Shown one piece after another: positions 1-64,000 of a stretch of 64,000 nucleotides of DNA (the first letter of the stretch is position 1; the number at the start of each line of letters is the position of its first letter). Source of the DNA: Gammaproteobacteria bacterium. GTDB lineage: Bacteria; Pseudomonadota; Gammaproteobacteria; Steroidobacterales; Steroidobacteraceae. The notes beneath the pieces were generated by a model that saw only the letters and a list, made by a program, of their open reading frames with translations, searched no databases and was not told the origin of the DNA. The stretch spans positions 1 to 64,000 of the forward strand of contig JAQGOF010000067.1 of assembly GCA_028293745.1 (NCBI GenBank). Direction: 5' to 3'. The position numbers and the translations under genes are program-made.

Positions 1-186
1 CTCCAACCACGGCTCACCTATGCGTCCAACTTTCCAGCCCGCAACGAAATCCGGCCAGAGCGCGATCGCCCTGTCCTGGTAGGCGTACGCAGTGTTGAGC
101 GTCGCAGGAATGCTTCCCGGAAAGTCCGGAAGCGCCGTTGCGTCCAGGCGCGCACGGACAAATTGTTCTGCGATGGCATCGTTCAT
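1..186 (-). CDS. 2-keto-4-pentenoate hydratase / FAH-family hydratase, N-terminal part (truncated by window edge)
   Basis: Manual reverse-strand translation MNDAIAEQFVRARLDATALPDFPGSIPATLNTAYAYQDRAIALWPDFVAGWKVGRIGEPWLE; the AYxxQ...VAGWKVGRI motif is typical of MhpD-like hydratases. Not in the ORF track because the ORF runs off the window. Confidence 0.68.
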   Translation of the reverse strand, partial: MNDAIAEQFVRARLDATALPDFPGSIPATLNTAYAYQDRAIALWPDFVAGWKVGRIGEPWLE

Positions 187-311
187 AGCGTCTCATTTCC
201 TGATAGCGGGCCTGTATAGGGGAAACCGGTGTCATTTACAATCCGTCGCGCCGCGCAGGCCGCCCTTCGGAAAGCCTGGGGGGCCATTTCTGTCCGCAAA
301 GGAGCACCGTA

Positions 312-1703
312 GTGCCTATTGATCTTCCGTCCATGGATTTGCCTCACGATTCGCGCCAACGAGCGTCAGTCTTGAACCGTACCCGATTACTCGGATCGTG
401 GCTGCTGGCCGCCTGTACAGCACTCATCGCCCTGCCCGCCTCGTCGCAGACGGCAAGCAACGAGTTGCTGGCCTTTCCGGGCGCCGTAGGTTGGGCGGCA
501 CATACTCCGGGCGGCCGCGGCGGGCAGGTCATTCGCGTCACCACGCTGGCGGCGAAAGGCCCGGGCTCGTTCCTCGAGGCCCTCGAAACGAAGGGCCCGC
601 GCGTCATCGTATTCGAAGTCGGCGGTGTCATTGATCTGCGCGGTGAGGAAATCGGGATCACTGAGCCTTACCTCACCGTGGCGGGTCAGACGGCGCCCGC
701 ACCTGGCATCACGTTGATCCGCGCAGGTGTAAACATCCTCGCGCACGATGTGATCATTCAACATATTCGCGTGCGAACCGGAACGGCCGGTATGTCGAAG
801 CGGACCGGATGGGAGCCCGATGCGATGGGCACGATCGGCGCCTACAACGTCATCGTGGATCACTGCTCGATGACCTGGTCGATTGACGAGAACCTGTCGG
901 CATCCGGAAAGCGCTTCATCGGCGCAAATCCGGACGAGTGGCGCCAGCACACCTCGCATGCAATTACCTTCAGCAACAACATCCTCGCGGAAGGTCTTGC
1001 AAATGCGACGCATGCCAAGGGTGAGCACTCAAAGGGCAGTCTCATTCACGACAACGTCACCGATATCCTCATCACCGGCAACCTGTACGCGCATGATGCC
1101 GAGCGCAGCCCGCTTTTCAAAGGCGGTGTACACGGAAGCATCATCAACAACCTGATTTACGACCCGGGACAGCGGGTCGTGCACTACAACCTCATTGCTG
1201 CGGAATGGGGCGAACATCCGTTCCTGGTTGGGAAGATCACGCTCGTCGGTAATGTGATGCGCGCGGGACCCTCAACTCCGAGTGATGTTGCGTTGTTCAT
1301 GCTCGGGGGCGCGGGGGACGTAGAGCTCTACATGAAAGACAACATCGCAGTGGATCGGCTGGGCCGGCCGATGCCGATGCTGGGCCGATACACCACGAGT
1401 CCGGCGAAAATCATCGAGGTGAAGACTGCGCCTGCATTGCCGGAGGGCGTGAAGCTGTTGCCGGCCGTTGAAGTCGAGAATTCCGTAATTGCGAACGCCG
1501 GCGCCCGGCCGTGGGATCGGGACGAGCACGATTGGCGAGTTATCGCCGACACCATCGAGGGCCGGGGCAGGATCATCGACAGCGAGCAGGATGTAGGCGG
1601 CTATCCCGTGCAGCTCGCCACTCACCAGGCATTCAACCCGGCAGACTGGGACATGCGCTACATGACCCCGAAAGTGGCCCCGACCTACAAAGCCACCCAC
1701 TAG
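312..1703 (+). CDS. Secreted pectate lyase-like (right-handed beta-helix) protein
   Basis: ORF 463 aa with signal-like N-terminus (ATG at 333 also possible); FPGAVGWAAHTPGGRGGQVIRVTTL...VIVFEVGGVIDL...ITEPYLTVAGQTAPAPGITL is characteristic of PL1-like pectate lyases. Confidence 0.8.
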   Translation: MPIDLPSMDLPHDSRQRASVLNRTRLLGSWLLAACTALIALPASSQTASNELLAFPGAVGWAAHTPGGRGGQVIRVTTLAAKGPGSFLEALETKGPRVIVFEVGGVIDLRGEEIGITEPYLTVAGQTAPAPGITLIRAGVNILAHDVIIQHIRVRTGTAGMSKRTGWEPDAMGTIGAYNVIVDHCSMTWSIDENLSASGKRFIGANPDEWRQHTSHAITFSNNILAEGLANATHAKGEHSKGSLIHDNVTDILITGNLYAHDAERSPLFKGGVHGSIINNLIYDPGQRVVHYNLIAAEWGEHPFLVGKITLVGNVMRAGPSTPSDVALFMLGGAGDVELYMKDNIAVDRLGRPMPMLGRYTTSPAKIIEVKTAPALPEGVKLLPAVEVENSVIANAGARPWDRDEHDWRVIADTIEGRGRIIDSEQDVGGYPVQLATHQAFNPADWDMRYMTPKVAPTYKATH

Positions 1704-1813
1704 GTCTTCACGGCGCGTTCTTCACGGCGCGCCTCGCGCCGGCTGCATTTCGCGTGGGACGCATGCGTCCCACCCTCGGCGGCCGGCAGAGAAGTTTGGC
1801 GCCGCAGGCGCCA

Positions 1814-1850
1814 TAAAAAAGGGGTGTGAGGGACAATCCCCCACACCCCT
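1814..1850 (-). terminator. Rho-independent terminator of the minus-strand C1 operon
   Basis: Hairpin AGGGGTGTGAGGGA-CAA-TCCCCCACACCCCT (1820-1850), followed on the minus strand by TTTTTT (AAAAAA at 1815-1820), just downstream of the ligM-like stop. Confidence 0.88.
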
Positions 1851-1877
1851 GTCACTTTCAACCTTGGAGCGTTCAGC

Positions 1878-4258
<2,381 letters not shown>

Positions 4259-4264
4259 GCCCAA

Positions 4265-5179
4265 TTACCTCAACACAACTGTTTTGGTGCCGTTGCGGAA
4301 CACTCTGCGCTCCGCGTGCCACTTGATCGCCCGGTTCAATGCAACACTCTCCAGCTCGCTGCCGATGACCGTGAGGTCTTCGGGCGAGAGAGTGTGATCG
4401 ACCCGCTCGACCTCCTGCTCGATGATGGGACCTTCATCCAGGTCGGTGGTGACATAGTGCGCTGTGGCGCCGATGAGCTTCACCCCGCGCGTGAAAGCCT
4501 GGTGATAGGCCTTGGCGCCCTTGAACCCGGGCAGGAACGAATGGTGGATGTTGATCGCTCGGCCTTCGAAATAGCGGCAGGCTTCCGGCGTCAGGATCTG
4601 CATGTAGCGGGCAAGGACCATGAGCTCCGAGTCCGAACGCTCGAACAACTCGATCATCCGTTGCTCCTGCTCGGCCTTGCGCCCGTCGATGATCGGCAGG
4701 TAGTGATACGGAACACCGTGCCACTCGGCCAGACTGCGCATGTCCTGATGATTGCTCACCACGGCCACGACCTCGATCGGCAGAGTGCCTGTGCTCCAGC
4801 GATGCAGGATACTGTTGAGGCAGTGTCCCTGCCGCGAGACGGCCAGCAGCACGCGGCACTTGCGCTGCACTTCGTGAAACTGCCACCGCATGCTGAATTG
4901 CTGACCCACCGAGGCGCCGAACTTCTCGTTCAGTTCGTCCATGGACGGCATTCCCTTGCCGTTGTCATGGAATACCGTGCGCATAAACGACGTGTTCCCA
5001 TACGGATCGTCGTAATGCTGCGCCTCGGTGATCAGCGCGTTGTGAGAGGCCAGGAATCCCGAGATTCCAGCAACGATACCCGTCGTGTCGGGGCATGCGG
5101 TCGTCAGTATGAACGGCCGCGGCACGATCGCCGGGTTAGCCACACGTTGCGCGGGTTGTTCGCTGGTCGCCAGGGACAT
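4265..5179 (-). CDS. purU: Formyltetrahydrofolate deformylase
   Basis: N-terminal ACT-like FILTTACPDTTGIVAGISGFLASHNALITEAQHYDD plus formyltransferase-like ARYMQILTPEACRYFEGRAINIHHSFLPGFKGAKAYHQAF. Confidence 0.95.
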   Translation of the reverse strand: MSLATSEQPAQRVANPAIVPRPFILTTACPDTTGIVAGISGFLASHNALITEAQHYDDPYGNTSFMRTVFHDNGKGMPSMDELNEKFGASVGQQFSMRWQFHEVQRKCRVLLAVSRQGHCLNSILHRWSTGTLPIEVVAVVSNHQDMRSLAEWHGVPYHYLPIIDGRKAEQEQRMIELFERSDSELMVLARYMQILTPEACRYFEGRAINIHHSFLPGFKGAKAYHQAFTRGVKLIGATAHYVTTDLDEGPIIEQEVERVDHTLSPEDLTVIGSELESVALNRAIKWHAERRVFRNGTKTVVLR

Positions 5180-5204
5180 TGGATCCTCTCTTTACGCGGG
5201 TGAG

Positions 5205-6623
5205 TTAATAACGGTAGTGGTCGGCCTTGTAGGGGCCTGCCTTGTCAACACCTATGTAGCGCGCCTGCGTGTCGGTGAGCTCGGTGAGCACCGCGTTCAG
5301 CTTCTGCAGCTGCAGGCGGGCCACCTTCTCGTCCAGGTGCTTCGGCAGCACATACACGCCCACCGGGTATTTGCCCGGATTGGTGAACAGCTCGATCTGC
5401 GCAATGGTCTGGTTGGCGAAGCTCGAGCTCATCACGTAGCTGGGATGGCCCGTGCCGCAGCCGAGATTCACCAGGCGGCCTTCCGCCAACAGGATCAGCC
5501 GGCGGCCGTCGGGCAGAATGATGTGATCCACCTGTGGCTTGATGTTTTCCCAGGTGTACTGCTTGAGGCTCGCCACATCGATCTCGTTGTCGAAGTGCCC
5601 GATGTTGCACACGATGGCGTTGTTCTTCATGCGCTTCATGTGATCGTGCGTGATCACATGAAAATTCCCCGTACACGTGACGAAGATATCGGCCTTGTCC
5701 GCCGCGTACTCCATCGTCACGACCCGGTAGCCTTCCATCGCCGCCTGCAGCGCGCAGATCGGATCGATCTCAGTGACCCAGACCTGGGCTGACAGCGCGC
5801 GCAGTGCCTGGGCAGAGCCCTTGCCCACATCGCCGTAGCCGCACACAACAGCAACCTTGCCGGCGATCATGACGTCAGTGGCCCGCTTGATGCCGTCCAC
5901 GAGCGACTCGCGGCAACCGTACAAATTGTCGAATTTGCTCTTGGTGACCGAGTCATTGACGTTGATTGCGGGGAAAGCTAACGCCCCCTGCTTGTGCATC
6001 TCGTACAGCCGGTGTACCCCGGTAGTGGTCTCCTCGGTCACGCCCTTCACATGCTTGAGGCGGGTCGAATACCACTTGGGGTCGGCTTTCAGCTTCGCCT
6101 TGATGGCCGCGTACAGCGACTCCTCCTCTTCGCTCGTCGGCTTGGCGATGAGGCCCAGATCGCTCTCCGCGCGGGCGCCGAGATGCAACAGCAGCGTTGC
6201 ATCACCGCCGTCATCCAGGATCATGTTGGAATAGCCGTTGTCGGGCCATTCGAAGATCCGGTGCGTGTAGTCCCAGTAGTCGGCGAGCGATTCACCCTTC
6301 CAGGCAAACACGGCCGTACCACGCGCCGCAATGGCTGCTGCCGCATGGTCCTGGGTGGAAAAGATGTTGCACGATGCCCAGCGAACCTCGGCACCCAATG
6401 CCTGCAGGGTCTCGATGAGCACGGCAGTCTGGATGGTCATGTGCAGAGAGCCGGTGATGCGCGCGCCTTTCAGCGGCTGCACCGGGGCAAACTCATCACG
6501 GATGGCCATCAGACCCGGCATCTCCGTTTCGGCGATCAGGATCTCTTTGCGGCCCCAGTCGGCGAGCTTGATGTCGGCGACCTTGTAGTCGTGCGTCGAT
6601 GAGGACTTCAGATTGGCGTTCAT
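5205..6623 (-). CDS. ahcY: Adenosylhomocysteinase
   Basis: [42 protein letters not shown]...[40 protein letters not shown]...KADHYRY; SAH hydrolase signatures. Confidence 0.97.
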
Positions 6624-6643
6624 ACTCGAATGCTCCGATAAAG

Positions 6644-6740
6644 AACGAGCGCCGTGTTGACGGATCGCGACGTCTTCGAGCCTGGCAGACCCAATGCAGT
6701 CAGCATCCTGCACCGGTCTGTCGCAACGCTCCTCAAAGAC
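6644..6740 (-). ncRNA. S-adenosylhomocysteine (SAH) riboswitch
   Basis: Minus strand upstream of ahcY reads GAGGAGCGTTGCGAC...CCAGGCTCG...AACACGGCGCTCG, matching the conserved SAH riboswitch core (GAGGAGCGyUGC / CAGGCUCG / AACGGCGCUC), with the expected distance to ahcY. Confidence 0.9.
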
Positions 6741-6893
6741 GCGCGTTGCCGCAAAAACCTGCGGCTATTCTTGGTCGCTGCGCTTGCGGCTGTCGCGGCG
6801 GCGGCTATACCGCTGCTCTTGCGGCCTTGCCGCTGCGCCGACGGTCTGTCGCGGCGCTGGCGGCTGTATCGCGCGCGCGCCGCGGTCGCGGGC

Positions 6894-8087
6894 CTAGGCA
6901 GCGCGGGCGGCCCGGGCGGCTCCCTTGGCCTCATCGGCCAGCTCAACCGCCTTGTCGGTGCCTTCCCAGGTGAACTCGGACTCCGTGCGTCCGAAGTGAC
7001 CGTAGGCGGCTGTCTTCTGGTAGATCGGCCGTACCAGGTCCAACATCTCGCGCAGTCCGTAAGGCGTGAGATCGAAGTGCTTGCGGACCAGTTGCGTCAG
7101 CCGTTCGCGTGACAGGCGGCTCGTACCGAAGGTTTCCACCATGATGGAGGTGGGTTCGGCCACGCCGATCGCGTAGGACACCTGCACTTCGCAACGCTCG
7201 GCAAGTCCGGCCGCGACGATGTTCTTGGCCACGTAGCGGGCGGCATAGGCAGCCGAGCGGTCAACTTTGGACGGGTCCTTGCCCGAGAACGCGCCACCAC
7301 CGTGACGGGCAAAGCCGCCATAGGTATCGACAATGATCTTGCGGCCCGTGAGCCCGCAATCGCCCACAGGTCCGCCGACCACGAAGCGTCCCGTCGGATT
7401 GATGTGGTACTTGGTGCGCTTGTCCACCCATTTGGTGGGCAGCACCGGCTTGATAATCTCTTCGACGACCGCTTCGCGCAGCGCCTTGGTGGAGATGTCG
7501 GGGCTGTGTTGAGTTGACAGCACCACCGCCTCCAGGCCAACAGGTTTGTCGTTCTCGTAGCGCAGGGTGACCTGGCTCTTGGCATCGGGACGCAACCAAG
7601 GCAGCTTGCCCTTCTTGCGGACCTCGGCCTGCTTCTTGACGAGCCGATGTGCCAGCGTAATGGCGGCTGGCATCAGGACGTCGGTTTCGTTCGTCGCGTA
7701 ACCGAACATCAGGCCCTGGTCTCCGGCACCTTGCTTGCGCTCGTCCTTGCGATCAACACCCTGGGCGATGTCAGGAGACTGCTTGCCAATGATGTTGACG
7801 ACGCCGCAGCTGGCGCCGTCGAAGCCCATTTCCGAGGAGTTGTACCCGATGTCCAGTACAACTTTCCGGACCAGCGCTTCCACATCCACCCACGCCTTGG
7901 TGGTCACCTCGCCCGCGACCACGACAACACCCGTCTTGATGAGCGTCTCGCAGGCAACTCGGCCGCGGGGATCGTCGCGCAGGATGGAATCGAGCACTGC
8001 ATCGGAGATCTGGTCGGCCACCTTGTCCGGGTGACCTTCGGATACGGACTCGGACGTAAACAGATAGTTGTTCGCCATTTCACTCAT
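6894..8087 (-). CDS. metK: S-adenosylmethionine synthetase
   Basis: [33 protein letters not shown]...[15 protein letters not shown]...[23 protein letters not shown]. Confidence 0.97.
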
Positions 8088-8202
8088 TCCGCTAGCCGGG
8101 GATTTTGGGTTCGGCGGATCTGCGCCCGCCGGGGTCCTCGCAATATACCGGAGTTACGCCTGCATTCAGGTTTCAATCTGGGGCCTTCGAAACCGGGCGG
8201 GT

Positions 8203-9156
8203 TCAATGGAGTCTCGCCCCGAAGCTCTGCCTTAGGCGCGTCTCGAACTCGGCAGCAGTAAAGCGATGATTTTGAGTGCCCAGGGACTCGATCTTGATGG
8301 CCCCCATGAGGGAGGCGATCTCGCCGGTGGCGCGCCAGTCCAGCCCGCGCAGCAGGCCGTGCAGCAGGCCCGCCCGGTAGGCGTCACCGCAGCCGGTCGG
8401 ATCCACGACCGCCGTGGTTTTTGCGCTGGCGATTTCGATGTCCCCCTCCCGCGTGTGGATAACCGACCCCTGGGCCCCGCGGGTGACAATCAATGCCTTG
8501 ACCCGCTGCGTGACGTCCTTGACCGTCCAGCCGGTCTTCTGCTGGATCATCTCCCACTCATAGTCGTTCACTGTCACCCAGGTCGCCTGGTCCACGAAGC
8601 GGGCAATATCCTCGCCCCCGAACATCGGCAGACCCTGGCCCGGGTCGAAAATGAAGGGAATGCCGGCCGCGGCGAACTGCTCGGCGTGCTGGATCATGCC
8701 GTCACGACCGTCGGGAGCCACGATGCCGATAGCCACATCCTTCGCATCTGACACCCTGTTGGCGTGCGACTGCTGCATGGCGCCCGGGTGGAATGCCCAG
8801 ATCTGGTTGTCGTCCAGGTCAGTCGTGACGAATCCCTGGGCGGTGTGCTCGGACTCGAGCACCTTGATGTGGTCGACAGGTATGGCGTTTTGGGCCATCC
8901 AATCCCGATACGGCCCGAAATCTCGGCCCACGGTGGCCATCGGGTAACCCGTGTCACCCAGCAACTTCAGATTGTAGGCAATGTTCCCCGCGCATCCGCC
9001 GAACTCGCGCCGCAGCTGCGGCACCAGGAACGACACGTTCAGGCGGTGGATCTTGTCGGGCAGGATGTGATTGGTGAAGCGGTCATTGAACACCATGATG
9101 GTGTCCCAGGCGACCGATCCGCAGATCAGTGCGTTTTTCCCCGGCGCAGGTTGCAT
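8203..9156 (-). CDS. PfkB-family carbohydrate kinase, probable adenosine kinase
   Basis: ALICGSVAWDTIMVF...GGCAGNIAYNLKLLG...TTAVVDPTGCGDAYRAGLLHGLL; PfkB motif DPTGCGDAYRAG; next to metK/ahcY. Confidence 0.85.
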   Translation of the reverse strand: MQPAPGKNALICGSVAWDTIMVFNDRFTNHILPDKIHRLNVSFLVPQLRREFGGCAGNIAYNLKLLGDTGYPMATVGRDFGPYRDWMAQNAIPVDHIKVLESEHTAQGFVTTDLDDNQIWAFHPGAMQQSHANRVSDAKDVAIGIVAPDGRDGMIQHAEQFAAAGIPFIFDPGQGLPMFGGEDIARFVDQATWVTVNDYEWEMIQQKTGWTVKDVTQRVKALIVTRGAQGSVIHTREGDIEIASAKTTAVVDPTGCGDAYRAGLLHGLLRGLDWRATGEIASLMGAIKIESLGTQNHRFTAAEFETRLRQSFGARLH

Positions 9157-9173
9157 GTACTAAGCATTCCTTA

Positions 9174-10064
9174 TCAGGCGTTCACAACGAACTTACGGCC
9201 GTCTGGCTGGACCGTAAAACTTCCGTCCGCGACCGCGCGCAGCCACGTTGCGGTGGCCACTGTCCCACCAAATGCATAGAAGTGCGGCTGAGCGAGGCGG
9301 CTGCCGCTATATTCGGCGCGCCCGCGGATCAGGCCGAGAAGCATCTCATCCGGGGTGGCCGCCAGTCGAGCGAGGTTGCCCATGGCACCCATGTTTTTTG
9401 CCAGCGAGTGCATCGAGGCGCCAACCCCGCACTGCAGGGCGAACTTGATCAACTTGTGCATGGGCGTAGGCCCTGCGATACCCACGTGCACGGGAAGCGC
9501 AATACCCTGCTCTGTCATCCGCTTATCCCAGGCGCAAATCGCCTGGGGATTGAAGCCGAACTGGGTCACGATGTGGACCTTGATGCCCGTGCGGACCCCG
9601 AAGGACTGCTTGTAGCGCAGAGCCGCCAACAGCGCCGCGGGCCGGATCGAATTGTGGCCTTCCGGGTGTCCTGCGACGCCGATGCGCCTGATGCCGGAAG
9701 TCTCGAGCAACCCGGTATCCATGACCTCGAGCGTGCTCGTGAACTTCCCGACCGGACGTTCCAGGTCACCGGCTACCAGCAACACCCGCTCGATACCGGC
9801 ATCGCTCAACTGCCTCAATGCATCCTTCAATGCCTGTTCGCTGGGCAGCCGCCTGGCGACGATGTGTGGGGAGGCGCGAAAACCGACCGATTGCGCCTTG
9901 ACCGCAACCCGCACCACATCATCCAGGGACGCCTTGGGCGTGTGAGCGACATACATAACCATGCCGCCAGGGAGTTTGCCCGTCAGCGTCGGCAGCAGGC
10001 CCTCATCGTGGGTGGAGATCTCGGTGGAGGCCTCACGAGCGAAATCAACGACATTGGTATTCAT
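9174..10064 (-). CDS. Methylenetetrahydrofolate reductase family protein (MetF-like)
   Basis: TIM-barrel-like sequence with VLLVAGDLERPVG, IGVAGHPEGH, HIVTQFGFNP, IAGPTPMHKLIKFALQCGVG, as in the short MTHFR-family proteins found with GcvT-type demethylases. Confidence 0.8.
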   Translation of the reverse strand: MNTNVVDFAREASTEISTHDEGLLPTLTGKLPGGMVMYVAHTPKASLDDVVRVAVKAQSVGFRASPHIVARRLPSEQALKDALRQLSDAGIERVLLVAGDLERPVGKFTSTLEVMDTGLLETSGIRRIGVAGHPEGHNSIRPAALLAALRYKQSFGVRTGIKVHIVTQFGFNPQAICAWDKRMTEQGIALPVHVGIAGPTPMHKLIKFALQCGVGASMHSLAKNMGAMGNLARLAATPDEMLLGLIRGRAEYSGSRLAQPHFYAFGGTVATATWLRAVADGSFTVQPDGRKFVVNA

Positions 10065-10121
10065 GGGCGGAACGGTAGCCGCCCGCCTGCGCCGGCTTCA
10101 AATCGATAAATGGAATAGGAG

Positions 10122-10367
10122 CTATTGATGTGGCTGATGTGGCAGATGTGCCTCTTCGGCCAGCAATGCCACGGCCTTCAGCGCCAGCTCAGACAGGCCG
10201 GCGCCCTTGCGCTGCTCGAAATACTCCAGCAACTGGCCGCGCATGCGCGGCTCCCAGTACCTGCGCACGTGATTCTGTATGTCACGCGCCGCCTGCTCGT
10301 GGTCGTCCTCGCCCGCGAAGAAGGCACTGATCTCGTTCAGCATTTTTATCATGAGATCGGTATTCAT
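10122..10367 (-). CDS. fdsD: Formate dehydrogenase delta subunit
   Basis: 81 aa MNTDLMIKMLNEISAFFAGEDDHEQAARDIQNHVRRYWEPRMR; canonical last gene of fdsGBACD. Confidence 0.9.
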   Translation of the reverse strand: MNTDLMIKMLNEISAFFAGEDDHEQAARDIQNHVRRYWEPRMRGQLLEYFEQRKGAGLSELALKAVALLAEEAHLPHQPHQ

Positions 10368-11158
10368 CGGAGACGCCCCGGATGTGTGTAGACCACGTGC
10401 CGGTCACGACGTGCGAAAGCCACGAGCGTCAAACCTGTCTTTTCGGCCAGGCGCACGGCAAAGGCAGTCGGGGCTGACAGCGCCGCGAGGAAGGAGATTC
10501 CGACCGTTGCACTCTTTTGCACCATCTCGAAGCTGGCGCGGCTGGTGATGAGCATATAGCCCGAACCGAAATCGGTGCCCGCCCTCACCAGCGCACCGAT
10601 GGCCTTGTCGAGTGCGTTGTGCCGCCCGACATCCTCGCGTACGAGTTGGATGCCCCTGCCCGGAATCACCCACGCTGCGGCGTGGACGCTACCGGTGCGC
10701 GCATTGATAGGTTGCATGGAGCCCAACTGCTCAATGGCCTCATGCAAATCCTCCGTCGAGACTGCTGGACCCGGACCTACCTTCTGCACGTCACGGATCG
10801 CATCCTCTGCGGTCTCCGCGCCGCATAGTCCACAGCCCGTTCGGCCTGTGAGGTTGCGTCTGCGCTGCAGGAGCGCAGAAAATCGCTCCCAGGCCACGGT
10901 GATTTTCACATCAGCCGCTTCGGCGCCGTGCGTGACTTCGACCGATCGAATCTCGTCCGGCTTGCCGACCAGCCCCTCACTCAACGTAAAGCCGACCGCG
11001 AAATCCTCGAGGTTGGCCGGGGTTGCCAACATCACCACGTGTGGAACGCCGTGATACACGAAGGCAATGGGCATCTCCTCCGCCACCTCGTCCGTTTTTC
11101 GGGTCAGTTCCCCCTGAGCCCAACGCTCGACAATGACCTCTGCGAATTCGCTGCTCAC
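10364..11158 (-). CDS. fdhD: Formate dehydrogenase accessory sulfurtransferase FdhD
   Basis: TGRTGCGLCGAETAEDAI, DVGRHNALDKAIGAL, FEMVQKSATVGISFLAALSAPTAFAVRLAEKTGLTLVAFAR. Confidence 0.94.
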   Translation of the reverse strand: MSSEFAEVIVERWAQGELTRKTDEVAEEMPIAFVYHGVPHVVMLATPANLEDFAVGFTLSEGLVGKPDEIRSVEVTHGAEAADVKITVAWERFSALLQRRRNLTGRTGCGLCGAETAEDAIRDVQKVGPGPAVSTEDLHEAIEQLGSMQPINARTGSVHAAAWVIPGRGIQLVREDVGRHNALDKAIGALVRAGTDFGSGYMLITSRASFEMVQKSATVGISFLAALSAPTAFAVRLAEKTGLTLVAFARRDRHVVYTHPGRLR

Positions 11159-14019
11159 GCTGGCGCAGGATCCCGCGCCCGCTTACGCGGCGACCGTGGC
11201 GATTCGCGCTCCTCGGCTGCCCTTTGCTTCCAGGCTTCGCGCTGATTGACGAGCACGACTTCAACGGCCGTCACCTTGTACTCCGGGCAGTTGGTTGCCC
11301 AATCCGAATTCTCAGTAGTCACGACGTTGGCGTTGGTCTCTGGGAAGTGGAATGTCGTATACACGACTCCAGGGGCGATCTTTTCGCTCACCTTCGCGCG
11401 CAGGATCGTCTCGCCTGCGCGGCTCGTCAATCCCACCCAGTCGCCGTTGCTGATCCCGCGAACCTCGGCGTCGTGCGGATGGATCTCCAACACGTCCTCA
11501 GCATGCCAGATCACGTTCTGCGTACGCCGTGTCTGCGCACCGACGTTGTACTGGCTCAATATCCGGCCTGTTGTGAGTATCAGCGGGAACCGGCTGGTCG
11601 AGCGCTCGGTCGTGGGCACGTATTCCGTAACGAGGAACTTGCCCTTGCCCCGTACGAATTGATGAACATGCATGGTCGGCGTGCCTTCCGGTGCCGCGTC
11701 ATTGCAAGGCCATTGAATGCTTCCCAGGCGGTCCAGCTTGGCGTAGGACACCCCCGCGAAGGTCGGTGTCAACCTGGCGATCTCGTCCATGATTTCGGCC
11801 GGATGTTTGTAATCCATCCTGTAACCAAGAGCGTTCGACAACATCATGGTGACTTCCCAGTCCGCGTAGCCGGCACGCGGCTCCATGATCTTGCGCACGG
11901 GCGAGATGCGGCGCTCGGCGTTCGTAAAGGTGCCGTCCTTTTCAAGGAATGACGAGCCGGGCAGAAACACATGCGCGAACCGTGCAGTCTCATTCAGGAA
12001 CAGATCCTGCACAATCACGCATTCCAGGGCTTCCATGGCCCTGCTGACATGGTGGGTGTTTGGATCGGACTGTACGAAGTCCTCGCCCTGCACGTACATC
12101 GCACGGAAGGTGCCGTCGAGGGAGGCCTCGAACATGTTTGGAATGCGCAGGCCGGGCTCGCGCTCCAGGCTCACGCCCCAGGTGGATTCGAAGAGCTCGC
12201 GCGCCGCGGTCTCCGACACGTGGCGATAACCGCTGAACTCGTGTGGGAACGAGCCCATGTCACAGGAACCTTGGACGTTGTTCTGGCCACGCAGCGGGTT
12301 GACGCCGCCGCCTTCGCGGCCGAGGTTGCCTGTGGCCATCGCGAGGTTCGCGATGCCGATAACCATCGTCGTGCCCTGGCTGTGCTCTGTGACACCCAGC
12401 CCGTAGTAGATGGCCGCATTTCCCCCGGTCGCAAACAGGCGTGCCGCACCACGCACGAGATCGGCAGGCACGCCGGTGATCGACTCGGTCTCTTCCGGCG
12501 AATTCCTCTGCTGAGAGACGAAGGCTTTCCACTTTGCATACGGCCCGGGCTCGCAGCGCCCGGCGACGAAGTCCTCTTTGGTCAGGCCCTCCGTCACGAC
12601 GACGTGCGCCATCGCGTTGATGAGGGCGACGTTCGTGCCGGGCGTAAGCTTCAAATGGAAATCAGCCTGCAGGTGCGGAGAGCGGACCAGTCCGGTCGTA
12701 CGCGGATCCGCTACGATCAGCTTTGCGCCCTGGCGCAGCCGCCGCTTCATCTGTGACGCAAATACCGGGTGGCCATCCGTGGGATTCGCGCCTATGACCA
12801 TGATCACGTCTGAGTGCATCACGGACCTGAATTCCTGGGTTCCCGCGGACTCGCCCAGCGTGTTCTTCAAACCGTAGCCCGTCGGGGAATGGCATACACG
12901 CGCGCACGTGTCGACATTGTTGTTTCCGAATGCAGCGCGCACGAGTTTCTGCACGAGGAATGATTCCTCGTTGGTACACCGGGAGGAAGTGATGCCACCG
13001 ACCGAGTTACGGCCATATTTCTGCTGAATCCGGCGGATCTCGCTGGCGGCGTAGTTGATGGCCTCATCCCACGAAACCTCGCGCCAGTCATCCGTGATGC
13101 GCTTGCGGATCATAGGTTTGAGCACCCGGTCGGAGTGCGTCGCGTAGCCATACGCGAAACGTCCCTTGACGCAGGCATGCCCCTGATTCGCGTGTCCGGC
13201 GCGATTCGGAGCCATTCGAACGACTTCGACATCGGCGCCGTCGCCTTTGACTTCGGCCTTCAGGCTGCAACCCACGCCGCAGTAGGCGCAGGTTGTTGTG
13301 ATCACGTGCTCGGGCTGACCGAGGCCAATGACCGATTTTTCGGTGAGCGCGGCCGTTGGGCATGACTCGACACAGGCCCCGCAGGACACGCATTCCGAGT
13401 CGAGAAACGGCTGATTCTGGCTGGCCGACACCTTGGACTCAAAGCCGCGTGCTTGAATGGTGAGAGCGTACGTACCCTGAACTTCGTCGCAGGCGCGCAC
13501 GCAACGCGAGCAAACGATGCATAGCTCAGGATTGAACGCGAAATAGGGATTGCTCTCGTCTTGCGGGGCGGGACGATGCATCGCCGTCTCACCCGTGTAC
13601 GACGTGGTCTCAATGCCGACGACCGCGGCCATATCCTGCAGCTCGCAGTGGCCGTTAGCAGGGCAGCTCACGCATTCAAGCGGGTGGTCCGAGATGTAGA
13701 GGTCAAGTACCCCGTGCCGCAGATCATGCAACTTGTCGGACTGGGTGCGGACCTTCATGCCCGCAGCAACCGTCGTGGTGCAGGAGGCCGGATAGCCTTT
13801 GCGGCCCTCGATCTCCACGAGGCACAGCCGGCATGAGCCAAATGCTTTGAGGGTGTCGGTGGCGCACAGTTTGGGCACCCGGACCCCGGCCAACGCCGCG
13901 GCACGCATCACCGAAGTTCCTTCCGGCACGGTGACCGGGAGGCCGTCGATTTCAACAGTGACCAGCGCTGCTGAGCACTCGGCGGGTGTCCCCAGATCTT
14001 CGTAGTCGATTGCGTACAT
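11155..14019 (-). CDS. fdsA: NAD-dependent formate dehydrogenase alpha subunit (Mo/W-bisPGD)
   Basis: N-terminal 2Fe-2S/ferredoxin domains, then TTCAYCGVGCSLKAEVKGD ... CARVCHSPTGYGLKNTLGESAGTQEF ... GGVNPLRGQNNVQGSCDMG. Confidence 0.95.
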   Translation of the reverse strand: MYAIDYEDLGTPAECSAALVTVEIDGLPVTVPEGTSVMRAAALAGVRVPKLCATDTLKAFGSCRLCLVEIEGRKGYPASCTTTVAAGMKVRTQSDKLHDLRHGVLDLYISDHPLECVSCPANGHCELQDMAAVVGIETTSYTGETAMHRPAPQDESNPYFAFNPELCIVCSRCVRACDEVQGTYALTIQARGFESKVSASQNQPFLDSECVSCGACVESCPTAALTEKSVIGLGQPEHVITTTCAYCGVGCSLKAEVKGDGADVEVVRMAPNRAGHANQGHACVKGRFAYGYATHSDRVLKPMIRKRITDDWREVSWDEAINYAASEIRRIQQKYGRNSVGGITSSRCTNEESFLVQKLVRAAFGNNNVDTCARVCHSPTGYGLKNTLGESAGTQEFRSVMHSDVIMVIGANPTDGHPVFASQMKRRLRQGAKLIVADPRTTGLVRSPHLQADFHLKLTPGTNVALINAMAHVVVTEGLTKEDFVAGRCEPGPYAKWKAFVSQQRNSPEETESITGVPADLVRGAARLFATGGNAAIYYGLGVTEHSQGTTMVIGIANLAMATGNLGREGGGVNPLRGQNNVQGSCDMGSFPHEFSGYRHVSETAARELFESTWGVSLEREPGLRIPNMFEASLDGTFRAMYVQGEDFVQSDPNTHHVSRAMEALECVIVQDLFLNETARFAHVFLPGSSFLEKDGTFTNAERRISPVRKIMEPRAGYADWEVTMMLSNALGYRMDYKHPAEIMDEIARLTPTFAGVSYAKLDRLGSIQWPCNDAAPEGTPTMHVHQFVRGKGKFLVTEYVPTTERSTSRFPLILTTGRILSQYNVGAQTRRTQNVIWHAEDVLEIHPHDAEVRGISNGDWVGLTSRAGETILRAKVSEKIAPGVVYTTFHFPETNANVVTTENSDWATNCPEYKVTAVEVVLVNQREAWKQRAAEERESPRSPRKRARDPAPA

Positions 14020-14061
14020 TGCATTCTCCTACTGCGCAGGCGGAATCCTCGGTGCGCCCGG

Positions 14062-15624
14062 CTACCCCGCCTGCTTCAATGGCGGCGTCCGTGCACGGAA
14101 ATCCTCTCTGAAATACTTGATCGCACTCTGTACCGGGAAGGGCGTCATACCGCCGAGGCCGCACAACGATCCCTGCAACATGGTCTCGCACAGGCTTTCC
14201 AACAGTTGCAGGTTGCGCTCGCTCTCCACTCCACCCACGATCCGATCGATGACTTCCACACCGCGCGTCGAACCGATCCGGCACGGGGTGCACTTGCCGC
14301 AGGATTCCACTGCGCAAAACTCCATCGCGTAGCGGGCCATGCGCGCCATGTCCACGGTATCGTCGAACACGACGATTCCTCCATGGCCCAACAGCGCACC
14401 GATGTTGGTGAGCGCTTCATAATCGATCAAAACATCAAATTGCGAAGCCGGGATGTAAGCTCCCAGAGGACCACCCACCTGCACGGCCCGAATCGGCCTG
14501 CCGGTCGCAGAGCCACCGCCGTAGTCGTACAACAACTCCCGCAGGCTCACGCCGAAGGCGCGCTCGACGAGCCCGCCCCGCTTGATGTTTCCGGCGAGTT
14601 GCAATGGCAGCGTGCCCCGGGACCTGCCCATGCCGAAGTTCTTGTAGAACTCGGCTCCCTGGTGAAGGATGATGGGCACGCTCGCAAATGTCATGACGTT
14701 GTTGACAATCGTGGGCTGTCCAAACAAGCCCTTGATGGCTGGAAGCGGCGGGCGCACGCGGACTTCACCGCGCTTGCCCTCCAGGCTCTCCAGCATCGAG
14801 GTCTCTTCGCCGCAGACGTATGCGCCGGCGCCGAGACGTACTTCGAGATCGAATCGCTTGCCGCTGCCCAGGACATCGGAACCGAGATAGCGGGCCTGAT
14901 AGGCGGCGGCGATCGCGGTGTTGAGGGCCCGATAGGCATGGGGATACTCGGCGCGCAGATAGATGTAGCCCTGCGTCGCGCCCACTGCCAGCCCTGCGAT
15001 CGTCATGCCCTCGACGAGGCACAGCGGGTCACCCTCCATCAACATCCGGTCGGAGAAGGTGCCCGAGTCGCCTTCGTCTGCGTTGCAAGTGATGTACTTC
15101 TGCTGCGTCTTCTGCTCGAGAACGGTCTTCCATTTGATCCCGGTCGGAAAGGCGGCGCCGCCGCGACCGCGCAGGCCTGAATCCAGGACGCCCTGCACGA
15201 TGGCCTCGGGCGCCATCGACAGAGCGCGGCGCAATCCCTGGTAGCCACCGTGCGCCACATAGTCAGCAACACTGGCCGGGTCAACAATGCCAACACGCGC
15301 GAACGTCAGACGCTGTTGGGTTGCAAACCAGGGAATTGCGTCAGTCGGGCCGAGGCACAGCGGGTGTGCACCGCCGTTGAGAAAGTCCGCCGCAAACAGG
15401 CTCGGCACGTCGGCGACAGTTACGGGACCATACGCGATGCGTTGGGTCTGAACTACAACCTCAACCAACGGCTCCAGCCAGAACGCGCCACGTGATCCGT
15501 TTCGTACGAGCTTCAGCTCTATCCCGCGAGCTGATGACTCCTTCGCAATCGCCGTGGCGACCTCCCCTGCACCAATGGACAGGGCCGAGGCGTCACGGGG
15601 CACATATACGGTCGCTGCACTCAT
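14062..15624 (-). CDS. fdsB: Formate dehydrogenase beta subunit (NuoF-like, NADH-binding)
   Basis: GLRGRGGAAFPTGIKWKTV, NADEGDSGTFSDRMLMEGDP, GAGAYVCGEETSMLESLEGKRGEVRVRPPLPA, ESCGKCTPCRIGSTRG. Confidence 0.95.
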   Translation of the reverse strand: MSAATVYVPRDASALSIGAGEVATAIAKESSARGIELKLVRNGSRGAFWLEPLVEVVVQTQRIAYGPVTVADVPSLFAADFLNGGAHPLCLGPTDAIPWFATQQRLTFARVGIVDPASVADYVAHGGYQGLRRALSMAPEAIVQGVLDSGLRGRGGAAFPTGIKWKTVLEQKTQQKYITCNADEGDSGTFSDRMLMEGDPLCLVEGMTIAGLAVGATQGYIYLRAEYPHAYRALNTAIAAAYQARYLGSDVLGSGKRFDLEVRLGAGAYVCGEETSMLESLEGKRGEVRVRPPLPAIKGLFGQPTIVNNVMTFASVPIILHQGAEFYKNFGMGRSRGTLPLQLAGNIKRGGLVERAFGVSLRELLYDYGGGSATGRPIRAVQVGGPLGAYIPASQFDVLIDYEALTNIGALLGHGGIVVFDDTVDMARMARYAMEFCAVESCGKCTPCRIGSTRGVEVIDRIVGGVESERNLQLLESLCETMLQGSLCGLGGMTPFPVQSAIKYFREDFRARTPPLKQAG

Positions 15625-16115
15625 TGCTTTGGTCCGCTCGTCTTGGACTGCCGCTCTGTAATCAGGGCATCAAAGCGGTCTGGCGTCAGGCGGCCATACA
15701 GCCGCCCATCAATCATCGCCGCGGGAGAACAAGCGCAGTTGCCGAGGCAAAAGACCGGCTCCAGAGAGAACGTGCCGTCTTTGGTGGTTTCGTGGAAATC
15801 CACACCCAGGCGGCCCTTCGCGTGCTCAGCCAGCTCGTCAGCACCCATGGACTGGCACGCCTCGGCCCGGCACAGGCTCACCGTGTGGCGGCCAGGAGGC
15901 GTGTCCCGGAAAAAGTGATAGAAGGTCACGACGCCGTGCACTTCCGCCCGGGACAAATTCAGTGCTTCCGCCAGGATCGGGACGGCATCGGGCGGGACAT
16001 AGCCCAGGGCTGCCTGCACCGAATGCAGTATTTCGATGAGGGGGCCGGGACGATCCTTCATGTCCTCGACGAGGCGGCGGACGGTATCGCTTTCGTTTGG
16101 GGGCATTGCTTTCAT
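15621..16115 (-). CDS. fdsG: Formate dehydrogenase gamma subunit (NuoE-like 2Fe-2S)
   Basis: PLIEILHSVQAALGYVPPDAVPILAEALNLSRAEVHGVVTFYHFFRD...VSLCRAEACQSMG...VFCLGNCACSPAAMIDGRLYGRL. Confidence 0.93.
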   Translation of the reverse strand: MKAMPPNESDTVRRLVEDMKDRPGPLIEILHSVQAALGYVPPDAVPILAEALNLSRAEVHGVVTFYHFFRDTPPGRHTVSLCRAEACQSMGADELAEHAKGRLGVDFHETTKDGTFSLEPVFCLGNCACSPAAMIDGRLYGRLTPDRFDALITERQSKTSGPKQ

Positions 16116-16132
16116 AAGTCCGTTCAGTATAC

Positions 16133-16197
16133 GTCTCGTACTATAAGTCTCAAAACGGGCCCTGGGCCCGATGTCTCAAAACGGGCCGTCACCCGAT
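16133..16197. promoter_or_regulatory. Tandem repeat in divergent LysR/fds promoter region (candidate LysR operator)
   Basis: GTCTCAAAACGGGCC at 16147-16161 and 16173-16187 (26-nt period, both followed by ...CCCGAT); an additional GTCTC at 16133. Confidence 0.55.
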
Positions 16198-16205
16198 AGA
16201 CCGCT

Positions 16206-17129
16206 ATGCAGCTCAACCGTTTCGATCTCAATCTGCTCATCGCCCTGGACGCACTGGTCCACGAGAAGAACGTTACCCGAGCCGCCGAACGGGTTTTCGT
16301 GTCCCAGCCGGCCATGAGCGCCGCACTCCAGAAGCTGCGGGAGTTCTTCGACGATCAACTGCTCGTCCGGGTCGGCAGGGATATGCAGCTCACGCCGCGG
16401 GGCCTGTCGCTCGTGGAGCCCGTGCGAGAAGCGCTGCTTCGTATCCAGGCGACCCTTGGCACGCAACCCAGCTTTGACCCAGGTACGGTACAGCGGACAT
16501 TTACACTTATCGTCTCGGCGGATGCGCTTCTGCGCGTCATGCCCACAGTGTTCCGCCGTCTGGCTCATGAGGCTCCGGGAATCCGCTGTCACGTGGAACA
16601 CTTCTCGGAGACCACTCTGTCCCGGCTGGAATACGGTGACGCGGACCTGTTTCTCGGGCTCAACAGCCTGCGCCTGTTTGGACTACGCGCGTTCCCGGAG
16701 TCACTGAGGATCGTGGACCTGCGACCCGTCCGTTGGCTGTGTGCCGTTTCCAACGATCATCCCACGGTGGGCGAGTCGATCACGGAGCAGCAGTACCTCG
16801 CCCTCCCCCACGTGTTCGGCTGGCCGAGTGGTCACACCATTCCGCTGGAGGAGCTCGTCCGGCGACTGCTCAGCGCAGACCTCGATGTCCGGGCGACGAC
16901 TCAGGGACTGCTCGAGATCCCCTTCATGCTCGCGGGCACCGAGTTGGTTGCGACGCTGCCCGAGCATCTGGCGAAGACGCTCGCGAAGCTCGCACCCGTA
17001 AAGTTGATGCCCGTACCCTTTGAAACACCTGACACGCGCGAGGTGGTCATCTGGCACAAGCGCAACGAGCCCGACCCCGGGCACGCCTGGTTGCGCGAGG
17101 TGTTGATCGCGGCCGCTCAGTCACCCTGA
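16206..17129 (+). CDS. LysR-family transcriptional regulator
   Basis: N-terminal HTH FDLNLLIALDALVHEKNVTRAAERVFVSQPAMSAALQKLREFFDDQLLVR; divergent from fds operon. Confidence 0.93.
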   Translation: MQLNRFDLNLLIALDALVHEKNVTRAAERVFVSQPAMSAALQKLREFFDDQLLVRVGRDMQLTPRGLSLVEPVREALLRIQATLGTQPSFDPGTVQRTFTLIVSADALLRVMPTVFRRLAHEAPGIRCHVEHFSETTLSRLEYGDADLFLGLNSLRLFGLRAFPESLRIVDLRPVRWLCAVSNDHPTVGESITEQQYLALPHVFGWPSGHTIPLEELVRRLLSADLDVRATTQGLLEIPFMLAGTELVATLPEHLAKTLAKLAPVKLMPVPFETPDTREVVIWHKRNEPDPGHAWLREVLIAAAQSP

Positions 17130-17160
17130 GCGGCGCAACGCGCGCAGTACTGCGGGTTGG

Positions 17161-18048
17161 CTACTTTGCATGGCCCGTCAGGATCTTGGAATGGTGGCGC
17201 AGGTGATCCTCCATGAAGGTGGACATGAAGTAATAGCCATGGTCGTAGCCTTCATGGCGTCGCAGCGTCAGCGGATATCCAACTTTTTGCGCCGCGGCCT
17301 CGAACACGTGCTGCGGCAGTTGTTTCTCGAGGAACTGGTCCGCCAGGCCCTGGTCCACGAGTATGTGCGGGCGCCGCGCCGCATCCTTCAGACCCAGCAT
17401 GATCTCGGTTGCATCGTAGGCGCTCCACTGGCCCTTGTCCGGCCCCCCGGTATCCGGACCAAGATAGCCGCTGAACGCCTTCTGGCCCCACGGCACCTGT
17501 TTGGGCGCGGAAATCGGCGCAAACGCCGAGATCGATTTGTAGATTTGCGGGTTGCGCAGTCCGAGCACGAGCGCGCCATGCCCGCCCATGGAGTGGCCAA
17601 AGATTCCGGTCCGCGCCGGGTCCGCGGGAAACTGTGCTTCGACGAGGGTCCGCAGTTCCTGTGTGACGTAGGTGTACATCCGATAGTGCTTCGACCACGG
17701 CTCCTGGGTCGCATCGACGTAGAAGCCGGCACCAACACCGAAATCCCACGAATCGCTCTCGCCAGGCAGATTCAATCCCCGCGGACTGGTGTCGGGTGCG
17801 ACGAGCATCATGCCCAGCTCTGCGGCCACGCGCTGTGCGCCGGCCTTGATCATGAAGGTCTCTTCGGTACACGTGAGCCCCGCGAGGTAGTACAACACCG
17901 GCACGCGGCCACTTCGGCCCTGCGGGGGTACGAACACAGAAAAACGCATGGGCGACGCCGTGCTCGTAGAGGCGTGGCGGTAGAACCCCACTGTGCCCTC
18001 AAAACATTTATGCGCACTGATGACTTCGAATGCAGGTGTATCGGCCAT
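17161..18048 (-). CDS. fghA: S-formylglutathione hydrolase
   Basis: MADTPAFEVISAHKCFEGTVGFYRHASTSTASPMRFSVFVPP...YYLAGLTCTEETFMIKAGAQRVAAELGMMLVAPDTSPRG...GIFGHSMGGHGALVLGLRNP. Confidence 0.95.
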   Translation of the reverse strand: MADTPAFEVISAHKCFEGTVGFYRHASTSTASPMRFSVFVPPQGRSGRVPVLYYLAGLTCTEETFMIKAGAQRVAAELGMMLVAPDTSPRGLNLPGESDSWDFGVGAGFYVDATQEPWSKHYRMYTYVTQELRTLVEAQFPADPARTGIFGHSMGGHGALVLGLRNPQIYKSISAFAPISAPKQVPWGQKAFSGYLGPDTGGPDKGQWSAYDATEIMLGLKDAARRPHILVDQGLADQFLEKQLPQHVFEAAAQKVGYPLTLRRHEGYDHGYYFMSTFMEDHLRHHSKILTGHAK

Positions 18049-18298
18049 TACGCTACCTTGATCGGTGCAGGACTTGCGGAAGTTGCCGGCCATTATGGCC
18101 CATCCCACCAGAGAGGCGCCCCTCCAGCTGCTGCCAGCACCCGTTCCGAAAAGGATCCGTTCAACGAATGGAACGATCGAGAATAACCGCGCGCGGGCGG
18201 TGATCGGCTGCTCCGTCTTTCATAGTGCGCCTGGATTGCCGAGAATCCACGCTCTCGCATTGGCGACCTGTAGCTTCGCGGGTCACATGAGGGGGACT

Positions 18299-19639
18299 AT
18301 GCTGGTGAATACCGATCCGCGCGAAACGTTGGCGAGCGCGCCCATGAGCACGCTTCAGGTCCTGGCTGTCGCGATCACTGTGGGCCTCACGGCACTCGAC
18401 GGATTCGACGTCCTCTCCATCAGCTTCGCCTCGCCCGGCATCGCGGCCGAGTGGGGCATTGACCGTGCAGCCCTCGGCGTCGTGCTGTCGATGGAACTGA
18501 TGGGAATGGCACTCGGCTCGATAGTGCTGGGTGGCGTTGCGGACAGAATCGGCCGCCGCCCCACCATGCTCGGCTGCCTGGTGTTGATGACCCTTGGCAT
18601 GTTCATGGTCACCACGGTGAAACAGATCCCCGAGCTCGAAGTCTGGCGGTTTACGACCGGGCTTGGAATTGGCGGCCTGCTGGCCGCCAGTAACGCGGTG
18701 GCCGCCGAGTTCGCCAATCTGCGCCGTCGCAACCTGTGTGTATCGCTCATGGCCGTCGGCTATCCGCTGGGCGCCGTGTCGGGCGGGCTGATCGTCGCGC
18801 AGTTGCTGCAGGGACATGACTGGCGGTCGGTGTTTTATTTCGGCGCAGCGATTACCGCGGCCTTCATTCCGCTGGTGCTCCTGATGCCCGAGTCAGTGCA
18901 TTGGCTGGCACAGAAGCAACCCGCAGGGGCGCTGGAGCGGATCAACCGTGCGCTCACGCGAATGGGCCACGCGGTCATCGGTGCGCTGCCCGCAATTCCA
19001 GCGGAGGTCCGGAAGCGCTCGGTTACCGACATTTTCGCGCCCGGGCTGATCATGACTACCGTACTGTGCGCGCTTGCGTATTTCTTTCACATAATGACCT
19101 TCTACTTCATGCTGAAGTGGGTGCCGAAGATCGTCGTGGACATGCATTTCCCGCCGTCCGCTGCTGCTGGCGTTCTCGTCTGGGCGAATGTAGGTGGCGC
19201 GTTGGGAGGGACGGTTGTCGGACTCATAACCCAACGCGTCGGGCTCAAGCAGGTCACAATCGGCGCGATGTTGCTCTCGAGCGTCATGGTGGTCCTGTTT
19301 GGACGCAGCGCTCCCGACCTCATCGAGTTGTCAGTGCTGTGTGCCGCGGCCGGCTTCTTCACGAATGGAGTCATCGTAGGCATGTACGCGATTTTCGCGC
19401 AGGCGTTTCCAACGCACGTGCGCGCGACGGGCACGGGATTCGCCATTGGCATAGGACGCGGTGGATCGGTGCTCGCACCGATCACGGCCGGGTTCCTGTT
19501 CAAATGGGGCTATCCGCTGCCGACGGTCGCGCTTTACATGGCGATGGGCTCGCTCATTGCCGCCGGCGTCCTGGCGTTACTGAAGCTCAAGCCGGATCAG
19601 CCGGCCTCCATCACCTTGTTGAGCAGTGCGAGGAGCTGA
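18299..19639 (+). CDS. MFS transporter, aromatic acid:H+ symporter (AAHS) type
   Basis: LTALDGFDVLSISFASPGIAAEWGIDRAALGVVLSMELMGMALGSIVLGGVADRIGRRPTML; PcaK/VanK/BenK-like DGFD and G(X)DRIGRR motifs. Confidence 0.85.
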   Translation: MLVNTDPRETLASAPMSTLQVLAVAITVGLTALDGFDVLSISFASPGIAAEWGIDRAALGVVLSMELMGMALGSIVLGGVADRIGRRPTMLGCLVLMTLGMFMVTTVKQIPELEVWRFTTGLGIGGLLAASNAVAAEFANLRRRNLCVSLMAVGYPLGAVSGGLIVAQLLQGHDWRSVFYFGAAITAAFIPLVLLMPESVHWLAQKQPAGALERINRALTRMGHAVIGALPAIPAEVRKRSVTDIFAPGLIMTTVLCALAYFFHIMTFYFMLKWVPKIVVDMHFPPSAAAGVLVWANVGGALGGTVVGLITQRVGLKQVTIGAMLLSSVMVVLFGRSAPDLIELSVLCAAAGFFTNGVIVGMYAIFAQAFPTHVRATGTGFAIGIGRGGSVLAPITAGFLFKWGYPLPTVALYMAMGSLIAAGVLALLKLKPDQPASITLLSSARS

Positions 19640-20094
19640 TCCCGCCCGCGCCTGCCGAGGCGGGTGACGAAGCGTTGCTCATAGGCTTCGTGAATCGTTC
19701 GGGCCCGCTGCAGTGTTACATTGCCGAGCGGTGTGAGGTGTAGCGCCGAGGAGCGCCGGTCCGCTGCGACCGACTTGCGCAAGGCCAGGCCGCGTCGCTC
19801 CAACTCGTTGAGCAGCGGGACGAAGTTGGCCTTCTGGATCCCCAGGGCATCGCAGACTTCCGTCTGCCGCACCCCCGGATTCTCACTGATGATGGTCAAT
19901 ACGGCGAACTGCGTGGGCCGCAGGTCGATCTCCTTGAATGCTTCGAGAAACTCCGCCACGGCTGACATTTGCGCCCGGCGCAGCGCATAGCCCAGGTAGT
20001 CGGTCAGCGGCCCGAAGTTCACCTGCCTCCCGGAGCTGGCTTCTGCATCCTCATTGGGTTCCTTGCGTTTGACTTTCGGCATGGCTTTCGACAC
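19597..20094 (-). CDS. MarR-family transcriptional regulator
   Basis: LRPTQFAVLTIISENPGVRQTEVCDALGIQKANFVPLLNELERRGLALRKSVAADRRSSALHLTPLG; wHTH with DRR motif. Confidence 0.92.
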   Translation of the reverse strand: MSKAMPKVKRKEPNEDAEASSGRQVNFGPLTDYLGYALRRAQMSAVAEFLEAFKEIDLRPTQFAVLTIISENPGVRQTEVCDALGIQKANFVPLLNELERRGLALRKSVAADRRSSALHLTPLGNVTLQRARTIHEAYEQRFVTRLGRRGRDQLLALLNKVMEAG

Positions 20095-20123
20095 GACTTT
20101 CGATAGGAATGGGCACGGTCCCG

Positions 20124-20972
20124 TTACCCGGGCCCCTTCACCTTGGGTGCCCGCTTCGCCAGGAAATCCCGGATGCGGCGCTTGGCTTCCTCATCGCCCT
20201 GCGCGATGGCGGCCATCAGCGACTCGGTCAGGTAGCCCGCCGCGGGATCGCTTTCGGCAATCCTCGGCAGCGCATGCATCACGGCAAAATTGGTCATCGG
20301 AGCGTTGCCGCAAACTTTGCCAGCGAGCTCCAGTGCTTTGTCGCGACCTTTGCCGGCCTCTACCAGGTAATGGGAGATACCCATCGCCTGGCCGGCTTCG
20401 GCATCGTGCGTGCGACCGGTCAGCATCATGTCGGCCATTCGTGACACGCCGATGAGCCGCGGCAGGCGCACGGAGCCCCCGCCTCCTACAAAGATCCCGC
20501 GCTGCCCCTCGGGCAGGGCGTAGTACGCGGAAGTTTCCGCAACTCGAAGATGGGCGGTACAAGCGAGCTCCAACCCGCCGCCAATGACGGCGCCCTTCAA
20601 TACGGCAATGACGGGCACCTGGCCGAACTGGATGTTCTCGAAAATCCGGTGCCAGAGGCGCGAATGGGCGATGCCGGCCACCGTGTCGCGCTCGCTGAGC
20701 TCGGACAGATCGAGACCCGCAGAAAAGTGCTCTCCCTCGCCCTCCAGTACGACAGCCCGTACGGTGGATGGCAGCGCCTCGAACACGGCTGCGAGCCCGA
20801 GCACGGTGGTATCGTCGAGGGCGTTACGTTTGTGCGCCCGCGCCAACGTAACTACGAGTATGTGCGCGCCAGGAACCGATTGTTCCGGGAGCAGCACAAT
20901 TTTGAGCGACGGGGGCAGGCCCGCAGACCAGTCTGCGAGCGGCGCGGGAGTTGAGTCGGGTGAGTCTTGCAT
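20124..20972 (-). CDS. Enoyl-CoA hydratase/isomerase (crotonase) family
   Basis: FSAGLDLSELSERD, PVIAVLKGAVIGGGLELACTAHLRVAETSAYYALPEGQRGIFVGGGGSVRLPRLIG. Confidence 0.92.
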   Translation of the reverse strand: MQDSPDSTPAPLADWSAGLPPSLKIVLLPEQSVPGAHILVVTLARAHKRNALDDTTVLGLAAVFEALPSTVRAVVLEGEGEHFSAGLDLSELSERDTVAGIAHSRLWHRIFENIQFGQVPVIAVLKGAVIGGGLELACTAHLRVAETSAYYALPEGQRGIFVGGGGSVRLPRLIGVSRMADMMLTGRTHDAEAGQAMGISHYLVEAGKGRDKALELAGKVCGNAPMTNFAVMHALPRIAESDPAAGYLTESLMAAIAQGDEEAKRRIRDFLAKRAPKVKGPG

Positions 20973-21004
20973 CGGAGCTATTGCTGTCTTACCATCGGTT
21001 GCAG

Positions 21005-21025
21005 ACGGTTATGATATATAACCGT
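21005..21025. promoter_or_regulatory. Perfect inverted repeat ACGGTTAT-GATAT-ATAACCGT, candidate MarR operator
   Basis: 8-bp perfect arms, 5-nt spacer, in the divergent ECH/AraC intergenic region. Confidence 0.65.
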
Positions 21026-21084
21026 TGTAGGGAATAACAATTGGCGAGTTGAGGCAGTGCTCGAACATTCGAGGGGGTGCCGAT

Positions 21085-22044
21085 ATGAGTCAGCTTGAAT
21101 CCTTCTCCACTGCGGGGCTCGATCCGCGCCGCAAGCTGGAATACTGGAACGACGCTGTGTGCGCCACATTCGCGCACAACCAGTCGGATCCGCTCGACGT
21201 GCGGAACTTCTCCGGGAAGCTGAGCCGTACCAAGCTCGGTGATATGCGCCTTGCCGAGGTCTACTCGGATGCCCAGACCGTGCGGCACCTGCGAGCACAC
21301 GTAGCGCGCTCCCGCATCGCGATGTTCTTCGTCCACATGCAGCTCGAGGGCGAGAGCCTGAACCGGCAGGACGGCCGCGAAGCGCGGCTCGGTCCCGGCG
21401 ATTTCACGTTGTGCGACACATCGAGGCCCTACGAGATCCTGTTCGAGGGTCCGAACCGGATGTTCGTGCTTGGCATTCCTGACACGATGCTGCGCCGGCA
21501 CGTGGCCTGCCCGGAGAGCATCGTGGCGGTTCCCATGCGCGGTGACTCGGGCTTGAGCGGGCTCCTGTCGCATTTCCTGAGAGACTTCTGGAGCAGTTAC
21601 GGGGACGACTTCGATCCGTCGGTCTCCTCGCGCATCACGCGCGCCATCCTCGACCTCCTGGCCAGCGCCTACACCGTGCTGCCCCAGTCCCATTCGGACC
21701 GCTCCTCGCTCGCCACGTCGCACCGGATTCGCATAGTCAACTACATCGAGGCACACCTCGGCGATCCGGACCTGACACCGATGCGTGTGGCCGAAGCATG
21801 CAAGATGACTCCCCGCTACCTGCATCATCTTTTCTCGAATGAGTCCGAGACCGTGGCGCGATACATTCTGCGCCGCCGCCTGGAGGAATGCTCGCGTGCT
21901 CTTACGGTTGCCGCACAGCGTGGACGCACAGTCACCTCAATTGCATTCGACTACGGATTCAACAGCCCCACCCACTTTGGCCGCGTGTTCCGGACCCGCT
22001 TCGGCATCACCCCGCGGGAGTACCGGCGCCAGCATAACGGCTAG
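21085..22044 (+). CDS. AraC-family regulator (FeaR-like architecture), copy 1
   Basis: MSQLESFSTAGLDPRRKLEYWNDAVCATF...; C-terminal RRLEECSRALTVAAQRGRTVTSIAFDYGFNSPTHFGRVFRTRFGITPREYRR. Confidence 0.92.
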   Translation: MSQLESFSTAGLDPRRKLEYWNDAVCATFAHNQSDPLDVRNFSGKLSRTKLGDMRLAEVYSDAQTVRHLRAHVARSRIAMFFVHMQLEGESLNRQDGREARLGPGDFTLCDTSRPYEILFEGPNRMFVLGIPDTMLRRHVACPESIVAVPMRGDSGLSGLLSHFLRDFWSSYGDDFDPSVSSRITRAILDLLASAYTVLPQSHSDRSSLATSHRIRIVNYIEAHLGDPDLTPMRVAEACKMTPRYLHHLFSNESETVARYILRRRLEECSRALTVAAQRGRTVTSIAFDYGFNSPTHFGRVFRTRFGITPREYRRQHNG

Positions 22045-23479
22045 GGGGTGCCGCCGGAATCCAGTTGCCGTGCACGCCGACTCGCAGCCTGAACGGGACT
22101 TTGATCCGTGCCAACGGGCCTTTGTCGATGTGTTCGGCTTCCAGGATGTACATCTCGGATTGGTTCTCCGCGTGTTGGTCGACGATGAAGCCCAGATAGC
22201 CTTCGTGGCCCGGCGTGCCGGACGGAATGTGGAAGTGCTCCTGCACGGTTGATTGCGGGCCTGGCACGAAACTCTTCAGTTTGCCGGTCCGCACCTCGAG
22301 CCGCATGATCGTGTTGAATCCCGCTCCGACCGGGCCCGCGATCAACGGCGGCCCGGCTGTTGGATCGAACGTCTGGTAGTAACCGATCTCGTAGTCAACC
22401 ATCGCATCCTTCTCCGCGGCGCGCGGCAGGTCACCGCCCGGTCCCAGCACCGTCTCCTCGAACCCTTCTCCGGGCTTGGACAGGTCGAAGGTCCAGCGCA
22501 CGAAGCCTCCAGCCAGGTCCTGCGGCTGTACCTGGATTCCGCTTGCCTCGCGAATGAACGGGAAGGCATTCACCTTGCCGCAGCCAAAATCCAGGTGCAC
22601 GCGCGGACCCTCGGTGTATGCATTCATGAAGTGATACGCGGAACGGGGAGGACCCCGGAACCAGCGCAGATCCTTCACGCTGCCATCTCGCGGCATGATG
22701 CCGACGAAGGTGTCTTTGGTCGGTTCCCAGATCCAATGCGGGCCGCCGGCCTTGATGCGCGCCAGGTCCGCAGTCGTTGGAAATACCGGAAATACGGTGT
22801 GCTCCTTCGTTACTGCGAAGTCGTGCATCATCGCGCAGTACGGCGCCTCGAACCATTCTTCGCGAATCAGCTCGCCATTTTTGTCCGCGACGCAGTACGC
22901 AACATCCCGAGAGGCAAGACCGCTTGCCTCGTAGCCAAAAAAATACAACTCGCCGGTATCCCGATCGGGGCGCGTATGCGCCGTCATCGTCTGACTTCGC
23001 AGCTTACCCCGATAGTCCCACTCGCCCAGTGTTTCCAGAGTATCTGGGTCTACTTCCATCGCACGGCTGTCTTCCTTCAACGCAAGCAGCCGGCCGCCAT
23101 GGAAAATGGGTGTGGTGTTGTTGACGTTGCGAGGCTTGCCCCGGACGCTGGGATCATCCGTGTACGGGTTGCGATACAGGCCATGCAGCGAGCGTCGCGC
23201 GCGGCGCTCATTCTTGAAGCGCTCCGTCTGGATGTAACGCTGCTTGAGATCGACATGACCGTTCTCGAAGCGCAACAACCGCATCATCCCATCCCCGCTC
23301 AGGTATGTGTCATGCCCGAGCATGGGCGGGTATTGAGGATCAGGTACCGTTTGATACCAGGAGCCATTGATCTCGGCGGGCAACTGTCCTTCGATCACGA
23401 GGTCATAGACGTCGCACTCGATCCTCGACGGAGCATTGAAGCCGCTGAAATCCATGGAAGCGGGAAATTGAGTCGTCAT
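22007..23479 (-). CDS. Carotenoid oxygenase family protein, lignostilbene-alpha,beta-dioxygenase-like
   Basis: 490 aa; LPAEINGSWYQTVPDPQYPP...YLSGDGMMRLLRFENGHVDLKQRYIQTERF...PYCAMMHDFAVTKEHTVFPVFP...YHFMNAYTEGPRVHLD...GHEGYLGFIVDQ; His-containing carotenoid-oxygenase motifs. Confidence 0.85.
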   Translation of the reverse strand: MTTQFPASMDFSGFNAPSRIECDVYDLVIEGQLPAEINGSWYQTVPDPQYPPMLGHDTYLSGDGMMRLLRFENGHVDLKQRYIQTERFKNERRARRSLHGLYRNPYTDDPSVRGKPRNVNNTTPIFHGGRLLALKEDSRAMEVDPDTLETLGEWDYRGKLRSQTMTAHTRPDRDTGELYFFGYEASGLASRDVAYCVADKNGELIREEWFEAPYCAMMHDFAVTKEHTVFPVFPTTADLARIKAGGPHWIWEPTKDTFVGIMPRDGSVKDLRWFRGPPRSAYHFMNAYTEGPRVHLDFGCGKVNAFPFIREASGIQVQPQDLAGGFVRWTFDLSKPGEGFEETVLGPGGDLPRAAEKDAMVDYEIGYYQTFDPTAGPPLIAGPVGAGFNTIMRLEVRTGKLKSFVPGPQSTVQEHFHIPSGTPGHEGYLGFIVDQHAENQSEMYILEAEHIDKGPLARIKVPFRLRVGVHGNWIPAAPPSRYAGAGTPAG

Positions 23480-24273
23480 GTGCGCCTCCTTAGCAGGTCG
23501 GCGAAATCGTCCTGCGGCGTGAGATAGCTACCTGACAGGTCGTCGAAGCGGCCGGATGCGAGGTCCACGCACATCTGCCCGCATCGCGCCAAGCCTAGGG
23601 CCGGATCGTCGCGCTCCTTGATCTCTTGCAACGCGCTCATCATGCCAGGCAACCAACGCTGGGCCTCGGGCGAGGCGATTGTGCCCGCAGCGAGTTCGGT
23701 GAATACAGTGCCCGGTTCGATCGCGAAGGCGCTGATTCCGTTCTCTTTACCTTCAGCCGCAACGTGTTGTGTCAACCGGATCTGCGTGGCCTTGCCGACG
23801 CCATAGGCGGACAGGTTTGGCGTCACCTCTGTTCCACCACGGCTTGCGATGTTGATGATACGCCCGGCCCGTCGTTTCACCATATCCGGCAACACGGCAC
23901 TCGTGAACAGCAGCGTGCCGCGAACATGAATCGCCTGGGAGGCCCACCATTCGTCCGGGTCCACAACACCGATCGGTCCAAACGGACCCGCAATGCCGGC
24001 GTTGTTGATCATCAGGGTGACTGGACCGAATTGTTTCACGGTGCACGCGACCACTCGCGCGACATCCTGGCGGTTGGTAACGTCGCCGGCAGCTGCGAGT
24101 GCCCGGCCGCCTGCTGCTGCGATTGCGCTTACTGTCGAATCGAGTTGCGCCTGTGAACGGGCAGTAACGGTAACCGCCGCGCCCTCTGCGGCCAGCCTCG
24201 TGGCAATCGCCCTGCCGAACCCGCGGCCACCTCCCGTGACGATTGCAACATGACCTTGGAGTTGAGCGGTCAC
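23476..24273 (-). CDS. Short-chain dehydrogenase/reductase
   Basis: VAIVTGGGRGFGRAIATRLAAEGA...NNAGIAGPFGPIG...INIASRGGTEVTPNLSAYGVGKAT. Confidence 0.92.
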   Translation of the reverse strand: MTAQLQGHVAIVTGGGRGFGRAIATRLAAEGAAVTVTARSQAQLDSTVSAIAAAGGRALAAAGDVTNRQDVARVVACTVKQFGPVTLMINNAGIAGPFGPIGVVDPDEWWASQAIHVRGTLLFTSAVLPDMVKRRAGRIINIASRGGTEVTPNLSAYGVGKATQIRLTQHVAAEGKENGISAFAIEPGTVFTELAAGTIASPEAQRWLPGMMSALQEIKERDDPALGLARCGQMCVDLASGRFDDLSGSYLTPQDDFADLLRRRT

Positions 24274-24286
24274 GGGAGTTGAGCGG

Positions 24287-24997
24287 TTACGCGGCCTGCC
24301 ACTTCTTGCCGGTGACCGGGTGCTCGTAGTGGAACGGGACGACTTCCGTCTCGGGCCACAACACCGGCGTCGGCTTCATCAACTCATCCGGTCCAAGCGG
24401 ATCCTTTGGATATGTCTCGCTGTAGAACGGCACGAACTTCGGCGGAGTGTGTGCCCAGCCCGTTTCGAACAGGCCGTGCCAGATGGCACGATAGTTCAGT
24501 ACCTTTAGTTTCCAGATGCCATCCTCGCGCGCGTACGTGTTCTCGTAGATTCCACCCTCCCACCACTGCTTGATGGCGTTGGGGGCAATGTCCTTCATGG
24601 TGTCATGCCGGCCTGCCTGCATGACACAGCGGAAGCGAGCGAGCGCGGTGCTGCGATCAGGCGCAACATCGACAATGTCCTGAAGTATCGGGTGATCGAG
24701 CAGGAAGCCGTAGACGGGACCGTTGTGTCCGCCGGTGAAATTCTTGCGAAACCGATCGCAGTACAGGCGCCGAACGCCGGCCTTGCCTTTGAAGATGCCA
24801 CCCATGAAGCGCACTTCGCCGCTGTCGCTGAACAGATCGACGACCTCGTCATAGAGACATTTGTCGAGGTAATACCCGTAAGCGTGCTGCAGCCGGCGAA
24901 CGGCATGCACATCGCGCAGCGAGCCTACTTCGTTCGATAGCTGCTCGACCTGCCTGCGCAGGGCCGACAGGTCAGCTGTTGCGTCAACGCCAGCCAT
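24287..24997 (-). CDS. NTF2/SnoaL-like protein; candidate LdpA/LsdE-type gamma-formaldehyde lyase
   Basis: MAGVDATADLSALRRQVEQLSNEVGSLRDVHAVRRLQHAYGYYLDKCLYDEVVDLFSDSGEVRFMGGIFKGKAGVRRLY: SnoaL/NTF2 fold sequence; contiguous and co-directional with SDR and lignostilbene-dioxygenase-like gene. The specific activity is inferred. Confidence 0.7.
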   Translation of the reverse strand: MAGVDATADLSALRRQVEQLSNEVGSLRDVHAVRRLQHAYGYYLDKCLYDEVVDLFSDSGEVRFMGGIFKGKAGVRRLYCDRFRKNFTGGHNGPVYGFLLDHPILQDIVDVAPDRSTALARFRCVMQAGRHDTMKDIAPNAIKQWWEGGIYENTYAREDGIWKLKVLNYRAIWHGLFETGWAHTPPKFVPFYSETYPKDPLGPDELMKPTPVLWPETEVVPFHYEHPVTGKKWQAA

Positions 24998-25063
24998 TGG
25001 TCTCTCCCACCCATACCCTTTGGTCGTGTATATGGCACGAAATACCGCCCTGCGGACTCGACT

Positions 25064-25092
25064 CACGCAGAAAGGCGACTCGATTCTGCGTG
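25064..25092. promoter_or_regulatory. Perfect inverted repeat CACGCAGAA-N11-TTCTGCGTG, candidate operator
   Basis: 9-bp perfect arms with 20-bp centre spacing in the divergent promoter between the NTF2-like and LigW-like genes. Confidence 0.6.
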
Positions 25093-25129
25093 CATTTTAG
25101 AGAGCCGTTGCAGATGCCATACTGCAGCA

Positions 25130-26152
25130 ATGCCATACCAGAGAATCGCGACCGAAGAAGCGTTCGCAACACCTGAACTGTTCGCCCTGTACCGCCAGAT
25201 GCTGACGAACAAGACCATCCAGGACCCCGGGTTCCTGAGCCTGTGGGGCTTCTACCTCTCGAGTCCAAGCGCTCGCGCCACCCAGATCATCGAGCGCCTG
25301 CAGGACCTCGGCGAGCGCCGGATCGGCGACATGGACTCCACCAGCGTCGCCATGCACATCCTCTCGCTGACATCACCCGGAGTGCAGGTGTTTGATGCGG
25401 CTACAGCCGTGGCATTCGCGAAGTCGAGCAACGATCAACTCGCCGAAGCGGTCCGGAAGCACCCTGCCCGCTTTGTGGGGCTCGCAGCGGTCGCCCCGCA
25501 GAATCCGCCCGAGGCTGCCAAGGAACTGGAGCGCGGAGTGCGTACGCTTGGCTTGAAGGGCGCCATCATCAACTCGCACACACTGGGCGAGTACCTGGAT
25601 GACCCTCGGTTCTGGGATATTTTCGCCGCGGCCGAAGCACTGGATGTGCCGGTGTACTTGCATCCCAACAGCCCGTCGGCGGGATTGATTCAGCCGTTGC
25701 TGCAACGTGGGCTCGACGGCGCGATTTACGGGTTTGGCGTGGACACTGGCATGCACCTTCTGTCCATCATTACCAGCGGTGTGTTCGATCGCTTTCCGAA
25801 GCTCAAAGTCATAGTGGGACACCTGGGTGAGGCACTGCCATTCTGGCTGTTCAGACTCGATTACATGCACCGTGCGACGGTCAACTCGAAGCGGTATGCC
25901 GTTCTGAAGCCTCTGCAACGCAAGATCAGCGACTACATGAGGGAGAATGTCTATGTGACTTCGAGTGGCATGGCCTGGGCGCCCGCCATTCAATTTTGTC
26001 AGCAGGTACTCGGGGCGGAGCGTGTGATGTATGCGATGGACTACCCGTACCAGTTCGAAGCGAGCGAAGTCACCGAGATGGATGCGGTTGGCACGGACCT
26101 CGACAGGAGGAAGTTCTACGAGGTGAACGCGCGGGCGGTGTTCAAATTGTGA
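25130..26152 (+). CDS. Amidohydrolase-family decarboxylase, LigW-like (5-carboxyvanillate decarboxylase / gamma-resorcylate decarboxylase group)
   Basis: RIATEEAFATPELF...LWGFYLSSPSARATQIIERLQDLGERRIGDMDSTSVAMHILSLTSPGVQVF...VGHLGEALPFWLFRLDYMH...MYAMDYPYQFEASEV; closely matches recalled LigW motifs. Confidence 0.8.
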   Translation: MPYQRIATEEAFATPELFALYRQMLTNKTIQDPGFLSLWGFYLSSPSARATQIIERLQDLGERRIGDMDSTSVAMHILSLTSPGVQVFDAATAVAFAKSSNDQLAEAVRKHPARFVGLAAVAPQNPPEAAKELERGVRTLGLKGAIINSHTLGEYLDDPRFWDIFAAAEALDVPVYLHPNSPSAGLIQPLLQRGLDGAIYGFGVDTGMHLLSIITSGVFDRFPKLKVIVGHLGEALPFWLFRLDYMHRATVNSKRYAVLKPLQRKISDYMRENVYVTSSGMAWAPAIQFCQQVLGAERVMYAMDYPYQFEASEVTEMDAVGTDLDRRKFYEVNARAVFKL

Positions 26153-26176
26153 GCGGATGATGAACGACAGGCTCGT

Positions 26177-27598
26177 TCACACCCAGCTTGCCGAGCGCCT
26201 GACGCTTTCAGCGTAACCCTTCAGCCCAGACCACACTATCAAGGCGGCCAGCGGGCCCAATACACAGGCTGCCGCACAGAGCGAATAGCGCAGCATGTTC
26301 TCCCCGCGGAACACATAGTCGGTGAGAAGCGCCACTACGGTCGGCCCGACACCAAATCCGATGACGTTGAATACGAACAGGAACAGCGCCGTCACCTGGC
26401 CGCGCATCTGGTTGGGAGTGATGATCTGCAAGGCCGCGTTCTGGGGCCCGGGAGACAGCATGGCAAAGAACCACTGCGCGGCCAGTATGGCCACGGCGAG
26501 CTCCGGTGTCGGCATGAGCGGATAAAGGATTGCGCACGGAGTGCTGCCGACAATGGCGATCAGCGTGACGCGCATATTGGCATCCGCATAGCCCTTCCTG
26601 GTGAACCACTCGGACAGCGCGCTCCCGATCATGAGTGCGAAGGGTGCCGTGCAGATGACGATGCTTCCCTGCAGCACGCCGGCCCGCGCTGCGGTCCAAC
26701 CGTAGGTGCGGATGAAGAATGTCGGCACCCACGCGGCGGCGCCGAAATGCAACACGACGTTACAAGCGAGGCCCAGGAACATGGGCCCATACGCCCAACG
26801 GTTGTCCTTCATGAATCTCAGAACATCCGCGACCGGGATGGACTTCATCGCAACGCCTGCGATCCGCCCGCGGCGCACGGGCTCCGGAACCGTTACGAAC
26901 AACGCAGCCACCAGGAACCCGGGCAGGCTCACGAGCAGGAACGTAATCTGCCAGGGGCGCAGTGCTCCCAACAACGGCAGCTCGATCGGGCCCATGTTGG
27001 AGACGAAATGAATGACGGCGCCGCCCAACACCAATGCCAGGCCCGTACCGGCCACGAAACCGAAATTCAACACCGAGATGGCGCGGGGCAGTTTCTCGCG
27101 CGGAAACAGGTCAGCCATCATCGAAAACGTCGCCGGGCCGTTGCAGGCCTCACCCACACCGACTCCAATGCGCGCAATGAACAGCTGCACGAAGCTCTGT
27201 GCCAGCCCACAAAACGCCGTCATCAGGCTCCAGATGGCGATACCCGACCCGATGATCAGGCGGCGGCTCTTCGTATCCACCAGCCGCGCGATCGGCATGC
27301 CCAGAAACAAGTAGAAGAACACGAATGCGAAACCGACCAGCAGGCTCGCCTTGGTATCCGACAACTGCATGTCATGTTTGATAGGACCGATCAGCAGCAC
27401 GAGGATGCCGCGATCCAGGAAATTGATGGCGAGAGCGAGGCCAAAAATGCCCACTGCGTACCACGCACGGCGTGGGCTTGGCCAGGGCGCTTCCGCTGCG
27501 GCGGCGGCGCTAGTGGCAGCGCCAGCGTCCGTGGCGGGGGCCCCGGCGCTACCGGCGGCGGCCGGGGTCGGGGCCGTAGTACTTTGAGCCATATCCAT
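26177..27598 (-). CDS. MFS transporter (intact paralogue)
   Basis: About 473 aa from MDMAQST; ATGA overlap with upstream GST stop; 12-TM MFS sequence EAPWPSPRRAWYAVGIFGLALAINFLDRGILVLLIGPIKHD. Confidence 0.88.
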   Translation of the reverse strand: MDMAQSTTAPTPAAAGSAGAPATDAGAATSAAAAAEAPWPSPRRAWYAVGIFGLALAINFLDRGILVLLIGPIKHDMQLSDTKASLLVGFAFVFFYLFLGMPIARLVDTKSRRLIIGSGIAIWSLMTAFCGLAQSFVQLFIARIGVGVGEACNGPATFSMMADLFPREKLPRAISVLNFGFVAGTGLALVLGGAVIHFVSNMGPIELPLLGALRPWQITFLLVSLPGFLVAALFVTVPEPVRRGRIAGVAMKSIPVADVLRFMKDNRWAYGPMFLGLACNVVLHFGAAAWVPTFFIRTYGWTAARAGVLQGSIVICTAPFALMIGSALSEWFTRKGYADANMRVTLIAIVGSTPCAILYPLMPTPELAVAILAAQWFFAMLSPGPQNAALQIITPNQMRGQVTALFLFVFNVIGFGVGPTVVALLTDYVFRGENMLRYSLCAAACVLGPLAALIVWSGLKGYAESVRRSASWV

Positions 27599-28266
27599 CA
27601 AACCAGGAACTTGCGGCCCGCGTCCACCGTCTGCTGGGTGCGCTCGCCGAGATCCACGGCGGGTGGTATGGCAGAGCCTCGTTTCACAGCCGGACGCTCC
27701 GCGATCAGATCGTGCCAGCGCTGCAGATGGCGCAGTCCGTCGAGTGTGACTCCCGACCACCCGTAACCCTTGACCCACGGCCACAGAGCCATGTCGGCGA
27801 TCGAATAGTCACCGGCGATGTATTCGTTGGATGCGAGCTGATTGTCGAGTATGCCGAACAGGCGGAGTGTCTCCCGCTGGTAGCGCTCGATTGCGTACGG
27901 AATCTTTTCCGGCGCGTAACGGAAAAACACGTTGGCCTGTCCCATCATGGGACCGACGCCTGACATCTGGAACATCAGCCATTGCAGCACCCGTGAGCGT
28001 CCCTTCACGTCGGTGGGCAGGAACTTGCCGCTCTTCTCGGCGAGATAGATCAGAATGGCGCCTGATTCGAAGATGACAAAGTCATCATTGTCATGATCGA
28101 TCAGCGTGGGAATGCGCCCGTTGGGATTGAGCTTCACGTACCAGTCGGCCTTCTGCTCCTTCTCGGATAGCTTGATGTGCCGCCACGTGTATGGCAGACC
28201 CATTTCCTCCAGTGCAATGGAGATCTTCCACCCGTTGGGCGTCTCGGACGTGAGTAGCTCGATCAT
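27598..28266 (-). CDS. Glutathione S-transferase, Nu-class/YfcG-like
   Basis: [59 protein letters not shown]...[19 protein letters not shown]. Confidence 0.87.
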
Positions 28267-28439
28267 GAGAAGGGCAACCTCGTGCCAGGGCAGGCAGCAT
28301 TGTGGCGCGTCGCGGCAGGTCGGGATTCCACCCTGAAGGAACTAAAACTCGACCACCGGCGCCTTCCGTGCACTCCGCGTCGCATAGCGTTTCACCTGTG
28401 GTCGATTATGCGCGGGGCGCGTGCGCGTATCGTGGCCCG

Positions 28440-29150
28440 ATGCAAAGCGCTGAGGAACAGCCTTGGCCAAGCCCGCGCAGGGCTTGGTACGCACTGGCGG
28501 TGCTGACGGTCGCCCTCATGGTCTCCACTATCGACCGAAGCATCCTCTCCCTGCTCGTCGGACCCATCAAGCACGTCCTCGGTGTCACCGACACCCAGAT
28601 GAGTCTCCTCCTGGGAATGGCATTCGTCAGTATTTACGCGTTCCTGGGTCTGCCCATTGCACGCATCGCTGACGTTAGCAGCCGCCGCCGGATCATCGGA
28701 ATCGGCATAGCGTTCTGGAGCGCAATGACCGCCCTGTCGGGTGTCGTTCACACCTACTCGCAACTGTTCCTGGCCCGGGTAGGTGTTGGAGCCGGTGAAG
28801 CCTCCTTCGCACCCGCGACCTACTCCATGCTCACCGACTCATTCCCGAAGGAAAAGCTTCCACGCGCAATGGCGGTGATGAGCATTGGCTTTACGGCCGG
28901 CTCGGGACTCGCGCTGATCCTCGGTGGCTGGGTGATTCATCTCGTCACCAGAATGCCTCCCGTAACCTTGCCCCTGATGGGCCCGACCGCCGTCGCGCTG
29001 TTCACGGACTATGTCTTCCATGCCGAGAGCGCCCTGAGATATTCGCTCACGGCGGTGTCCGCAATCACCGCGCCTCTGGCGGTGTTGATCGTCTGGTATG
29101 GATTGAAACCCTACGGACGCAGCGTTCTGCGCGCCAACGCCCGTGCCTAG
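28440..29150 (+). pseudogene. MFS transporter with large in-frame internal deletion (both termini retained)
   Basis: 236 aa; N-terminal half parallels the 26177-27598 MFS, then jumps from ...PPVTLPLMG directly to PTAVALFTDYVFHAESALRYSL, which aligns to the extreme C-terminus of the intact paralogue (PTVVALLTDYVFRGENMLRYSL). About 207 residues absent. Confidence 0.8.
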
Positions 29151-29151
29151 C

Positions 29152-29438
29152 CTACTGCTTGCGATCCCCGGCAACCTGCTCGCTCGCGCGATGCACGACG
29201 TATGAGCGAATCGTCTCAGGTCGTAGTGCCACGCCAGCTTCAGCTGGCGGACGCTCTGGGTGTTAATTTGCTTCAGCGGACTGAACCGCTGCTCGTCGTA
29301 GGTACGACCGTAGGTCAGCCAATTGCCAGTGTCGCCATCGGCGGCCGTGAGGCGCGCGGCATCCACCGGGGCGTGCTGCGCCCCGCAAGCGCTCAGCACA
29401 ACGACAAGGCTCACCGCCCCACGGCGTAAAGCATCCAT
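29152..29438 (-). pseudogene. PQQ-dependent alcohol dehydrogenase remnant: N-terminal and C-terminal ends joined out of frame
   Basis: Frame 1: MDALRRGAVSLVVVLSACGAQHAP...DTGNWLTYGRTYDEQRFSPLKQINTQSVRQLKLAWHYDL (PQQ-ADH N-terminus). Immediately after, in another frame: RPETIRSYVVHRASEQVAGDRKQ-stop (PQQ-ADH-like C-terminus). Confidence 0.75.
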
Positions 29439-29465
29439 GGACCCTGCCCCCGACTTCGCCAGCGC

Positions 29466-30995
29466 TCAGATCGCCATACACACCGACTTCAGCTCGGTGT
29501 ACAGGTCCAGCACAGCCCTCCCATGCTCGCGCCCAAACCCGGACTGTTTGAAACCACCGAACGGCATGTTGGGATCCACGAAGTTGTGGCAGTTCACCCA
29601 GACGGTGCCGGCGCGAATCCTGGGCACGAGACGTTGAACCGCGCGCAGGTCGTTGGACCAGATGCTGGCGGCAAGCCCATAAGGGGTGTCATTGGCCAGC
29701 GCGGCGATGTCATCGAGGTCTTCGAACCGCTGTGCGACCAGCACGGGCCCGAAAATCTCCTCACGCACTACTTTCATGTCGGAGCGTACGTTGGCAAGCA
29801 CTGTCGGCTTGACATAGAAGCCTGGCGACGAAGGTGTCTCGCCGCCTGCTACGACGGTAGCCCCTTCCTTGCGGCCCGACTCGATGTATCCGAGTACGCG
29901 CTCCTGTTGCTCGCGCGAGACGAGCGGACCCATCTGAGTCTTGGGATCGAGGCCGGGCCCAAGCTGAATGGAGCTCGCCGCCGTGCTGATGCCTTCAACC
30001 ACCCGGTCGAAGACTTTCTTGTGGGCAAACAGGCGGGTCCCAGCGCAACAGACCTGGCCGGCGTTGAAGAAGATCGCATTGGCTGCACCGCCGATGACAC
30101 TGTCGATATCGGCATCGGGCAGCACGATCACGGGCGACTTTCCACCCAGCTCCAGGGACACTCGCTTGAGAGTGTCCGTGGCCGACTTGTTGATGAGCTT
30201 GCCAACAGGGGTGGATCCCGTAAAGGCAACTTTGTCCACGCCAGGATGGGCAACCAGCGCTGCTCCCGTCGTTTCGCCAAGACCTGTGAGGACGTTGACG
30301 ACTCCAGGCGGGAAACCAGCCTCGGCGATCAACTCCGCGAGGCGTAGCGCCGTAAGCGGGGTTTGCTCAGCGGGCTTGAGGATGCAGGTGCAACCCGTTG
30401 CGAGTGCAGGCCCCAATTTCCAGGCTGCCATCGCGAGGGGGAAATTCCAGGGAACGATCTGCGCCACAACGCCAACTGGCTCGCGCTGCGTGTAGGTGTG
30501 AAACTTGACGCCCGGCGGCCCATGGATCGAGGTGGCGAATGTCGAGCCTTCGATCCGGGTCGCCCACCCCGCCATGTAACGAAAGTAATCGCGAGTACCC
30601 GCAACATCCACGACGGTCGCCATGAACTTGGTCTTACCGTTGTCGATGCTTTCGAGCTCGGCCAACTCGTCCATGTTCTTCTCGACCAGGTCCGACAGCT
30701 TCCACAGTAATGCCTGTCGGTCGGCAGGCAACATGTCCGCCCATGGGCCCGATTCGAACGCCTTGCGGGCGGCTGCGACCGCGCGGTCCACGTCTGCCTC
30801 GTTGGCGTCCGCAACCGAAGCGATTTCGCGCCCGGTCGCGGGATCGACGACCGAAATGCGCTCGCGGGATTTCGACTCCACCCACTCGCCACCGATGAAC
30901 AGGCGGGGCGGGCGCTTCAGGAACTTTGCGACGGCCGCCGAAGGATCTGGCTGCAAAGGAATCTGGTATTGAGTTAGTGCGGGCGATGCGTTCAA
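29466..30995 (-). CDS. Aldehyde dehydrogenase (phenylacetaldehyde/betaine-aldehyde DH-like)
   Basis: VPWNFPLAMAAWKLGPALATGCTCILKPAEQTPLTAL, FTGSTPVGKLI, LELGGKSPVIVLPDADID, FFNAGQVCCAGTR; TTG start. Confidence 0.92.
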   Translation of the reverse strand: MNASPALTQYQIPLQPDPSAAVAKFLKRPPRLFIGGEWVESKSRERISVVDPATGREIASVADANEADVDRAVAAARKAFESGPWADMLPADRQALLWKLSDLVEKNMDELAELESIDNGKTKFMATVVDVAGTRDYFRYMAGWATRIEGSTFATSIHGPPGVKFHTYTQREPVGVVAQIVPWNFPLAMAAWKLGPALATGCTCILKPAEQTPLTALRLAELIAEAGFPPGVVNVLTGLGETTGAALVAHPGVDKVAFTGSTPVGKLINKSATDTLKRVSLELGGKSPVIVLPDADIDSVIGGAANAIFFNAGQVCCAGTRLFAHKKVFDRVVEGISTAASSIQLGPGLDPKTQMGPLVSREQQERVLGYIESGRKEGATVVAGGETPSSPGFYVKPTVLANVRSDMKVVREEIFGPVLVAQRFEDLDDIAALANDTPYGLAASIWSNDLRAVQRLVPRIRAGTVWVNCHNFVDPNMPFGGFKQSGFGREHGRAVLDLYTELKSVCMAI

Positions 30996-31058
30996 GCAAG
31001 ACCTCCGTGCAATGCAACTGACGGCGTTATGGCGAAGGGGTCATTTCGTGGGCGCGGA

Positions 31059-31817
31059 TCAGCCGCCGAAGGTGCGCAACACTTCCGGCACCTTGTTCGG
31101 CATCGCCAGCGCTGCCTTGACGGCGGGACGCTCGTTCATCCGTGCCAGCCATTGGACCGCGCGCGGCGTGAGCCGCTCGTTCATCAGTTCGGGAAAGAAC
31201 CGCGGCACGCCCGCAACCATCGAGTAACTGTTGACCTCCGCCAGGGAATACGTCTGCCCCGCGATCCAGGGCGACTCCTTCAGGATCTCCTCCAGGCGCT
31301 GAATCGAAACACCGAGCTTGCGGCGCGCGTCCGCGAGCTGGGCCTCGGTAAATGACTCGCCCGCAATGGTTGCCCATTTGTCGCGCTGCTCCTTGAGCGG
31401 GATACGCGCCAACACTTCGTCGAGCTCGTCCTTGTTCAGGCTCCTGGCCACCCGGCGCACCATGTTGTGCCAGCCGATCATGGACAGCGCGGGACAGAAA
31501 TACTCATCGACGAACTTGCTCCAGATGCGCATGCGCGCGCGCTCGAATGGATCGCGCGGCCGCAAAGGAACCTGGGGAAACACTTCGTCGAGGTATTCAT
31601 TGATGACCGTGGATTCGGTGATGGTCGCGCCGTCGTGCACCAGTACGGGGACCTGGCCATTCGGGTTGATGGCGACGAACCCGGGCTGATGCTGTTCGAA
31701 GCGCAACAGGTCCACGTAGTGACTGGTGAACTCGATGCCCTTCTCCTTGAGGCACAGGAGCACCTTCATGGAGTTGGCAACCGGCTCGGCGTGATACAGC
31801 TCCAGCATAGATGGCAT
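31059..31817 (-). CDS. Glutathione S-transferase, LigF-like beta-etherase family
   Basis: MLELYHAEPVANSMKVLLCLKEKGIEFTSHYVDLLRFEQHQPGFVAINPNGQVPVLVHDGATITESTVINEYLDEVFP...DPFERARMRIWSKFVDEYFCPALSMIGW...LGVSIQRLEEIL; the DPFxRAxMRxWxKxVDEYFC block matches recalled LigF. Confidence 0.8.
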   Translation of the reverse strand: MPSMLELYHAEPVANSMKVLLCLKEKGIEFTSHYVDLLRFEQHQPGFVAINPNGQVPVLVHDGATITESTVINEYLDEVFPQVPLRPRDPFERARMRIWSKFVDEYFCPALSMIGWHNMVRRVARSLNKDELDEVLARIPLKEQRDKWATIAGESFTEAQLADARRKLGVSIQRLEEILKESPWIAGQTYSLAEVNSYSMVAGVPRFFPELMNERLTPRAVQWLARMNERPAVKAALAMPNKVPEVLRTFGG

Positions 31818-31992
31818 TGGACCCGAGGCCGCACTCGCGACTCTCGACCCACCGCGAACCCGGCATCCACCCACAAGGAAATTGTCCACGCCTGGATCCA
31901 TCCTGCGCCCATCTTGCGCCGCGGCGGTTATTCGGATTGACTAAGCAGGGGGGCGCCCAGCTCGTACACCAGCGTCTCCAGGGGGAAGCCAG

Positions 31993-32973
31993 ATGGCTCA
32001 GCTGGAAACATTTTCGACGGCCGAGCAGCCGCAACACCGGCGGCTCGAATACTGGAACGATCTGACCGGCAGCGCATTCACTCCGCTCGTGACGGATCCG
32101 GTCGATCGGCGCGCGTTTGTTGGCCGCCTGACCCGCACGCAGATAGGTGACATCCGGCTGTCAGAGGCCCGCTCGGAACCCGCCACCGTGCGGCATTCGC
32201 GTCAGCACGTGGCACGCGCGCGCGAAGCGCTGTTCATGTTGTGTCTGCAACTCGACGGAGTCAGCATTAACCGCCAGCAGGGACGCGAAGCGGTGTTGAG
32301 GTACGGCGACTTTCATCTGCTCGACAGCCTGCGGCCGTACGAAGTGTGCTTCCAGGAAGCCAACCGCATGCTGGTGTTGAGTATTCCACAGCAGGAGCTC
32401 GCGCGGCGAATGGCCAACCCGGAGGGCGTCGTGGGCATTCCGCTTTCGGGCAGGAGCGGCGTATCGGGCCTGCTCTCCGCATTGCTGTGCAATTTCTGGC
32501 ATCAGCGGCGCAGCGGCGACGAGCGCTTTCTGTCACCCCACTTCAGCGAGGCCATCCTCGATCTGATTGCGAGTGCCTATGCGGGCCTGTCGCAGGGCGC
32601 GATCGCCGGCACATCGGTTGCCATCGCAAGGCGCGAGCAGATTCGAACTTACATCGAGTCTCACCTGCACGATCCGGCCCTCACGCCAGGCCGCGTGGCC
32701 GCGGCGGTACATCTGTCCGCGCGGCGCCTGCATCAGCTTTTCGAAGCGGATGGCGAGACGGTCGGAAGTTACATCCTGCGCCGGCGCCTGGAGGAATGTG
32801 CCCGCGCGATTTCGGATGCCGCCCAGCGCAGCCGCACGGTGACAGAGATTGCGTTTCTGCACGGTTTCAACAACGCATCGCATTTTGGCCGGGTGTTTCG
32901 TGAGCGCTATGGAGCCACGCCCAGTGACTACCGCCGCAGGGGTGCCGAACTGCCACGAGCCAGGCTGCCGTGA
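31993..32973 (+). CDS. AraC-family regulator, copy 2 (paralogue of 21085-22044)
   Basis: MAQLETFSTAEQPQHRRLEYWNDLTGSAF...RRRLEECARAISDAAQRSRTVTEIAFLHGFNNASHFGRVFRERYGATPSDYRR; collinear with copy 1. Confidence 0.92.
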   Translation: MAQLETFSTAEQPQHRRLEYWNDLTGSAFTPLVTDPVDRRAFVGRLTRTQIGDIRLSEARSEPATVRHSRQHVARAREALFMLCLQLDGVSINRQQGREAVLRYGDFHLLDSLRPYEVCFQEANRMLVLSIPQQELARRMANPEGVVGIPLSGRSGVSGLLSALLCNFWHQRRSGDERFLSPHFSEAILDLIASAYAGLSQGAIAGTSVAIARREQIRTYIESHLHDPALTPGRVAAAVHLSARRLHQLFEADGETVGSYILRRRLEECARAISDAAQRSRTVTEIAFLHGFNNASHFGRVFRERYGATPSDYRRRGAELPRARLP

Positions 32974-33119
32974 GCGCCGCGGCCCCACCGGCCACCGAAT
33001 AAACTCATCTGTCGCTGACAGGCGTCAATGCGCGCGGTGGGTTTGCAGCCACCCCGTTCCCGATTGGCTCTAAACTGCAATGACGACGAACAATAGTCAT
33101 TCCACGCCCGAGGGACACA

Positions 33120-33854
33120 GTGGATCCAGTGCCGTTGCGGTTCGGTATCTTTTGCCTGTGCATCATGGCCGCAGCGCTGGCGCCGCGCTCCGCACGGGCT
33201 GTCACCGTCGAGGGCGACATCAGCTACACCAACGACTACGTTTTCAGAGGGATTTCGGAAACAGGCGGGCGCAGCGCCGGGCAGATCGACGTGCGCGTCA
33301 GCACCCGGGACGGAACATTCCTGGGAATCTTTGCCTCGACGCTGGGGCACACCTGGCAACGCAAGTGGGGGAGCTTCGGTTGGGACTATGAGCTGGAAAC
33401 ATACCTGGGCCATCGCTTCGACCTCTCGCCCGCCTGGAGTGCCACGCTGACGGGGGTGAGCTACTCGTACCTGAAGGGAAACGTTCGCATGTCGGACGAC
33501 TACCAGGAGATTTCGGTCGCGGCGTCCTATCTTGATCTTTGGACCATGACCGTAGCCTTTATCCCGAATGCAGTGCGTTTCGACGGAGATTACAGACTGG
33601 GGCGTTATCCGGCCTACGTCGTAGACAACTCGGTCCAGTTACCCCTGATTGGACGGATCTTTCTCACTGCCGGCGCCGGCTACTACACCTCAGACGAGAC
33701 CGGATATGCCTTTGGAAATGCAGGCCTTGGCTTTCAATTCAAGAGCTTACGGGTGGACGGGGGCTACTACTTCGCTCAGGACCGTGCCCGGGCGCTTTTC
33801 CCGTACGGGCGGGCCGGCAGCCGCTTCGCGGGCACCGTAAGCTGGCATTTCTGA
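33120..33854 (+). CDS. TorF-family putative porin
   Basis: VEGDISYTNDYVFRGISETGGRSAGQIDVRVSTRDGTFLGIFASTL...GSFGWDYELETYLGHRFDLSPAWSATLTGVSYSYL; signal peptide, beta-barrel-like pattern ending WHF. Confidence 0.8.
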   Translation: MDPVPLRFGIFCLCIMAAALAPRSARAVTVEGDISYTNDYVFRGISETGGRSAGQIDVRVSTRDGTFLGIFASTLGHTWQRKWGSFGWDYELETYLGHRFDLSPAWSATLTGVSYSYLKGNVRMSDDYQEISVAASYLDLWTMTVAFIPNAVRFDGDYRLGRYPAYVVDNSVQLPLIGRIFLTAGAGYYTSDETGYAFGNAGLGFQFKSLRVDGGYYFAQDRARALFPYGRAGSRFAGTVSWHF

Positions 33855-33911
33855 AGGCCGTTTTGAACCTGGATGCCTTTGCGTGACACTTACCGTGAAA
33901 GGATGTGAGAC

Positions 33912-34556
33912 GTGAGAGGCCCAAACCACAACGAAACGCACGGGCCGCCGGCAACGGCGGAGCACAGTTATCGCAGCGGCGCATCAGCGGCCCGCGAGAA
34001 GGAGCTCATTGCCAAGATCGCCAAGGGCGACCGACGGGCCTTCGAAGAGCTCTACAACCTTTATCATCGCCGGCTCGCGCGGTTCCTGACGCGCCTGACC
34101 CGGCGTTATGACGTAGCGGAAGAGGTCATCAACGACACCTTCTGGATCGTCTGGAAGAAGGCGGGAGACTTTCGTGGCGAGTCGCAGCCGTCCACCTGGA
34201 TACTCGGCATCGCCTACCGAAGAGCGAGAAATGCGTTCCGGTCCTCGGCACGGACGGGTTCCGCAGAGAACCTGGACGCTCTGCTGGAACCACCTACCAG
34301 TGACGAACCGATGCGGACCGAGGAGTTGCGGGACTGGCTGCTCCAGGGCCTGGTTCAACTGCCCGTAGAGCAGCGGCTCGCCGTCGAGCTGTGTTATGAG
34401 CTCGGTTATTCATGTGAGGAGATTTCGGCAATTATGGGTTGTCCCGTCAACACAGTGAAGACGCGCTTGTTTCATGCGCGGGCCAAACTGCAGAAGCTGC
34501 TTCCCGTGTTGGGTGGAAGCGCTGCGCCTCCTGGCGAGAGCCGAGGTAAGACATGA
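33912..34556 (+). CDS. ECF-type RNA polymerase sigma factor
   Basis: FEELYNLYHRRLARFLTRLTRRYDVAEEVINDTFWIVWKKAGDFRGESQPSTWILGIAYRRARN ... LPVEQRLAVELCYELGYSCEEISAIMGCPVNTVKTRLFHARAKL. Confidence 0.95.
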   Translation: MRGPNHNETHGPPATAEHSYRSGASAAREKELIAKIAKGDRRAFEELYNLYHRRLARFLTRLTRRYDVAEEVINDTFWIVWKKAGDFRGESQPSTWILGIAYRRARNAFRSSARTGSAENLDALLEPPTSDEPMRTEELRDWLLQGLVQLPVEQRLAVELCYELGYSCEEISAIMGCPVNTVKTRLFHARAKLQKLLPVLGGSAAPPGESRGKT

Positions 34557-35344
34557 TGGCCCTGGATGAACGCGCTCTCCATGAAGAAGTCTGGCTGCTG
34601 CTGCCGTGGCTGGCCAACGGCCGGCTTTCGCCGGCAGAACGCGAGACGGCACAGGAGCACGTGCGGCGTTGCAATGCGTGTGAGCGGGAGCTCGCACTAC
34701 AACAGTTGATGTGCAACGCCTTCACGGAACCGGACCGGGTGACTTATGCCCCGGGTCCCTCGTTCCGCAAACTGATGGACCGTATCGATAGCGACAGCAG
34801 GACTCGCGACGATGAAGCCAGCGAGGAGTCCCTGCGCGACTGGCAGCCCGCGGGCCGTTCGCCCGGTCACCCAGCGCTGACCCGTGCTCGCCGTGTATCG
34901 CTGTGGCGGCCTCCGGGGCTCGCCTGGGCTGCAAGCTTTCTGATCCTGTTCGGCCTCACGGGAATGATGTTTACGGCCTATCGCTGGTCGGCGCCGGTGT
35001 TCCACACGAAATCGGATGATTCCGTCGTGACTCCCAACGTCCTGCACATCGCTCTCGACCGCTCGCTGCCGATCGGCGAAGTCCAGGAGTTGCTGCGGGC
35101 GGGCGGCGCACGAATCGTCGAGAGCCCGAGCAATACCGGGTTTCTGGGCGTGACACCGGTCGGCGTCATCGCCGGGCAGACAACGGAGGCGAGCGCAAAC
35201 AAGCAACTGCGCGCGCTTTCGGCGCGCTTGCGCGCCGACCCGCGAGTGCTGTGGGTACAGCCTCTTGCGGATGAAGGAATACCGGCCGACCTGCGAGCGC
35301 CGGATGCCGCTGACCAGCGAGCGCCGGATGCCCGGGAGCACTGA
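34553..35344 (+). CDS. Anti-sigma factor: zinc-finger-like N-terminus, one TM, periplasmic subtilase-prodomain-like C-terminus
   Basis: LPWLANGRLSPAERETAQEHVRRCNACERELALQQ; TM LAWAASFLILFGLTGMMFTAY; C-terminal ALDRSLPIGEVQELLRAGGARIVESPSNTGFLGVTPVG...LRALSARLRADPRVLWVQPLADE. ATGA-coupled to sigma. Confidence 0.82.
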   Translation: MMALDERALHEEVWLLLPWLANGRLSPAERETAQEHVRRCNACERELALQQLMCNAFTEPDRVTYAPGPSFRKLMDRIDSDSRTRDDEASEESLRDWQPAGRSPGHPALTRARRVSLWRPPGLAWAASFLILFGLTGMMFTAYRWSAPVFHTKSDDSVVTPNVLHIALDRSLPIGEVQELLRAGGARIVESPSNTGFLGVTPVGVIAGQTTEASANKQLRALSARLRADPRVLWVQPLADEGIPADLRAPDAADQRAPDAREH

Positions 35345-36654
35345 TGCGCGTTCTTGCGCGTGCGGGCGCCCTTGCTGCACTGGTCCTGTCATCATGGGCC
35401 TGCGCGCCCGCGACGGCTGACACAGCGGCTTCGAAGTTCGATACCGGCCACCAGTTCGTGGTCGTGACATTCGCAAACGACCCCTATCGCCCCCCCGCAC
35501 GCGCCGGCAGCACCGGCCGCCGCTACGCAGGCGGCAGCTACGGCCTGGCACAAGGCGCGCGTAACAATGCGCAGCGCGTGGCGGCCACCTATTCGCTCAG
35601 GCAGGTTGCGAGCTGGCCGATCAAAGAGCTCGGCGTGCACTGTGTCGTGTACGAAATCCCGGACTCGCGATCGATAACCGAGGTACTCGCCACACTGACA
35701 AGGGATCCGCGCATCACCCTCGCGCAACCCTTGCAGGAGTTCCACACTTTGACCAGCGAGGCGGCGCCTGGCACGTACAACGATCCCCTGTACAGCCTTC
35801 AGACCAATCTCGTCGCCTTGGACATTCCCGCCGCCCATCAGCGCACACAGGGCGCCGGCATAAAGGTCGCATTGATCGACACCGGCGTGGACAGCACACA
35901 TCCTGACCTGCGCGAGCGGATCTCCGGTACGCGCTCGTTCGTAACTACGGATTTTCTCACGCCTGCGGCAGCGGCTGCCAAACCCGCCGCTGCGGCCTCG
36001 TATCGGCATGGCACCGCGATGGCAGGATTGATCGCCGCCGTTGCAAACAACAAGGTAGGTATCGTCGGCATCGCGCCGCTGGCGCGGATCGAGGTATTCG
36101 AAGCCTGCTGGCAGCTCAAGCCCAACACGGACGCGGCGGCCTGCAACACCTTTACGCTTGCCCAGGCACTCGCCGCGGCGCTCGAGGCCCGCATTCCCCT
36201 GATCAACCTGAGTATCGCCGGCCCCGCCGATCCCCTGCTGTCCGCCCTGGTGCAGAGCGGTCTGAAGCGCGGCGTGATCTTCGTCGGCTCGGCGGCCGAT
36301 GTCGCCGATGCTTTTCCAACCAACATCCATGGAGTGATCGGAGTTGCCAACAGCGACGCTCCGCAGCACAACCAGGGCGAAGCGACGCTCGCCGCGCCGG
36401 CAACGCACGTTATGACACTGCTGCCCGATGCCCAATACGATTTCGAATCGGGCACGTCCGTAGCCGCGGCGGAACTGACAGGCGTGGTGGCGCTGCTGCT
36501 CAGTGCCAACAATCACCTGACGGCTGACTCGATCGTCTCGCTCTTGAAGAGCACCGCAGGTCCTGCGATGCAGAGTGCCTCAATCGACGTCAACGCCGCC
36601 CTGGCAAAGATGGACGCCGAAAGAGTGGGCCGGCTGGCCCGCTCGAGCCACTGA
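35344..36654 (+). CDS. Exported S8 (subtilisin-like) serine protease
   Basis: Triad motifs VALIDTGVDSTHPDL, YRHGTAMAGLIAA, FESGTSVAAAELTG; N-terminal signal and prodomain ending LATLTRDPRITLAQPLQEF; start overlaps anti-sigma stop (TGATG). Confidence 0.9.
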   Translation: MRVLARAGALAALVLSSWACAPATADTAASKFDTGHQFVVVTFANDPYRPPARAGSTGRRYAGGSYGLAQGARNNAQRVAATYSLRQVASWPIKELGVHCVVYEIPDSRSITEVLATLTRDPRITLAQPLQEFHTLTSEAAPGTYNDPLYSLQTNLVALDIPAAHQRTQGAGIKVALIDTGVDSTHPDLRERISGTRSFVTTDFLTPAAAAAKPAAAASYRHGTAMAGLIAAVANNKVGIVGIAPLARIEVFEACWQLKPNTDAAACNTFTLAQALAAALEARIPLINLSIAGPADPLLSALVQSGLKRGVIFVGSAADVADAFPTNIHGVIGVANSDAPQHNQGEATLAAPATHVMTLLPDAQYDFESGTSVAAAELTGVVALLLSANNHLTADSIVSLLKSTAGPAMQSASIDVNAALAKMDAERVGRLARSSH

Positions 36655-36685
36655 AGCCACAAGGACTGTAGGGGTTGACCGCGAG

Positions 36686-36719
36686 GTGCCGGGCCGGGCC
36701 CGAAGGCCCGACCCGACAC
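36686..36719 (+). terminator. Strong GC hairpin after S8 protease (possible terminator without clear U-tract)
   Basis: GTGCCGGGCCGGGCC-CGAA-GGCCCGACCCGACAC, two mismatches. Confidence 0.4.
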
Positions 36720-36778
36720 CCCCTCGATTCGGTGGGAGCCGCAGCGCGGCTCAGATCTGGACGACGACTTTACCGCAA

Positions 36779-36806
36779 CGCGACGCTTTTCTGGTAGTGC
36801 GTCGCG
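36779..36806. repeat. Inverted repeat CGCGACGC-N12-GCGTCGCG
   Basis: Perfect 8-bp arms upstream of TonB receptor. Confidence 0.5.
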
Positions 36807-36818
36807 CGCAAACCAATT

Positions 36819-36830
36819 GACACCGGTGTC
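36819..36830. promoter_or_regulatory. Perfect 12-bp palindrome GACACCGGTGTC (candidate operator of TonB receptor gene)
   Basis: Even palindrome with central CCGG, context TTGACACCGGTGTCTAA, 131 nt upstream of the TBDR start; LacI-type operator-like. Confidence 0.55.
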
Positions 36831-36961
36831 TAAGCCCGCTGTTGCTCAGCTGACACAGCCGCGGCCATTCACTCTCAGGCGACAAAAACAGCCCTGTTGG
36901 GAGAGCCCCGCAGTCGGCCTCGGGCGTCTCATTTGCGCAACCTGGGGGGGGGATCCAACCT

Positions 36962-39598
36962 ATGAAGAACTGCGCGAGTGGTGCCTGCAGACACTTTTGC
37001 GTGCTCATACTGGGAGCGGCCCTGGCATTTCCGGCCCTGGCATATGCATCGGCCGACGACCAGCTCGAGGAGGTCGTGGTCACGGCACAGAAGCGGACCG
37101 AGAACATCCAGGAGGTGCCGATTGCGGTGTCCGCGTTTGGCTCAGCTCAGCTCGAGCAGCGAGGCATCACCAGCGTCTCGCAGCTCAGCAATCTTGCGCC
37201 CAACGTCAATCTCGATGCCGGGACGCCCTTCTCCGGCTCCGACACGGTGCTATCCGCCTACATCCGCGGTATCGGCCAGGATGATTTCGCCTTTAACCTC
37301 GATCCTGGCGTGGGCGTATACGTTGACGGCGTTTACCTGGCCCGCAGCGTCGGTGCTAACACCACGATGCTGGATGTCGATCGGGTCGAGATACTCAAGG
37401 GGCCACAGGGCACCCTGTTCGGACGCAACACCATCGGCGGCGCCATCTCGATCGTGACGCGCGATCCTGGCAAGGAATTCACGGTCAAAGGCGATGTGAC
37501 CACGGGCTCACGCCAGCGCTTCGATGCCAAGGTCTCCTTCGACGTGCCGTTCACGGACTGGATACTGAGCACGATTTCGTTCTCCACCCAGAAGCAGACG
37601 GGGTATCAGCATCGCATTCCCTTCGTGCAGACGAACGCCGGCGGCTCGGCGGGCATCCCCGATTGCACGACTCCAACCTGCCCTTACATCACCGACGCAA
37701 TCCAGGCATTCCCGGCGGCCGGTTATCAGACCTCGCAGAACGAAGGCGGAATCAACAAGTGGAGCGGCCGGGCGAAAGTGGTGTTCCTGCTCACCGATGA
37801 CTTCAAAGTCACGGCCACGGGCGACTATCTGAACGTTGATCAGCCCGCGTCTGCGAATACGGTCATTGGTATCAACAACGCCCAACTGGGTCCGGGTGGC
37901 TTGTCAGGGGTGTCCAACGCATGCCTCCTCGGCGCGCCCATCGGCGTGCTGTGCAAGCTGCCGCGCGGCGGCCTCAGTCCGACACCGACGCCCATGCCGA
38001 TATCTCCACCATTGGCTGGCGTCAATGTGGATGGCAATCCGTACAACAACTATCTGCCCTACGACTCGCGTTTCGAGACCGGAAACATCGACACCAGCTA
38101 TGCCACCGGCAACAGCTTCTCGAAGCTCAAGAACTGGGGTGTTTCCACAGTAGTGGACTGGAGCATAGGCCAAGGCATGAATCTCAAGTGGATCAACGCC
38201 TACCGCGACATGCGTTGGGATGTCGGCATGGACCTGGACGGGTCGCCGCAGAACGTGCTGCAAACTTCGTTCGACATGATCCAGCACCAGACCTCCGAGG
38301 AGCTGCAGTTGAACGGTATCGCGGTCGACGACCGGCTCAACTACGCCGTTGGCGCGTACTACTTCGAGGAATCCGGACACCTGCACGACTTCGTGACCTT
38401 CCCCATGGGCATCCTGATGATCGACGGACCCAACGATCTGCGCACGAAAGCCGAAGCCTTGTATGCCCATCTGAACTTCAAGCTGACCGAGCACTGGGGC
38501 CTGACTCTCGGCGGGCGCGAGACTCACGAGCACAAGGAGTTCCAGGGATACCAGACGGACGACAACGGCCTGAGCTACAAGATCACGGGCTGCTATCCGC
38601 CAGACGCCCCGAACACCCTCGGCGCGCCCCCCAGTCTCACCTGCCAGCAGGCACTCGGATTTCCGGTACCAGGCAGCCCCTACACGTACTACCCGAAAGG
38701 ACCCTTCACCCAAAACTACAACAACTTTTCGCCGACGGCGGGTATCGAGTTCCACATCAACGCCGACCAGATGCTGTACGCGTCATACTCGAAGGGCTAC
38801 AAGACCGGCAGCTGGACGACCCGCCTCTCGAGCCCTCATCCAACGTATGACAGCAGCCTGCACTTCAACCCGGAATTCGCGAAGTCCGAGGAGCTGGGTT
38901 ACAAGTCGGAGCTGATCGACCACCGCCTGCGCCTGAATCTCGCGGCCTTCCATACGAAGTACGACAACATCCAGCTGAACTCGCAACAGGGCATTTCACC
39001 GACGATCGTCAACGCCGGCGACGCCACGATCTACGGGTTTGAAGCTGAAGCGCAAGCCGTGCTCGGTGGCGGGTTCTCCATCAACGCCTCGGCCGGGTAT
39101 ACGCATGCGAAGTATGACAGGTTGAATAACGTCATCGACAATGGGTATCTGCTGACTGCGCACTCCTGTCCGGAGAGAGATCCAAACGCACCGGCACCGA
39201 CCGCCATACCGGCATCCTATAGCAACGGCGTGTGCGAGCTACCCAAGACGCCCAAGTTCAAGGGATTCGTCGGCCCGCAATACGCCTTCAATCTGCCGAA
39301 CAGCGCCGGGCTGTTGTTGAACGCCGATGTGACCTACATCACCAAGGAGTACAACGACATTGGCAATACCTGGCAGCTCGCGCGTCCGGCCATGAGCCTG
39401 ATCAACGCCTCGATCACGTATCAGGCGCCGAGCAGGCAGTGGGAAGTGGCCGTAGGTGGCATCAACCTGAGCGACAAGCGCTACGTCGTCAGTGGTCAGA
39501 ACCAGGGTGGCGTTGCCGTGATCGATGCATCGTACAATGCTCCCCGGGAGTGGTACGCGACGTTCCGCTACCGGCCCGAGTTCGGTGGAGGCAAGTAA
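36962..39598 (+). CDS. TonB-dependent receptor
   Basis: LEEVVVTAQKRTENIQEVPIAVSAFGSAQLEQRGI...RVEILKGPQGTLFGRNTIGGAISIVTRDPG...C-terminal FRYRPEFGGGK. Confidence 0.95.
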   Translation: MKNCASGACRHFCVLILGAALAFPALAYASADDQLEEVVVTAQKRTENIQEVPIAVSAFGSAQLEQRGITSVSQLSNLAPNVNLDAGTPFSGSDTVLSAYIRGIGQDDFAFNLDPGVGVYVDGVYLARSVGANTTMLDVDRVEILKGPQGTLFGRNTIGGAISIVTRDPGKEFTVKGDVTTGSRQRFDAKVSFDVPFTDWILSTISFSTQKQTGYQHRIPFVQTNAGGSAGIPDCTTPTCPYITDAIQAFPAAGYQTSQNEGGINKWSGRAKVVFLLTDDFKVTATGDYLNVDQPASANTVIGINNAQLGPGGLSGVSNACLLGAPIGVLCKLPRGGLSPTPTPMPISPPLAGVNVDGNPYNNYLPYDSRFETGNIDTSYATGNSFSKLKNWGVSTVVDWSIGQGMNLKWINAYRDMRWDVGMDLDGSPQNVLQTSFDMIQHQTSEELQLNGIAVDDRLNYAVGAYYFEESGHLHDFVTFPMGILMIDGPNDLRTKAEALYAHLNFKLTEHWGLTLGGRETHEHKEFQGYQTDDNGLSYKITGCYPPDAPNTLGAPPSLTCQQALGFPVPGSPYTYYPKGPFTQNYNNFSPTAGIEFHINADQMLYASYSKGYKTGSWTTRLSSPHPTYDSSLHFNPEFAKSEELGYKSELIDHRLRLNLAAFHTKYDNIQLNSQQGISPTIVNAGDATIYGFEAEAQAVLGGGFSINASAGYTHAKYDRLNNVIDNGYLLTAHSCPERDPNAPAPTAIPASYSNGVCELPKTPKFKGFVGPQYAFNLPNSAGLLLNADVTYITKEYNDIGNTWQLARPAMSLINASITYQAPSRQWEVAVGGINLSDKRYVVSGQNQGGVAVIDASYNAPREWYATFRYRPEFGGGK

Positions 39599-39647
39599 CG
39601 CGGGCTCATTTGTTGCTTCACAGGGCACCTCACCCGGAAGACTGCAT

Positions 39648-40691
39648 ATGCGATTCAAGAAGCTCGGCAATACTGGCCTGCTCGTCTCGGAGATCTGCCT
39701 CGGAACCATGACCTTCGGCAGCGGCGAAGGCCTGTGGCGGGCCATCGGCCACTTGGATCAGCCTGCGGTCAATAGCATCGTGCGCGCAGCTTTTGACCGT
39801 GGCGTCAACTTCCTGGATACGGCAGACGTCTACCACGCTGGCCGCTCCGAGGTAATGACGGGTGAGGCGCTGAGAAATCTAGGTATCAGCCGTGGCCAGT
39901 TCGTCCTTGCGACAAAAGTACACGGACGGATGGGGCCAGGGCCCAACCAGTTGGGCTTGTCGCGCGCCCACATCCTTCACGCAGTCGATGAGAGCCTGGA
40001 GCGGCTCAAACTCGACTATATCGATCTGTACCAGATACACGGGTTCGATGCGCTGACACCCTTCGAAGAGACCCTGGATGCGCTCAACGATTGCGTACGG
40101 GCGGGCAAGGTTCGCTATATCGGCTTGTGCAACCTGGCCGCGTGGCAGATTACGAAATCGCTCTGGATCTCCGACACGCGCAACTTGGAGCGCTTCCAGA
40201 GCGTGCAGGCCTACTACAGCATCGCGGGGCGCGATCTCGAGCGTGAGATCGTACCGCTCGCCAACGACCAGCAGCTTGCGATACTGCCGTGGAGTCCGCT
40301 CGCCGGCGGGCTGTTGAGCGGTAAGTTCTCGCGCGACGACAAGGGGCCTGAAGGCACGCGGCGTGCCTCGTTCGATTTCCCGCCGGTAGACAAAGACCGC
40401 GCGTTCCGTGTCATTGATGCGATGAGACCGATTGCGAAGTCACACGGCGTATCGGTGGCGAGAGTTGCGCTGGCGTGGCTGCTGCACAAGGCGCCGGTCA
40501 CGTCAGTGATCATCGGAGCAAAAAACACTGAGCAGTTGCAGGACAACGTGGCCGCCGTGGACCTGAAACTGACCAGCGATGACATGGCGACGCTCGACAA
40601 GGTCTCCGCCCTGCCGCCCGAATATCCAGGGTGGATGGTGGACCGGCAATCCGCCGACCGGCTCGCGCTGCTCAATCCTTCTCGCAGCTGA
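39648..40691 (+). CDS. Aldo/keto reductase
   Basis: MRFKKLGNTGLLVSEICLGTMTFGSG...GVNFLDTADVYHAGRSE...YIDLYQIHGFD...VTSVIIGAKNTEQLQDN. Confidence 0.93.
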   Translation: MRFKKLGNTGLLVSEICLGTMTFGSGEGLWRAIGHLDQPAVNSIVRAAFDRGVNFLDTADVYHAGRSEVMTGEALRNLGISRGQFVLATKVHGRMGPGPNQLGLSRAHILHAVDESLERLKLDYIDLYQIHGFDALTPFEETLDALNDCVRAGKVRYIGLCNLAAWQITKSLWISDTRNLERFQSVQAYYSIAGRDLEREIVPLANDQQLAILPWSPLAGGLLSGKFSRDDKGPEGTRRASFDFPPVDKDRAFRVIDAMRPIAKSHGVSVARVALAWLLHKAPVTSVIIGAKNTEQLQDNVAAVDLKLTSDDMATLDKVSALPPEYPGWMVDRQSADRLALLNPSRS

Positions 40692-41433
40692 ACGCAACCG
40701 TTTCGTACGGAACAGTCACCTCGTCCTGGCCGAGTGCAGGGGTCCTTGCAATCAGGTCGCGCAGCCGCGCCGCCACGATGTGTTGCTGCGGCCGCTCGAG
40801 CGCGGCGATAAAGCTGGTTGATAGCACTCGATCCACGATCACCTGTTCCGGCGCTCCCGTGTGACCGTTGGGGAAACGCTTTTCGCGCAACGGTCCGAAA
40901 CCTTCGGCCGGGAAGAGCTTCCGCCATTCGCCACTGCTATACCGTGGGGAATTGCCTTCGTATGGAGCCATGATAGCTGTCATCGCAGCCGCCCAGTCCA
41001 CCGACTCGTCTCGCACGTTCCAGATGAGGCCGAAGGACCCTCCCGGGCGTAACACGCGATGTATCTCCTTCAACGCAGCCTCTGTTGCGAACCAATGAAA
41101 TGACTGCGCGCAGACTACGCAGTCAACGGCCCCGTTGTTCACGGGTATGCTTTCTGCCGTGCCTGACCGGGCAGCTACGGTCGGAACGGTCTGGGTGAGT
41201 TGGGCCAACATCTCCTGTACCGGCTCAACCGCGATGATGTTGGCGCCGGTTGCCAGGAGCCTGCGTGTGAATTTGCCGGTACCCGCGCCCAGATCGACGA
41301 CGGTGCGGGTGTCATCCAACTTCAGATAGTCGCGCAACCATTGGTCGAGCGCGACAGGGTATTCGGGGCGGCCACGCGAATACGCCTGCGCTTCCCGTGC
41401 GAAACCCTTGGCCGCAGCCTCGTGCATAGACAC
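40672..41433 (-). CDS. Class I SAM-dependent methyltransferase
   Basis: TVVDLGAGTGKFTRRLLATGANIIAVEPVQEML...CAQSFHWFATEAALKEIHRVLRPGGSFGLIWNVRD. Confidence 0.92.
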   Translation of the reverse strand: MSMHEAAAKGFAREAQAYSRGRPEYPVALDQWLRDYLKLDDTRTVVDLGAGTGKFTRRLLATGANIIAVEPVQEMLAQLTQTVPTVAARSGTAESIPVNNGAVDCVVCAQSFHWFATEAALKEIHRVLRPGGSFGLIWNVRDESVDWAAAMTAIMAPYEGNSPRYSSGEWRKLFPAEGFGPLREKRFPNGHTGAPEQVIVDRVLSTSFIAALERPQQHIVAARLRDLIARTPALGQDEVTVPYETVAFSCEKD

Positions 41434-41518
41434 ATTCTAGTCCAAGCCCGCGAATGAGCGGTGCATCGTTTGTGAGGCCGCGGGCCCGGAACCGCTGCTG
41501 CTGCGAGTGCGCCGAAAG

Positions 41519-44024
<2,506 letters not shown>

Positions 44025-44029
44025 AATTT

Positions 44030-46048
44030 TCAACTCAACGAATAGTCCTTCTGCGTACGTGCATACTCGGCGAAATAATCCAACGCGTGCGGGTTTGCCA
44101 CCGCGTCCCGATTGGCAGCCTTCTCGGGAGCGATTCCCATGAGTATCTTGCGCACGGGAACTTCCATCTTCTTGCCGGTCAGCGTGAAGGGAATCGCAGC
44201 CACCTGGCAGATCTTGTCGGGCACGTGCCGTGGCGAATACTCGCGGCGCAAAGTGGCGCGAATCCTGTCGCTGATGGCCTCATCGAGGACCAGGCCCTCC
44301 TTGAGCTTCACGAACAGCGGCATGAAGAATTTGCCCTGCGGCAGGTCGAGGTTGACGATGAGAGAGTCGTCGACCTCGGGCAATGTCGCCAACGAGCGGT
44401 AGATCTCCGCGGTTCCAATACGAACGCCATGGCGATTGAGCGTGGCGTCGGACCGTCCGAGCACGAAAGCGCCACCGCGCTCGTTGATCCGGAAGAAGTC
44501 GCCGTGACGCCAGACACCCGGAAACTCCTGAAAATAGGAATCCAGGTAGCGTTTGTTATCCGTGTCATTCCAGAAACAAACGGGCATGGACGGCATGGGC
44601 TGCGTGACGACCAGCTCTCCAACCTGGTTCACCACCTTCTCGCCGCGCTCGTTGAATGCATACACGGCGGCCCCGAGGGAGCGCGCCTGGATCTCTCCCG
44701 CGTACACCGGCAGGATCGAGGCTCCCCCGACAAACCCCGTGCAGACATCAGTTCCGCCGCTGCCCGATGCAACCCACAAGTCCTCCTTGACATTGTTGTA
44801 GAGCCACGCCATGCATTCAGGCGTCACCGGTGAACCCGCGAGACAGACACCTTGCAACGTTGACAGCTTGAAACTGTCCTTGGGCACGAACCCGCCCTTC
44901 TGCAGTGCCGACACATATGTCGGGCTCGTGCCGAACAGCGAGGCACCCGAATCGTCCACCATCTTCCACAGAACATCCGGACTCGGCCAGGCCGGATTGC
45001 CGTCGTACAACACCGGTACGACGTTGGAGAGCAGCGAGCTGACGAGGAAGTTCCACATCATCCAGCCGGTCGTGGTGAAGAAGAACAGCCGCTCGCCCGG
45101 GTGCACGTCGAAGTTGAATGCCAGGTGCTTCAGCTGCTCGAGAATGATGCCGCCGTGACTGTGGCAGATGGGCTTCGGCAGGCCGGTCGTGCCCGAGGAG
45201 AACAATATCCACAGCGGCTGCTCGAACGGCACCTGCTCGAACTCAAACTCGTCCGGCGGCACGGCTGGATGCCTGAAAAGCTCATCCCAGAGGATGGTAT
45301 TGGACGACAGGGGCTGGCGGTCATCCCGATTCAGGTAAGGCAGGTAGATCACATGGCGCAGCGACTCGAGCTGGCCGATGATCTTCTGCACCTCGGCCTT
45401 GCGCTCGAAGGGCTTGCCGCCGTACTGGTAGCCATCGACACAGAACATGACCTTCGGCGCGAGCTGCGAGTAACGATCCAACACGCCGCGGGTGCCGAAA
45501 TCCGGGCCACAGCTGGACCAGACCGCACCAATGCTGGTCGTCGCCAGCATCGCGATGATGGTCTCCGGCGCGTTCGGCATGTAGGCGACGACGCGGTCGC
45601 CCGGCTCCACACCCAACTTGCGCAGTTGGGTTGCGAGGATACGCACCTTCCCGCCGAGCTCCTCCCAGGACATGCGCGACAGTGGCGCCCGCTCGCTCAG
45701 ATACATCAATGCATCGGCGTTCGGGCGCTCGTGGCGCAAGGCATGTTGCGCGTAGTTCAAACGCGCGCCAGGAAACCATTTCGCACCCGGCATCCGCCGG
45801 TCGGCCAGGACACGCTCATAGGGAGTCGAAGAGCGAACGTCGAAGTAGTCCCAGATCGCCTGCCAGAACGCTTCGAGGTCATCGACGGACCACTGCCATA
45901 GCTCGGCATAGCTGGCGAACTTGAGCCCCCGTTCCTTCGCCAGCCAGTGCATCAAGGCCGTGAGAAGCGACCTCTCGATGCGCTCCGGACTTGGCGTCCA
46001 CAACAGGTCCCCTTCATTCACCACCGACATGTGACGCACACTCGACAT
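44030..46048 (-). CDS. aacS: Acetoacetyl-CoA synthetase
   Basis: ANL superfamily, LWTPSPERIERSLLTALMHWL...WQAIWDYFDV...GAKWFPGARLNYAQH...LFSSGTTGLPKPICHSHGGIILEQLKH. Confidence 0.92.
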   Translation of the reverse strand: MSSVRHMSVVNEGDLLWTPSPERIERSLLTALMHWLAKERGLKFASYAELWQWSVDDLEAFWQAIWDYFDVRSSTPYERVLADRRMPGAKWFPGARLNYAQHALRHERPNADALMYLSERAPLSRMSWEELGGKVRILATQLRKLGVEPGDRVVAYMPNAPETIIAMLATTSIGAVWSSCGPDFGTRGVLDRYSQLAPKVMFCVDGYQYGGKPFERKAEVQKIIGQLESLRHVIYLPYLNRDDRQPLSSNTILWDELFRHPAVPPDEFEFEQVPFEQPLWILFSSGTTGLPKPICHSHGGIILEQLKHLAFNFDVHPGERLFFFTTTGWMMWNFLVSSLLSNVVPVLYDGNPAWPSPDVLWKMVDDSGASLFGTSPTYVSALQKGGFVPKDSFKLSTLQGVCLAGSPVTPECMAWLYNNVKEDLWVASGSGGTDVCTGFVGGASILPVYAGEIQARSLGAAVYAFNERGEKVVNQVGELVVTQPMPSMPVCFWNDTDNKRYLDSYFQEFPGVWRHGDFFRINERGGAFVLGRSDATLNRHGVRIGTAEIYRSLATLPEVDDSLIVNLDLPQGKFFMPLFVKLKEGLVLDEAISDRIRATLRREYSPRHVPDKICQVAAIPFTLTGKKMEVPVRKILMGIAPEKAANRDAVANPHALDYFAEYARTQKDYSLS

Positions 46049-46076
46049 GAGCACTGCAGCCCCCTCTTACCTCTAA

Positions 46077-47282
46077 CTACAGGCGCTCGATGATCATCGC
46101 GATGCCCTGGCCCACTCCGATGCACATCGTGCACAGCGCGTGGCGGCCCCGAGTTGCGGCAAGCTGATACATTGCGGTCGTCACGAGCCTCGCGCCGGTC
46201 ATGCCGAGCGGATGGCCAATTGCGATAGCGCCGCCGTTTGCATTGACGTGTTCGGCATCGTCCGCAAGTCCGAGCTCGCGCAACACTGCGAGGCCCTGCG
46301 ATGCGAACGCTTCGTTTAGTTCAACAACATCCATCTTTCGGATATCCAGACCCACGCGGCCCAACGCTTTGCGGCTCGCGGGCACCGGGCCCATTCCCAT
46401 GATTCGAGGCTCGACACCGGCAGTCGCCGCCGTGACGATGCGCGCACGCGGAGTGAGTCCGAAGCGCTTCGCAGCCTGTTCGGACGCAACGATCAACGCA
46501 CAAGCGCCGTCATTCACGCCGGAAGCATTGCCTGCCGTAACGGTTCCGTTCGACCGGAAAGGAGTTGAAAGCTTCGCCAGCTGTTCGAGTGTCGTGTCAG
46601 GACGAGGATGCTCGTCCCGCGTAACGAGCAGCGGCTTGCCTTTGCGCTGTGGAATCTCGACAGGGATCAGCTCGGACTCGAAGAATCCGCGCGCATAAGC
46701 CGCAGCCGTACGTTGCTGGCTGCGCAGGGCGAACTTGTCCTGATCCTCGCGCGATACGCCATAACCGGCGGCGACGTTCTCGCCCGTTTCGGGCATCGAG
46801 TCCACGCCGTACTTCTGCTCGAGGCGGGAATTGATGAAGCGCCAGCCGATCGTCGTGTCGTAGATCTCGGCCGCCCGGCTGAACGCCGAATCGGCCTTCG
46901 GCATCACGAAGGGTGCGCGCGACATCGATTCCACGCCGCCCGCAATGATGAGATCGGCCTCACCCGCCTTGATGGTCCGGGCGGCCAGGGCGATGGCGTC
47001 CATGCCGGATCCGCAGAGCCGGTTTACGGTGGCACCCGGCACATCCACCGGAAGACCCGCCAGGAGCGCAGCCATCCGCGCAACGTTTCGGTTGTCCTCA
47101 CCCGCCTGGTTGGCGCAGCCCAGGAACACATCGTCGATGGCCTCGGGGTCCAAGGAAGGGTTGCGGGAGATCAAAGCGGCAATGGGAAGGGCCGCCAGAT
47201 CGTCCGGCCGCACGGAGGACAGAGCGCCGCCGTACCGGCCGATGGGGGTTCGTACGGCGTCGCAAATGAAAGCGTCAATCAT
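46077..47282 (-). CDS. pcaF: 3-oxoadipyl-CoA / acetyl-CoA thiolase (PcaF-like)
   Basis: MIDAFICDAVRTPIGRYGGALSSVRPDDLAALPIAALI...QAGEDNRNVARMAALLAGLPVDVPGATVNRLCGSGMDAIALAARTIKAGEADLIIAGGVESMSRAPFV...PVPASRKAL; typical PcaF features. Confidence 0.87.
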   Translation of the reverse strand: MIDAFICDAVRTPIGRYGGALSSVRPDDLAALPIAALISRNPSLDPEAIDDVFLGCANQAGEDNRNVARMAALLAGLPVDVPGATVNRLCGSGMDAIALAARTIKAGEADLIIAGGVESMSRAPFVMPKADSAFSRAAEIYDTTIGWRFINSRLEQKYGVDSMPETGENVAAGYGVSREDQDKFALRSQQRTAAAYARGFFESELIPVEIPQRKGKPLLVTRDEHPRPDTTLEQLAKLSTPFRSNGTVTAGNASGVNDGACALIVASEQAAKRFGLTPRARIVTAATAGVEPRIMGMGPVPASRKALGRVGLDIRKMDVVELNEAFASQGLAVLRELGLADDAEHVNANGGAIAIGHPLGMTGARLVTTAMYQLAATRGRHALCTMCIGVGQGIAMIIERL

Positions 47283-47362
47283 GGGTCAGGCCTCGAATCT
47301 GGCGTCGGGACGCGCGCGCCCTGGGGTCGCAAATAATACGATGACAGGCGCCGCGGGCCAGG

Positions 47363-47377
47363 GTACGATTACCGTAC
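47363..47377. promoter_or_regulatory. Inverted repeat GTACG-ATTAC-CGTAC, candidate IclR/PcaR-type operator
   Basis: Perfect 5-bp arms, 5-nt spacer, in the divergent pcaF/IclR intergenic region. Confidence 0.55.
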
Positions 47378-47406
47378 TCGGCATCCAATACCTATAAGAG
47401 TAAGCA

Positions 47407-48264
47407 ATGTTGCAGTCTAAAACTTTTCCCAAGACTTCGGGTTCGTTTATCGCACCACGAGTGATGAGCGCCACCGATCCGGACAACGTCCTGTTCCGCG
47501 GCGGCGATCCGGACTTCATGACGTCCCTGGCGAGGGGGTTGCATGTCATTCGGGCGTTCGCGGGGGTCGACCGCCGGCTCACCATCGCGGATGTGAGTCG
47601 TGCGACTGGGTTGACGCGGGCCGTAGTACGCCGGTGCCTGTACACCCTGAAAGAACTTGGGTACGCGGCGACCGACGGCCGCATGTATTTCCTCCAACCC
47701 CGGATTCTCAATCTCGGTTACGCCTATCTCTCAACCGCTCCAGTCCCGATTGCCGCGCAGCCGGTGCTCGAGGAAATGAGCGAAGCGCTGGGCGAGGCGT
47801 CATCCGTCGCGGTGCTGGACGACGGCGCGGTCGTCTACGTTGGCCGTGCCGCGACCAAGCGAATCATGTCGGTAACACTCGGAGTTGGTAGCCGGCTGCC
47901 GGCCTATTGCACCGCGTTGGGACGTGTTCTGCTCGCTCATCTGACCGACGAGCAGGTGAACTCCGAGCTGGCGAAGGTCGACTTCATCCAGCACACCAAG
48001 CACACGGTCACCTCGCGCAAGCGCCTGGAGGAGATCCTCGTCGGCGTGCGGCAGGATGGTTTCGCGCTCAACGACCAGGAGCTCGAAATCGGGCTGCGCT
48101 CGATCGCCGTGCCGGTGCGGAACGTGGTCGGCACAGTGGTTGCCGCAATGAATGTGAGCTCACAGGCCTCGAGGGTCTCGCGCCGTGAGCTGCTGGAGCG
48201 GTGCCTGCCCGTGTTGCGCGGTGCCGCGGAAAAACTGAGCAGCCAGCTGCCGCCACCGCGATAG
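47407..48264 (+). CDS. IclR-family regulator, PcaR/PcaU/PobR-like
   Basis: MTSLARGLHVIRAFAGVDRRLTIADVSRATGLTRAVVRRCLYTLKELGYA...LPAYCTALGRVLLAHL...LNDQELEIGLRSIAVPVRN; divergent from pcaF. Confidence 0.92.
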   Translation: MLQSKTFPKTSGSFIAPRVMSATDPDNVLFRGGDPDFMTSLARGLHVIRAFAGVDRRLTIADVSRATGLTRAVVRRCLYTLKELGYAATDGRMYFLQPRILNLGYAYLSTAPVPIAAQPVLEEMSEALGEASSVAVLDDGAVVYVGRAATKRIMSVTLGVGSRLPAYCTALGRVLLAHLTDEQVNSELAKVDFIQHTKHTVTSRKRLEEILVGVRQDGFALNDQELEIGLRSIAVPVRNVVGTVVAAMNVSSQASRVSRRELLERCLPVLRGAAEKLSSQLPPPR

Positions 48265-48395
48265 GCCCGCCGCCGCAGGTGCGCCGCGCCGTACCGGCTG
48301 ACCGCCGGTACAGTGAGCGGTACAGCGCGTCCTGTGTATCTGCCGCGCCAGCGTGCAACTCCGTAGCTTGTAGTCCTGCCGAACAGGACTACACC

Positions 48396-48983
48396 ATGAT
48401 CGACCCTCTCCCTTTCGCAACATACTCGTTCGTCATGTCCATCACGCCGGGGCCGAACAACGTCATGTTGACGGCGTCCGGGGCGACATTTGGTTTCCGT
48501 CGAACGGTGCCTCACATATTCGGAGTTTGCGCCGGCTTCAGCGTGGTGCTCCTCGCCGTCTGCGCCGGGTTGGACGCGCTCTTCACGCGCTGGCCGGAGG
48601 CTCAGACGGTGTTGCGATGGGCAGGCGCGGCGTACCTCGTCTACCTGGGCTGGCGGATTTTGCGCTCGGGCGAGGCAAAGGCCGGGCATAGCCCGAAACC
48701 CCTTACAGTGCTCGAGGCCGCGGCTTTTCAGTTCCTCAATCCCAAGGCGTGGGTGATGACGCTGACGGCCGCCGCAATGTTCCTGCCGCGTGAGCTGGGG
48801 TTCGTGACAGCGTGCGTGTACATGGTTGGCGTGATGGCGCTGATCAATCTGCCGTGCATCACCGCGTGGGCTCTTTTTGGCAGCTCCCTGCGAAGTTTCC
48901 TGGCCCGGCCCGCCGGCCGCGTTGCGTTCAATGCCATGATGTCGGTGGCCCTGGCCGTCACCGGCATCGCGATGGTGATGTAG
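48396..48983 (+). CDS. LysE/RhtB-family translocator
   Basis: MIDPLPFATYSFVMSITPGPNNVMLTASGATFGFRRTVPHIFGVCAGF...FQFLNPKAWVM. Confidence 0.93.
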   Translation: MIDPLPFATYSFVMSITPGPNNVMLTASGATFGFRRTVPHIFGVCAGFSVVLLAVCAGLDALFTRWPEAQTVLRWAGAAYLVYLGWRILRSGEAKAGHSPKPLTVLEAAAFQFLNPKAWVMTLTAAAMFLPRELGFVTACVYMVGVMALINLPCITAWALFGSSLRSFLARPAGRVAFNAMMSVALAVTGIAMVM

Positions 48984-49013
48984 TAACCTGCAGCATCCAA
49001 CCAGTGAGGCACC

Positions 49014-50429
49014 GTGTTCGAGCTGTCACGCGACTCCACCGTTGCATTGGTTGACCAGATCGCCGAGCGGGTCACGAGCCTGGTCGAGCACGGCCAGTTG
49101 CCGGCCGGCGCGCGGCTGCCATCGATCCGCAAGCTGGCCAAGCTCGTCGGGGCGAGCCCCTTCACGGTGGTCGATGCCTACGATCGGCTGGTGGCCCGCG
49201 GAGTCATCGAGTCGCGTGCCGGGCGGGGCTTTTTCGTCTGCGGGCGGCGCCTGGCGACTCCCCTCCTCGCCATCGAGGCCTTGGTCGATTCGGCGGCCGA
49301 TCCGGGCTCCGATGCACTCGCGCTCGCGCGCATGTCGCTGTCCCACTCCTCGGACATCATCGCCGCAGGCTCCGGATTTCTACCCGAGAACTGGCTGATG
49401 GAAGCCGTGCCGGGCGCGGTGCTCAATCGTCTGTCGCGCGGCCGCCGGCCTCAGGCGTGGATGCAATGCGCGCCCCAGGGGCTGTTCGAGCTGCGCGAGC
49501 AGATCGCCGCGCGGCTGGTGCAACACGGCATAGCCGCCGGAGCCGCGAATATCGTTACGACTTTCGGCGCCTCTCAGGCATTCGACCTGCTGGGACGCAT
49601 CCTGTTTGCACCCGGAGATGCGGTGCTCGTGGAAGACCCAGGCTATTTCGTGCTGTTCGAACAGCTCAGGGGTCAGCACGTCAACCTCGTCCCGATTCCA
49701 CGGACCGCGGCGGGACCTGACCTGGACGCTCTCGAGAACGCCTGCCGCACCCATCGGCCACGCGCCTTCTTCACGCAGACGCTGCTGCACAATCCGACAG
49801 GCTCCAACAGCGCGCCGGCCAATTGTCACCGGGTGTTGTCGCTCGCGGAGCAATTCCACTTCGCTGTCATCGAGGACGATGTGTATGGTGACCTGCATGC
49901 CGGACCGGCAGTGCGGCTCGCGCAGATTGACGGCCTGCGGCATGTCATTCACGTAGGCAGCTTCACGAAGCTCATTGGTCCGGCGCTGCGAGTCGGTTTC
50001 GTCGCAGCTGAGCCGGCGCTGATCGCACAGATCGTCGAACGCAAGGTGTTATCGGTGCTCTCGGGATCAGCACTGCTCGAAGGTTTCGTCTCCGAAGTGC
50101 TTGACAGCGGCCGCTATCGAAAGCACGTGGACACCGTCCGGACGCGCCTGTCTCGTATGAGGCGCGATGCGCGCCAAGCTCTGGAGCGGGCCGGGGTTAC
50201 GTTCGAGAGTGCCGGGGGGGAAGGAATCTTCCTCTGGGGCCGCGTCCCTGATCGCGCGCCCGTGGACAAGCTGGTCCGCGACGCCAGGGAGCACTCCATC
50301 CTGCTGGCCAAGGGCTCTCTGTTCTCACCGTCGAGAGGTTGCGGCCAATGGCTGCGCTTCAACGTCGCGCACAGCACAGCGCCTGCGCTCATCCGATTTC
50401 TGGGTAACGCCCTCAGCGAAGCTGCCTGA
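49014..50429 (+). CDS. MocR-type (GntR HTH + aminotransferase) PLP-dependent regulator
   Basis: GntR HTH LPAGARLPSIRKLAKLVGASPFTVVDAYDRLVARGVIESRAGRGFFV followed by class I aminotransferase domain with LHVGSFTKLI-like Lys motif (IHVGSFTKLIGPALRVGF). Confidence 0.93.
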   Translation: MFELSRDSTVALVDQIAERVTSLVEHGQLPAGARLPSIRKLAKLVGASPFTVVDAYDRLVARGVIESRAGRGFFVCGRRLATPLLAIEALVDSAADPGSDALALARMSLSHSSDIIAAGSGFLPENWLMEAVPGAVLNRLSRGRRPQAWMQCAPQGLFELREQIAARLVQHGIAAGAANIVTTFGASQAFDLLGRILFAPGDAVLVEDPGYFVLFEQLRGQHVNLVPIPRTAAGPDLDALENACRTHRPRAFFTQTLLHNPTGSNSAPANCHRVLSLAEQFHFAVIEDDVYGDLHAGPAVRLAQIDGLRHVIHVGSFTKLIGPALRVGFVAAEPALIAQIVERKVLSVLSGSALLEGFVSEVLDSGRYRKHVDTVRTRLSRMRRDARQALERAGVTFESAGGEGIFLWGRVPDRAPVDKLVRDAREHSILLAKGSLFSPSRGCGQWLRFNVAHSTAPALIRFLGNALSEAA

Positions 50430-50505
50430 ACCATTACCTGCATGCTGGAACGCAGCAGGCGCATCATTAGTCAGACAGGCCCCCGGGACACATGGGTAAA
50501 CTGGC

Positions 50506-51114
50506 GTGATGTTCCGCACAATACCGCCCGTCACCCGGGCGATCATCATCGCAAACGTCCTCGTGTTCCTGCTCGAGCAGGTCACCCCGGGCACGTTCAT
50601 CGACCTGTTCGCCTTGTGGCCGCTCGGCCCGCTGTTTCATCCCTGGCAGGTTGTCACGTACGCCTTCCTGCACGACCCGCGCAACATTCTGCACATCCTC
50701 TTCAATATGTTTGCGCTGTACATGTTCGGCGGCGCGCTCGAGGGCTTTTGGGGCAGCCGGCGATTCGCGGTGTTTTACTTCGCAAGCGTCCTGGCGGCAG
50801 CGGGAACTGAGCTCCTGGTCCTGACCGAGTCGAAGGTCGTGGAGCCGGTGATCGGCGCCTCCGGCGGTGTCTTCGGCCTGCTGCTGGGATTCGCCTGGTT
50901 CTTCCCGCGCCAGAGGCTGATGCTGCTGTTTCCACCCATCCCGATGCCCGCCTGGTTGTTCGTAACAGTCTACGGCGTGCTCGAGCTGGTGTTGGGTGTC
51001 ACCGGCGCGCAGGACAGTGTTGCTCACTTCGCGCACCTCGGCGGCATGCTGGGCGGGGCCATCATGATCCTGCTGTGGCGGACGCGAGACAGTGATAGAA
51101 GCGCTTTGCGCTGA
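50506..51114 (+). CDS. Rhomboid-family intramembrane serine protease
   Basis: HILFNMFALYMFGGALEGFWGSRRFAVFYF...GASGGVFGLLLGFAWF (GxSG)...AHLGGMLGGAI. Confidence 0.93.
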   Translation: MMFRTIPPVTRAIIIANVLVFLLEQVTPGTFIDLFALWPLGPLFHPWQVVTYAFLHDPRNILHILFNMFALYMFGGALEGFWGSRRFAVFYFASVLAAAGTELLVLTESKVVEPVIGASGGVFGLLLGFAWFFPRQRLMLLFPPIPMPAWLFVTVYGVLELVLGVTGAQDSVAHFAHLGGMLGGAIMILLWRTRDSDRSALR

Positions 51115-51183
51115 TACAATCCGCGCCCGAAAGGAACCGGGAGGGAACTTTTGTGCCTGACCCTCCCTCTAGAGCGCCATCGT

Positions 51184-52107
<924 letters not shown>

Positions 52108-52162
52108 TTCGTCTGAAGGCACTCACAAGACGAGCCTGGTCCATCTTAAAGAAAGGGACTCC

Positions 52163-52897
52163 ATGCGTAACGTGGGCATCATCATGCGCCGCGAGCTTGC
52201 AAGTTACTTTGCGACGCCGCTCGCCTATGTCTTCATCCTGATCTTCCTGCTGCTCGCGAATGCCTTCACCTTCTATCTCGGGGGCTTTTTCGAGCGCGGC
52301 CAGGCCGATCTGCAGTGGTTCTTCTACTGGCATCCGTGGCTGTACCTGTTCCTGATCCCGGCCATCTCCATGCGCCTGTGGGCCGAGGAGCGCAAGTCCG
52401 GCAGCATCGAGCTGCTCATGACCCAGCCAGTGACGCTGTGGGAAGCCGTGCTGGGCAAATACTTTGCCGCCTGGCTCTTCGCGGCCCTGGCGCTCGTCCT
52501 GACATTCCCGATGTGGATCACGGTCAACTACCTGGGCAAGCCCGACAACGGCACCATCCTGGCTGCCTACATCGGCAGCCTGCTGCTCGCCGGCGGCTAT
52601 CTCGCCATCGGCTCGTGCATGTCCGCGCTGACCAACAACCAGGTCATCGCCTTCATCCTGGGGGTGGTCGCGTGTTTCGTCGTGCTGCTTGCGGGGTTCC
52701 CGCTGGTGCTGGATGCATTCCGCAGCTGGGCACCGCAATGGTTCGTGGATGCCATTGCCTCGCTGTCATTCCTCACGCACTTCGATTCCATCAAGAAAGG
52801 CGTGATCGACGTGCGCGACCTGTTGTATTTCGGGATGTTGGGCGCGTTCTTCCTGCTCGCGACCTCCATCGCGCTCGACTTGCGCAAAGCACACTAG
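52163..52897 (+). CDS. ABC-2 type permease (GldF-like)
   Basis: Multi-TM; RNVGIIMRRELASYFATPLAYVFILIFLLLANAFTFYLGGFFERGQ; downstream of the ATPase. Confidence 0.9.
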   Translation: MRNVGIIMRRELASYFATPLAYVFILIFLLLANAFTFYLGGFFERGQADLQWFFYWHPWLYLFLIPAISMRLWAEERKSGSIELLMTQPVTLWEAVLGKYFAAWLFAALALVLTFPMWITVNYLGKPDNGTILAAYIGSLLLAGGYLAIGSCMSALTNNQVIAFILGVVACFVVLLAGFPLVLDAFRSWAPQWFVDAIASLSFLTHFDSIKKGVIDVRDLLYFGMLGAFFLLATSIALDLRKAH

Positions 52898-52911
52898 CCG
52901 GACCCTACCCT

Positions 52912-54828
52912 ATGACGAATCGCTCGACACTCGGTGGCAGCGCACTCCTCGCGCTAGCTCTCCTGCTCGTGGGTCTCACGGTCCTCTTCGATCACGCCTT
53001 GCGCGGCTGGCGGCTGGACCTGACGGCCAATCATCTCTACACCACCGCGCCCGGTACCGATCGCATCCTGAAGAGCCTCAGGGAGCCGATCAACCTGTAC
53101 TTCTTCTACTCGGAGAAGCCGGCGACACAGATGCCGGACATCGCCACCTACGGGGTGCGCGTGCGGGAGTTCCTCGAAGAGATCGTGGCGCGCTCGGGCG
53201 GCAAGGTCCGGCTGCACGTCGTGGACCCGCAACCCTTCTCCGAGGACGAGGACCGCGCCTCGGAACTGGGAGTGCGGGGCAAGCCCCTGGATGCCGCCGG
53301 CAACCAGTTGTATTTCGGCCTGGCCGGGACCAACTCCACCGACGGCCACCAGGCCATCGAGTTCTTCGATCCCAAGAAAGAAGAGTTTCTCGAATACGAC
53401 ATCGTCAAGCTGGTCTACCAGCTGGCGAGCCCCAAGAAGCCGGTGGTCGGCTGGCTGTCGAGCCTGCCGATGGCGACCGGATTCGATCAGCAGACCGGGC
53501 AGATGCGCGAGCCGTGGGCGGTCTACAGCCAGGCGCAGCAGCTGTTCGATGTACGGCCCGTCGATGCGGCCTCGGGCAAGATCGATCCTGACCTCAGCGT
53601 GCTCGTGATCGCGCATCCGAAGAACCTGACCCCTGCGATGCAATTTGCAATCGATCAGTACGCCCTGCGCGGCGGACACGTCGCGATGTTCGTGGACCCG
53701 CTGGCCGATGCCGATCAGTCCGGGGCCGACCCGCAGAATCCGATGGCCGCCATGTCGGCCGATAAATCCTCGCAACCCGGACCCCTGCTCGCGGCGTGGG
53801 GCGTGCAGTTCAATCCCAAGCAGGTGGTCGCCGACCGGGGCCACGCGCTGCAGGTGTCAACGCGCCAGAGCGAGAGCCCGGTGCTGCACCTGGGGGTTCT
53901 CGGCCTGAATTCCAGCGACTTCACGGCTGGCGATGTCATCACGGCCGGCCTGTCGAGTATCAACGTGGCCACCGCCGGCAACCTCGAGCAGGTAAAAGGC
54001 GCGCAGACGAAGTTCGAGCCGCTGTTGGTCTCGAGCGCCGATGCGGCACTGCTCCCCACGGAGCGGTTCCAGATGCTGTTTGATCCGAACACGCTACGGG
54101 ACGGATTCAAGCCGACCGGCAAACGGTACGTAATGGGTGCCCGGGTGATCGGTAACGTCAAGACGGCGTTCCCCGCAGGGCCGCCGGCCGGCGTAACGCT
54201 GCCCGCGGGCCGGAGCGCGCTCAAGGAGTCCGCCAAGCCTCTCAACCTCGTCGTGTACGCCGATACCGACATGTTGACCGACTACCTGTGGGTGCATGCC
54301 CAGAGCGTGTTCGGGCAACGGGTCGAGCAGGTGTTTGCCAACAACGGCGACCTCGTCCTCAACACGCTCGACAACCTCGCGGGGAGCGCGGACCTGATCA
54401 GCGTGCGCGGCCGGGCGAGCTTCTCGCGTCCCTTCGACCGGGTGGAGCGGCTGCGCCACATCGCCGATGACCAGTTCCGTGCCAAGGAACAGGAGCTGGA
54501 GAAACAACTGCGTGACACCGAAGAGAAGCTCACGGCGCTGCAATCGCGCCGCAACGACAAGTCAGCCATGATCCTCAGCCCCGAGCAGGAAAAGGAGCTC
54601 GACAACTTCCAGGACGAGAAGCTGCGGATCCGCAAAGAGCTGCGGGCCGTCCGGGCCGGTCTCGACAAGGACATCAAGGGACTGGGTAACGAGCTGAAGA
54701 TCGTGAACATCATCGTGGTCCCGATTGTCTTTGCCGTGGTCGCCCTGCTCGTCGGGTTGTGGCGCAAACGGCAGCATCCCCCCGCTGTGACGCCCTTGAG
54801 CATGAAGGCCAAGGAGGCGCAGCCATGA
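52912..54828 (+). CDS. GldG-like ABC-transporter-associated protein
   Basis: MTNRSTLGGSALLALALLLVGLTVLFDHALRGWRLDLTANHLYTTAPGTDRILKSLREPINLYFFYSEKPA; N- and C-terminal TM segments; internal start within the longer ORF. Confidence 0.9.
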   Translation: MTNRSTLGGSALLALALLLVGLTVLFDHALRGWRLDLTANHLYTTAPGTDRILKSLREPINLYFFYSEKPATQMPDIATYGVRVREFLEEIVARSGGKVRLHVVDPQPFSEDEDRASELGVRGKPLDAAGNQLYFGLAGTNSTDGHQAIEFFDPKKEEFLEYDIVKLVYQLASPKKPVVGWLSSLPMATGFDQQTGQMREPWAVYSQAQQLFDVRPVDAASGKIDPDLSVLVIAHPKNLTPAMQFAIDQYALRGGHVAMFVDPLADADQSGADPQNPMAAMSADKSSQPGPLLAAWGVQFNPKQVVADRGHALQVSTRQSESPVLHLGVLGLNSSDFTAGDVITAGLSSINVATAGNLEQVKGAQTKFEPLLVSSADAALLPTERFQMLFDPNTLRDGFKPTGKRYVMGARVIGNVKTAFPAGPPAGVTLPAGRSALKESAKPLNLVVYADTDMLTDYLWVHAQSVFGQRVEQVFANNGDLVLNTLDNLAGSADLISVRGRASFSRPFDRVERLRHIADDQFRAKEQELEKQLRDTEEKLTALQSRRNDKSAMILSPEQEKELDNFQDEKLRIRKELRAVRAGLDKDIKGLGNELKIVNIIVVPIVFAVVALLVGLWRKRQHPPAVTPLSMKAKEAQP

Positions 54829-55955
54829 CTGCACGCCGTGTCACCATCCTCCTGATCGCCGGCGTGCTGGTGATCGTGCTGGCGGTGTGGCTGTCGTCAA
54901 AGCGGCAAGTCGAGCGCGGCACACTGGCTGGCGACCCCGTTGTGGCCGGGCTGGAAAAAAGCTCGCTCAACTCCATCACCGAAGTGCGTCTGAGCAAGGG
55001 CGACGGAACCAAGACGACTCTCAAGAAAGGGGCGACGGACTGGAGCGTCGGCGAGCGCGACTACCCCGCGGATTCGGGCAAGGTTCGCAAGCTGCTGCTG
55101 GACCTCGCCGCGTTGAACGTGGTGGAGGAGAAAACCCGCACGCCGGATTACTACCCTGCGCTCGGGGTCGAGGACACTACTTCGGCCAAGGCTACTGGAA
55201 CCCGTGTCGATGCGGTCACAGGGGCGAAAACCTACAGCGTGATCGTCGGCAAATCCTCTGGGGCGAAATCCGGGTATGTGCGCGTAGTCAACACGCCGCA
55301 GAGCTTCCTGGCGGCACCGCTGATCACCCTCGATGCCGATCCGCGACGGTGGCTGGATCACACGTTGATCGATATTCCACAGGATCGGGTCAAGGAGTTT
55401 GCGGTGAAGCCCGCTCAGGGACCTGCGTATACCGCCACTCGCCCGAACAAGGACCAGGCCGACTTCACGGTCGCCGAGGTGCCGAAAGGCCGCGAATTGA
55501 GCAGCCCTGCCGCGGCGGATCCCATTGCCGGATCGCTCGCCAGCGTCTCACTGGATGACGTGCAGCACGCGCCACAGACACCTCCGGCGGGAGTGTCGCA
55601 CGCGGTTTTCAGCACCTTCGACGGACTGAAGATCGATGTCGCAGGCCGCAAGGAAGGCACCAAAACGCTCGTGTCCTTCACGCCGAGCTCGACTGCCAAG
55701 GAAACGGAAGCCGAGGCGAAGACGCTCGCAGCGCGCCTCAACGGCTGGGAGTTTGAAATCCCGAGCTACAAGTACGACGGCCTGTTCCGGCCGTTGGATG
55801 ACCTGCTGAAGAAGCCGGAGCCGGCAGCGAAAGGAGCCAAGGGCAAGGCGGGCGACAAGGAGGCCGCGAAGGACGGTCAGAAGCCTGGCAAAGCTGGCAA
55901 GAAGTCGACGCCAGCGCCCGCCGCCGATGCGGCGCCACCGGGTCCCGGCAAGTAA
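54825..55955 (+). CDS. DUF4340-type protein of the Gld-like ABC cluster
   Basis: MTARRVTILLIAGVLVIVLAVWL...VERGTLAGDPVVAGLEKSSLNSITEVRLSKGDGTKTTLKKGATDWSVGERDYPADSGKVRKLLLDLA; ATGA-coupled to GldG-like gene. Confidence 0.87.
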   Translation: MTARRVTILLIAGVLVIVLAVWLSSKRQVERGTLAGDPVVAGLEKSSLNSITEVRLSKGDGTKTTLKKGATDWSVGERDYPADSGKVRKLLLDLAALNVVEEKTRTPDYYPALGVEDTTSAKATGTRVDAVTGAKTYSVIVGKSSGAKSGYVRVVNTPQSFLAAPLITLDADPRRWLDHTLIDIPQDRVKEFAVKPAQGPAYTATRPNKDQADFTVAEVPKGRELSSPAAADPIAGSLASVSLDDVQHAPQTPPAGVSHAVFSTFDGLKIDVAGRKEGTKTLVSFTPSSTAKETEAEAKTLAARLNGWEFEIPSYKYDGLFRPLDDLLKKPEPAAKGAKGKAGDKEAAKDGQKPGKAGKKSTPAPAADAAPPGPGK

Positions 55956-55965
55956 CAGCAGCAAG

Positions 55966-57033
55966 TCAGCGCGCGCGGGCCAGCAGCAGCAAAGTCACCG
56001 TTGCCAGCAACGCTGTTGGCAACCACGCGAGCAGCACCGGGTTGAGATCGAACACCACGGTGCCGCTGTCGATCAGCCGCTGCAGCAGGAACAGCGCGAT
56101 ACCAGCCACCAGCCCCATCAACATGCGCGTGCCCGCCCCCGCCGAGCGCAGTGACCCCAACACGAACGGGATCGCCAGCAGCACCGAGAACAGGATCGCA
56201 ACCGTGCGCGCGAGCCGCGACGAAAACGCGAACAGGTAGTCGCGCGCGCTCAGAGAATTGGCCTGCATGTAGCGGATCAGCTTCAACAACGCGCGGCTGT
56301 TGAGCTGCGCCGGACTCTCAACCGCTAGACCCAGAAATCCCGCCGTGACATTCGATTCCAGCACCCGTTGACCGGGCGGCGGCGCGATCACGCGCTCCGG
56401 GGTAAAGCGCGACTCGGTGTAGTCGGTCAACAGCCAGGTGCGATTGGCTCCCGCAGTCGCACCCGCCGCGTGGCCTATCGCGCGCAGCCGGTGATCGGCC
56501 GAGAGCTCGAAAATCTGCATGCCACTGAACTGCCGCTGCCCCGATTGGCGCGCGACGTTGATGATGAGGTTTCCATCCCTCACCCACGCGCCGCTGCCGC
56601 CGCCGAAGCTGACATTATTGAATTTGCTGAACGCCTTCTGCTCCTTGGCCGCTTCGTGCAGCGGCGGAGCCATGACCTCTCCCAACAGCAGCTCCACGCC
56701 AATCAGAATCAGGCCGGCAATCGCAGCTGCTCCCGCGATGCGCTGGGTAGATACACCGGTCGCACGCACCACGACGAGCTCGCTGCCTCGCGCCAGCGAC
56801 CCCATGCCCAGCAGCGAGCCCATCAGCGCAGTGATCGGCAGCAGCTCGTAGGCCTGCTGCGGAAGATTGAGCAGTGTGAACCACAAGGCGCTGAGGGCGC
56901 TGTAGCGACCCACGCCAATGTCATCCTGCTGATCGATGAAAATGAACAGTCCCCCCAGAACGAGGAACACGGACATGACCATAAGCACCGATCCGATGAT
57001 GGTGCGCACGATGTATCGATCCAGGACGGTCAT
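55966..57033 (-). CDS. lptG: LPS export ABC transporter permease LptG
   Basis: MTVLDRYIVRTIIGSVLMVMSVFLVLGGLFIFIDQQDDIGVGRYSALSALWFTLLNLPQQAYELLPITALMGSLLGMGSLARGSELVVVRATGVS. Confidence 0.95.
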   Translation of the reverse strand: MTVLDRYIVRTIIGSVLMVMSVFLVLGGLFIFIDQQDDIGVGRYSALSALWFTLLNLPQQAYELLPITALMGSLLGMGSLARGSELVVVRATGVSTQRIAGAAAIAGLILIGVELLLGEVMAPPLHEAAKEQKAFSKFNNVSFGGGSGAWVRDGNLIINVARQSGQRQFSGMQIFELSADHRLRAIGHAAGATAGANRTWLLTDYTESRFTPERVIAPPPGQRVLESNVTAGFLGLAVESPAQLNSRALLKLIRYMQANSLSARDYLFAFSSRLARTVAILFSVLLAIPFVLGSLRSAGAGTRMLMGLVAGIALFLLQRLIDSGTVVFDLNPVLLAWLPTALLATVTLLLLARAR

Positions 57034-58115
57034 GAGCGAAGTCTCAAGCGCAAATTCGCCAGCATGCGCGGACCCGCGATGAAGGCGAGGGCCAGCAACA
57101 CGATCGCGGCATGGGTCCACCACAGACCCAGGAATTCAGGAATCGTACCGCGTGCCAGCCAGACTCTGCCGGCCGAGACCAGGTTGGAGTACGCGAAATA
57201 CACCACGATCGTGAGCCACACACGCGAGTAGCGTCCCTGACGAGGCCGTAAGCGTGCGAGCGGCACGGCGATCAATGTGAGAACCAGACACATCGTGGGC
57301 AGCGCGATCCGCCAATGCAGCTCGGCTCGCTTTTCGGGATCCCTCGAGCCGATCAGGTCTTGCGTAGGCTGTGCTTCGATATTTTTGACCACATCGGAAG
57401 GTGTCGGCACCTGAATGGGAACCACGTGCTCGGCGAAGCGGACGATTCGAAATTGCGGGCTTCCGGGCACGCCTTCGAAACGTTCACCGTCATACAGCGT
57501 GATCGTGTGTGTCATGCCATCCGCCGTGACGGAGTGACGCGCGCGCTCGGCCAGCGCAACTTCGACGCGCGGACCGCGGTTATGTTCGACGAACACATTG
57601 CCAAGTGTGCCATCCGGATTCACGTCTTCCGCATAGACAACCGCACTGCCACCGAAAGTGCGGAATTTCCCTGGCGCAATTGCCGCAAAACGACCCGCGC
57701 GCGCGGCCGCGCTCCTGAGGCTGAGAGTGCGAGCTGTAGCGTCGGGTGAGAGCGAAAGCGTCAGCCACGCCAACCCGGCCGCCACGACGATCGCCAACAG
57801 AGCAACGGGCGTGTAGACGGTACCCGGGCCCACGCCACAGGCGAGTGCAGCCGCCATTTCACTGTCGTGGTACATACGGCCAAACGCCAATACCACGCCC
57901 AGGAGCAGGCCCACCGGGATCAGAATGCTCAGGTTCTGCAATGCGCCCAGCCAGATCAGCTGCAGCACGACGCCCTGCGGAAACTGGTTGACGGCGGCTC
58001 GCTCCAGCACAACGGCGACCTGGTTGGCCAGCAGAATGACCAGCAGGACCGCGGTCACGACCACGGAGGCCACCACCACTTCCCGAAAAATGTAGCGCCC
58101 GAGGATTTTCCCCAA
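57030..58115 (-). CDS. lptF: LPS export ABC transporter permease LptF
   Basis: MGKILGRYIFREVVVASVVVTAVLLVILLANQVAVVLERAAVNQFPQGVVLQLIWLGALQNLSILIPVGLLLGVVLAFGRMYHDSEMAAALACGVG. Confidence 0.95.
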   Translation of the reverse strand: MGKILGRYIFREVVVASVVVTAVLLVILLANQVAVVLERAAVNQFPQGVVLQLIWLGALQNLSILIPVGLLLGVVLAFGRMYHDSEMAAALACGVGPGTVYTPVALLAIVVAAGLAWLTLSLSPDATARTLSLRSAAARAGRFAAIAPGKFRTFGGSAVVYAEDVNPDGTLGNVFVEHNRGPRVEVALAERARHSVTADGMTHTITLYDGERFEGVPGSPQFRIVRFAEHVVPIQVPTPSDVVKNIEAQPTQDLIGSRDPEKRAELHWRIALPTMCLVLTLIAVPLARLRPRQGRYSRVWLTIVVYFAYSNLVSAGRVWLARGTIPEFLGLWWTHAAIVLLALAFIAGPRMLANLRLRLRS

Positions 58116-58163
58116 CCGAAGGCTCGCTTAGTTACACTGGCAAAAATTTCAAGGGGAGATCGA

Positions 58164-59669
58164 ATGCAGTTCGAGGTCTGGGCCAAAGGATTGGCCACAC
58201 TCAGCGTTGATTGTATCGTTCTCGGTGTCTTCGAGGAGGGTGAGCTGCCAGAAGAGACGCATGGTATCGACTCGGCATCCAACGGGTACCTCAAGAAGCT
58301 GCTGGCCCGCGGGGACTTCTCCGGACGCACAGGGGAAACCCTGCTGCTCGCCGAAGTGCCCGGAATCGAAGCGTCCCGTGCTCTCCTGACGGGCCTCGGC
58401 GCAAAGAAGAGCTTCGGGCGCAAGAGTTGGCGCCGCTCGCTCGGCGCGGCCATGACCGCAATTTCCAAGACCCGGATTGCGAGCATTGCCGTGGCAATCG
58501 ACCGGCCGCCCCCGAAGGACCTCGACGACTATTATTTCGGGCGCGCAATCGCTGAAATCGTCGGCTCAACCCTGTACAGGGTCAACGATCTGAAGACGAC
58601 CAAGAAACCAAAAGCGGCGCCCTTGCAAAAAGTCCTGGCGGGACCGGTGCGCAAGGCCGGTGTGGAAGCTGCCGAGCGCGGGCTGGAACATGGACAAGCC
58701 GTGTCGTCCGCCGTGAGCCTGCAGCGCGACTTGGCCAATCTGCCTGCCAATGTCTGCACGCCGATTTACCTCGCGGACCAGGCACGCGCGCTCGCGAAGC
58801 AGTACACGTCACTGCGCGTCCAGGTTCTCGATGAAGCGGCTATCAAGAAGGAGAAGATGGGCTGCCTGCTCGCAGTCTCGCAGGGAAGTGCTCAGCCGCC
58901 GCGCTTCATCGTGCTCGAGCATCGCGTCGGCGGTCGCGGCGCCAAGGATGACAGCCCCCCTGTCGTACTCATCGGCAAGGGTGTGACCTTCGATACGGGT
59001 GGTATCTCGCTCAAAGACCCTCCCGGCATGGACGAGATGAAGTTCGATATGAGCGGGGCCGCTGCGGTGCTGGCATCGATGTCACTCGTCGCGAAGCTGC
59101 GCCTGCCGATGCGCGTCATCGGACTCGTCGGCGCAGTCGAAAACATGCCCAGTAGCCGGGCCGTCAAGCCGGGTGACATCGCAACGAGCGCTGCGGGACT
59201 GACAGTCGAGATTCTCAACACGGATGCGGAGGGCCGGCTCGTTCTGTGCGACGCGCTTCACTACTCGCGGCGCTTCAATCCCGCCATAGTCGTAGATATT
59301 GCGACATTGACCGGTGCGTGCGTCGTTGCACTGGGGCATCATCACTCAGGCGCCATGGGTAATGACGAAGATCTCGTGCATGAGCTCGTGGAGGCGGGTA
59401 TGCGTGCGGATGACCGGGCGTGGCAGTTGCCCCTCACCGATGAGTACGCCGACCAGTTGAAGAGCAACTTCGCGGATTTCGCGAATGTAGGTGGGCGCGA
59501 GGGTGGTGCCATTACGGCTGCGGCATTCCTGAGCAAGTTCACCAAGGGGCTCAAATGGGCGCATCTCGACGTCGCAGGGACCGCTTATCAGGGCGGTGCG
59601 CAGAAAGGCAGTACGGGCCGGCCAACGCCGTTGCTCGCAGACTTTCTTATCCGTCGCGCGGGCCTTTGA
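58164..59669 (+). CDS. pepA: Leucyl aminopeptidase (M17)
   Basis: GKGVTFDTGGISLKDPPGMDEMKFDMSGAAAVL, NTDAEGRLVLCDALHY; start at ATG 58164 rather than the longer ORF. Confidence 0.96.
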   Translation: MQFEVWAKGLATLSVDCIVLGVFEEGELPEETHGIDSASNGYLKKLLARGDFSGRTGETLLLAEVPGIEASRALLTGLGAKKSFGRKSWRRSLGAAMTAISKTRIASIAVAIDRPPPKDLDDYYFGRAIAEIVGSTLYRVNDLKTTKKPKAAPLQKVLAGPVRKAGVEAAERGLEHGQAVSSAVSLQRDLANLPANVCTPIYLADQARALAKQYTSLRVQVLDEAAIKKEKMGCLLAVSQGSAQPPRFIVLEHRVGGRGAKDDSPPVVLIGKGVTFDTGGISLKDPPGMDEMKFDMSGAAAVLASMSLVAKLRLPMRVIGLVGAVENMPSSRAVKPGDIATSAAGLTVEILNTDAEGRLVLCDALHYSRRFNPAIVVDIATLTGACVVALGHHHSGAMGNDEDLVHELVEAGMRADDRAWQLPLTDEYADQLKSNFADFANVGGREGGAITAAAFLSKFTKGLKWAHLDVAGTAYQGGAQKGSTGRPTPLLADFLIRRAGL

Positions 59670-59687
59670 CGAGGAACGGCGTCAGTC

Positions 59688-60224
59688 ATGCACGACAGCG
59701 CCGGCACGTCCGATTCTGCCGCCTCGAGCGACGGAAGTTCATCGCCGCTCGGCTCGTCAGGCGATAGCCAGGCGAGCCATGCCGTTGAAGGGTTGCGTGT
59801 CGATTTCTACATTCTCGATGAGTCCTCTGCCGGCGCGCGGTTGAAACTCGCCTGCAGATTGGCTGAGAAAGCCTATCTCGCGGCACAGACTGCGCTTGTG
59901 TGGCACACGGATGCCGAAGAGCTCAAGGCGTTCGATGATTTGCTGTGGACGTTCATGGACGGCAGTTTCGTGCCGCATGAGATGCTCACAGCGGGCGCAT
60001 CGAGCGAGGACACCCCTGTACTGCTGAGTGCCGGGACGGCGCCCCCTGCGGACATCGACATCATCATCAATCTCGCCCCGGAAGTGCCCACCTGCCTGTC
60101 GCGCACGCGGCGCATTGCCGAAATCATCGATGGCGACGATTCACGTCGCCGCGCCGGCCGGGCACGTTTCAAGGCCTATCGGGACCTGGGCATTCAGCCA
60201 GCATCCCACAACGTTCGCGCCTGA
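59688..60224 (+). CDS. holC: DNA polymerase III chi subunit
   Basis: VDFYILDESSAGARLKLACRLAEKAYLAAQTALVWHTDAEELKAFDDLLWTFMDGSFVPHE; canonical pepA-holC-valS order. Confidence 0.9.
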   Translation: MHDSAGTSDSAASSDGSSSPLGSSGDSQASHAVEGLRVDFYILDESSAGARLKLACRLAEKAYLAAQTALVWHTDAEELKAFDDLLWTFMDGSFVPHEMLTAGASSEDTPVLLSAGTAPPADIDIIINLAPEVPTCLSRTRRIAEIIDGDDSRRRAGRARFKAYRDLGIQPASHNVRA

Positions 60225-60317
60225 CGCCGCAGCCGGGGGCTGCACGTCACGGGCTATAATTTATACTCGGGCGGGTGGCGCCCTCTTCGCGCCTGCACAG
60301 GTCCCGAGCCATTATTG

Positions 60318-63089
60318 ATGGATAAAGTCTACGCGCCGCAAGAAATCGAGCGGCGGATTTACGAGCGCTGGGAATCGAACGGATGGTTTGCGCCTCGCGG
60401 CGACGGACCCCCGTATTCCATCGTGATTCCCCCACCGAACGTGACGGGCACGCTCCACCTCGGGCATGCGTTTCAGCAGACGCTGATGGACGCGCTCACT
60501 CGCTATCACCGCATGCGAGGCGATACCACGCTCTGGCAACCGGGTACTGATCATGCCGGCATCGCAACTCAGATGGTCGTCGAGCGCCAGCTCAACGCGC
60601 AGGGATTGAAGGGAAGCGATCTCGGCCGCGAAAAATTCGTCGAGCGAGTCTGGGAGTGGAAGGAGCAATCCGGCGGCACCATGGCATCGCAGATGCGCCG
60701 CCTGGGCGACTCGGTTGACTGGTCTCGCGATGCCTTCACCATGGATCCCCAGCGCGCGGCGGCTGTGGTCGAGGTGTTCGTGCGTCTGCACGAAGAAGGC
60801 CTGATTTATCGCGGTAAGCGGCTGGTCAACTGGGACCCGGTGCTGCTCAGCGCCTTGTCCGATCTCGAAGTGCAGAGCGAGCCGGAAGACGGTCAACTGT
60901 GGCACCTGCGCTACCCGCTCGAGGATGGATCGGGCAACCTCGTCGTGGCCACGACTCGTCCCGAAACGATGTTCGGCGACACGGCAGTGGCCGTGAATCC
61001 CGACGACGAGCGCTACAAACACCTGGTCGGCAAGAAAATCCGGCTGCCGCTGGCGGACCGGCTGATTCCCATCATCGCGGACACCTATGTTGATTCCGCA
61101 TTTGGGTCCGGCGCCGTCAAGATCACCCCTGCCCACGATTTCAACGACTACGAGATCGGCGCACGCCACGGCCTCGAGCAGATCAACATCCTCACACCGC
61201 GCGCGGCGCTGAATGACAACGTGCCGGAGCGCTTCCGGGGCCTCGATCGTTTCGAAGCGCGCAAGCGTGTCGTCGCGGAACTGGGAGCCGCGGGACTCAT
61301 CGAGCGGATCGAAAAGCACCAGTTGGTCGTCCCGCGGGGAGAACGCACCAACGCCGTGCTGGAGCCGTATCTCACGGACCAGTGGTACGTGAAGATTGCA
61401 CCCCTGGCGGCGCCCGCCGTGGCTGCGGTCGAAGACGGCCGGACGCGATTCATCCCGGAAAACTGGGCCAAAACGTATTTCGAATGGATGCGCAACATCA
61501 AGGACTGGTGTGTGAGCCGCCAGATCTGGTGGGGACATCGCATACCCGCCTGGTACGACCCGCAGGGCAACGTGTACGTCGGGCGCAGCGAGGCTGAGAT
61601 CCGCGCCCAGCACAAGATTGCCGCGAGCGTGAAGTTGAAGCAGGACGACGACGTACTCGACACCTGGTTCTCCTCTGCGCTGTGGCCGTTCTCCACGCTC
61701 GGCTGGCCGGATAAAACACCGGAGCTGGCGAAGTTCTATCCGACGAGTGTGCTCATCACAGGCTTCGACATCATCTTCTTCTGGGTCGCGCGCATGATGA
61801 TGATGGGCGTGAAGTTCATGGGCGACGTGCCGTTCCGTGATATCTACATCACCGGACTCATCCGCGACGAGCACGGCGACAAGATGTCGAAGTCCAAGGG
61901 CAACGTCATCGATCCGCTCGACATCGTTGACGGCATAGAGCTGGAAGCGTTGGTGGCGAAGCGCACCAGCGGCATGATGCAGCCGCAGCTCGCCGACAGC
62001 ATCGCAAAGTCCACCCGCAAACAATATCCGGAAGGAATCTCCCCGCACGGAACCGATGCACTGCGGTTCACTCTTGCAGCGCTTGCGGCGCCGAGCCGCG
62101 ATATCCGCTTCGACTTGGGACGCGTTGCGGGCTATCGCAACTTCTGCAACAAGTTGTGGAATGCTGCGCGGTTCGTCGAGATGTCAGTTGGCGACGCTGC
62201 CCTGACCGACAGTGGGCCGGTCGAGCTGTCAATGGCGGATCAATGGATCCGCTCGCGTTTCGGACGCATGATCGCCGATGTGGAAGCGGCTTTCCGCGAC
62301 TACCGGTTCGACTTCGCGGCCACTGCGCTGTATGAATTCACGTGGTATGCCTTCTGCGACTGGTACCTCGAGCTGACGAAGCCCGTGTTGCAGTCGGACA
62401 GCGTCTCGGCGGCCATGAAACGTGGCACTCGCAAGACGCTCGTCGAAATTCTCGAAGCGCTGCAGCGGGCACTGCATCCTCTAATGCCATTCATCACGGA
62501 GGAGATCTGGCAGGGTGTTGCGGGATTGGCCGGACGCGCGGGTCCAACTGTGATGCTCGCGAGCTATCCGCAAGCAACGGAGTACCCGCATGACGAAGTG
62601 GCCGAGAAGGAAATCGGCTGGGTACAGTCCTTCGTGCTCGGAGTGCGCCAGATCCGCGGTGAGATGAACATCAAGCCCTCGAGGCTGATTCCGGTGCTGC
62701 TGAGGAACGCCTCCGACCAGGACAAGATCTACGCCGAGCGCCATCGTCCCTACCTCGAGAGACTCGCTGGGCTCGAGAGCGTGACGGTGGTGCCCGAAGG
62801 TGCGCAGCCGCCGGAGGCAGCCATTGCTCTCGTCGGCGACCTGTCAATCCTGGTGCCCATGGAGGGCCTCATCGATGCCGCCGCCGAAGCGGAACGCCTC
62901 GGCAAGCAGCTGGCGAAAGCGCAGGCCGATCTCGCCAAGACAGGGCAGAAGCTTGCGAACGAGAACTTCGTGCGCAATGCGCCACCCGAGGTCGTCGAAG
63001 CCGAGCGGGCCCGCGTTGCCGAGCTCGAACGCACTGTGATCAGCCTCACGGCGCAGCTGGAGCGTGTGCGGCGATTATTCAAGCCATGA
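60318..63089 (+). CDS. valS: Valyl-tRNA synthetase
   Basis: [63 protein letters not shown]-terminal coiled coil. Confidence 0.98.
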
Positions 63090-64000
63090 ACGCAGCCGCC
63101 GCGATTGATATTGATTCCGCGGCGTTGCATCGCGCAGTCAGCACGCTCGAGACCCTCATTCTGGGTAAGCCGGCACAGGTTCGGCTGTGTCTCGCCTGCC
63201 TGCTCGCCCGCGGCCACCTGCTCATCGAAGACGTGCCGGGTGTCGGCAAGACCACACTGGCGCACGCGCTCGCGCATGTGCTGGGCCTTGCGTGGCAGCG
63301 CGTGCAGTTCACGAGCGATCTGCTGCCAGCCGACATCATCGGCGTATCCGTCTTCGATCGTGCCGGCCAGCAGTTCCATTTTCGCCAGGGGCCGATCTTC
63401 ACCCAGCTGCTGCTGGCGGATGAAGTAAATCGGGCCAGCCCGCGCACGCAGAGCGCGCTCCTCGAGGCGATGGAGGAGCGGCAGATCAGCGCTGATGTGA
63501 CGACGTATCGGCTACCCGAGCCTTTTTTCGTCGTCGCGACACAAAATCCGCACGAGCAGCTCGGCACCTTTGCATTGCCTGAGTCGCAGCTCGACCGGTT
63601 TCTCATGCGAGTCACACTCGGTTATCCGGACGCTGCTCACGAGCGCGAGCTGCTCCGCAGCGGCGAGCGCAGGGAGATGTTGCCGCAGATCGCTTCTGCT
63701 CTGACTCCAGAGGCGGTCATCAGGATTCAGGCCCGTGTCCGCACCGTATATGTGTCGGACGCAGTGTTGGACTACGCGCAAGCACTAATCGCGCGAACGC
63801 GCGACCGTACGGACTTGAAACTCGGTTTGTCGCCACGCGCGGGACAAGGTCTCATTCGGGCCGCCCAGGCATGGACCTATCTCGCGGACCGAAATGCGGT
63901 GCTTCCGGATGATATCCAGGCCGTACTTGCCGCCGTTGTTTCCCACCGCCTGGAGTACAGCGCTGAGGCCGCCGCCAGAATCGGCCGGACCGGCAGCGGC
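63086..64000 (+). CDS. MoxR-family AAA+ ATPase (truncated by window edge)
   Basis: Manual translation [68 protein letters not shown]...[33 protein letters not shown] overlap with valS. Confidence 0.93.

Follow-up and report, generated by a model that had tools for sequence, protein, structure and literature searches.

Two described routes lie closest to the locus reported here. The β-5 (DC-A) pathway of Novosphingobium aromaticivorans, PcfL-FerD-LigW-LsdD, is encoded by Saro_0796–0802 (PMC11323797), and the β-1 (DGPD) pathway, LdpA-LsdA, is represented by Saro_2805/Saro_2809 and in SYK-6. PcfL deformylates DC-A, DC-L, and DC-C (PMC11323797), whereas LdpA is strict and acts on erythro-DGPD only (PMC12997858). 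The β-5 route requires a LigW-type decarboxylase and the β-1 route does not (PMC11323797, PMC12997858). Among the dioxygenases, SYK-6 LSD6 (LsdA), which has Phe283, is reported to favor lignostilbene as substrate over DCA-S (PMC8191317). In a published survey, the complete PcfL pathway (PcfL, LsdD, FerD, and LigW homologues) was found only in Alphaproteobacteria, almost all of them Sphingomonadales (PMC11323797).

The window analyzed here, a 64,000-nucleotide stretch of gammaproteobacterial DNA, carries an NTF2-SDR-oxygenase gene trio that very probably lets the bacterium release formaldehyde from a two-ring lignin fragment and then cleave the fragment. We read the trio as a lignin-dimer operon with a β-5 (phenylcoumaran, dehydrodiconiferyl-type) dimer as its preferred substrate, at a probability of about 0.5.

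Organization of the Operon

22007–23479, minus strand: lignostilbene α,β-dioxygenase, 490 aa, in a third subgroup on the NOV2 side
23476–24273, minus strand: classical SDR, 265 aa, predicted dehydrogenase of a dimer alcohol or ketone
24287–24997, minus strand: NTF2/SnoaL_4 protein, 236 aa, predicted cofactorless γ-formaldehyde lyase of the LdpA/PcfL family

Three contiguous, co-directional genes had been described here by a sequence-only reading, and the open reading frames bear this out, in the order NTF2, SDR, oxygenase. Their families (Pfam SnoaL_4, 5e-24; adh_short, 2e-45; RPE65, 4e-114), operon structure, and linkage are established. The NTF2 and SDR genes are separated by 13 bp, and the SDR stop codon overlaps the oxygenase ATG by 4 bp (23476–23479). 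AGGAGG lies upstream of the oxygenase ATG and GGAGAG upstream of the NTF2 ATG; because of the latter motif, the start at 24997 is favored over a longer GTG open reading frame reaching 25066. The three families are adjacent in identical order in the Acidobacteria L080 and L083, so the grouping is far beyond chance.

The NTF2-Fold Lyase

The NTF2 protein matches SpLdpA (8abv) at 6e-60 by phmmer with 43% identity, and its full-length identity to LdpA sequences is 43–46%. Structural prediction and active-site comparison with LdpA, as proposed earlier, gave an AlphaFold model with a pLDDT of 95.2 and a TM score of 0.90 to 8abv, in which the fold is that of LdpA. His102 aligns with His97 of NaLdpA, the residue changed to Gln in the 8abu variant, which served as the catalytic reference. 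Arg34, Arg77, Tyr79, His131, Glu147, and Tyr169, mostly missing in distant SnoaL proteins, are retained, as are all residues conserved across the LdpA/PcfL family. The best structure match is LdpA at 9e-26, versus 2e-8 for the best other SnoaL structure. Sequence and model together place the protein among the LdpA/PcfL formaldehyde lyases, away from unrelated SnoaL proteins, and it is a predicted lyase, as the earlier reading had proposed; a generic SnoaL hydratase is rejected on fold, residues, and linkage. The gene is present in a single copy in the 6.9-Mb genome. A plasmid-borne copy was also rejected, as just two distant plasmid matches (53–55%) were seen.

Within this family, the protein lies nearer PcfL. 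Its mean identity is 55.7% to presumed PcfL orthologues versus 43.6% to LdpA, and the individual values for the former (53–58%) are above the published 50% PcfL cut-off; these orthologues were recognized because their genes are arranged as PcfL-FerD-x-LigW-MFS-LsdD, like Saro_0796/0797/0799/0802, and the LsdD of their loci is NOV1-like (1038 bits). In the rooted tree, the lyase is placed with PcfL and others, apart from the LdpA clade (SH-aLRT 96); forcing it together with LdpA costs 31 log units at a borderline AU p of 0.05. It is likewise not inside the PcfL clade, where holding the two together is also borderline (AU p 0.052), and groups with L029, L030, L041, and L050. Most LdpA-specific residues are absent. 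Orthology to LdpA is rejected on identity and tree, and orthology to PcfL is not accepted, the lyase being in a group of its own. The β-1 (diarylpropane) assignment first given to the operon is thus not supported as it stood, in view of the 56% versus 44% identity, the position outside the LdpA clade, the few LdpA-specific residues, and a LigW-type neighbor; the neighboring genes suggest a β-5 fragment at least as much as a β-1 fragment.

The Lignostilbene-Type Dioxygenase

The oxygenase scores 664 bits against the NOV2 lignostilbene dioxygenase model NF053780, marginally above the cut-off of 650; true NOV2-type enzymes score 840–865 bits, and the relative from L080 scores 648. It fails the LsdD/NOV1 model NF053778 (504 bits, cut-off 800). 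Identity to NOV2-type enzymes is 45%, and in the tree the protein lies on the NOV2 side as its own third subgroup. All iron ligands (His168, His219, His283, and His470) are present, as are Tyr102 and Lys135 (reference Tyr101 and Lys134), which together bind the 4-OH group. The pocket, Leu60/Tyr282/Asp350, is of the NOV2 type: in LSD4 numbering, Leu occupies position 59 and Tyr position 283, instead of Phe59/Ser283 as in LsdD. Phe59 is thus missing. The six NOV2-type sequences used for comparison all have Leu there too, so not every lignostilbene dioxygenase carries Phe59. The Ser/Ala at 283 of the DCA-S-cleaving LsdD/NOV1 type is absent as well. On this sequence evidence, the single-copy gene (6.9-Mb genome) encodes a predicted NOV2-side lignostilbene dioxygenase. 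The expectation that the oxygenase would group with lignostilbene dioxygenases is upheld by scores, signature, and tree, and an apocarotenoid or retinal-forming enzyme is ruled out by scores and signature.

With both enzymes considered, a fortuitous adjacency of a generic SnoaL hydratase or isomerase, an SDR, and a carotenoid oxygenase, with no dimer pathway, appears highly improbable: SnoaL_4 and SDR proteins form large, promiscuous families, but the match of fold and family-specific residues to LdpA, the lignostilbene dioxygenase signature, and the linkage conserved across phyla all argue against it.

Because the oxygenase is NOV2-side, a β-1 operon retains some probability, even if we consider it rather unlikely. 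Here the lyase would be a functional LdpA, the SDR would invert or oxidize the Cα alcohol of threo-DGPD, the lignostilbene would yield two vanillins, and LigW would serve another pathway. The NOV2/LsdA-side placement, the bulky residue at position 283, and the lignostilbene preference of LSD6 fit this proposal; the lyase, at 44% to LdpA, outside its clade, and with most LdpA-specific residues missing, does not, and the β-1 route has no role for LigW. For the β-5 dimer, conversely, the Leu59/Tyr283 pocket of a NOV2-side enzyme is an unfavorable observation, given that LSD6 of the same side prefers lignostilbene (PMC8191317).

The SDR

The SDR carries Ser144-Tyr157-Lys161 and GGGRGFG. Eight relatives at 48–63% identity are encoded near NTF2 lyases, the next best matches being at 32–34%, and the subfamily thus recurs beside such lyases, with an SDR pair in L083. 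In the two nearest relatives, the SDR is not between lyase and oxygenase. The earlier reading suggested that the SDR may define a pathway variant; it is a recurrent partner of these lyases, though not in those nearest relatives. In a β-1 operon, SDR linkage and the L083 pair would suit the SDR-catalyzed part of threo-DGPD breakdown, but identity to the presumed LigN/LigO orthologues of Novosphingobium loci is only 27–31%. The resemblance of such pairs to the stereo-inversion logic of the β-1 route counts against a β-5 dimer.

The LigW-Type Decarboxylase and Divergent Promoter

25055–25092, no strand: candidate operator in the divergent promoter, from repeats, function putative
25130–26152, plus strand: LigW-type 5-carboxyvanillate/5-carboxyferulate decarboxylase, 340 aa (phmmer), divergent from the operon

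The span 22007–24997 given earlier for the operon is correct in its coordinates, but the functional unit is wider, as the LigW-type gene diverges from it 132 bp away at 25130. Its product matches the N. aromaticivorans 5-carboxyvanillate decarboxylase (4inf/4qrn) at 2e-126 and LigW2 (4qs5) at 1e-125. The E, H, and D metal-site motifs align with those of 5-carboxyvanillate decarboxylase, and we take these positions to be the metal ligands. It is the only genome copy above 43%. LigW is linked to 16 of 17 PcfL-clade genes versus 0 of 6 LdpA-clade genes (Fisher p 7e-5), and L030, L039, and L044 also have it next to an oxygenase of this type. In the Acidobacterial relatives, the operon is present but close homologues of LigW are not; this and the position of the lyase outside the PcfL clade weigh against a β-5 substrate, and LigW could instead act on 5-carboxyvanillate that arises elsewhere.

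The candidate operator comprises a direct repeat, GACTCGAYTC, at 22-bp spacing and a perfect inverted repeat, CACGCAGAA-N11-TTCTGCGTG. The same intergenic region of L030 holds a different direct repeat, also 22-bp-spaced. Across the genome, matches to the direct-repeat operator were no more numerous than those of the control.

Surrounding Genes

1878–3497, minus strand: LigM, tetrahydrofolate-dependent vanillate/3-O-methylgallate O-demethylase (NF047885, 784 bits, cut-off 580)
10364–16115, minus strand: NAD-dependent formate dehydrogenase operon with FdhD (TIGR01591, 924 bits; TIGR00129, 222 bits; NuoF-type subunit)
17161–18108, minus strand: S-formylglutathione hydrolase, formaldehyde disposal (TIGR02821, 444 bits, cut-off 282)
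21082–22044, plus strand: AraC-family (FeaR-like) regulator (AraC_binding_2 and HTH_18), convergent with the oxygenase
27598–28266, minus strand: glutathione transferase, probably Nu class (6tum, 6e-89)
29466–30995, minus strand: aldehyde dehydrogenase, candidate oxidizer of oxygenase-released aldehydes (closest NCBIfam StyD)
31059–31901, minus strand: LigF-like β-etherase glutathione transferase, β-O-4 linkage (4xt0 LigF, 7e-61, next best 1e-17)

The regulator scores 176 bits against the FeaR model, under the cut-off of 199, and an 81–84% identical regulator adjoins the same genes in L050. The aldehyde dehydrogenase scores 728 bits against StyD, under the cut-off of 850; a 71% relative adjoins the oxygenase in L030. 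The formate dehydrogenase γ subunit was assigned from sequence only, and the genome also encodes, at another site, a glutathione-dependent formaldehyde dehydrogenase (C122; 620 bits, cut-off 544). The glutathione transferase at 27598–28266, presumably of the Nu class, may pair with the LigF-like protein as its glutathione lyase. LigM, the LigF homologue, the probable Nu-class transferase, and the formaldehyde and formate disposal genes complete a lignin-aromatic island, pathway completeness having been sampled with few genome searches.

Proposed Pathway

Reactions, substrate, and co-regulation are what we infer from these observations. Acting on a phenolic diaryl dimer, the NTF2-fold enzyme would release the γ-CH2OH carbon as formaldehyde, with no cofactor and through a quinone methide such as that proposed for LdpA, to give a 4-hydroxystilbene, which the Fe(II) dioxygenase would cleave to two aromatic aldehydes; the SDR may oxidize, reduce, or epimerize the dimer alcohol ahead of the lyase. 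A β-5 dimer is preferred because the lyase is nearer PcfL than LdpA and because of the LigW neighbor with its clade-specific linkage. Such a dimer would yield vanillin and a 5-formyl aromatic, the latter oxidized by the nearby aldehyde dehydrogenase and decarboxylated by the LigW-type enzyme. Formaldehyde would be handled in turn by FrmA, S-formylglutathione hydrolase, and formate dehydrogenase, and vanillate by LigM.

A lyase and a dioxygenase that both accept several γ-hydroxymethyl dimers, or a dimer outside both models, such as a phenylcoumaran with a shortened, carboxylated ring that would give 5-carboxyvanillate directly, seems distinctly unlikely; the presence of one lyase and one dioxygenase copy, each in its own subgroup, and the activity of PcfL on three dimers (PMC11323797) would accommodate it, whereas LdpA at least is strict (PMC12997858). 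More tentatively than for the β-5 dimer, we suggest a separate lyase and dioxygenase lineage in Gammaproteobacteria and Acidobacteriota. In it, a PcfL-side lyase would be joined to a NOV2-side dioxygenase and LigW, frequently together with a dedicated SDR, and the substrate may be a dimer, or a range of dimers, beyond the two sphingomonad routes.

Comparison with Known Systems

The PcfL pathway shares with the locus the lyase family (56% to its orthologues), a lignostilbene dioxygenase, a LigW-type decarboxylase, and a nearby aldehyde dehydrogenase, and a MarR protein in the window weakly matches the Saro_0803 family. Unlike that pathway, the locus has a NOV2-side dioxygenase in place of LsdD, an SDR gene placed between those of the lyase and the dioxygenase, a compact operon with a divergent LigW, a lyase outside the PcfL clade, and a host that is not a sphingomonad. 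With the LdpA-LsdA pathway, the locus shares the lyase family, fold, His97 equivalent, and an oxygenase on the NOV2/LsdA side, whereas lyase identity is 44%, LdpA-specific residues are absent, LigW is present, and the dioxygenase, at 45% to NOV2-type enzymes, is barely over the NOV2 cut-off. The LigD/LigL and LdpB/LdpC set of SYK-6 (threo-DGPD inversion) has the same SDR fold and formaldehyde-lyase association; the window SDR probably represents a separate subfamily. Both protein types of the LigF and Nu-class glutathione transferase β-aryl-ether module occur at 27598–31901, but this module serves another linkage (β-O-4) and lies outside the operon.

Since lyase and dioxygenase point opposite ways, the locus offers a clean test of β-1 versus β-5 specificity, and it is a source of new enzymes for lignin C–C linkages. 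It probably carries out the chemistry of the PcfL pathway with another type of dioxygenase plus an SDR, in a single operon of a probable gammaproteobacterium, and has relatives in Acidobacteria.

Operon Organization and Distribution

The three genes that the sequence-only reading had proposed as a lignin-dimer operon are present where it placed them, each with a match to its family domain:

24287–24997, minus strand, NTF2/SnoaL_4 protein (the predicted lyase)
23476–24273, minus strand, SDR
22007–23479, minus strand, RPE65-family oxygenase

The layout is that of an operon: 13 bp separate the lyase and SDR genes, the SDR stop codon overlaps the oxygenase start, and Shine-Dalgarno-like motifs precede the ATGs of the lyase and oxygenase genes. 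The lyase and dioxygenase are each single copy in the genome sampled (6.9 Mb, 259 contigs, 91% complete). The closest named relatives of the lyase are from Steroidobacteraceae and other Gammaproteobacteria. All 11 same-genus genomes listed lack it, a pattern that points to acquisition by transfer or to several losses.

The 132-bp divergent region contains a direct repeat with 22 bp spacing as well as an inverted repeat without mismatches; at the same place in L030, a locus from another genome, a different direct repeat has the same spacing and shares a GCGACTC-like core. We would guess that these repeats form an operator; a genome-wide motif search for the direct repeat did no better than the control. 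A convergent AraC-family gene is kept next to the operon in L050. Separately, a MarR protein (19597–20094, minus strand) matches the NCBIfam Saro_0803 family below cut-off (84 versus 200); a regulator of this type adjoins LsdD in Novosphingobium.

Lyase Structure and Phylogeny

In phmmer searches, LdpA structures match the lyase at 6e-60, and beyond them only bile-acid dehydratases appear (E 0.003). The AlphaFold model (pLDDT 95.2) superimposes on SpLdpA with erythro-DGPD with a TM of 0.90, the next family following at E 2e-8. By their PDB titles, 8abt–8abw are Na/SpLdpA and 8abu is the H97Q variant; His102 of the window lyase aligns with this His97. Also retained are R34, R77, Y79, H131, E147, and Y169, which are conserved family-wide and mostly missing in distant SnoaL_4 proteins. 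We put the probability that the class of chemistry is lignin-dimer lyase/dioxygenase at about 95%.

PcfL orthologues were identified by synteny: in L066 and comparable loci of Novosphingobium, the arrangement lyase-ALDH-x-LigW-MFS-LSD corresponds to Saro_0796 (PcfL), 0797 (FerD), 0799 (LigW), and 0802 (LsdD); the L066 dioxygenase is NOV1-like (1038 bits). Mean identity of the window lyase is 56% to the PcfL clade and 44% to the LdpA clade. The rooted tree places it on the PcfL side of the LdpA split (SH-aLRT 96, without bootstrap and with a long outgroup branch), in a separate group with L029, L030, and L041. AU tests are borderline for its union with either LdpA (0.051) or PcfL (0.052).

A third large clade of these lyases (clade C: L037, L053, L055, L100, and about 26 other loci) is mostly sphingomonad and rarely linked to LigW (2/30). 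Single open frames of about 700–1000 aa with three tandem SnoaL/NTF2 domains occur in several order-level genomes; those at L020 (472–3453) and L025 (727–2853) share about 35% identity with the lyase of the window, and the L025 protein starts like a secreted protein.

Substrate Preference

The divergent amidohydrolase matches the N. aromaticivorans 5-carboxyvanillate decarboxylase at 2e-126. When a β-5 stilbene is cleaved, the position ortho to the phenol carries a formyl group; FerD oxidizes this group and LigW removes it (PMC11323797). A β-1 stilbene yields no substrate for LigW. Linkage to LigW is seen for 16 of 17 PcfL-clade lyases versus none of six LdpA-clade lyases (Fisher 7e-5, indicative only, given the relatedness of the loci and the short length of some contigs). 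It accompanies the window's oxygenase subgroup in the window, L030, L039, and L044, and is absent beside this subgroup in all four Acidobacterial loci. We judge the chance that the substrate is a β-5 dimer to be roughly even.

The dioxygenase provides the chief evidence against a pure β-5 reading. It narrowly passes the NOV2 equivalog (664 bits, cut-off 650) and fails the LsdA-TMY1009/NOV1-type equivalog (504 bits, cut-off 800). In the tree, its subgroup draws members from Acidobacteria, Gammaproteobacteria, and a single alphaproteobacterial bin; the sister group consists of true NOV2-type enzymes, which are found in loci with an LdpA-clade lyase (L051, L057, L060, L077). The Fe ligands and Tyr/Lys pair are kept; Leu replaces Phe59 of LSD4, and Tyr replaces its Ser283. 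LSD5 and LSD6, both with Phe at 283, favor lignostilbene over DCA-S, and S283F in LSD4 lowered both activities (PMC8191317). We judge a β-1 dimer to be a rather unlikely substrate, and a broader range or a different dimer less likely still.

SDR and Neighboring Genes

Among retrieved loci, the nearest SDR relatives (48–63%) lie close to NTF2 lyases in L031, L032, L033, L041, L080, L083, and L102, the next best reaching 32–34%; L080 and L083 share the order NTF2-SDR-LSD. Since L032, L041, and L102 pair SDR and lyase with no dioxygenase detected, the dimer is the probable substrate of the SDR, converted ahead of the lyase step or along with it. The step is accessory, as L030 and L050, the closest relatives, have lyase and dioxygenase side by side with no SDR between them.

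A LigF-like β-etherase (31059–31901, minus strand; 7e-61 to LigF 4xt0) and, about 3 kb away, a GST probably of the Nu class (27598–28266, minus strand) likely form a β-O-4 module adjoining the operon; comparable pairs occur in L070 and L101. A 282-aa MFS transporter (28302–29150, plus strand) appears truncated or internally deleted and resembles an intact one at 26177–27784. A TonB-dependent receptor (36962–39598, plus strand) is a possible outer-membrane entry for aromatics.

Formaldehyde disposal is encoded near the operon by an S-formylglutathione hydrolase and formate dehydrogenase operon in the window, and an FrmA-type dehydrogenase lies on contig C122. LigM, FolD, PurU, and AhcY lie at 1.9–6.7 kb. 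They belong to a minus-strand cluster (1878–10064) that continues with genes we take to be MetK, kinase-like, and MetF-like, and that ties O-demethylation to one-carbon metabolism; PurU presumably occupies the position that LigH has in SYK-6. At 46077–48264, PcaF (3-oxoadipyl-CoA thiolase) and a regulator of the PcaR/PcaU family both exceed NCBIfam cut-offs, and a LigB-type dioxygenase is on contig C214. In terms of known systems, the locus is a lignin-dimer lyase/dioxygenase operon of a familiar type, with a gene arrangement and a host that are new.
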